Both the position numbers and the translations under genes were made by a program. From Alphaproteobacteria bacterium (GTDB lineage Bacteria; Pseudomonadota; Alphaproteobacteria; Rickettsiales; JABCZZ01), in the NCBI GenBank assembly GCA_013288335.1, contig JABDCC010000016.1, positions 1-33,120 on the forward strand: DNA of 33,120 bases, in the 5' to 3' direction. The notes below the pieces were generated by a model, which saw only the letters and a program-made list of their open reading frames with translations, was not told where the DNA came from and ran no database searches. Positions within the stretch are counted from its first letter, which is position 1. Each line of letters begins with the position of its first letter. Shown piece by piece: positions 1-33,120 of this stretch.

Positions 1-246
1 AACATTCGCGTAAGCAATATAGAGCCGGGAATGGTGGAAACGGAGTTTTCGATTGTGCGTTTTAAGGGCGATAAGAAAAAAGCTGAATCTATTTATGCGG
101 GCATGAAACCGCTAAGCGCCAAGGATATTGCCGACTCAGTGCTCTATTGTCTCTCGGCGCCACGTCATGTGAATATCAACTCAATTGAAATCATGCCGAC
201 CGAGCAGGCTTTCTCACCGTTTGCGGTGCATAGGGAAGCTGATTGA
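1..246 (+). CDS. SDR-family oxidoreductase, YdfG-like, C-terminal part (partial)
   Basis: The reading frame is open from base 1 and ends at the TGA at 244-246, giving the last 81 residues of a protein whose start lies left of the window. The residues include IEPGMVETEFS, a stretch of the form VRFKGD.KKAE, LSAKDIADSVLYCL and HVNINSIEIMPTEQAF. These match the C-terminal third of classical short-chain dehydrogenases of the YdfG (3-hydroxy acid / serine dehydrogenase) group, where the PG..(V/T)ET.(F/L) motif follows the active-site helix and the NIN..E.MP.(T/V)Q strand is near the dimer interface. The catalytic Ser-Tyr-Lys and the nucleotide-binding glycines are outside the window. Substrate is not deducible. 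The ATG at position 31 is internal, not the start. Confidence 0.85.
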   Translation, partial: NIRVSNIEPGMVETEFSIVRFKGDKKKAESIYAGMKPLSAKDIADSVLYCLSAPRHVNINSIEIMPTEQAFSPFAVHREAD

Positions 247-254
247 TTGCCCCT

Positions 255-310
255 GCAAAAGCCTGCTGACTTTTGCAATGGGCCCAACGCCTTCGGCGAC
301 TAAAGTTTTT
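255..310 (+). terminator. Possible transcription stop region after the SDR gene
   Basis: A 7-bp stem GCAAAAG (255-261) / CTTTTGC (270-276) with an 8-nt loop begins just after the SDR stop codon. It is followed by a small CGCC-TTC-GGCG hairpin near 289-299 and a run of five T at about 306-310. Together these could terminate the SDR transcript, but neither hairpin is a textbook GC-rich stem followed directly by a T run. Confidence 0.3.
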
Positions 311-394
311 CGGCCTGCTGGCCTCTTGAAGGAAATCCCTTTACACCAAGCCCTGATTTGTTAAAACCTCCACTCGGTAATAATTCGCTGTGCC

Positions 395-500
395 AAGTGA
401 GTGCAAGGCGCAACCGCGCACAGAAACTTGAGCGTATGATATTATACGTGAGTTTCGAGCACGGGAGCAACGAAGCGATCGCGAAGCACAGTAGAGTTAG
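395..500 (+). repeat. Structured non-coding stretch upstream of the tRNA
   Basis: The stretch 247-501 carries no convincing gene. Within it lies an interrupted inverted repeat: GAAACT (423-428) pairs with AGTTTC (451-456), and inside that CGTAT (433-437) pairs with ATACG (444-448). The flanks are rich in GCGCAAC and GAGCAACGAAGC-like words. This may be a palindromic repeat element or a processed leader of the tRNA transcript. No second copy was found in the window. Confidence 0.3.
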
Positions 501-501
501 C

Positions 502-577
502 GGGGGAATAGCTCAGTGGTTAGAGCAGGACGCTCATAACGTCTTGGCCGGGGGTTCAAGTCCCTCTTCCCCCACCA
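502..577 (+). tRNA. tRNA with CAT anticodon, probably tRNA-Ile2 (lysidine-modified)
   Basis: A complete 76-nt cloverleaf folds by eye. The acceptor stem is GGGGGAA (502-508) / TTCCCCC (567-573) with discriminator A574 and an encoded CCA (575-577). The D stem is GCTC/GAGC with loop AGTGGTTA. The anticodon stem is 528-532/540-544 with loop CTCATAA, so the anticodon is CAT at 535-537. The T stem is 550-554/562-566 with loop TTCAAGT. The D-arm to variable-loop part (AGTGGTTAGAGCAGG, CTTGG) resembles E. coli tRNA-Ile2 (CAU, converted to lysidine-AU by TilS) more than elongator tRNA-Met. The acceptor does not carry the C4/C5 pairs of E. coli tRNA-Ile2, so elongator Met remains possible. Confidence 0.9.
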
Positions 578-701
578 CTGATTTTTGATATTCACTGTTC
601 CAAGAATATCTCCGCTAGATATCTGTGGAGTGTCCTAATTTACCAATGCCTATATCAGAATAGCTGATGACAATTTCCATTACATTCCTATAATCTGCCA
701 T

Positions 702-1352
702 ATGAAATTTTATTTGCGTATGGCTATAGTTTGCATAGGCACGGCACTCTGTTTTTTTTCGCAACCGGCAGAAGCGCTTCAATCCTATTTTATTAACAAT
801 GAAATTGAAGCAAACAACATTGAAATGTTTCCAAAATGGACGGAAATGTTAGGGCACTATAATACAGAATCCCATCAATTAGATGGCGTATGCGGTAAGC
901 AGCAATACAGCACATGTAAGTTAAAAGAATGGAAGGAGTTTGTGGAAGGGCTTCGTGGTAAACCGCGCCTTGCGCAGATGAATGCAATCAACCGGTTCGT
1001 CAATAAATACCCCTATATAGAAGATATAGTTAATTGGGGGGTGGAGGATTACTGGGCGGATGTCTATGAGTTTCAGAGAAAGAGCGGTGATTGTGAGGAT
1101 TACGCTATTGCAAAATTTATGTCACTTCGTGCACTCGGTGTACCCGATGACGATATGCGCATAGAGGTGGTGCAGGATCTGAACCTTGGAGGGATCTTGC
1201 ATGCTGTTCTGATTGTATTTGTGGATGACGATGTATACGTGCTCGACAACCAGATAAAGCAAGTGGTTAAAGCAGTCGACATTTATCACTATAAACCGAT
1301 TTACTCTATTAATGAAGAGCACTGGTGGCAGCATATAATGATTCAACAATAA
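702..1352 (+). CDS. LapG-like periplasmic transglutaminase-like cysteine protease (BTLCP family)
   Basis: This 216-residue protein has a Sec signal peptide (residues 1 to about 25, ending PAEA) and is predicted periplasmic. The bacterial transglutaminase-like cysteine protease signature is clear: GDCEDYAIAKF with Cys131, LHAVLIV with His167 and YVLDNQ with Asp182 form the Cys-His-Asp triad. Acidic residues around the Cys (Asp130, Glu132, Asp133) fit the calcium site described for LapG. In Pseudomonas, LapG cuts surface adhesins (LapA, and the type Vb adhesin CdrA) near a di-alanine site and is held inactive by the c-di-GMP receptor LapD. Here the gene lies 66 bp upstream of a membrane receptor gene and in the same direction as a two-partner-secretion adhesin whose C-terminus carries PAAG motifs, so that adhesin is the probable substrate (inference). 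Two further cysteines (64 and 72) lie in the N-terminal half. The ribosome binding site is weak. Confidence 0.85.
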   Translation: MKFYLRMAIVCIGTALCFFSQPAEALQSYFINNEIEANNIEMFPKWTEMLGHYNTESHQLDGVCGKQQYSTCKLKEWKEFVEGLRGKPRLAQMNAINRFVNKYPYIEDIVNWGVEDYWADVYEFQRKSGDCEDYAIAKFMSLRALGVPDDDMRIEVVQDLNLGGILHAVLIVFVDDDVYVLDNQIKQVVKAVDIYHYKPIYSINEEHWWQHIMIQQ

Positions 1353-1371
1353 GTAATCTTGATTTACTTAT

Positions 1372-1394
1372 ATTTATATACCGCCTATATAAAT
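1372..1394 (+). other. Perfect 9-bp inverted repeat between protease and receptor genes
   Basis: ATTTATATA (1372-1380) and TATATAAAT (1386-1394) flank the loop CCGCC. The hairpin sits in the 66-bp gap between the protease stop and the receptor start. It may be an operator, an RNA processing hairpin or a weak attenuator. No T run follows. Confidence 0.4.
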
Positions 1395-1418
1395 GAACAG
1401 GATCAATAACCAAGTATA

Positions 1419-3551
1419 ATGCTAATGACTCCTTTTAATAGAACCCTGCCGCAATTAAAGAAGCCTTCCATAAAACCTTCGACCCTTGCGTTACTTGTTG
1501 GCGCATTGGTGATTATAGGTGTGATTCTAATGTTGCGTTTCTCAGCAGCAGAAGAGCAGCGGGAGCTTTTGCACTGGCAGAATAAGTTAAATTTAATTGC
1601 TGATAGTCGTACAGCAGATATAAGCAGCTGGCTTTCTCGTAATTTTCATGAATTAGAGGGCGTTGCAAGCAATCCGTCATTGCAATTATATGTCACTGCA
1701 CTGGAAAATGAGAAAAATCCTGGGGAGCTTTCACAGGAAGAGCCCGCTCAAGCGGTTTTTCTGCGCAACTTACTTTTAATGACGGCAGACAGATTGGGTT
1801 TTTTAAGCAAAACCCCCGATGCACTCAAAGCGATAAACGCTAATGTCCATAACGCCTCAGGCACCGGACTTGCGATTGTTGATAATCAGGGAAAAATTTT
1901 AGTTTCGACGGAAGGATTATCTACATTAAGCTCCGTAGTTGCGCAAAAAGTTGCGGACGCTCCCCGTGGGCAATCTACTTTGATTGATTTATTTGTATCT
2001 CCCACAGGGGAAACGCAAATAGGATTTGTAATACCTATTTATCCCATTCAGGGAGAAGCGGTTGCCGAACAGCAAATAGGTAAGCTCGTGGGTATAAAAA
2101 CCGCAGGCGACGATTTCTTTAAATTACTCGAGCATCCCGGTGTAACGGACAAAACATTGCAGGCGGTTCTGTTGCGCAAAGAAGATAGTAATGTGGTATA
2201 TATTTCTCCGATTAAAGACAGCAAGATGCTCGCTACTCGCTTTGCGTTGGATACTGCAGGACTGGATGCTGCTTTCGCAATTGCCTCACCGGGAACATTT
2301 GCCGTCAAACATGATCGACTGTCGCATACTGTGCTTATGACGAGCCGTCTCATTACCAATGCTCCGTGGACATTATTGTTAGCGGTGGATCGTGATCAGG
2401 CTCTGATGGAAAGCGATGATTGGCGCATCAAAACCGAATTTATTATGTTTGTTGCGATACTCGCATTTGTCGCGAGTATTATTGCGGCCTGGTGGTATGG
2501 CACTTCACGGCGCGCGATGCTGCTATCGGCACAGACAGCCCATTTGGCAGCGCATTCTATCGCACAGGAAAAATTGTTGCGCCTTGTCACCGACAATCAG
2601 CCATCGCCTATATTTATTGCCGATAAAAATAATATCGTGCGTTTTGCAAACACAAAAGCGGCGGAAGATTTTCACATTCCGGCAACCGATGCGGTTGGGA
2701 AAGATCTGCCTTCTTTGATGGGGAGCGCTGCCGCTAAAATATATGTAGATATTAATAGGCAGGCGTTAGATACAGGCAAAATGCTTACCGATACGCACCG
2801 TACTGAAGGCAAAAAACCCGCAGTCATACGTTCAGAGCATTTACCTCTTGCTCATATACCCATAGATAGTCTTCCTTTTCCGTCGCCGGGTGTATTAGTC
2901 ATCAAACAAGATGTAACGGATATTGTAACAGAGCGGGAACGCCGTGTTCGTACACTGCATCACCTGGTGGATACATTGGTAAGAATGGTGGACGAGCGCG
3001 ATCCTTATTCCGCAAATCATTCCGCAAATGTTGCTTTTCTTGCGCGCGAGATAGGGCAGGATCTTTCTATATCCCTTGAACTTATTGAAACAGCGGAAAC
3101 AGCAGGAAAGCTGATGAATATAGGAAAGATTCTGGTTCCAAGTAATATTCTAACAAAATCTTCTTCGCTTGCAAAAGATGAAATAAAAACTATTCGGGAC
3201 TCTCTAAACGAAAGCATTACTGTTCTTGAAAAAATAGAGTTTGATGGTCCCGTTGTCGATACACTGAAACAAGCACCCGAACACTTTGATGGTAGTGGCC
3301 CATTACAATTAAAAGGTGAAAATATTCTGATTACAGCGCGCATCATAGCGGTTGCAAATAGCTTTATAGGAATGATTAGCCCTCGCTCGTATCGCTCTGC
3401 TATTACTATCGAGCAGACGGCCACCTTATTATTGCAGGATAACGACAAACAATTCGATCGCCGTGTCGTAATAGCACTTATCAATTTCATTGAGAATAGA
3501 AATGGTAAGAAACTCCTTATCGAGTTGCAGGCGGCTAATAAATTAAAATAG
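1419..3551 (+). CDS. Membrane receptor: double-Cache-like sensor, PAS, degenerate HD-GYP domain
   Basis: The product has 710 residues. A first membrane helix (about 22-40) and a second (about 340-360) enclose a roughly 300-residue periplasmic domain that looks like a double Cache sensor. A PAS-like domain (about 385-505) follows, then a region similar to HD-GYP c-di-GMP phosphodiesterases (about 510-690). HD-GYP landmarks can be followed (VDERDPYSANHSANVAFLA, ILTKSSSL, EHFDGSGP, ARIIAVANSF, RSYRSAI), but the metal ligands are mostly replaced. The HD pair is Met566-Asn567 in KLMNIGK, the HHE motif reads APE at 619-621, the tyrosine of GYP is missing and the late VAD is VAN (Asn646). I therefore infer an inactive, possibly ligand-binding domain rather than a phosphodiesterase. 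The position directly after the LapG-like gene suggests a LapD-like control role, a guess from context. The start could also be Met3 at 1425. Confidence 0.75.
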   Translation: MLMTPFNRTLPQLKKPSIKPSTLALLVGALVIIGVILMLRFSAAEEQRELLHWQNKLNLIADSRTADISSWLSRNFHELEGVASNPSLQLYVTALENEKNPGELSQEEPAQAVFLRNLLLMTADRLGFLSKTPDALKAINANVHNASGTGLAIVDNQGKILVSTEGLSTLSSVVAQKVADAPRGQSTLIDLFVSPTGETQIGFVIPIYPIQGEAVAEQQIGKLVGIKTAGDDFFKLLEHPGVTDKTLQAVLLRKEDSNVVYISPIKDSKMLATRFALDTAGLDAAFAIASPGTFAVKHDRLSHTVLMTSRLITNAPWTLLLAVDRDQALMESDDWRIKTEFIMFVAILAFVASIIAAWWYGTSRRAMLLSAQTAHLAAHSIAQEKLLRLVTDNQPSPIFIADKNNIVRFANTKAAEDFHIPATDAVGKDLPSLMGSAAAKIYVDINRQALDTGKMLTDTHRTEGKKPAVIRSEHLPLAHIPIDSLPFPSPGVLVIKQDVTDIVTERERRVRTLHHLVDTLVRMVDERDPYSANHSANVAFLAREIGQDLSISLELIETAETAGKLMNIGKILVPSNILTKSSSLAKDEIKTIRDSLNESITVLEKIEFDGPVVDTLKQAPEHFDGSGPLQLKGENILITARIIAVANSFIGMISPRSYRSAITIEQTATLLLQDNDKQFDRRVVIALINFIENRNGKKLLIELQAANKLK

Positions 3552-3833
3552 CCCCTATCACTTGGTTTTCGAGACAAATACATGTGATATTTGCATCACT
3601 CACGGTTAACGCTTTATGTTTTTACAGGATCTTGGCATTTAAGCGGTAGCTCCCGAAATTCCCTTACAATTCTGTGCTTTGTGTAGATTATTTGGTGTCT
3701 TTAAAACAGGTTTATCACATAGCCCGAGCAATTATAAATGCTTTACTTTCGGGGGTTATTTTACTAATAATACCGCTAGAATTTTGGATTTAATGTAAAT
3801 AATTACTATTAATCAAATAATTAGGGTGCGACA
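3552..3833 (+). other. 282-bp gap before the TPS transporter gene; contains a stem-loop
   Basis: No gene is visible. CCCGA (3723-3727) can pair with TCGGG (3749-3753), with AGCA/TGCT pairing possible inside the loop. An AT-rich stretch follows up to the ribosome binding site AGGGTG in front of the ATG at 3834. The gap probably contains the promoter of the two-partner-secretion genes. I looked for a recognisable c-di-GMP riboswitch and did not see one. Confidence 0.35.
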
Positions 3834-5516
3834 ATGAAACGCCTACTTCGCCTGAATGTCGGTATTATATTGGCTATTATTGCTATGCCTGGTTTGGCAG
3901 AAGCTCAAATAAGGCCACCAACTACCACTCAGCCTGGTCAGGTGCAGCAACATCTTCAAATACAAGAAGAGCGCCCTGCGGTTAGTGAAGAGCCGCTTAT
4001 CACGTTGCCGGAAGAAGGCGGTAAGCACAAAGCCCTTAAGGGTGAAGCAACCTTCATATTAAAGGGCATTGATTTTGAAAATGTTACGGTCTTCAAAAAA
4101 GAAGATTTTCTCCCCGATTATGAAGCTTACCTTGGTAAAGAAGTAAGTCTTAGCACATTGCATGAAATTGCTTTTAAGATCACTGCGCAATACCGTAATG
4201 CTGGTTATATTCTTTCCAAAGCTGTCGTGCCGCCGCAACAAATAGGCAAAGATGGCATTGCTAAAATACGCATAGTGGAAGGCTATATAAACAAAGTGGT
4301 TTTCGAGGGAGTTCCTGCTACTGGCCTCTTGGCTAAATACGCAGATCACATTCGCAATGCGAAGCCTCTGGATGCTAAAATGCTTGAGCGGTATCTCTTG
4401 CTGATGAATGATCTTCCTGGTGTCACTGCACATGCAGTGCTTCGTCCTGCCACAGATGCGCCCGGAGCCTCTGATGTAATTATAACCATTTCTGAGAAAT
4501 CTGTGGATGGCTCAGTAACGCTGGATAATCGCGGCACTCGTTTTATGGGCCCTATTCAGGCTGGGGTTACTGTAAATGCTAATAATATGCTTGGATTATA
4601 CGATCGCACGCAGTTCCATGGTGTTATGACTGCTCAGGAAAATGAATTGCGCTATGGGCAGGTGACCCATGAAGAACAACTTGATAGTGATGGAACTAAG
4701 GTGGCTCTCAGTGCTGGCTATACACGTACGCATCCTACTTACACGCTTGATCCTTTTGATGTGCAGGGTTGGGACAGAGTGTACTCTGTGAATGTTTCTC
4801 ATCCGTTTATCCGTTCACGTCAATCCAACCTGTATGGCAATATTCAGTTTGACGCACATGACACTGCGGTTGATGTGTTGACCACCCAGCTTTACGATGA
4901 CCATCTGCGTGTTTTGCGTGGCGGTGGCTCTTATGACTTTATTGATATGTTCTCAGGCGTCAATAAAATGCAGGCTACATTGGCTCAGGGACTTAGCTGG
5001 GATACCAGCAGCAGTGATGTTCTTTCACGCGCTAACGGTCAAACCAACTTCTTCAAAGGCACTGCGCAGGTAAGCCGCCTTCAGACCATTAAGGGCCCGT
5101 TTGATTTCTATATCGCCGGTAGCGGTCAGTGGTCAGCTGATTCACTGTTGATCGGTGAACAATTTGGTATTGGTGGTGTGGATTTTGGCTCAGCTTATGA
5201 TCCATCTGAATTGACCGGTGATTCAGGTGCGGCAGGGCGCGCGGAAATTCGTTATAACCGAAATGGTGATTTTGTGCTGATTCCTAGTTACCAGCTTTAT
5301 ACTTTCTATGACATTGGCAAAGTATGGAATCGTGATACGCCTACTGGTTCAACGGCTTCTCTTGCAGATGCCGGGTTTGGCTTTCGCTTTAATGCCGAAG
5401 CTCCGCTTTCCGGTGCACTTGAGTTTGCTGCTCCCCTTACTAAGGTAGTGGCGGCAGATGGAACTCGGGACGGGTACGACCCACGGGTGTTCTTCTCCTT
5501 GGCGTACCGTTACTAA
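3834..5516 (+). CDS. Two-partner secretion outer-membrane transporter (TpsB; FhaC/ShlB/CdrB type)
   Basis: The 560-residue protein starts with a signal peptide (1-24, ending LAEA). A proline/glutamine-rich linker follows to about residue 65, where FhaC-type proteins have a plug helix. A POTRA domain spans about 73-150 (ILKGIDFENV, ITAQYRNAGYILSKAVVPPQ, IAKIRIVEGYI), then a beta-barrel runs to the end, closing with the aromatic C-terminus FSLAYRY typical of Omp85-superfamily barrels. The region GEQFGIGG near residue 443 occupies the place of the conserved VRGY loop motif and FYDIG near 490 the place of the F.D.G motif. It should recognise the TPS domain of the adhesin encoded next and thread it through the outer membrane. 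A ribosome binding site (AGGGTG) precedes the ATG. The transported partner is the gene at 5820. Confidence 0.92.
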   Translation: MKRLLRLNVGIILAIIAMPGLAEAQIRPPTTTQPGQVQQHLQIQEERPAVSEEPLITLPEEGGKHKALKGEATFILKGIDFENVTVFKKEDFLPDYEAYLGKEVSLSTLHEIAFKITAQYRNAGYILSKAVVPPQQIGKDGIAKIRIVEGYINKVVFEGVPATGLLAKYADHIRNAKPLDAKMLERYLLLMNDLPGVTAHAVLRPATDAPGASDVIITISEKSVDGSVTLDNRGTRFMGPIQAGVTVNANNMLGLYDRTQFHGVMTAQENELRYGQVTHEEQLDSDGTKVALSAGYTRTHPTYTLDPFDVQGWDRVYSVNVSHPFIRSRQSNLYGNIQFDAHDTAVDVLTTQLYDDHLRVLRGGGSYDFIDMFSGVNKMQATLAQGLSWDTSSSDVLSRANGQTNFFKGTAQVSRLQTIKGPFDFYIAGSGQWSADSLLIGEQFGIGGVDFGSAYDPSELTGDSGAAGRAEIRYNRNGDFVLIPSYQLYTFYDIGKVWNRDTPTGSTASLADAGFGFRFNAEAPLSGALEFAAPLTKVVAADGTRDGYDPRVFFSLAYRY

Positions 5517-5819
5517 TAGTTTTTTTTATATTTAGCATGCCATGGGCTCAGACGACAACGAGCCACAAGTTTTGTAATCCATTATTATAGAACGATTATT
5601 AGGCGCTTATTCTATAAAGGCACCCAATAATTATTAACAAATTATTAATTATTTGTTAATAATTATTGCATACTCATTAGTATTCCTTTAAGAACTTTTC
5701 CACATTGCTCATTTATTAATAATCTGTTAATGAATTCAGCCCCGTTAGCGGACGATAACATCGCTTAGGACATATATTTGCTATATTAAACAGTTAAACC
5801 AATAACATAAGAGTTTTAT
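5517..5819 (+). promoter_or_regulatory. Regulatory gap before the adhesin gene
   Basis: This AT-rich, 303-bp intergenic stretch holds no gene. A run of eight T follows the TpsB stop codon. In the middle is the long inverted repeat reported separately (5625-5668). The last 100 bases are rich in TATATTAAA/TTAATG-like words suited to a promoter, but I cannot fix -35 and -10 boxes with confidence. AAGAG about 8 bases before the ATG at 5820 serves as the ribosome binding site. Confidence 0.4.
5625..5668 (+). repeat. 44-bp AT-rich palindrome with perfect 18-bp arms
   Basis: The left arm CAATAATTATTAACAAAT (5625-5642) is the exact reverse complement of the right arm (5651-5668); the centre TATTAATT (5643-5650) is itself nearly symmetric. 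It lies between the TpsB stop and the adhesin start. It could be a regulator-binding site, a cruciform, or an RNA hairpin that sets the ratio of transporter to adhesin. No T run follows the right arm, so simple intrinsic termination is less likely. Confidence 0.85.
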
Positions 5820-8800
5820 ATGAAAACGTCTAAATCCCGCCTTTACAGCAGCTCTTCTCTTTATACAGGTTTCATTGCGAGTGTGGCGTTTTCTATAGCG
5901 GGGTTTGGGAATATATCTGATGCTCTTGCGAATCCGCAGGGTGCCACTGTAACGTCAGGGCAGATTTCAATTACGCAGAATGGCACTAATGAAATCATTA
6001 CTCAATCCACAAATAACGCCATTATTAATTGGCAGAATTTTGATATTCTAAACGGCGAATCCACCCGTTTTATACAACCTTCATCCGGATCAGTTGCCCT
6101 TAACCGAATCAACAACGGAAATCCGACCGAGATCCTTGGCTCTCTTTCTGCCAATGGTCACTTGATGCTCATTAACCCTAACGGCATATTCTTCGGAGCT
6201 GGTTCTACAGTAAATGTAGGCGGCCTCATCGCGAGCACTGCTGATATCAGCGACAAAAATTTTAACGCCGGAAATTACAAATTTAATCACGCAGGCAACC
6301 CAAACGCGACTATCATTAATAAAGGTGTTATCACGGCTGCGCAGGGCGGTCTTATAGCGCTCGTTGCACCTGGTGTGGAAAATGACGGCATCATCAGTGC
6401 AAAAGTCGGCACGGTTGCACTCGGCGCAGCAAAAACTTTCACGATCGATTTCTACGGAGATAATCTCTACAGCTTCTCACTTGGTGCCCCCACTACTGCG
6501 CATACTAAAGACGCAAACGGAAACACACTTTCTGCAGCACTTGTTAACAAAGGACTTATTTCTGCTCAAGGCGGCAATGTTTATATGACCGCACGTGCAG
6601 CAGGATCACTGGTAAATGATGTAATCAATAACACAGGCATCATAGATGCGACTGCGTCTCATAAAGGCAAGGGCGGTTCGATCGTAATCGATGGCGGTAA
6701 TAATGGTACCGTAAATATAGCCGGAAATCTCAATGTTTCTGGCAAACATGCTGGTCAAACGGGTGGAAATATTACGGTTGTTGGTAAGCACATCACCCTT
6801 GAATCAACTGCCTCATTGAATGCAAGCGGCGCAGCGGGCGGCGGACAAGTAAATGTGGGTGGCAGTGCGCACGGAACTGGACCTCTGCATAATGCTGATA
6901 CTGTAACCGATGATGCAGGCAGCGTAATAAATGTAAGCGCACTGGATAATGGTAACGGTGGTACTGCAGTTCTTTGGTCTAATGTGGATACTGAATTTCA
7001 CGGCAATATTCTTGCCCGTGGCGGAATCAATGGCGGCAATGGTGGTTCTGTGGAAACTTCCGGTCATTACTTAAATGCAACCGGTGTTGTTAATGCAAGT
7101 GCTGCAAACGGAGCTGCAGGCACATGGCTGCTTGATCCCTGGAATATCACCATCGAAGATAATTCCGGAAGCAATGTTAACAATAATGGTGGCCCAGGCT
7201 TTAAAGCGACCGGCACTTCTATTGTTGATACTTCTCTTCTTGATGCCGCGCTCACCGGCGGCACAAACATCACTATAAAAACCGGCGCAGCGGGTTCGAC
7301 TGGCGCGGATGCTGGCGTTATAACCGTTGCTAACAATGTTGTCTCGACTGGCAGTGCCAATCTGACATTAGATGCTGCTAGCAATATTATCCTGAATTCC
7401 AATGTTGGAATTTCTGCTGGTGCAGGCCAGACGCTCGGCGTGACATTGGATGCCGGCAATAACATTGTATTAAATAGCGGTTCGTCCATCAACTCTGGCG
7501 GTGGAAAAGTGGTGCTGAATGCCGATACCGGTAATGTTGGTAATGGCTATATTTATATGGACTCAGGTTCATCCATTCACTCCAACGGCGGCAATATCAC
7601 ACTGAGCGGCGCTTCGGGTGATGTTAACTTCGGCGGCGTGTCGGTTGGTAATTATTATGGTGGCGGTGCAACCATCGATGCAAGCGGAACGACAACAGGC
7701 GGAAATATTAAAATCACCGGAACAGCGGCAACAAGCAATGGCACCTATTGGGATGGCATTGACGTAGTATCCGGATCACAGATATCTACAAATAACAAGG
7801 GCACGATCACGCTCGTTGGGAACAGCAGTTCTGGTGATAGTAGCAGCACCGGTGGCAATAGCAGCGGTATTTACATTCGCAACAGTTCGGTAACGGCTCA
7901 GGATGGTAACATTAACATTACCGGAACGGGTCTTGGAACTGGCGCTATACCAGACTTTGGCATTATTTTTGATAACGGAACTGTTTCTACTAACGGCACT
8001 GGAAATATTAGATTAATAGGCACTGGCGCAGCAGGTGCGGCGGGCATCGTAAGTGGTGGCTATGGTTATAATGCCGCGACTCTTGGTGGGGCTTCGGATC
8101 AAGGAAATATAACATTGAATGCAGATTCTTTGTCTCTTGCCGACGATACAATACAAACCACTAAAACCGTGACCTTCGCTCCACTTACAGCGAGCACAAC
8201 CGTTGGTGTAAATGATGCGGGCAGCGCACTTGATATTACACAAGCGCTATTAAACAGTATTAATGCTCCAACTGTAACCATCGGTAATAAAGCAGATACC
8301 GGCATACTCACCGCAGGTACCTTTACATGGGAAAATGCTCTTACTGCACTTAATCTCGTCACAGGTGGTGACATTGTAATAAATGGCAGCATAACCAATA
8401 CGAACACAACTGCCGGTACACTTTCTGCACATGCAGGTGGAAACATCACTGTAAACAGCACTGGATCAATATCTTCCACAGGCGCGGCGACAGGCGTAAC
8501 ACTTGATGCTGATGTTGCAGGTGCGGGCGGATATATTTTTATGGATACGGGCTCTTCTATCGTTTCCGATGGGGGCAATATCACGCTGGGTGGCGGAAGT
8601 AATGCGTTTAACACTGCTGCTGTATCTGGAAATTCAGGTCTTGGCGGTATTACACTCAATGGCAATAACACACTGGATGCACGTGGTAGCAGCAAAGGCG
8701 GAAATATTTCTCTGCTCGGAACTGCATATCAGGGCGATAGCCCCCTTGACGGCCTCGATATTTATGGTGGCGCAACTATTGAAACCAACCATGCAGGCAA

Positions 8801-11800
8801 TATTACGCTTAATGGCACAGGCGCAACCGGAAACAGCGGTGGCTATAACAGCGAAGGTCTGAATCTTCAGGATGCAACTATTTCAGCTGAAAAAGGTAAT
8901 ATCAACCTCACAGGTACCGCAAAAGGAACCACACTCATTGATTACGGTATAGAGTTTGATGATAATACCATCACGACTACCAGCGGCAATATTACCTTAA
9001 CGGGCACTGGCTCATCCGGCGCGCAGGGTATTTATAACAATATCGGATATAATACCATTGGAGCAGCGGGTTCTACGGAAACCGGAACGATACAATTCAA
9101 TGGTGATTATTTTACACTTGCCAACAACACTATACAGACCAAAGGCAATATCAATATTCTGCCAACAGGAACTGGCACCACTGAAATTGTTGGTGATAAC
9201 AGCAATATCAGCGCTGGCAAAACTCTTACCATTAATGCAAGCAATGGCAGCCTTACTTTCATTGAGGATTTTGTTAATCTTGCTGGCAACACAATTTCAA
9301 TCATAAGCCCTGATACCGTTACTTTCAAACCCCTTACAACGACTACAACCGTTGGGGTTAACGACTCAGGTAGCGCGTTGGATATAACTCAGGCGCTTTT
9401 AAACAGCATTTCTGCTCCGACTGTAACTATCGGTGATAAGGCGGATACAGCGGCACTCACAGCAGCTAGTTTTAGTTGGGAAAATGCACTCGCTGTACTC
9501 AATCTGATTACTGGCGGTGATGTTAATGTTAACGGTACTATTACCAATGCAAATGCAAATACAGGCACTCTTTCTGTACAAGCAGGCGGAAATATTAATG
9601 TAAACACGGGCGCATCCTTCTCTTCAACAGGTAACGCAACCGATGTTATACTCGCAAGCGGTGGCGCGGTTTCTATGGGTAGTGGATCGTCCATCAATTC
9701 CAATGGTGGCGATATAACACTGGGCGGCAATGGCGGTGGCGCGGCAGTATCTGCGATTGATGGCACTGCAGGCATCACACTTAACAATGCTGCACTAAAT
9801 GCATCCGGTGGCACAATCACTCTTACCGGTACAGGCGACGCAAGTGGCGTATTATCTGGTAATGATGGCATTTTATTGGCCAATGGAAGTACGATTCAGA
9901 CCAACGGCGCTGGCCAGATCAATCTCACCGGTATAGGTGGCGGTAATGCTGGCAATAGCGGGTTTAATAACGGTGTAGAAATACACGGCAGCGGCACTCA
10001 GGTAAGCGCTGTAGATGGAAATATTACAATTTCCGGCACTGGCGGGCTTGATACAGGTAACATTGATGAAGGCGTCGCGATTTATGGTGGCGGCAATGTG
10101 CAAAGCAATGGCAAGGGCGATATTAATATCAATGGTATTGGCGGTGGAACGGGAGTCAGCACTGACGACATCGGCGTTGGAATCTATGCAATTGCGCTCA
10201 ATGATGGTACCGGCATTTTTAGCAACGCTAGCGGGAATGTAAATATTAATGGTTATACCGGAACACAAAATTCCGGTAGCAGCACCGATTACTACAACGC
10301 AGCAGTTTACATCAATGCACCCGTACACAGCGTCGATGGCAATATCCTGATTCAAGGTAATACCGGCGGCACTGGCACCCTTAACACGACTGCAGGTAGT
10401 GGAAACTTTGGTATCACCACTCATAATGCAACTGATATCGCTGCAAGCGGACTTGGTTCTGTAACCTTAGAAGGTGTGGCAGCAGGTTCTGATGCAACCA
10501 ATACCGGCATTTCTTTAAATGACGGTGCACGGATTGCAACAAACAGTGGTGATCTTACAATTAGCGGTACTGGTAATGGCGCAAGCAGCGGCATAGTTGT
10601 GGCTTTGGGTAGCGATACGCCAAATGTCAGCAGCACGATTTCGAGCAACACTGGTAATATCAATGTTAATACCGGAAGCGGCGATCTCACGAGCACTTCC
10701 AGCAATATAAATACCAGTGGAAACATAACGCTTGCTTCAAACGGCAATGAGACTCTAACCGACGGCAATGTAACTGCTGGTGGTGCCGTAAATATTAATG
10801 CAAACAATAACCTCTCAATCACCGGAACGGCTATTAGTGGTGGTAGCATCACTATCGATCCTACCAATGTTTCCCTGTCAAATCTGACGCTCAATACCAG
10901 TGGTGGCGATGAAGATATTCAGGCCCTGAACGATATTACATTGAGTAATGTTCAAATTAACACCAGTGGTGGCAATGTTATACTTGGCGCCGATGGATCG
11001 GGTATCAGCGGTGCGGTTGCATTGACTTCAGGCACCTCTATTGTATCGGATAATGGTAATATAGCGGTGGGTGCGGGCGCAACAGGACTTGGCGTTGCCA
11101 AAGGCGATGCAGCTAATCCACAAGGCGTCCTTCTGGACAACGCTACCCTCAATTCCGGTAGCGGCAATATTTCCGTAAGTGGTCATGGTTATTCGAACAA
11201 CGCTGTTGCTAACCTTGACGGTGTACTGATCGAAAACGGTTCACAGATTGCTAGCACCAGCGGCAATATAACCCTTCACGGTGTTGGCGGAAAAGGCAAC
11301 GTGGACGGATTCAACTACAGCGATGTAGGTGTTTATCTACGTGACAGCTCCGTCTCAACTACAAATGGCGCTGTGACTATCACCGGTTCTGGTGGCAGTG
11401 GAACTTCATCATACAACGCAGGTATAGCGCTTGATCAAAACGCCAGCATTACTTCTACCGGTACGGGCGTCGGTGTTGGAACCGTTAGCCTTCTGGGTAT
11501 TGGCGGCGCTAATTCGTTTGGTGGATACGGTGTAAGTTGTGAACTTTGCACAATGTCTACTGTTGATGGCAATTTAAATGTTGCGGGTATTTCTACTGGC
11601 ACTGCATCTTCACTTTATAACGATGGTGTTGTACTTTATTCTCCTTCTTCATCGCTATCAGTAACGGGCGCGGGTAACCTGATTGTTACCGGAAAAGCCG
11701 GCAATGGCGGTGCTGATATACGCTTCGGTGGCGCATCAATTGGTTCGGCTACTGATACCGGCAATATTGTTTTTAATGCCAATAATTTACTCATTGATAG

Positions 11801-14800
11801 TAATCCTACCATCACCACTGGCGGCAGAGTCGTTTTTGCTCCACGCACTGTGGGCACGACAATAGGATTCGGCGGCACTTCCAATACCAGCGGTAGCTCA
11901 CTCTACATTTCGCAGGCATTGATGGATAGTATCAACGCACCGATTGTTACGATTGGTAAATCACTCGTGTCAGGATTGCTGACCACAGATAGTTTCAATT
12001 GGGAAAGCACGCTCAATAGGCTCAATCTTATCGGTGGCGATATTCTGGTTGGTGGCGCTATTACGAATGCAACTGCAACAAACGGAACAGTCGTTGCGAC
12101 CGCATCAGGAAATATTAACTTTAATTCCGCAGGTGCGATCAATTCTACAAATGCTGCAACCAATGTGATTCTTACCGCAGATACAGGATCGATTTTCATG
12201 GATACCGGTTCGTCAATCCTTTCCAATGGTGGCAACATTTCGATGACTGGGGTGTCTAATGATGTAAACTTACCGGGTGTTTCTATCGGTAATTATTACG
12301 GTGGTGCGGCCACTGTTGATGCAAGCGGAGCAACAACCGGCGGCAATATTCATATTGCAGGCACGGCAGCAATCGGCAGCACGGAGTGGGACGGTATCGA
12401 TATCGTATCAGGCTCACAGATCTCAACAAACCATAATGGCAATGTCGTATTTGTTGGTTACGGCAGCACGGGCGATAACACCAGCTCCGGTGGAAACAGC
12501 AATGGTGTTTATCTGCGCAACAGCTCGGTAACTACGCAGAATGGAAATATCAACATTGCCGGCACTGGTCAGGGTACCGGAAGCACTCCAGATTACGGCA
12601 TTGTTTTTGACAATGGTTCCGTCACCACAACCGGTACTGGAAATATCTATCTCAACGGTACAGGTGCAGCAGGTGCGGCTGGTATATTAAGCGGCAGCAA
12701 TGGGTATGGAAGCGCTACTATCGGCGGTAACTCCGATCTTGGTAATATAGGGCTCAAAGGTAATGTGATTTCTCTTACCGATGCTACTATCAACACCGGT
12801 GGCACAGGTAATATATACCTCTATGCTACCGACAACGCACTATATAGTGCGGGCTCTATAAATTCAGCTCAGGGTAATATAGGCATTCGTGGTGCAACCA
12901 CGCTTTCTGAAAATGTAACCAGTGCAGGCGGTAATATCTATTTCAAAGATGCATTAACCCTCGGCAGTGATCCCACTGTAAGTTCTGGCGGTGGAAGCGT
13001 AAATTTTGCAAGCACAGTAGATGGCGCCTATGATCTGAATGTAAACTCAGGAACCGGTACCACCAGATTTAAAGGTATAGTTGGCGGCATCACTCCTCTT
13101 GCAAACCTCGATATTATTGCAGATAAACTCTTTTTTGCCGGTAACGTTTCTGGCACTGGCATGCTCACCATTATGCCATCGACCAGCACCCTCGCAGTTA
13201 ACTTGAATAACGGTAACTCAGGATTGTTCTTAAGCACTGCTGAGATCAATGATATCCAGAGCGATTGGGCTAACATAGTGATCGGCAATTCTGTAGATAC
13301 CGGTCTTTTGAGTATGGGTACTGCCACCTGGAAATCACCAGTTGATTTCTTCACAGCTAATAGCGGAAATATTGACGTAAATGGCAAACAGACCGGCACT
13401 GGCCCTGCTTCACTTACCTTTAGCGGACCTACAACGCTTGCTGCCAATATCACTACTCAGGGTGGCGATATATTGTTCAACGATGAAGTAACTCTTGGTC
13501 AGGGAGTCACACTGAACTCTCACAATGGCGATGTCACTTTTGTTGGCACAGTAGATGGCCCACATAGCTTGGCTGTAAACTCAGGTACTGGCACTACTGC
13601 GTTCGATAGTAATGTCGGTAACAATACTGCGCTGAACAATCTTACTATCACTGCTGATAATCTTACCTTCAGCAAGAAGCTGTTCGGAACAGGCGTCCTG
13701 ACTATTGCTCCGTCAACCAGCAATCTTGCGATTAATTTGAATAACGGCAACAGCGGCTTATTCTTGAGCACTGCCGAGATTAACCGTATCCAAAGTGATT
13801 GGGCTGGCATCAATATCGGCAATGTTGCTGATAGCGGCGTGATGACTTTGGGCAAAGCAACCTGGAAATCACCGGTTGATTTCATTACCGGTAACACTGG
13901 AAACATTGTGGTAAATGGTGACCAGACTGGTACTGGTGTAGCATCACTTACCTTCAGTGGCCCAACCCTTCTTTCTGCCAATGCAACCACCAATGGTGGC
14001 GATATATTGTTCAACGACGCAGTAATACTTGGCAAATCTGATACGGTTGATTCTGGAAACGGAAACGTCACGTTTGATGGTACTGTAAATGGCGCGCATA
14101 ATCTAACGGTGGATGCCGGAACAGGAACCACCACGTTTGGCGCTAAAGTAGGTGGTGCAACTGCGCTGAAGAACCTGACTGTGTCTGCTGATCATCTTGT
14201 AATCGATCATAAAATCTTCAGCACAGGTACTGTGTTGATTGAGCCAGGCAGTGTTGGTACTACCGTAGGTCTTAATGATGCAGGTAGCACGCTGGATATT
14301 ACGCAGAAGATGATGAATCGCATACACGCGCCTACCGTCACCCTCGGTAACATTGCGGATACAGGTACACTCACCACTGGTGCCTTCAAATGGGAAAAAT
14401 CTTTACATAATCTCAATTTGATTACCGGAGGTAATATTGTTGTAGCTGGCAATACCGTGGATTCAATAAAACATGATGTAGCTCTTCTTATGCAGGCTGG
14501 TGGTAACATTAACATCGACAGCAATAGTGTTATTTCTTCCAGCAAAGGCATGATGAACGTTACTGCCGATGCGGATGCGAATGGCACCGGTGGATATATC
14601 TTCATGGATACGAACTCATCCATTGCTTCTAATGGTGGCAATATAATCCTCGGTGGCGGTGCAAACCCCCTCAGCGATTATGCTGTATCCGGAGATACAA
14701 ACTTCAGCGGCATTACTCTGAATGATGCTACCCTCGATGCACATGGTCTAAGCACTGGTGGTAATATATCCTTAAACGGCGCTGCATTTAACGGAGATAC

Positions 14801-16205
14801 TGCATTGGCTGGCATCAGCATTGCCAGTGGTTCGAATCTTATCACCAACAATGGTGGAACTATTACCCTGAATGGTTTGGGAAGCACCCTGACGACTACC
14901 GGCAGTGAAGGTGTGAGCGTGCAAGGTTCTAATCTGTCTGCCGAAAATGGTAATATTACTATTAACGGAACCGGCGAAGGAACTACTGCTACGAGCAATT
15001 ACGGCATTGCGCTGGTAGATAACAACATCAACACCACCAATAGCAGTACGCTGCTTACTGGTAATAACGTATTGGTTAACAATAACGTTGTGACAACCGG
15101 TGCAGATGGATTTGATATCAGCAATAGCAGCAATATTACCCTGACCCAGAATACTCTGACTTCTACTTCTGGAGTGGGTACTGGCATCAATCTTAATAGT
15201 GATTCCGGCACGACTACTATTACCGGAAACACGCTTAATAACTTTGGTACTGGTATAAACATCAACCAGCTGGACAATGTGCAGTTTGCCTCAAACATTG
15301 TAACCGGATTCAATGGACCATTCACGATTGATCTGGTGACTGGCGCTGTCAGTGGAACAAATGGTTCTGTGGGTGTCCAGGTGACTAACAGTAATAATGT
15401 CAGCTTCTTAAACGATCAGTTTATCTCTAACCTCGTTGGCATCTATCTTGATGGATCTCCGAATGCAAAACTCAGCCAGGTATCTCTGCTGGATAATGGC
15501 ATCGGACTTCTTGTACAGGATGGTTCAGGCACCCATTTCAGCAGCAATGAGCTTGTTGGCAATACAACCTTTACCGGCGGTACCATAGGTATCGTGCTTG
15601 ACGGGCCTGGTGCTTCAATGAGTTTTGATACCACTCAGCCTAGCAGCCATTTCCAGAGCCAGACTTATTATTTCGTATTGGCAGATGGTGCGATGGATGG
15701 TAAGGTTTTGGATGCCAGCCAGCAAATCTTTAATGGTGCGCGTGCCAGTGGCTTCACTTTTGGTCCTCTCGGTCAACTTGCTGATGCGGAAAGCAGAACC
15801 ATTGATTCTCACAATAATGCAGGTGTTGGAACCGTATTCTATCGGTTTGATCCATCCGCATTTGATAATGAGGAGCTTCAAAACTCGGTAGATTCAGCGC
15901 TCGGTAAAGCATTATTCTCCTATGCAGGGCAGACCTTTGGCAGATTCGTACCTAGCCTTAGCATTCAGACCGTAAACCTGAGCTTGTTAGCATCGGGTGG
16001 TCCGAGTGTTTTTGCAAATCTGTCGCCAGCAGCCGGTGGTGATAATGCAGCTGCATTAGGAAATCTTTCCCCGGCAGCCGGTGGTGATACCGCTACCACA
16101 TTGGCATCATTATCGCCTTCAGCAGGCGGAGCTGACAGTTGTGGAAACGGATTCCTTGGTGGTGGATATACACTGAGCTACAGTGCAGGCAGCTGCGTTA
16201 AATAA
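5820..16205 (+). CDS. Giant two-partner-secretion filamentous adhesin (TpsA; FhaB/HMW1/CdrA-like)
   Basis: The 3461-residue exoprotein begins with a signal peptide (to about residue 37, DALA). A TPS secretion domain follows, with VALNRI (93-97) and LINPNGIFF (117-125), the NPNGI hallmark of filamentous-haemagglutinin N-termini. After WLLDPWNITI (about 436-445) comes a long Gly/Asn/Thr/Ser-rich repeat region predicted to form a right-handed beta-helix. Related blocks recur: about 180 residues at 7568-8118 and 12210-12750; a DITQ..N.I.APTVT.G module at about 8161, 9316, 11823 and 14227; and two tandem 178-residue units from about 13152. Parallel-beta-helix repeats of the N.(V/I)..N type occupy about 15050-15560. 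The C-terminus carries three SP(A/S)AGG motifs and the pair Cys3441/Cys3459. The only other cysteines I found are a CELC at 1907-1910. Known relatives are surface adhesins in aggregation or host attachment; the ligand here is unknown. Confidence 0.93.
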   Translation: MKTSKSRLYSSSSLYTGFIASVAFSIAGFGNISDALANPQGATVTSGQISITQNGTNEIITQSTNNAIINWQNFDILNGESTRFIQPSSGSVALNRINNGNPTEILGSLSANGHLMLINPNGIFFGAGSTVNVGGLIASTADISDKNFNAGNYKFNHAGNPNATIINKGVITAAQGGLIALVAPGVENDGIISAKVGTVALGAAKTFTIDFYGDNLYSFSLGAPTTAHTKDANGNTLSAALVNKGLISAQGGNVYMTARAAGSLVNDVINNTGIIDATASHKGKGGSIVIDGGNNGTVNIAGNLNVSGKHAGQTGGNITVVGKHITLESTASLNASGAAGGGQVNVGGSAHGTGPLHNADTVTDDAGSVINVSALDNGNGGTAVLWSNVDTEFHGNILARGGINGGNGGSVETSGHYLNATGVVNASAANGAAGTWLLDPWNITIEDNSGSNVNNNGGPGFKATGTSIVDTSLLDAALTGGTNITIKTGAAGSTGADAGVITVANNVVSTGSANLTLDAASNIILNSNVGISAGAGQTLGVTLDAGNNIVLNSGSSINSGGGKVVLNADTGNVGNGYIYMDSGSSIHSNGGNITLSGASGDVNFGGVSVGNYYGGGATIDASGTTTGGNIKITGTAATSNGTYWDGIDVVSGSQISTNNKGTITLVGNSSSGDSSSTGGNSSGIYIRNSSVTAQDGNINITGTGLGTGAIPDFGIIFDNGTVSTNGTGNIRLIGTGAAGAAGIVSGGYGYNAATLGGASDQGNITLNADSLSLADDTIQTTKTVTFAPLTASTTVGVNDAGSALDITQALLNSINAPTVTIGNKADTGILTAGTFTWENALTALNLVTGGDIVINGSITNTNTTAGTLSAHAGGNITVNSTGSISSTGAATGVTLDADVAGAGGYIFMDTGSSIVSDGGNITLGGGSNAFNTAAVSGNSGLGGITLNGNNTLDARGSSKGGNISLLGTAYQGDSPLDGLDIYGGATIETNHAGNITLNGTGATGNSGGYNSEGLNLQDATISAEKGNINLTGTAKGTTLIDYGIEFDDNTITTTSGNITLTGTGSSGAQGIYNNIGYNTIGAAGSTETGTIQFNGDYFTLANNTIQTKGNINILPTGTGTTEIVGDNSNISAGKTLTINASNGSLTFIEDFVNLAGNTISIISPDTVTFKPLTTTTTVGVNDSGSALDITQALLNSISAPTVTIGDKADTAALTAASFSWENALAVLNLITGGDVNVNGTITNANANTGTLSVQAGGNINVNTGASFSSTGNATDVILASGGAVSMGSGSSINSNGGDITLGGNGGGAAVSAIDGTAGITLNNAALNASGGTITLTGTGDASGVLSGNDGILLANGSTIQTNGAGQINLTGIGGGNAGNSGFNNGVEIHGSGTQVSAVDGNITISGTGGLDTGNIDEGVAIYGGGNVQSNGKGDININGIGGGTGVSTDDIGVGIYAIALNDGTGIFSNASGNVNINGYTGTQNSGSSTDYYNAAVYINAPVHSVDGNILIQGNTGGTGTLNTTAGSGNFGITTHNATDIAASGLGSVTLEGVAAGSDATNTGISLNDGARIATNSGDLTISGTGNGASSGIVVALGSDTPNVSSTISSNTGNINVNTGSGDLTSTSSNINTSGNITLASNGNETLTDGNVTAGGAVNINANNNLSITGTAISGGSITIDPTNVSLSNLTLNTSGGDEDIQALNDITLSNVQINTSGGNVILGADGSGISGAVALTSGTSIVSDNGNIAVGAGATGLGVAKGDAANPQGVLLDNATLNSGSGNISVSGHGYSNNAVANLDGVLIENGSQIASTSGNITLHGVGGKGNVDGFNYSDVGVYLRDSSVSTTNGAVTITGSGGSGTSSYNAGIALDQNASITSTGTGVGVGTVSLLGIGGANSFGGYGVSCELCTMSTVDGNLNVAGISTGTASSLYNDGVVLYSPSSSLSVTGAGNLIVTGKAGNGGADIRFGGASIGSATDTGNIVFNANNLLIDSNPTITTGGRVVFAPRTVGTTIGFGGTSNTSGSSLYISQALMDSINAPIVTIGKSLVSGLLTTDSFNWESTLNRLNLIGGDILVGGAITNATATNGTVVATASGNINFNSAGAINSTNAATNVILTADTGSIFMDTGSSILSNGGNISMTGVSNDVNLPGVSIGNYYGGAATVDASGATTGGNIHIAGTAAIGSTEWDGIDIVSGSQISTNHNGNVVFVGYGSTGDNTSSGGNSNGVYLRNSSVTTQNGNINIAGTGQGTGSTPDYGIVFDNGSVTTTGTGNIYLNGTGAAGAAGILSGSNGYGSATIGGNSDLGNIGLKGNVISLTDATINTGGTGNIYLYATDNALYSAGSINSAQGNIGIRGATTLSENVTSAGGNIYFKDALTLGSDPTVSSGGGSVNFASTVDGAYDLNVNSGTGTTRFKGIVGGITPLANLDIIADKLFFAGNVSGTGMLTIMPSTSTLAVNLNNGNSGLFLSTAEINDIQSDWANIVIGNSVDTGLLSMGTATWKSPVDFFTANSGNIDVNGKQTGTGPASLTFSGPTTLAANITTQGGDILFNDEVTLGQGVTLNSHNGDVTFVGTVDGPHSLAVNSGTGTTAFDSNVGNNTALNNLTITADNLTFSKKLFGTGVLTIAPSTSNLAINLNNGNSGLFLSTAEINRIQSDWAGINIGNVADSGVMTLGKATWKSPVDFITGNTGNIVVNGDQTGTGVASLTFSGPTLLSANATTNGGDILFNDAVILGKSDTVDSGNGNVTFDGTVNGAHNLTVDAGTGTTTFGAKVGGATALKNLTVSADHLVIDHKIFSTGTVLIEPGSVGTTVGLNDAGSTLDITQKMMNRIHAPTVTLGNIADTGTLTTGAFKWEKSLHNLNLITGGNIVVAGNTVDSIKHDVALLMQAGGNINIDSNSVISSSKGMMNVTADADANGTGGYIFMDTNSSIASNGGNIILGGGANPLSDYAVSGDTNFSGITLNDATLDAHGLSTGGNISLNGAAFNGDTALAGISIASGSNLITNNGGTITLNGLGSTLTTTGSEGVSVQGSNLSAENGNITINGTGEGTTATSNYGIALVDNNINTTNSSTLLTGNNVLVNNNVVTTGADGFDISNSSNITLTQNTLTSTSGVGTGINLNSDSGTTTITGNTLNNFGTGININQLDNVQFASNIVTGFNGPFTIDLVTGAVSGTNGSVGVQVTNSNNVSFLNDQFISNLVGIYLDGSPNAKLSQVSLLDNGIGLLVQDGSGTHFSSNELVGNTTFTGGTIGIVLDGPGASMSFDTTQPSSHFQSQTYYFVLADGAMDGKVLDASQQIFNGARASGFTFGPLGQLADAESRTIDSHNNAGVGTVFYRFDPSAFDNEELQNSVDSALGKALFSYAGQTFGRFVPSLSIQTVNLSLLASGGPSVFANLSPAAGGDNAAALGNLSPAAGGDTATTLASLSPSAGGADSCGNGFLGGGYTLSYSAGSCVK
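7568..8118 (+). repeat. Adhesin long repeat, copy 1
   Basis: This encodes roughly 180 residues from SIHSNGGNITLSG to DQGNITL. It contains VGNYYGGGATIDASG, WDGIDVVSGSQIST and GTGAAGAAGIVSG. It matches the stretch at 12210-12750 residue by residue over most of its length, indicating an internal duplication of a beta-helix segment. Confidence 0.75.
12210..12750 (+). repeat. Adhesin long repeat, copy 2
   Basis: This encodes SILSNGGNISMTG through DLGNIGL, with IGNYYGGAATVDASG, WDGIDIVSGSQIST and GTGAAGAAGILSG. It is the second copy of the 7568-8118 block, about 4.6 kb downstream. Synonymous and conservative differences show that the duplication is not recent. Confidence 0.75.
13152..14210 (+). 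repeat. Adhesin tandem 534-bp repeats
   Basis: Two consecutive units of 178 codons begin at about 13152 (GTGMLTIMPSTSTLAVNL) and 13686 (GTGVLTIAPSTSNLAINL). Each contains NNGNSGLFLSTAEIN, IQSDWA, ATWKSPVDF, TFSGPT and GGDILFND. They lie between the two long-repeat regions and the C-terminal beta-helix and probably form consecutive stalk modules. Confidence 0.8.
16020..16202 (+). other. Adhesin C-terminus: triple SP(A/S)AGG motif and cysteine hook
   Basis: Within the adhesin, LSPAAGGD occurs at residues 3401-3408 and 3416-3423, and LSPSAGGAD at 3431-3439, a spacing of exactly 15 residues. Cys3441 and Cys3459 follow and the protein ends two residues later. Known LapG sites centre on two alanines followed by glycine (TAAG, PAAG), and CdrA and HMW1 use a C-terminal disulfide loop to stay anchored in their transporter. 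The combination indicates a cleavable anchor. That the third copy is cut is doubtful because it lacks the first alanine. Confidence 0.75.
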
Positions 16206-16224
16206 CGTTAAATAAGGAACTTAT

Positions 16225-17001
16225 ATGCCTGATCGTAATGTCGCAAAAGCAGCAGATAAAACATCTGCTGCCGGTAGTTCGCCAATTTTTTTCCAAACCC
16301 CAAGACCATTGGATATAAAATACCATGCTAAATCCGGTGTGCTTCCTTCCCAGGACTTTTCTTTTGCCACAGAGACAAACTCGATTCCGATTAATGCTAT
16401 CGAGTTTGTAGAGGCCGCAAAACATTATCCTATTATATTCACCCATACGGATAATCCGATACCTGCTGTAATCCTCGGACTTGAGCGTCAGAATTACTTT
16501 GTGGATTCAAAGGGAAAATGGAAAATGGATGCTTATATTCCGGCGTATGTACGTAAATATCCCTTCATTTTCATGGATATGACAGAAACACATAAACAGC
16601 TTTTGTTATGTATTGATGAGAGCGCACCGCAATTCAAGAAGGCTGGCGGTAAAAACACCATTCCGCTATATGAGAACGATAAACCCTCCGCTATTACGCT
16701 TCAGGCGCTTGAGTTTTGCACTGCGTATCACAATCACTACATCGTCACGCGCCAATTCTGCCAGGCCATAAAAGAGGCGGATTTGCTCGAGCCTACACAG
16801 TCCAATATTAAACTTGCTAACGGACGTGAAATTAGCCTGGGAGGGTTTCAGGTTATTGACGAGAAGAAACTCAATGCATTATCCGATGATAAGATTCTTG
16901 AGTTTCATAAGAAGGGCTGGCTCCCTCTTATATATTTCTCTCTGATGTCAGCTTCTTGCTGGAAGAAGTTAGTGGATATAGCAAGCAAGCTGGAAAACTA
17001 A
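16225..17001 (+). CDS. SapC family protein
   Basis: The 258-residue protein has no signal peptide. Features such as FVEAAKHYPIIFT, PAVILGLERQNYFVD, WKMDAYIPAYVRKYPFIF, LQALEFCTAYH and LGGFQVIDEKKLNALSDD are those of the SapC family, named after a gene linked to the Campylobacter surface layer, whose biochemical role is not established. It starts 19 bp after the adhesin stop, with TAAGGAAC as ribosome binding site, so it is very likely co-transcribed with the adhesin. That position suggests a function in making, modifying or exporting the surface protein (inference). Its stop codon lies 6 bp from the end of tolA, which is convergent. Confidence 0.88.
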   Translation: MPDRNVAKAADKTSAAGSSPIFFQTPRPLDIKYHAKSGVLPSQDFSFATETNSIPINAIEFVEAAKHYPIIFTHTDNPIPAVILGLERQNYFVDSKGKWKMDAYIPAYVRKYPFIFMDMTETHKQLLLCIDESAPQFKKAGGKNTIPLYENDKPSAITLQALEFCTAYHNHYIVTRQFCQAIKEADLLEPTQSNIKLANGREISLGGFQVIDEKKLNALSDDKILEFHKKGWLPLIYFSLMSASCWKKLVDIASKLEN

Positions 17002-17007
17002 AGCCTT

Positions 17008-17814
17008 CTACAACAAATCCTTCGGATCGAAAGTCAAATCCATCTCGCGCCAGTTGCCATATTTTTCTGGCGGCAGGTTTTTGAGCGGGCTGCATTTCTG
17101 CACGGCGCGCATGGCGGAATCAGCGGCGGCGCGGAAAAAGGAATCGGAATTATAGCGGCTGTTGTCTCCGGTAAATTCCACTTTGGTCACAGTGCCATCC
17201 TCAGTTAACTCCACGTGCAAATCAATGAGCAGATTGGCAGCATCTTTCGCGCCCGCCGGAGGATACCAGCAACTCTGAAACTGATTACGTATGGAATCTT
17301 TCTCGCTCATGGAAAGTGGTTGGGTGGAATCATAATTCTCTGAGACGGCTTTATTCTGGCTGGTTTCTTTCGGCGCATCGGTCGGTTTTTTGGATTCCTC
17401 ACTTTTTGCGGTTTCCTGGACGCTCTTTAAAATACTATCGAGATCGTCTTCTTTCTTTTTAGCTTTCTTCTGCTCAGGTGGTTTTTCTTTTGTCTTCACC
17501 ACTTCTTTTGCTGGCACAGGAATGGGCTTTTCAGCAGGTTTTTCTTCTGCTTTTTTGGCTTCTACAGTTGCTTTTCTTTCGGTCTTTTTTTCTGCCTCGG
17601 GTTTCTTCTCCTGTTTTTCAGGAGCTTTTTCTTGTGGCTTCACATTGGTGATAGGAGCGATGGGAAGAATATCCACCGAAATCGCCTCTGGTTCTCTATC
17701 CAGATCGCGATGGAAGAAACTCGGCAAGCCGAAGATCAGCAGCAACAGAAAAAATCCGTGCATGGTGAGCGAATATTGAGTGCCTTTTGACATTGCTGGC
17801 ATGGATAACTCCAT
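17008..17814 (-). CDS. tolA: Cell-envelope integrity protein TolA
   Basis: The 268-residue protein has an N-terminal membrane helix (about 14-34, including the SLTMHG motif that in TolA contacts TolQ/TolR). A long charged Lys/Glu/Ala/Pro-rich domain follows (about 50-160), then a globular C-terminal domain with NQFQSCWYPPAGAKDAANL and AVQKCSPLKNLP, whose two cysteines are placed as in TolA domain III. TolA spans the periplasm and links the TolQR motor to TolB-Pal at the outer membrane, needed for envelope constriction at division. It follows tolR with a 2-bp gap. Met5 has a better ribosome binding site (GGAG, 6 bases upstream) than Met1, so the protein may start at 17802. It is shorter than the E. 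coli protein but usual for alphaproteobacteria. No tolB follows. Confidence 0.93.
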   Translation of the reverse strand: MELSMPAMSKGTQYSLTMHGFFLLLLIFGLPSFFHRDLDREPEAISVDILPIAPITNVKPQEKAPEKQEKKPEAEKKTERKATVEAKKAEEKPAEKPIPVPAKEVVKTKEKPPEQKKAKKKEDDLDSILKSVQETAKSEESKKPTDAPKETSQNKAVSENYDSTQPLSMSEKDSIRNQFQSCWYPPAGAKDAANLLIDLHVELTEDGTVTKVEFTGDNSRYNSDSFFRAAADSAMRAVQKCSPLKNLPPEKYGNWREMDLTFDPKDLL

Positions 17815-17816
17815 GG

Positions 17817-18278
17817 CTATCTCTCTTCGTGCGGGGATTTGTCCTGCGGTTGATCGGTAATCAATGCGATTTTGGTTAAGCCCGCCGCGTTAATCTCGCC
17901 AACCACATACATAATATGTCCGTAATCGACATTCTTATCGCCGCGCACAAAAATACGTGTGTCGGTTTTCTCGCCGACAATGGCTTTTAATTTTGCACCG
18001 AGATCATCTACCGCCACCGGAGTTTTCTGAATATATACTTTGCCGTTAGCCTGTATCCAGACGGTAAGCGGCTCATCCTGTCCTTGCAGCGGGGCTGCTT
18101 GCGCTTTGGGCAAATCCACCTGAATACCCGAGGTAAGCATCGGCGCCGTCACCATGAAGATGATAAGCAGCACCAGCATCACGTCCACCATCGGCGTCAC
18201 GTTGATTTCAGTGAAACGCTGTTTGCGGTAACGCCGTGAATCCCTGCCACCACTTCCTGATCCGAGTGAGCCTGCCAT
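17817..18278 (-). CDS. tolR: Tol-Pal system protein TolR
   Basis: The product has 153 residues: a short cytoplasmic N-terminus, one membrane helix (about 28-48, NVTPMVDVMLVLLIIFMVT) with the essential Asp32 of the ExbD/TolR proton channel, and a periplasmic domain that includes VDLPKAQAAP, FVRGDKNVDYGHIMYVVGEI and AGLTKIALIT. TolR and TolQ form the proton-driven motor that energises TolA. The ATG is 1 bp after the tolQ stop, with AGAAGGA as ribosome binding site inside the tolQ end, so the genes are translationally linked. Confidence 0.96.
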   Translation of the reverse strand: MAGSLGSGSGGRDSRRYRKQRFTEINVTPMVDVMLVLLIIFMVTAPMLTSGIQVDLPKAQAAPLQGQDEPLTVWIQANGKVYIQKTPVAVDDLGAKLKAIVGEKTDTRIFVRGDKNVDYGHIMYVVGEINAAGLTKIALITDQPQDKSPHEER

Positions 18279-18279
18279 A

Positions 18280-19023
18280 TTATCCTTCTATCTGGCGTGA
18301 CATGAGCATGTTAAACTCGACGCTGAAATCTTCAAGCTTGCCAGAAAATTTATCGAGCTCGTTGGAAAATTTGTTGTATGCAATTACCGCAGGAATAGCG
18401 GCAAAAAGACCGATGGCTGTGGCAAACAGCGCTTCTGCAATACCAGGGGCAACGCTTACCAGCGAAGTGTTTTTGGAAAGCGCGATTGAAGTAAAGCTAT
18501 GCATGATGCCAAGCACGGTGCCGAACAAACCAATAAACGGTGCAGAAGATCCAACGGTTGCAAGGAAGCCAAGGCCGCTCTCTAACTTTTCAATTTCGCG
18601 GTTGCGGGTCACAATCATTATCTGGTTGATGCGTTCGCGGATGCCGAGTTTGGTGGTCAGGTTTGCAGCTGATATATCGCGTATGCGTGAGCGGAACCAT
18701 TCGTCCATGGCGGCAACAAAAATAACTGCCATTGGGTGATTGGCGCGTTTTTTTACACGTTCGTGAAATTTATCAAGCGCCTCGCTTGCCCAGAAATCTG
18801 CTTCGAATTTCGCTGCTTTGGCTTTGAACTGTCGGAAGGTCAAATATTTATCGAAAATAATCGCCCAAGCCCAGAAAGATGCAAACAGCAACATGGCCAT
18901 CACTATCTGGACGACCGGATCGGCATGCCAGAACATTCCGATAAAGGACATATCATGTGAGACCGGTGTTGCGACATTCACAACATCATTTGCGGAAACG
19001 GGATCGACGGCGGTATTAACCAT
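18280..19023 (-). CDS. tolQ: Tol-Pal system protein TolQ
   Basis: The 247-residue protein has three membrane helices of the MotA/TolQ/ExbB family: about 32-55 (VQIVMAMLLFASFWAWAIIF), about 150-180 (FLATVGSSAPFIGLFGTVLG) and about 190-217 (APGIAEALFATAIGLFAAIP). The GTVLGI and EALFATAIGLFAAIPA segments line the ion channel in this family. It forms the inner-membrane motor with TolR. A strong ribosome binding site (AGAGGAAG) precedes the ATG. Upstream, a palindromic repeat element (19040-19122) separates it from ybgC, and might affect how much transcription continues from ybgC into tolQ. Confidence 0.96.
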   Translation of the reverse strand: MVNTAVDPVSANDVVNVATPVSHDMSFIGMFWHADPVVQIVMAMLLFASFWAWAIIFDKYLTFRQFKAKAAKFEADFWASEALDKFHERVKKRANHPMAVIFVAAMDEWFRSRIRDISAANLTTKLGIRERINQIMIVTRNREIEKLESGLGFLATVGSSAPFIGLFGTVLGIMHSFTSIALSKNTSLVSVAPGIAEALFATAIGLFAAIPAVIAYNKFSNELDKFSGKLEDFSVEFNMLMSRQIEG

Positions 19024-19039
19024 AGTATCTTCCTCTGTT

Positions 19040-19122
19040 CAGGGGGCACGCTGCCCCCAGTTTTACTCCGTAAAACTTCCCCTGCGGGGTCGTCGTTTAG
19101 AACTCCTCCGCGTATCCACGCG
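19040..19122 (+). repeat. Dispersed palindromic element, copy A (between tolQ and ybgC)
   Basis: An approximately 83-bp unit starts CAGGGGGCACGCTGCCCCC, a strong hairpin, followed by a second hairpin TTTTAC-TCCG-GTAAAA-like, then CCCCTGCGGGGTCGTCG and AACTCCTCCGCGTATCCACG. It aligns over its whole length with copies at 25985 and 30954. It fills almost the whole 102-bp gap between ybgC and tolQ. Confidence 0.85.
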
Positions 19123-19125
19123 AAG

Positions 19126-19515
19126 TTATTTGCATTTATCCAATAACCTCTGCGGCAATCGTACCGGTTTGCCCTTTTCGTTGATACAGGCGAGTGTAAC
19201 ATTGATTTCTGTAAGGGGTGTTTTATTGCATTTTATTATTTGCTGCATTTTCATACGCACTTTGCTCACTTCTTGCAAGCGTGTTTCTATGGTAATCATA
19301 TCGTCAAGTTTGGCGGGCGCCAGAAAATCCATTTCGCAGTGGCGCACTACGAACCCGATGCCGTCGTGTTTCATCATGTGCATTTGCGAAAATCCAAGCT
19401 TTCTGAGCCACTCAGTACGGGCGCGTTCGGCGAATTTCAGATAGTTGGCATAATAGACGATGCCCGCCGCGTCGGTGTCTTCGTAATAAATGCGGTAATC
19501 TATGGTATGTGCCAT
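19126..19515 (-). CDS. ybgC: Acyl-CoA thioesterase YbgC (Tol-Pal associated hotdog-fold protein)
   Basis: I start the gene at 19515, giving 129 residues (MAHTIDYRIYYEDTDAAG), because that ATG follows the toxin stop codon by one base and has AGGTGG as ribosome binding site; a longer frame to 19545 would overlap the toxin gene. The hotdog-fold signature YYEDTDAAGIVYYANYLKF, with the catalytic Asp, and FAERARTEWLRKLG mark the 4-hydroxybenzoyl-CoA thioesterase / YbgC family. YbgC hydrolyses acyl-CoA thioesters and is encoded at the head of tol-pal operons in many Proteobacteria, with a link to phospholipid metabolism. Here it is directly preceded by a PIN toxin gene instead of ruvB. Confidence 0.93.
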   Translation of the reverse strand: MAHTIDYRIYYEDTDAAGIVYYANYLKFAERARTEWLRKLGFSQMHMMKHDGIGFVVRHCEMDFLAPAKLDDMITIETRLQEVSKVRMKMQQIIKCNKTPLTEINVTLACINEKGKPVRLPQRLLDKCK

Positions 19516-19516
19516 G

Positions 19517-19930
19517 TTAACCACCTGTTTGAGCGAGAAAATCATTTACGGAAAGGATTTCTGTGCCCTCATATTTTTTGAGCGCGAGCAAATCCTGTTC
19601 GTCGTCGGTTACCAGATACCCAGCGGCACCACCATGCGCAATCGCGAGCAGGTAATTGTCATACATATTGGGCAATACATCCATCAGTCTCGGTTTCTTT
19701 ACCATCACGCACAGCCCGCGTAGGCTATTTACTAGTTGTTCGGCAGCCGAGGGATTGAGCCGTTCACCTATGGGGGAGGAACGCATCGCCCGCAGCAATT
19801 CACTGAGTTGCGGCTCAGCAGTTACCAAGTTTATTTTGCCTTCGCGCCACTTCCTAATCAATCGGGAGGCTTCAGAGTCCTGCATCAATAAAGCGTTTGC
19901 AAAAACAATACTGTCGAGAACTACCCGCAT
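19517..19930 (-). CDS. PIN-domain toxin (putative RNase, type II TA system)
   Basis: The 137-residue protein has a PIN_3-type fold: VVLDSIVFANALL with Asp6 near the N-terminus, SELLRAM with Glu44, MYDNYLLAIA with Asp91 and LVTDDEQDL with Asp109/Asp110. These are the acidic metal ligands of PIN ribonucleases, so it is probably active. The usual Asn of the DTNV motif is Ile here. The ATG overlaps the stop codon of the upstream antitoxin by one base (TAATG) and the stop lies one base before ybgC, so the pair is embedded tightly in the ruvB-ybgC-tol gene order. The target RNA is unknown. Confidence 0.88.
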   Translation of the reverse strand: MRVVLDSIVFANALLMQDSEASRLIRKWREGKINLVTAEPQLSELLRAMRSSPIGERLNPSAAEQLVNSLRGLCVMVKKPRLMDVLPNMYDNYLLAIAHGGAAGYLVTDDEQDLLALKKYEGTEILSVNDFLAQTGG

Positions 19931-20199
19931 TATGCGCTACCCCGAATAGTGTGAATTGTTGCTTTGATTGTCGTCTGTAATTCCTCCGAGGGTAATGCGG
20001 TAAATTTTCCGCGCGCTTCGGCAATGGTTTGGTCTAATACCCGCCATTTGACCGATTCTTCGACGAATTTTGAGATATCACCCTTCTTTGCGCCGCGCTG
20101 AGCAAGAAAGCTTCTGAGAGAAATATCTGTTTCTTTAGAAACACTTATCGTCCATCTTGTGGTTTCATCGTTAGTCATATAATCAACACATAAGTACAT
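19930..20199 (-). CDS. Ribbon-helix-helix-like antitoxin
   Basis: The product has up to 89 residues; Met8 (start at 20178) is an alternative start. The pattern WTISVSKETDISLRSFL, KGDISKFVEESVKWRVLD, then a helical tail (TIAEARGKFTALPSEEL) fits a CopG/RHH-type DNA-binding N-terminus followed by a toxin-binding tail. It precedes and overlaps the PIN toxin gene by one base, the normal order of type II antitoxin-toxin operons, in which the antitoxin also represses the promoter. Confidence 0.8.
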   Translation of the reverse strand: MYLCVDYMTNDETTRWTISVSKETDISLRSFLAQRGAKKGDISKFVEESVKWRVLDQTIAEARGKFTALPSEELQTTIKATIHTIRGSA

Positions 20200-20210
20200 A
20201 GATGCTTATC

Positions 20211-20246
20211 ATGTTAAGAACATAGCATGGTTATTGTGAAAAGCAA
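20211..20246 (-). promoter_or_regulatory. Predicted promoter and operator of the toxin-antitoxin pair
   Basis: Read on the - strand, TTGCTT (20246-20241) and TATGTT (20224-20219) are spaced 16 bases and resemble -35 and -10 boxes. The small inverted repeat ATGTT-AAG-AACAT (20211-20223) overlaps the -10 box and is a plausible antitoxin binding site. The transcript would begin shortly before the antitoxin ATG. Confidence 0.4.
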
Positions 20247-20267
20247 GAAACTGTTATTAAGGAGGTT

Positions 20268-21308
20268 TTACTCTTCGTCTACGCCAAGATCGAGCTGGGT
20301 AGGAAGGATTTTGGGCGGTGTCATACCCAGATGCGAAAAAGCTTTTCTGGTAAGTAGTCGCCCGCGTGGGGTGCGCTGGATAAATCCACACTGAATGAGG
20401 AATGGCTCGATGGTTTCTTCAATCGAATCGCGCTGTTCGGCAAGTCCTGCTGCAATGGTTTCCACACCCACCGGGCCACCCTGGTAATGCTCGGCGATGA
20501 AACGCAAATACCGGTGGTCGGAGGCATCAAGCCCTAACATATCGACATCCAAACGTTTGAGCGAACTATCAGCCAGTGCGCGGTCAATGCCAGTAAGGCC
20601 TGCCGCTTGCGCAAAATCCCGCACACGACGAAGCAACCGCACGGCAATGCGTGGCGTTCCACGCGAGCGTTTGGCAATTTCGAGCGAGCCTTCTTTGCCA
20701 ATGGTAAAGCCTAAAATGCTTGCAGCGCGTTCAATAACATATTGTAATTCAGCCACTTCATAAAATTGCAAGCGCACCGGAATACCAAAGCGATCACGCA
20801 ACGGATTAGAAATTAAACCAAGTCTTGTAGTGGCTCCGACCAGCGTAAAAGGAGGCACGTCGATGCGTACGGTGCGCGCTGCCGGGCCTTCGCCGATGAT
20901 GAGATCGAGCTTGAAATCTTCCATCGCCGGGTAAAGCACCTCTTCAACCGCTGAGTTTAAGCGGTGAATTTCATCGACGAATAATACATCGCCCTTTTGT
21001 AGATTAGTAAGAATCGCCGCTAAATCGCCAGCTTTGGTGAGTATTGGACCGGAAGTGGCGCGAAACCCCACACCCATTTCGCGGGCGATAATTTGCGCGA
21101 GTGTGGTCTTGCCAAGGCCGGGAGGGCCAAAAAGCAATGTGTGATCAAGGGCTTCCTCACGGGTTTTGGCAGCTTCGACAAATACTTTTAAGTTATCACA
21201 AGCCTGTTTCTGGCCGGTAAAATCTGCAAAGGCAAGCGGGCGAAGTGTCTGAAGAGCAAGGTCTTCTTCGTTCATATCGGGTGATAATATCCGGGCGGTT
21301 TCGTTCAT
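20268..21308 (-). CDS. ruvB: Holliday junction branch-migration helicase RuvB
   Basis: The 346-residue protein has the RuvB layout: [12 protein letters not shown] near the N-terminus, Walker A GPPGLGKT (61-68), Walker [11 protein letters not shown] (Asp112-Glu113), sensor 1 [18 protein letters not shown], arginine-finger and winged-helix part with [23 protein letters not shown] and IQRTPRGR. It drives branch migration with RuvA in recombinational repair. The neighbouring upstream gene is not ruvA; a 201-bp gap and a divergent transporter follow. In many alphaproteobacteria ruvB precedes ybgC-tolQRA, and here the toxin-antitoxin pair lies between them. Confidence 0.97.
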
Positions 21309-21509
21309 TTATTCAATCAATTCACATTTAAAATGGTTGGCAAGTTAGCCGCACCTGCCGACTTTTATAGAGCAATTGCGCCCATGCCGCAAATAATTCC
21401 TTGAGTATAGCCACGTTTATATTTATGTAGGAGTCCTTGAAATCAGCTTTAAACAGGCTTAACAAAATAAATCAGAGCATCTGACAAAGGTGCCGACGCA
21501 GGATAAAAA

Positions 21510-22790
21510 GTGAAAAAACCGATCTATAAAGACTTGTTTGTTCAAGTCATCGTCGCCATTCTTTTGGGCATCTTACTCGGACAGCTTGCGCCTGCTACCG
21601 CAGTCAAAATGAAGCCGCTTGGCGATGCCTTCATCAATCTCATCAAAATGATGATTGCTCCAATTATTTTTTGTACGATCGTGTCCGGCGTTGCCGGGAT
21701 GGGCAGCATGAAACAGGTCGGGCGTGTAGGCGCGAAGGCGCTGCTTTGCTTCGAAGTGATTACTACACTCGCGCTTATTATCGGTATGGTGCTGGTGGAG
21801 ATTTATAAACCGGGCAATAGTCTGCATATAGATGCAAGCCAGATCGATGTCAGCATGGTAAAAGCGCAGACCGAACATGTGGAAATGGCTTCGGTGCAAG
21901 AGTTCTTCATGCACATGATCCCAACCACGTTGGTGGGCGCATTTTCCAGCGGTGAAATATTACAGGTGTTGTTGGTTGCGGTGTTCTTTGCAGCGGCGCT
22001 TCCTGCGCTCGGTGAACGCGGCAAACAGATGCTTGGCTTCCTCGATGTGTTTTCGCATATTCTTTTCAAAATGGTGGATCTCATCACCCGACTTGCACCG
22101 TTTGGCGCATTTGGCGCGATGGCATTTACGGTCGGCAAATTCGGCATTGCATCGCTTAGGGATTTAGGCGAGCTAGTGCTTATGTTTTATGTTACCTGCG
22201 CACTTTTTATCATGGTGGCACTTTGGCCGATGATGAAATTTTACTGCAAGCTTAGCACTTGGGGATTTCTGAAATATATCCGCGAAGAAATATTTATCGT
22301 GCTCGGAACTTCCTCTTCAGAATCCGTATTGCCGCGCCTCATGGAAAAGCTCGAATTGCTTGGCTGCAGCAAGCCGGTAGTTGGCATGGTCGTGCCAACC
22401 GGCTATTCATTTAACCTTGTCGGCTCATCAATATATTTTACCATGGGTGCGTTATTCATAACCTATGCGACTCATACACCAATCACCTTCTGGCAGGAAA
22501 TTTCACTGCTCGGCGTTTTACTGGTAGCGTCTAAAGGCGCAGCGGGTGTTTCCGGCAGCGCATTTATTGTGCTTGCCGCAACGCTCAGCACTATGAAAAT
22601 CATGCCACCCGCTACGCTTGACGTTGGCCTCGCGTTGATATTTGCCGTGGATCGTTTTATGTCCACCGGGCGCGCCATTACCAATCTGATTGGCAACGGA
22701 ATCACCACGATTGTGGTTGCCAAGTGGGAAAACGCTCTCGATCACAAGATGGCAGAAAAAGCGCTCAAAGAAGGTAGTCCGGAGCTTTGA
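21510..22790 (+). CDS. dctA: Dicarboxylate/amino acid:cation symporter (DctA-like, DAACS family)
   Basis: The 426-residue protein starts with GTG at 21510, with AGGA as ribosome binding site. It is a multi-helix transporter with the DAACS landmarks: LGDAFINLIKMMIAPIIFCTI, LGTSSSESVLPRLM (hairpin 1 serines), PTGYSFNLVGSSIYFT (helix 7), GAAGVSGSAFIVLAATL (hairpin 2) and DRFMSTGRAITNLIGNG (helix 8). The length and C-terminal half fit DctA, which takes up C4-dicarboxylates; glutamate uptake is possible. The helix-7 motif normally reads N(M/L)DGT, with the Asp serving a cation site; here it is NLVGS. The gene is divergent from ruvB and appears to be transcribed alone. Confidence 0.9.
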   Translation: MKKPIYKDLFVQVIVAILLGILLGQLAPATAVKMKPLGDAFINLIKMMIAPIIFCTIVSGVAGMGSMKQVGRVGAKALLCFEVITTLALIIGMVLVEIYKPGNSLHIDASQIDVSMVKAQTEHVEMASVQEFFMHMIPTTLVGAFSSGEILQVLLVAVFFAAALPALGERGKQMLGFLDVFSHILFKMVDLITRLAPFGAFGAMAFTVGKFGIASLRDLGELVLMFYVTCALFIMVALWPMMKFYCKLSTWGFLKYIREEIFIVLGTSSSESVLPRLMEKLELLGCSKPVVGMVVPTGYSFNLVGSSIYFTMGALFITYATHTPITFWQEISLLGVLLVASKGAAGVSGSAFIVLAATLSTMKIMPPATLDVGLALIFAVDRFMSTGRAITNLIGNGITTIVVAKWENALDHKMAEKALKEGSPEL

Positions 22791-22846
22791 GATTGCTGTT
22801 TAATAAAAAATAATGATATATCTCTCTGTAATATTTAGAGATATAA

Positions 22847-23761
22847 ATGACACCGTCATTACAACACAGAGACGTTACATCCGGCTTCACGCTCATCGAA
22901 ATGAGTATCGTGCTCGTAATTATCGGCTTGATAGTGGGTGGGGTGCTGGTCGGACAGGATTTGATTGCCGCCGCTGCCATCCGCTCGCAGATTTCCCAGA
23001 TTGAGAAATATAATACTGCTGTTAATACATTCAGAGGAAAATATGGTTATTTGCCTGGCGATATGCCGGATCCGCAGGCGACTCAGTTCGGATTTATTGG
23101 AAGAGGAACGGGAGCGGGTATGGGTGACGGAGATGGTGTATTAAGAGGCACCTATAGCAATGTGGCGGCCGGATTTTATAGCACCACGGGTGAAGTCGTG
23201 GCATTTTGGACAGATTTGAGCACTGCCGGATTCATTGATGGCGGCTTTAGTACTGCATCAGAAACTGTCAATCCTGGGGGTATTTCAGGTAGCACTATAG
23301 GTCTTTATCTGCCTGTGGCCAAAATTGGCGCGGGAAATTATGTGAATGTGTGGTCAGGCGGAACAGGTGTGGGTTGGAGCGGTAGTGCTGAGACTGGGAA
23401 TAATGGCATTAATTATTACAGTGTTTCGGTCATTTCAGCCTTAGGTACTGGCGGATATGGAATAACGGCATCTTCTGGGTTAACCGTAATACAAGCCTAT
23501 AATATTGATAAAAAAATAGACGACGGAGTGCCTCAATCTGGCAAAGTTACCGCAAATTATCTTGATTTCAATATCTATCACTGGACCCCAATTTGGGCAG
23601 GTGCTGCAGGCAATAAATATGGAGCTCCTTACACCACGGCAACGAATGGAACGGCAACCACCTGTTTTGATAATGGCGGTGTGGCGGGCGCCATGCAATA
23701 TTCCATGGAACAAAATGGTGGAAATGGGGTTAACTGTGCGCTCAGTTTTCAGTTTCAGTAG
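22847..23761 (+). CDS. Type IV pilin-like protein with prepilin N-terminal cleavage site
   Basis: The product has 304 residues. A short leader ending in Gly13 is followed by FTLIEMSIVLVIIGLIVGG, the prepilin peptidase site and hydrophobic helix of type IV pilins and pseudopilins, with Glu at position 5 of the mature protein (Glu18). After QISQIEKYNTAVNTFRGKYGYLPGDMPDP, common to this group, the rest is Gly/Asn-rich and not recognised. Two cysteines near the C-terminus (in TCFDNG and VNCALS) may form the disulfide loop of type IV pilins. No pilus assembly gene lies nearby, so it depends on machinery encoded elsewhere. Confidence 0.85.
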   Translation: MTPSLQHRDVTSGFTLIEMSIVLVIIGLIVGGVLVGQDLIAAAAIRSQISQIEKYNTAVNTFRGKYGYLPGDMPDPQATQFGFIGRGTGAGMGDGDGVLRGTYSNVAAGFYSTTGEVVAFWTDLSTAGFIDGGFSTASETVNPGGISGSTIGLYLPVAKIGAGNYVNVWSGGTGVGWSGSAETGNNGINYYSVSVISALGTGGYGITASSGLTVIQAYNIDKKIDDGVPQSGKVTANYLDFNIYHWTPIWAGAAGNKYGAPYTTATNGTATTCFDNGGVAGAMQYSMEQNGGNGVNCALSFQFQ

Positions 23762-23829
23762 AAATTGCTTCCCTGCTCTGGACAACTTAAATATCTCAGT
23801 ATAGATTCCCCGCTATTGGAGTAAGGTTC

Positions 23830-24603
23830 ATGGATTTTTTAGCGAGTATTGGACGCGTATTTTTTGGCTTTCTTGAGTCCGTTGGCAGGCTTGCTATTTT
23901 TGCAGTGACTGCAATTGCAACGGGTTTGCGTCCGCCTTATTACCCACGCCAGATTATGCGTCAAATGCTGGAGATTGGTTACTTTTCTTTGCCCGTCATT
24001 GGTCTCACCGCCGTGTTCACCGGCGCGGTGCTGGCATTACAAAGCTATTCAGGATTTTCGCGTTTTAATGCCGAAAGTTCCATTGCCACTGTTGTGGTAT
24101 TATCCATCACCCGGGAGCTTGGTCCGGTGCTTTCGGGGCTTATGGTGGCAGGGCGCATTGGCGCTGCGTTTGCAGCAGAGATTGGCACGATGCGTGTAAC
24201 CGAGCAGATTGATGCGCTTACTACGCTTTCTACCAGCCCGCAAAAATATTTGATATTTCCACGTCTGCTTGCAGGCGTTTTAATGTTGCCATGCTTAGTA
24301 GTGGTTGCTGATATCATCGGTGTATTTGGTGGTTATCTTGTGAGCATTCATAAACTCGGATTTGCTCCCGGGCCTTATCTTACCAGTACGTTTGATTTCC
24401 TCAAACGCATCGATGTCACATCGGGCTTGGTCAAAGCAGCGGTGTTTGGTTTCATTATTGCGCTCATGGGTTGCTATCATGGCTACCATTCCAAAGGTGG
24501 CGCGCAGGGTGTGGGTGCAGCAACCACGAATGCGGTGGTCTCGGCCTCGATTCTTATTTTCTTCGCCAATTATTTTCTCACCGCTTTGTTCTTCGGTTCA
24601 TAG
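23830..24603 (+). CDS. mlaE: Lipid-transport ABC permease MlaE (YrbE)
   Basis: The 257-residue membrane protein carries the MlaE/YrbE signature: RQMLEIGYFSLPVIGLTAVFTGAVLALQ, ELGPVLSGLMVAGRIGAAFAAEIGTM, VTEQIDALTT and PRLLAGVLMLPCLVVVADIIGVFGG. It is the inner-membrane permease of the Mla system, which moves phospholipids between the two membranes. The ATPase gene follows after 2 bp. The substrate-binding MlaD usually found next is not here. Confidence 0.95.
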   Translation: MDFLASIGRVFFGFLESVGRLAIFAVTAIATGLRPPYYPRQIMRQMLEIGYFSLPVIGLTAVFTGAVLALQSYSGFSRFNAESSIATVVVLSITRELGPVLSGLMVAGRIGAAFAAEIGTMRVTEQIDALTTLSTSPQKYLIFPRLLAGVLMLPCLVVVADIIGVFGGYLVSIHKLGFAPGPYLTSTFDFLKRIDVTSGLVKAAVFGFIIALMGCYHGYHSKGGAQGVGAATTNAVVSASILIFFANYFLTALFFGS

Positions 24604-24605
24604 TT

Positions 24606-25385
24606 ATGGCACCCAAAATAGAATTAGTGGACGTTAAGAAATCCTTCGGCAAAAAAGTGGTGCTGGATGGCATCAACTTGACCGTAGAAAAAGGTGAGTC
24701 GCTCGTAGTGATTGGTGGATCAGGCACAGGAAAATCTGTGCTGATCAAATGTATTTTGGGGCTCATTAAACCCGATTCCGGCAGCATCAAAATTGACGGT
24801 CAGGAAGTTACCAATTTGCGCGGCAAAGAGCGTGAGGAACTGATGCGTAAATTTGGCATGTTGTTCCAAGGCGGCGCATTGTTCGACAGCCTCAGTGTTT
24901 GGGAAAATATAACTTTCGCAGTGAAGCAGAATGAAAAAATTTCTAATCAGGCGGCCAAAGACCTGGCGATAGAAAAACTGACTTCGGTAGGGCTTGGCAA
25001 AGAAGTTGCCATGTTAAGCCCATCTGAGCTCTCCGGTGGCATGCAGAAACGCGTGGCGCTTGCGCGTGCCATATGTGCTAAGCCCGATATTATATTTTTT
25101 GATGAGCCTACCACTGGGCTTGACCCGATCATGGCCGACGTGATTAACGATCTGATTATCCAGTGCACGAAAGATTTAGGACTCACCACACTTTCCATCA
25201 CTCATGACATGGCAAGCGCCAGCAAAATTGCCACGAATGTTGCTATGCTTTTTGAAGGAAAACTTATTTGGCAAGGGCGTGCGCAGGAGATTTATCATAG
25301 TAAAAACGCCTATGTGGATCAGTTCGTACATGGTCGCGCACATGGCCCCATTACGGATGGGAAAATTGGCACGGATGGAAAATGA
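24606..25385 (+). CDS. mlaF: Lipid-transport ABC ATPase MlaF
   Basis: I start at the ATG at 24606 (259 residues: MAPKIELVDVKKSFGKKVVL), 2 bp after the mlaE stop; a longer frame to 24471 only overlaps mlaE. Motifs are Walker A GGSGTGKS (37-44), Q-loop MLFQGGALFDSLSVWENI, signature LSGGMQKRVALARA, Walker B IIFFDEPTTGLDP and the switch His in SITHDM. The GGALFDSL stretch is typical of MlaF. It powers MlaE. Its stop overlaps the ATG of the next gene (ATGA), so the three genes form one unit. Confidence 0.95.
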   Translation: MAPKIELVDVKKSFGKKVVLDGINLTVEKGESLVVIGGSGTGKSVLIKCILGLIKPDSGSIKIDGQEVTNLRGKEREELMRKFGMLFQGGALFDSLSVWENITFAVKQNEKISNQAAKDLAIEKLTSVGLGKEVAMLSPSELSGGMQKRVALARAICAKPDIIFFDEPTTGLDPIMADVINDLIIQCTKDLGLTTLSITHDMASASKIATNVAMLFEGKLIWQGRAQEIYHSKNAYVDQFVHGRAHGPITDGKIGTDGK

Positions 25386-26689
25386 ACTCGGTAATTAAAA
25401 GTTACCTGACGTTTCCCTTAATCACTATTTTATTTTTTGGCTTCGTAAGCGGTTTGCCGCTTGCACTGAGTGCCTCGACGCTTGCAGTCTGGCTTGCGGA
25501 GAGCAAAGTAGATATTGCAACGATTGGTTTATTTGCCGTAGTTGCGACTCCCTATACCATTAAATTTCTTTGGTCACCGGTGATGGATAGTTTGCCCGTG
25601 CCGCTGCTTACGAAGTTATTTGGCCGCAGACGTAGCTGGATACTTACGACACAGATTGCACTTATTGCAGCACTTATATTTCTGGGATTTGCGCGTCCTG
25701 ATATCAATCCGTTTATCACTGCCATTGCGGCGTTGCTTGTCGCATTTTCATCGGCGAGTCAGGATATTGTCATTGATGCGTACCGCGTGGAAATCCTTGT
25801 GCCCGAAGAACAGGCAAGGGGAGTTGCCATGGCGCAGCTTGGCTATCGCATCGGGATGATTGCTTCCTCTGCGGGAGCTTTGTATCTTGCAACTTATATC
25901 GGCTGGCAAGGCACATATTTTGCGTTTGCCGCAATTATGGGCATAGGCATTGTTACTACCTTGTTTGCAAAAAGACCTTTATTACAGGGGGCGCTCCGCC
26001 CCCAATTTCTCCCCGAGAAATCCCCCCTGCGACGTCGTCATGAAGAACTCCTCCCTGTATCCACGCCCCTTTCTTTTTCTGACTGGGTGCACACTTCAGT
26101 CTTTGAGCCTTTCATCGACTTTACCAAACGCGAAGGTTGGTGGATGATTCTGATTTTTATCATCGTGTATAAACTTGCCGATGCTTTTATAGGGATCGTT
26201 ACCAACCCGTTTTTAATAGAAATAGGCTTCTCCAAAACTGATATTGCGAACATCGTAAAAATCTACGGTACCATTGCAACCTTGCTTGGGACATTCATCG
26301 GCGGTTCACTGGTTGCACGTTTTGGTACATTCAAAATAATGTTCGCTGCCGGGTTTTTACACGCTCTTACTAACCTATTATATGTGCTTCAGGCGCATGT
26401 GGGTGTGAACGCGGTGCTGCTAGGCTTGAGTGTTGCGATGGAGAATTTGACCGGTGGCATAAGCGCCGCCGCCTTTGTTGCCTATCTCAGCGGGCTGTGC
26501 AATTTACATTATACGGCTACGCAATATGCGCTCCTCAGCTCACTCTCCGCCTTTGGGCGCACCTGGCTTGCCACTCCTGCAGGGTATGCTGCTAAATATC
26601 TGGGCTGGCAGTGGTTTTTTGCCCTTGCGGCATTGCTTGCACTCCCCGGGCTTGTCATCCTATGGTTTATGAAAAGAAGAGCGATATAG
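25382..26689 (+). CDS. ampG: AmpG-family MFS muropeptide permease with inserted repeat peptide
   Basis: The 435-residue, 12-helix major facilitator has AmpG traits: FGFVSGLPLALSASTLAVWL, KFLWSPVMD, FGRRRSWIL, FSSASQDIVIDAYRVEIL, ARGVAMAQLGYRIGM, YKLADAFIG and ENLTGGISAAAFVAYLSGLC. AmpG imports anhydro-muropeptides for cell-wall recycling. It overlaps mlaF by 4 bp. Residues 202-229, in the central cytoplasmic loop between helices 6 and 7, are encoded by a copy of the dispersed palindromic element, read in frame. Related proteins have a linker there, and the transmembrane motifs on both sides are intact, so the protein is probably functional. Confidence 0.9.
   Translation: MNSVIKSYLTFPLITILFFGFVSGLPLALSASTLAVWLAESKVDIATIGLFAVVATPYTIKFLWSPVMDSLPVPLLTKLFGRRRSWILTTQIALIAALIFLGFARPDINPFITAIAALLVAFSSASQDIVIDAYRVEILVPEEQARGVAMAQLGYRIGMIASSAGALYLATYIGWQGTYFAFAAIMGIGIVTTLFAKRPLLQGALRPQFLPEKSPLRRRHEELLPVSTPLSFSDWVHTSVFEPFIDFTKREGWWMILIFIIVYKLADAFIGIVTNPFLIEIGFSKTDIANIVKIYGTIATLLGTFIGGSLVARFGTFKIMFAAGFLHALTNLLYVLQAHVGVNAVLLGLSVAMENLTGGISAAAFVAYLSGLCNLHYTATQYALLSSLSAFGRTWLATPAGYAAKYLGWQWFFALAALLALPGLVILWFMKRRAI
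25985..26068 (+). repeat. Dispersed palindromic element, copy B (inside ampG)
   Basis: The copy starts exactly on a codon boundary (codon 202) with CAGGGGGCGCTCCGCCCCC, then the hairpin ATTTCTCCCCGAGAAAT, then CCCCTGCGACGTCGTCAT, GAAGAACTCCTCC and TGTATCCACGCC. It aligns base by base with copy A. It is 84 bp (28 codons) long, keeps the frame and has no stop; it encodes a stretch beginning QGALRPQFLPEKSPLRRR. Confidence 0.85.
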
Positions 26690-26798
26690 CGGGTTATCGC
26701 CATTTGTTCACAAAAGATTCACAGACCTGAAATAATATATTCACAATACTATGCTATTATGATCACTCAATAATAATAATAATATTAAAGGGTGGGTT
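26690..26798 (+). promoter_or_regulatory. AT-rich leader with ATA/AAT triplet run
   Basis: The gap after ampG is AT-rich, with an (AAT)n-like run at about 26769-26785 and AAAGGGTGG as ribosome binding site for the gene at 26799. TTCACA and TATTAT-like words could form a promoter, but I cannot fix it. The triplet run is short and may vary in length between strains. Confidence 0.3.
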
Positions 26799-27674
26799 AT
26801 GGTTTTGCGTTCGCTACAGGGCCCCAATATTAAAATTGAGGAAATACAAAAAGAGCTTAAATCTTTAGGTTTTTATAGTGGTATAATTGACGGCCTCGAG
26901 CATTCTAACCGGGAATTACGCGCTGCTATAACTTCATTTGGTCATACTTTCAAGCTCCCTGTAAACGATGTTGCGACTATACTCCACTCCATAAAAATAG
27001 CCAAAAATTACTGTGAACAGGCGACGAAACTGAACAGATTAGGATATGATATCAATATTGCCGATGTAAACGGCGCCAATGGTCATGTTAGCGATACTAG
27101 CGGAAAGTTCCATAACGTTCGCATTCAATTTGAGAAAGTGCATGCGCTTGTCGGATTGACTGCGCAGGAAGTGAACGCCTGGATTGATCGTGCCATCATC
27201 ACACAAGATCGCCAGAATTCTCTCGCCAGGCTTGGATATTACCAGGGTCAAATTAATGGAATAGAGGATGAGCCAACGAAAGTGGCGTTAGAAGCCTTTG
27301 TAGAGGATCACGTAAAAGATCAGGGCATGTTGATGCCAGCAGTTTTTAATGGTGATAAAGGAATAAAATTTTCTCTCGATAAAGCAATAAGTGTTAAACA
27401 GAATCAGGAAAAGCTTATTAAGCTTGGCTATTATTATGGCAAAGCTGATGGCATTGTGAACGATACAACAAAAGAAGCCGTGTGTGCATTCAAGAAAACA
27501 CATCCCACATATTCACATCTGGTTATTGGCACCTCACAGCTTGATAAAGAACTTGCGCATGCAATATCTGCACGTGAAGCAGCGCATAAGTTCATCGAAA
27601 AACATAAGTTAAATTCTTATGAACATGAGTCTGAACAGCTTACCACAGATGAGCTGTGTCATTCAGCTTGGTGA
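26799..27674 (+). CDS. Protein with peptidoglycan-binding-like repeats, no signal peptide
   Basis: The 291-residue protein is not recognised as a named protein. At least three repeats have the form of the PG_binding_1 fold: IQKELKSLGFYSGIIDGLE (about 17-35), RQNSLARLGYYQGQINGIED (about 142-161) and NQEKLIKLGYYYGKADGIVND (about 203-223). A weaker one begins near ATKLNRLGYD (about 70). Each repeat continues with T..AV.AF-like helices (TKVALEAF, TKEAVCAF). No signal peptide or membrane helix is visible and no catalytic domain is attached, so it may be cytoplasmic, secreted by another route, or the fold may bind something other than peptidoglycan. It ends 3 bp from the convergent yejF end. Confidence 0.65.
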   Translation: MVLRSLQGPNIKIEEIQKELKSLGFYSGIIDGLEHSNRELRAAITSFGHTFKLPVNDVATILHSIKIAKNYCEQATKLNRLGYDINIADVNGANGHVSDTSGKFHNVRIQFEKVHALVGLTAQEVNAWIDRAIITQDRQNSLARLGYYQGQINGIEDEPTKVALEAFVEDHVKDQGMLMPAVFNGDKGIKFSLDKAISVKQNQEKLIKLGYYYGKADGIVNDTTKEAVCAFKKTHPTYSHLVIGTSQLDKELAHAISAREAAHKFIEKHKLNSYEHESEQLTTDELCHSAW

Positions 27675-27677
27675 TCT

Positions 27678-29225
27678 TTAAAGTGCGGCCTTAAGTAATT
27701 TTTGGGTGTAATCATTTTTCGGTGCAGTAAATATCTGCTCTGCAGTACCGAATTCCACCACGCGGCCTTTTTGCATAACGAGTATCGTATGGCTGATGGC
27801 GCGAATGGTGCGAAGATCATGGCTGATAAAAATATAAGAAATTCCGTGTTTTTGCTGTAAGTTTTGCAGCAAATCAAGAATTTGTGCCTGCACGGAAATA
27901 TCCAGTGCACTGGTGGGTTCATCTAAAATAATAAGGCTCGGTTTTAAAATAAGCGCGCGTGCAATGCTGATGCGCTGGCGCTGGCCGCCGGAAAATTCAT
28001 GCGGGTAACGCTCGTGCATATCAGGCGTAAGCCCTACTTCCTTGAGTATGCCCCCTACCATTTCGTTGCGCTCATGATAGGTCAGGGTTTGTTCATGCAC
28101 ATCGAGGCCTTCGCGGATAATATCACCAATCGCCATGCGTGGGTTGAGGCTGGAATAAGGATCCTGAAATACCATCTGCATATTACGGCGTATGCTGCGT
28201 AGATTTTTACCAGACAAGCTATCTATACGGTTTTTCTCAAAAACAATTTCGCCTTCGCTTTTAATGAGCTTGAGTAGTGCAAGCGCAAGTGTGGTTTTAC
28301 CCGAGCCGGATTCGCCGACAATGCCGAGGGTAGTGCCTTTGGCAAGCGATAAGGTAACGTCATTCAGTATTTTGATGGGATGTTTATTCCAGCTAAGCAA
28401 CCCATTATTTGCCGCAAATGACACACAAAGATTTTTACATTCCATCAAAACCGGAGCATTAGCAGGCGCGATTTGCAATTTGTTTTTAGGCTCTGACGCA
28501 AGCAGATGTTTGGTATAACTATGTGTTGGATTGTTAAAAATATCTGCAGTGGTTCGGGTTTCCACAATCTTGCCTTCGGTCATTATAACAACGCGGTCGG
28601 CGATTTTGCGCACGATGGATAAATCATGAGTAATCAGCAATACCGCCATGCCAAGCTTCTTTTGCAGTTCTTTGAGCAGCGTCAAAATTTGCGTTTGGAT
28701 CGTCACGTCCAATGCGGTGGTGGGTTCATCGGCAATCAAGAGCGCCGGGTTATTAGCAATCGCCATCGCAATCATTACGCGTTGACGTTCACCGCCGGAA
28801 AGCTGATGCGGGTAGGTATCAAGCCGGTCTTTAAAATGCGCGAGTCCTACTGAATCCAGTAATTGCTGTACACGTTCTTTCACTACAGGGTGAGAAAGTT
28901 TTTGATGAATGGTTATAGCTTCGGCAATCTGTTTGCCAATTTTATGCAATGGGTTAAGCGACGTCATCGGCTCCTGAAAGATCATGCCAATGCTGTTGCC
29001 ACGCATATTAGTCCGAAATGCTTCGTCTTGTATTGTGATGTCACCCTTTTGCTTTAATCCTTGGGGTAGTAGGCTCATTACTGAAAGTGCTGTGAGCGTT
29101 TTTCCTGAGCCAGATTCACCGACCAGTGCTACAATTTCGCTTTTATTTATTTCTAAGGAAATATCGTGGAGCAGGGCATTTGTTCCGACCGACACATTGA
29201 GATTTTTTATGGAAACTATACTCAT
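27678..29225 (-). CDS. yejF: Peptide ABC transporter ATPase with two nucleotide-binding domains (YejF)
   Basis: The 515-residue protein is two fused ABC ATPases. The first half has Walker A GESGSGKT (36-43), [10 protein letters not shown], signature [12 protein letters not shown] and ADEPTTALD. The second half (from about 258) has another [35 protein letters not shown] and LDEPTSALD. Both end with the HDL switch. The fused form and pairing with YejE identify the YejABEF-type oligopeptide importer (microcin C uptake in E. coli). It overlaps yejE by 4 bp (29222-29225). Each half also carries an oligopeptide-transporter helical extension ([19 protein letters not shown]). Confidence 0.95.
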
Positions 29226-30244
29226 TTCGTGACCAGTATTTTTCGTGAATCAAACGCATCGCGTACCGCTTCGCCAATAAATATGAGCAGACTCAGCATA
29301 ATCGCGAGGGTTAAAAACCCAGTGATGCCAAGCCAGTGCGCTTGTGGATTTACCTTGCCTTGCGCAAGCAATTCACCAAGCGAAGGAGAGCCGGGAGGCA
29401 GACCAAAGCCAAGAAAATCAAGAGAGGTAAGGGTGGTTATGGAGCCGTTCATAATGAAAGGAATAAAGGTAAGTGCTGAGACGACTGCATTGGGCAACAC
29501 ATGGCGGCGCATGATTGTCCATTCGCCAACACCGAGTGCACGGGCGGCACGGACATAGTCAAAATTGCGTGTGCGCAGGAATTCGGCGCGCACCACATGC
29601 ACGAGCGACATCCACGAGAAAAGAATCATGAGGCCAAGCAGCCACCAGAAATTGGGCTCCACAATACTTGCTAAAATGATGAGTAGATAAAGTTCCGGCA
29701 ACCCACCCCAGATTTCCATGAAACGCTGGAATAACAAATCAGTAAGACCGCCAAAATATCCTTGTATTGCACCGGCGGCAATACCGATAACCGAGCTTAT
29801 GATGGTGAGCGCGAGGCCGAATAGAATAGAGATGCGAAAGCCGTAAATCAGGCGCGCAAACACGTCACGCCCCTGATCGTCAGTACCAAGTAAATTTTCA
29901 TTTGTGGGATGTGAAGGAGCGGGGACTGCTTCGTAGTTTATAGTCTGGTAATTGTAATGAATAGGAGGCCAAAGTGCCCAGCCACCTTGCTTTATTTTAT
30001 CGGTCATGAACGGGTCGCGGTAATCCGGTTCGGTCAGGAAATTGCCATCGAATGTAGTCTCGGGATAAAATTTAAAAACCGGAAAATACATGTGATCGTG
30101 ATACTCGAGAATAATGGGTTTATCATTGGCAATAAACTCAGCAAACAAGCTTACACCAAACAGCAGCAGGAAGATGCAAAGCGACCAGAAGCCACGTTTA
30201 TTGGCGTAGAATAATCGGAGGCGGCGTTTGGTGAGTGAGGTCAT
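29222..30244 (-). CDS. yejE: Peptide ABC transporter permease YejE
   Basis: The 340-residue protein has an N-terminal helix (about 20-38), a periplasmic part with the YejE-specific FKFYPETTFDGNFLTEPDYRDP-like region (about 57-78) and HYNYQTINY, then five more helices. The GTDDQGRDVFARLIYGFRIS motif and the ATPase-contact loop AARALGVGEWTIMRRHVLPNA place it in the DppC/OppC group. It works with YejF. The substrate-binding yejA and second permease yejB are not next to it; upstream lies an 88-bp gap and the divergent engB. Confidence 0.95.
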   Translation of the reverse strand: MTSLTKRRLRLFYANKRGFWSLCIFLLLFGVSLFAEFIANDKPIILEYHDHMYFPVFKFYPETTFDGNFLTEPDYRDPFMTDKIKQGGWALWPPIHYNYQTINYEAVPAPSHPTNENLLGTDDQGRDVFARLIYGFRISILFGLALTIISSVIGIAAGAIQGYFGGLTDLLFQRFMEIWGGLPELYLLIILASIVEPNFWWLLGLMILFSWMSLVHVVRAEFLRTRNFDYVRAARALGVGEWTIMRRHVLPNAVVSALTFIPFIMNGSITTLTSLDFLGFGLPPGSPSLGELLAQGKVNPQAHWLGITGFLTLAIMLSLLIFIGEAVRDAFDSRKILVTK

Positions 30245-30332
30245 GGGCGCAATTTATTCCAAATGACACCTGCAATCAATATAAACTGCAATAGATAAAG
30301 ACAGAGGAGAAAATTTATTCTAAAAGGCTGCT

Positions 30333-30950
30333 ATGACCTCTATTTCTTATAATACTATATTTGCAAAGCCCTGCGAGTTCGTCATGGGTGGTGCCGATCT
30401 TGAATCACTGCCGCCAACTGAACTCAATGAAATTGCATTTGCCGGGCGCTCTAACGTGGGCAAGTCGAGCTTAGTGAATGCGCTTACGGGACGCAGGACG
30501 CTTGCTAAAGCCTCCAACACGCCCGGGCGCACGCGCCAGATCAATTTCTTTAACCTTGCCAGTGTGTTGATGCTTGTGGATTTGCCGGGATATGGCTACG
30601 CCAAAGCGCCGAAAAAAGAAGTGGCTGCGTGGACGAAGCTGGTCAAGGATTATCTCTCTGGAAGGCCGAATTTGCGTCGCGTGTGTTTACTGATTGATTC
30701 GCGTCACGGCATCAAAGAGGTGGATCGAGAGATTATGTCCATGCTCGATAAAACCGCAGTCAATTATCAGATCGTGCTGACCAAAACCGATAAAATAAAA
30801 CCTACAGCGCTCAAAGAAATTACCGAAGCCGCATATCTTATCATCAAGAAACACCCTGCAGCTCATCCGCAGATTATTGCAACGAGCTCGGAGAGCAAAG
30901 AGGGTATTGAATTATTGCGTGAGCAATTGGCGGAGTTCGCGGTAGTTTAA
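30333..30950 (+). CDS. engB: Ribosome biogenesis GTPase EngB (YsxC/YihA)
   Basis: The 205-residue GTPase has G1 GRSNVGKS (38-45), the switch region SNTPGRTRQINFF, G3 DLPGYGYAKAP (83-93), G4 TKTDK and G5 ATSSESKEG. This is the complete motif set of EngB, which helps assemble the large ribosomal subunit. A ribosome binding site (AAAGG) precedes the ATG. It is divergent from yejE and followed at once by palindromic element copy C, whose GC-rich hairpin plus T-rich stretch could end the transcript. Confidence 0.97.
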   Translation: MTSISYNTIFAKPCEFVMGGADLESLPPTELNEIAFAGRSNVGKSSLVNALTGRRTLAKASNTPGRTRQINFFNLASVLMLVDLPGYGYAKAPKKEVAAWTKLVKDYLSGRPNLRRVCLLIDSRHGIKEVDREIMSMLDKTAVNYQIVLTKTDKIKPTALKEITEAAYLIIKKHPAAHPQIIATSSESKEGIELLREQLAEFAVV

Positions 30951-30953
30951 TTT

Positions 30954-31037
30954 CAGGGGGCACGCTGCCCCCGATTTCTTATCCAAGAAATCTCCCCTGC
31001 GAGGTCGTCATAAAGAATTCCTCCGCGTACCCTCGCA
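30954..31037 (+). repeat. Dispersed palindromic element, copy C (after engB)
   Basis: The copy starts CAGGGGGCACGCTGCCCCC four bases after the engB stop, followed by the hairpin ATTTCTT-ATCC-AAGAAAT and the conserved tail CCCCTGCGAGGTCGTCAT, AAGAATTCCTCCGCGTA. It is one base longer than copies A and B near position 40. It lies between convergent genes and could act as a two-way terminator. Confidence 0.85.
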
Positions 31038-31049
31038 AATGCCTCGCTA

Positions 31050-31616
31050 CTATAGCTTCTTCGCATCAATCTTATCGCATTTTACGACGGTGATATCATA
31101 AAATGGATGTTCGAGTGAAGAGAGCCCTGGGCTTGAAGAAAACATCCAGCCGAGGAAAATTTGTTTTGGTGTTTCGCCTTGTTTAATCTCAAAAATCTCC
31201 AGCAACGCGGCATTTTCAGGACGCTCATCAGGGGCTGCTTGCCAACAGCGGCGGGCATTTATCTCTAATGTGCCAAAACGCACCACACTGCCAATAGGCA
31301 CCTCAATGCGTGAAGAACGCGCAGTGACTTTATTTAACCCTTGCAGAACAACCATATTAAAATCGGTAATGCCGCCTTCACCTGGTTTCTTTTCAGGGGT
31401 TACCACCGGAGCAGGGGTAGAGGTGGCAGCAGGGATTTTACTCTCTTCGGTTTTGCTGTGCTCTAACATATCCATATCAGCGGCATCCGGCTCTTCCACA
31501 TCTTCCGGCATGCTTTCTTCCGATTGCGGCACAGGTTCCGAGATGGCGCCGACGGAAAAAGTACAAAGCGGCAACGCAATAAGACATGCCAGTAGGAACC
31601 TATGATTAAACATCAC
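31050..31616 (-). CDS. DUF2155 domain-containing secreted protein
   Basis: The 188-residue protein has a signal peptide (about 1-24, CTFSVGA) and an acidic, Pro/Thr-rich linker (about 25-85). The DUF2155 domain follows, with FNMVVLQGLNKVTARSS, PIGSVVRFGTLEINARRCW, ALLEIFEIKQGE, IFLGWMFSSSPGLSSLEHP and YDITVVKC. This family is widespread in alphaproteobacteria, where the gene often neighbours cell-envelope or lipoprotein genes; its function is not known. Two cysteines (in RRCWQ and VVKCD) could form a disulfide. The linker is longer than needed for the domain and may be disordered. Confidence 0.9.
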   Translation of the reverse strand: MMFNHRFLLACLIALPLCTFSVGAISEPVPQSEESMPEDVEEPDAADMDMLEHSKTEESKIPAATSTPAPVVTPEKKPGEGGITDFNMVVLQGLNKVTARSSRIEVPIGSVVRFGTLEINARRCWQAAPDERPENAALLEIFEIKQGETPKQIFLGWMFSSSPGLSSLEHPFYDITVVKCDKIDAKKL

Positions 31617-31760
31617 GCGACCTTTAAAATATTGTGGTCATTTATATTAAGATGCTTCTGCACAGACGTCAATGCAGGGTTCGGAGGAGTTTTTCACGAC
31701 GACTAGCGAGCAAGCGCAAGTGAAGCCTGCGTGGCGCTTAAACGTAATTTAAAATATTCA
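31617..31760 (-). other. Gap with a possible degraded palindromic element (31677-31709)
   Basis: No gene is visible in this 144-bp gap. CGGAGGAGTTTTTCACGACG (31682-31701) resembles the reverse complement of the conserved tail of the palindromic element (CGGAGGAGTTNTNNACGACG), followed by AGCGAGCAAGCGC. The GGGGG hairpin part is absent, so it would be a truncated, inverted copy. Confidence 0.35.
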
Positions 31761-33120
31761 TTATTCTTCCGTAGCGATGTTGCGTGCTGCCGGGAAAGTG
31801 ATGCGCACGGTTGTGCCTTCGCCGAGCGTTGAGCCGAATGCCAGCCTTCCGCCGTGGAGTTCCGCAAACATTTTGCATAGTGGCAGGCCGAGGCCTGTAC
31901 CTTCGTGACTCTGGCTTCTGTGTACCTGACCGAATACGGAGAGCGCCACTGGAATATCTTTTTCGGCAATACCAATTCCTGTATCGGAAACGGTCATGGC
32001 GGTATTGTGGTTCGCGTCTTGTCGCACGGAAACTTTTACCGTACCGCCTTCGGGTGTAAATTTGATGGCGTTAGAAAGCAGGTTAAGCAGAATTTGACGA
32101 ATCTTGCGCTTATCACCCAGAATAGCCGGAACATTGTCTTCTACTTCCACTAGCATATTCATGCGCTTTTCTTTTATTTTTTCATTCATCATGCGCAGCG
32201 CCTCGCTTACGATTTCCGGCATGATAACTTTTTCTTCGATGAGTTCGAGTTTACCTGCATCGCCTTTGGAGAATTCTAAAATATCAGTGATGAGATGCAA
32301 AAGATGACTGCCGCATAAATTAATGTCATGGATACGTTCCTTCTGTTTGGGGTTTAACTGGCCGAAATAACCGGAATTCATCATCTCAGAGAATCCGATG
32401 ATAGCATTGAGTGGCGTGCGCAGCTCATGGCTCATATTGGCAAGAAATTCCGATTTTGCCTGGCTCGCAAGCACAGCAGCGGCCTCTGATTTTTCCACGC
32501 GAATAATCTGACGCGCCATGGCGAGTGCAAAGAAGGAGAGCACAGAACCAAAGATAATAAACACAGCCAGAAAGCCGAAATCTTTGATGCGGGTCTGGTG
32601 CCAGTCTTTTAAATAATCCTGCTCATCGAGCACTATGTTTGCGACAATCGGAAGAGAATGGAGCTTCTGGAACGCATAAATTTCAATGGCACCATTCACT
32701 AAATAGGCATTACCCGCATCGTTACCCGTATGGCTTTGCTGGGCTTCGGTTAATACCTTCTTGTTCAGGTCGCTATAATTGTTTCCTGGCACCGGCGTAT
32801 CAACCAGCATGGCTCCAGAATCCAGGAGTTGCAGCGAAATATAGCTATGGCTGCCTTGTTCGACCGATTTAAAATAATCGACAAGGAATTTCGTATCAAT
32901 CGCCGCAATGAATATGCCGCCGAAACTACCATCAACATGGGTAATTTTTCGTCCCATGAGAATGAGGTTGCTATTATTCTTATCGGTATTGGAAAGTTTG
33001 CCAATGAAATAATCCGTATCACTTCCGGCACGCAGACGGGTGAACAGTTCGTCGTTCTCAAAAGAATAATGGTTATAATCAATCCAGTGTTCATAGCCTT
33101 TTTTACTGGCAGCGAGAACG
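31761..33120 (-). CDS. Membrane sensor histidine kinase (partial, start beyond right edge)
   Basis: The frame is open to the end of the window, giving the last 452 or so residues. Counting from the internal Met at 32957, an extracytoplasmic sensor part of Cache type (GGIFIAAIDTKFLVDYFK, ISLQLLDSGAMLVDTPVPG) continues to about 125. A membrane helix follows (about 127-148), then a HisKA domain with KSEFLANMSHELRTPLN (phosphorylated His177), and an ATPase domain with ILLNLLSNAIKFTPEGG (N box), VSDTGIGI (G1) and GTGLGLPLCKMFAELHGG (G2). No receiver domain follows. The 54 codons upstream of that Met also fit a sensor domain, so 32957 is not the start. The signal sensed and partner regulator are unknown; the H-box resembles PleC/DivJ-type kinases. 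Confidence 0.93.
   Translation of the reverse strand, partial: VLAASKKGYEHWIDYNHYSFENDELFTRLRAGSDTDYFIGKLSNTDKNNSNLILMGRKITHVDGSFGGIFIAAIDTKFLVDYFKSVEQGSHSYISLQLLDSGAMLVDTPVPGNNYSDLNKKVLTEAQQSHTGNDAGNAYLVNGAIEIYAFQKLHSLPIVANIVLDEQDYLKDWHQTRIKDFGFLAVFIIFGSVLSFFALAMARQIIRVEKSEAAAVLASQAKSEFLANMSHELRTPLNAIIGFSEMMNSGYFGQLNPKQKERIHDINLCGSHLLHLITDILEFSKGDAGKLELIEEKVIMPEIVSEALRMMNEKIKEKRMNMLVEVEDNVPAILGDKRKIRQILLNLLSNAIKFTPEGGTVKVSVRQDANHNTAMTVSDTGIGIAEKDIPVALSVFGQVHRSQSHEGTGLGLPLCKMFAELHGGRLAFGSTLGEGTTVRITFPAARNIATEE

Follow-up and report, generated by a model that had tools for sequence, protein, structure and literature searches.

The locus described here raises the question whether a protease, a transmembrane receptor and a giant adhesin encoded side by side constitute one c-di-GMP-controlled adhesin switch, and which type of receptor serves it in place of LapD. 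The window, i.e. the whole stretch of 33,120 nucleotides analysed, lies at the beginning of contig 16 in a draft genome of 1.47 Mb. Since this genome is no more than about 67% complete, the assembly could lack a further adhesin or receptor. Downstream of a tRNA-Met gene (502–577), five consecutive genes coding for a protease, a receptor, TpsB, TpsA and SapC are arranged in this order on the + strand, all of them at the positions read in an earlier note on this DNA. The intergenic gaps amount to about 280 bp between the receptor and TpsB genes and about 300 bp between the TpsB and TpsA genes, and therefore a single transcript or one operon comprising the five genes is not established; a scan for sigma-70 promoters and terminators performed no better than chance level. 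The flank at 17008–30950 carries ordinary genes, i.e. a − strand ORF, ExbD, ExbB, RuvB, a dicarboxylate symporter, an MlaE-type permease with ATPase, MFS and oligopeptide transporters and a ribosome-binding GTPase.

The first gene (702–1352, +) encodes a cysteine protease of the Peptidase_C93/BTLCP family (PF06035, 73.9 bits; Pfam cut-off 27), whose sole matches in a sequence search of the PDB are 4fgo and 4u65, both LapG-type periplasmic cysteine proteases. Its N-terminus reads like a signal peptide. The Cys-His-Asp triad, previously noted as intact, consists of C131, H167 and D182, which are unchanged in an alignment of 13 relatives, and the catalytic cysteine resides inside the segment D130-C131-E132 (1089–1097, +), which corresponds to the Asp-Cys-Glu calcium motif of DvhG. 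The three features characteristic of LapG/DvhG-like BTLCP proteases (family, triad and calcium motif) are thus all present. Since the score against the NCBIfam LapG equivalog NF045674 (96 bits) is below the curated cut-off of 320, we refer to the protein as a LapG-like BTLCP protease and not as LapG itself. Two cysteines N-terminal to the catalytic domain, C64 and C72, are invariant in seven aligned receptor-linked proteases and missing from some proteases without a linked receptor; a disulfide between them is possible.

The second gene (1419–3551, +) encodes a receptor with TM helices, for which Pfam reports PAS and HD_5 matches; the match to dCache is sub-threshold (17 bits vs a threshold of 45) and is supported by structure matches. 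A PDB sequence search retrieved DvhD first (9rc0, E 4.5e-38; 9rbz, E 8.8e-35), a catalytically dead HD-GYP receptor of c-di-GMP which controls the protease DvhG in Desulfovibrio vulgaris Hildenborough (PMC13090378). In the AF2 model (46 sequences, pLDDT 87.5), the PAS/HD-GYP region is best matched by 9rc0 (Foldseek E 8.6e-16; Z 25.2, 294 residues), the HD-GYP region by 9rbz (Z 23.4) and the dCache region by 9rc2 (Z 21.3, rmsd 3.2 over 244), the next-best dCache structures reaching Z values of 17.7–18.5. As judged from sequence and predicted structure, all three regions are closest to DvhD of D. vulgaris, and the model also contains the break in the first dCache helix (residues 84–85) found in DvhD, where the second part of this helix has been proposed as the contact site for DvhG. 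The receptor accordingly has the DvhD-type architecture of TM helix, periplasmic dCache, TM helix, PAS and degenerate HD-GYP domain; the HAMP-GGDEF-EAL module forming the cytoplasmic part of LapD is absent from it, PAS and HD_5 being found instead.

The second hallmark of the DvhD type, loss of the HD-GYP metal ligands, is seen in 67/67 receptors of an alignment comprising the window receptor and 66 others. The HD motif is never H-D in any of them, being replaced by M566-N567 in the window (3114–3119, +), and the later HD-GYP aspartate is an asparagine in 66 of the 67. The contacts to c-di-GMP (DvhD numbering) are largely kept, i.e. R650 in all 67 receptors, P567 in 64, L577 in 62 and M646 in 57. 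The window receptor itself retains Y523, P567, L577, M646, R650 and Y652; K582 is replaced by Ile and Y621, the GYP tyrosine, is deleted, so that its nucleotide binding may differ. Because the metal ligands are lost and most nucleotide contacts are kept, the domain is regarded as a dead HD-GYP domain which, by comparison with DvhD, probably still binds the nucleotide.

Whether protease and receptor belong together was analysed in 263 genomes of the order, which represent a sample of it. The protease is found in 36 and the receptor in 33 of these genomes, and both co-occur in 30 (hypergeometric P 4e-30). Where the two are encoded on the same contig they are always adjacent (26/26 pairs within 1.21 kb; 15 co-directional, 11 divergent), and the other four co-occurring pairs lie on separate contigs of draft assemblies. 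Of the co-occurrence of protease, receptor and TPS genes proposed as a check in the earlier note, that of protease and receptor is found in 30 genomes. A wider set of 80 named loci, derived from the protease alignment and overlapping in part with the survey, spans Alphaproteobacteria (including Sneathiella, Kordiimonas, Dongia and Roseospirillum), Chromatiaceae and Sulfuricella; the receptor is positioned at most 1.3 kb from the protease in 61 of them, and contig ends cut several others. Six genomes carry the protease without a DvhD-like receptor or LapD, namely G020 (L071), G022 (L059), G026 (L060), G033 (L061), G040 (L072) and G078 (L291), and four of these six loci adjoin TPS genes. Proteins with GGDEF domains are encoded in 36/36 protease genomes vs 143/227 others (P 3e-7), and three of them in the window genome.

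A normal LapD elsewhere in the genome, named in the earlier note as a finding that would speak against its reading, was not detected, as the LapD_MoxY_N profile (PF16448) has no match in the window genome, about 67% complete. A LapD in this part of the genome was consequently rejected as the partner of the protease. Among the 263 genomes the profile matches once, in G150 (contig C128, L294), which indicates that the LapD search works in this order. The immediate neighbour of the gene in question is a LapG-like gene of more remote similarity, and the two probably form a conventional Lap pair.

Genes three and four code for a two-partner secretion (TPS, type Vb) pair, composed of the outer-membrane transporter TpsB (3834–5516, +) with POTRA_2 and ShlB domains and, adjacent to it, the giant adhesin TpsA (5820–16205, +; 3461 aa) with an N-terminal TPS domain (TIGR01901, E 5.1e-21). 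The C-terminus of TpsA reads NLSPAAGGD..NLSPAAGGD..SLSPSAGGADSCGNGFLGGGYTLSYSAGSCVK and contains, in line with the previously noted PAAG motifs and cysteine pair, two PAAG motifs (16026–16037 and 16071–16082), one PSAG motif as a degenerate copy (16116–16127) and the cysteines C3441 and C3459 (16140–16196; all +). LapG and DvhG cleave the sequence [T/A/P]AAG between its two alanines (PMC13090378), and a cysteine hook holds the adhesin CdrA in the barrel of CdrB (PMC7616799). By sequence reading, the three motifs are candidate cleavage sites and the cysteine loop a candidate periplasmic anchor, corresponding to the CdrA-like arrangement in which an AAG site near the C-terminus precedes a terminal cysteine pair. 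The DP element and the targeting helix known for LapG substrates are not evident in the tail.

For the comparison between genomes, the TPS domains of the order were located, the genes retrieved and their ends read, a readable TpsA end being required; a tail was defined by a [PTAS]AAG site among the final 75 residues with two cysteines after it. Seventeen of the 24 protease-bearing genomes have such a tail vs 0/29 protease-less ones (Fisher P 1e-8). Two of the frames, in G103 (L216) and G117 (L207), were chosen automatically and possibly do not represent genuine TpsA ends; both were kept and count against the association. G078 was scored negative in these statistics, and its tail, read afterwards, is positive. 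When the protease label is shuffled inside families, the association persists (P 0.008), although this value rests on contrasts in f1, f5, f22 and f29 and corrects for phylogeny only partly. The closest comparison is with G002, a genus-mate lacking the protease, whose TpsA ends with a cysteine pair and no AAG nearby, and G011, G056 and G083 carry the tail on one alone of several complete TpsA proteins. Six further tails (G003, G102, G123, G078, G116 and G028) all have AAG sites before two cysteines; G028 combines tail and receptor with no protease detected.

The core LxP[AS]AGG was counted in 49 copies from 25 genomes, with one, two, three or four tandem copies in 9, 9, 6 and 1 genomes, respectively; as the search pattern fixed L/I, P, A and G, only the copy number and the other positions count as evidence. 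The commonest spacing between the tail cysteines is 17 residues (25 genomes). Exemplified by the TpsA ends of G003 (L288), G044 (L077), G078 (L291) and G129 (L286), the copies vary from one to four as if gained and lost between genomes.

The fifth gene (16225–17001, +) encodes SapC (PF07277, 214 bits), which often neighbours TpsA, TpsB, protease or receptor genes, as in the window and at L066, L074, L075, L077, L118, L133, L143, L178, L289, L291, L297 and L299. It has no sequence match in the PDB, and its model (5 sequences, pLDDT 67.7, low confidence) no Foldseek match at E <= 0.001. One idea is that SapC might act on TpsA from the cytoplasm as an accessory protein, by analogy with HMW1C and HMW1.

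The genes for protease, receptor, TpsB and TpsA cluster at one place in the window and likewise in G067 (L297), G137 (L133/L206) and G056 (L296/L280) and at L118. In G011 (L066, L236) receptor, protease, SapC and TpsA genes are present as far as the contig end, and parts of the locus are found in G028, G117, G022, G026, G033 and G078 and at L178. In two others, G025 and G044, protease and receptor are adjacent but the TPS genes lie at a distance. The description of the locus as self-contained in the earlier note thus applies to the window, G067, G137, G056 and L118 but not to G025 and G044, and of the neighbourhood conservation it had put forward as a check, the adjacency of protease and receptor is kept, whereas the TPS linkage is frequent but not constant. 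Given the unlinked TPS genes of G025 and G044, we regard the protease-receptor pair as the stable unit, with an adhesin that is commonly, though not invariably, linked to it. A DvhD-type switch with a TPS adhesin recurs in several families of the order, sometimes as one locus. Co-occurrence, adjacency, the adhesin-tail association and the lack of a detected LapD together uphold the previous claim that protease, receptor and TPS adhesin belong together, and the degenerate HD-GYP receptor probably replaces LapD, as had been suggested. Such a replacement is not in itself novel, as it is already published for DvhD/DvhG (PMC13090378).

The variable TPS linkage bears on a different reading, according to which the DvhD/DvhG-type module is real but mainly serves another adhesin, e.g. 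a type I adhesin encoded elsewhere, its proximity to TPS genes being incidental. Besides the unlinked TPS genes of G025 and G044, this would account for G049, which has the module and no TpsB or TpsA match, and for Sneathiella, where the protease-receptor pair lies beside a C39-like ABC transporter, which makes it probable that the switch acts on type I adhesins as well. At four loci of Sneathiella and a related MAG (L156, L160, L164, L177), a second, divergent protease-receptor pair is located about 5 kb off, with the transporter between the two pairs. However, the AAG and cysteine-pair tail follows the protease across genomes and within families, the TPS linkage is repeated in several families, and LapB/LssB-type secretion was rejected as the real partner, since 0/41 genomes contain a match to a T1SS of the LapB/LssB type above the cut-off; we therefore consider an incidental linkage unlikely.

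Two other explanations concern the individual components. The tails of TpsA, with their high content of G, A, N, P and S, might be ordinary low-complexity linkers in which AAG is a compositional coincidence, any release of TpsA proceeding by other means. We consider this highly improbable in view of the occurrence of the tail in 0/29 protease-less genomes, including G002 with its cysteine pair and no nearby AAG, and of the tandem repetition of the core, even with the preset L/I, P, A and G positions disregarded. The receptor, in turn, might be mainly a dCache ligand sensor or still a phosphodiesterase instead of a c-di-GMP effector, as dCache domains often bind small molecules and the window receptor is devoid of the GYP tyrosine. 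This appears quite improbable to us, because the metal ligands are lost in every aligned receptor and DvhD, with the same losses, binds c-di-GMP without hydrolysing it (PMC13090378). A periplasmic ligand is possible as a second input of the receptor.

Based on sequence, predicted structures and analogy, we consider it likely that the locus is a c-di-GMP-controlled retention and release switch for the TpsA adhesin, and propose the following scenario. TpsA would be exported by TpsB until its end is held in the periplasm behind the disulfide-closed cysteine loop, whereby the adhesin stays on the cell. At high c-di-GMP levels the presumably dimeric DvhD-type receptor would bind the nucleotide via its catalytically dead HD-GYP domain and, in analogy to DvhD, restrain the protease through the PAS domain, the TM helices and the dCache domain. 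Upon a drop in c-di-GMP the protease would be freed and cut one of the tandem LxP[AS]AGG copies preceding the cysteine loop, after which TpsA could slip out, cutting and release being modelled on LapG/CdrA and DvhG/DvhA. Weighing against this scenario are the changes at K582 and Y621 of the window receptor, the DP element and targeting helix not evident in the tail, the six protease genomes devoid of a DvhD-like receptor, the unlinked TPS genes of some relatives and the incompleteness of the window genome.

In the proposed switch, two halves described separately so far, a DvhD-type switch and a CdrA-type adhesin, come together. This suggests that receptors, proteases and adhesin classes can be exchanged like modules, in which case a search for LapD would underestimate how widespread the c-di-GMP-controlled release of adhesins is. 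For the order, whose best-known members are intracellular, it also points to a regulated attachment to surfaces among environmental relatives. Two families of the order, f12 and f19, are made up mostly of small closed genomes, in keeping with Rickettsiaceae and Anaplasmataceae; the window genome probably belongs to an environmental family of Rickettsiales. Tentatively, and with somewhat more doubt than conviction, we extend this to the view that, in Alphaproteobacteria, receptors of the DvhD type widely take the place of LapD for adhesins of type I as well as type Vb, and that environmental members of the probably rickettsial order use them to govern a TPS adhesin that has tandem sites (fail-safe or graded) and a SapC accessory dedicated to it, i.e. 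a c-di-GMP attachment programme lacking in the intracellular families of the order.

In Pseudomonas aeruginosa, according to the earlier note, the CdrA system relies on LapD as receptor, and its genes lie apart. The present system shares with it the two-partner adhesin, the C-terminal periplasmic cysteine-hook tail and the BTLCP protease (PMC4694147, PMC5422565, PMC7616799) and differs by the DvhD-type receptor, the single locus and the repeated sites. The cleavage of a TPS adhesin by LapG is as such published (PMC4694147; review PMC5422565). With LapA/LapG/LapD of Pseudomonas fluorescens it has in common the inside-out c-di-GMP signalling to a periplasmic protease, the BTLCP triad and the Asp-Cys-Glu motif (PMC3032545, PMC4359373), whereas LapA is secreted by the type I route, has an N-terminal retention module and depends on LapD, for which the sequenced part of the window genome has no PF16448 match. 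DvhD/DvhG provides the closest likeness, with a dCache-PAS-degenerate HD-GYP receptor, an adjacent BTLCP protease, an AAG-type candidate site and no LapD. In contrast, the adhesins of the Dvh system leave by type I secretion, carry N-terminal retention domains and are not TpsA proteins with C-terminal tandem sites and a cysteine loop, DvhG is membrane-anchored while the present protease looks secreted, and the GYP tyrosine deleted here is present in DvhD. A dCache-PAS-dead-HD-GYP receptor substituting for LapD is thus already known, and the class-level DvhDG map (Fig. 9b) may already cover Alphaproteobacteria; the term "two-partner" is absent from that paper, and type Vb is mentioned for P. 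aeruginosa only (PMC13090378). Our literature search, mostly without subscription papers, yielded none joining a DvhD-type receptor to a TPS adhesin. To our knowledge, what is new is the combination of a DvhD/DvhG-type switch with a CdrA-like type Vb instead of a type I adhesin, together with the one to four tandem LxP[AS]AGG sites before the cysteine loop and the frequent SapC neighbour.
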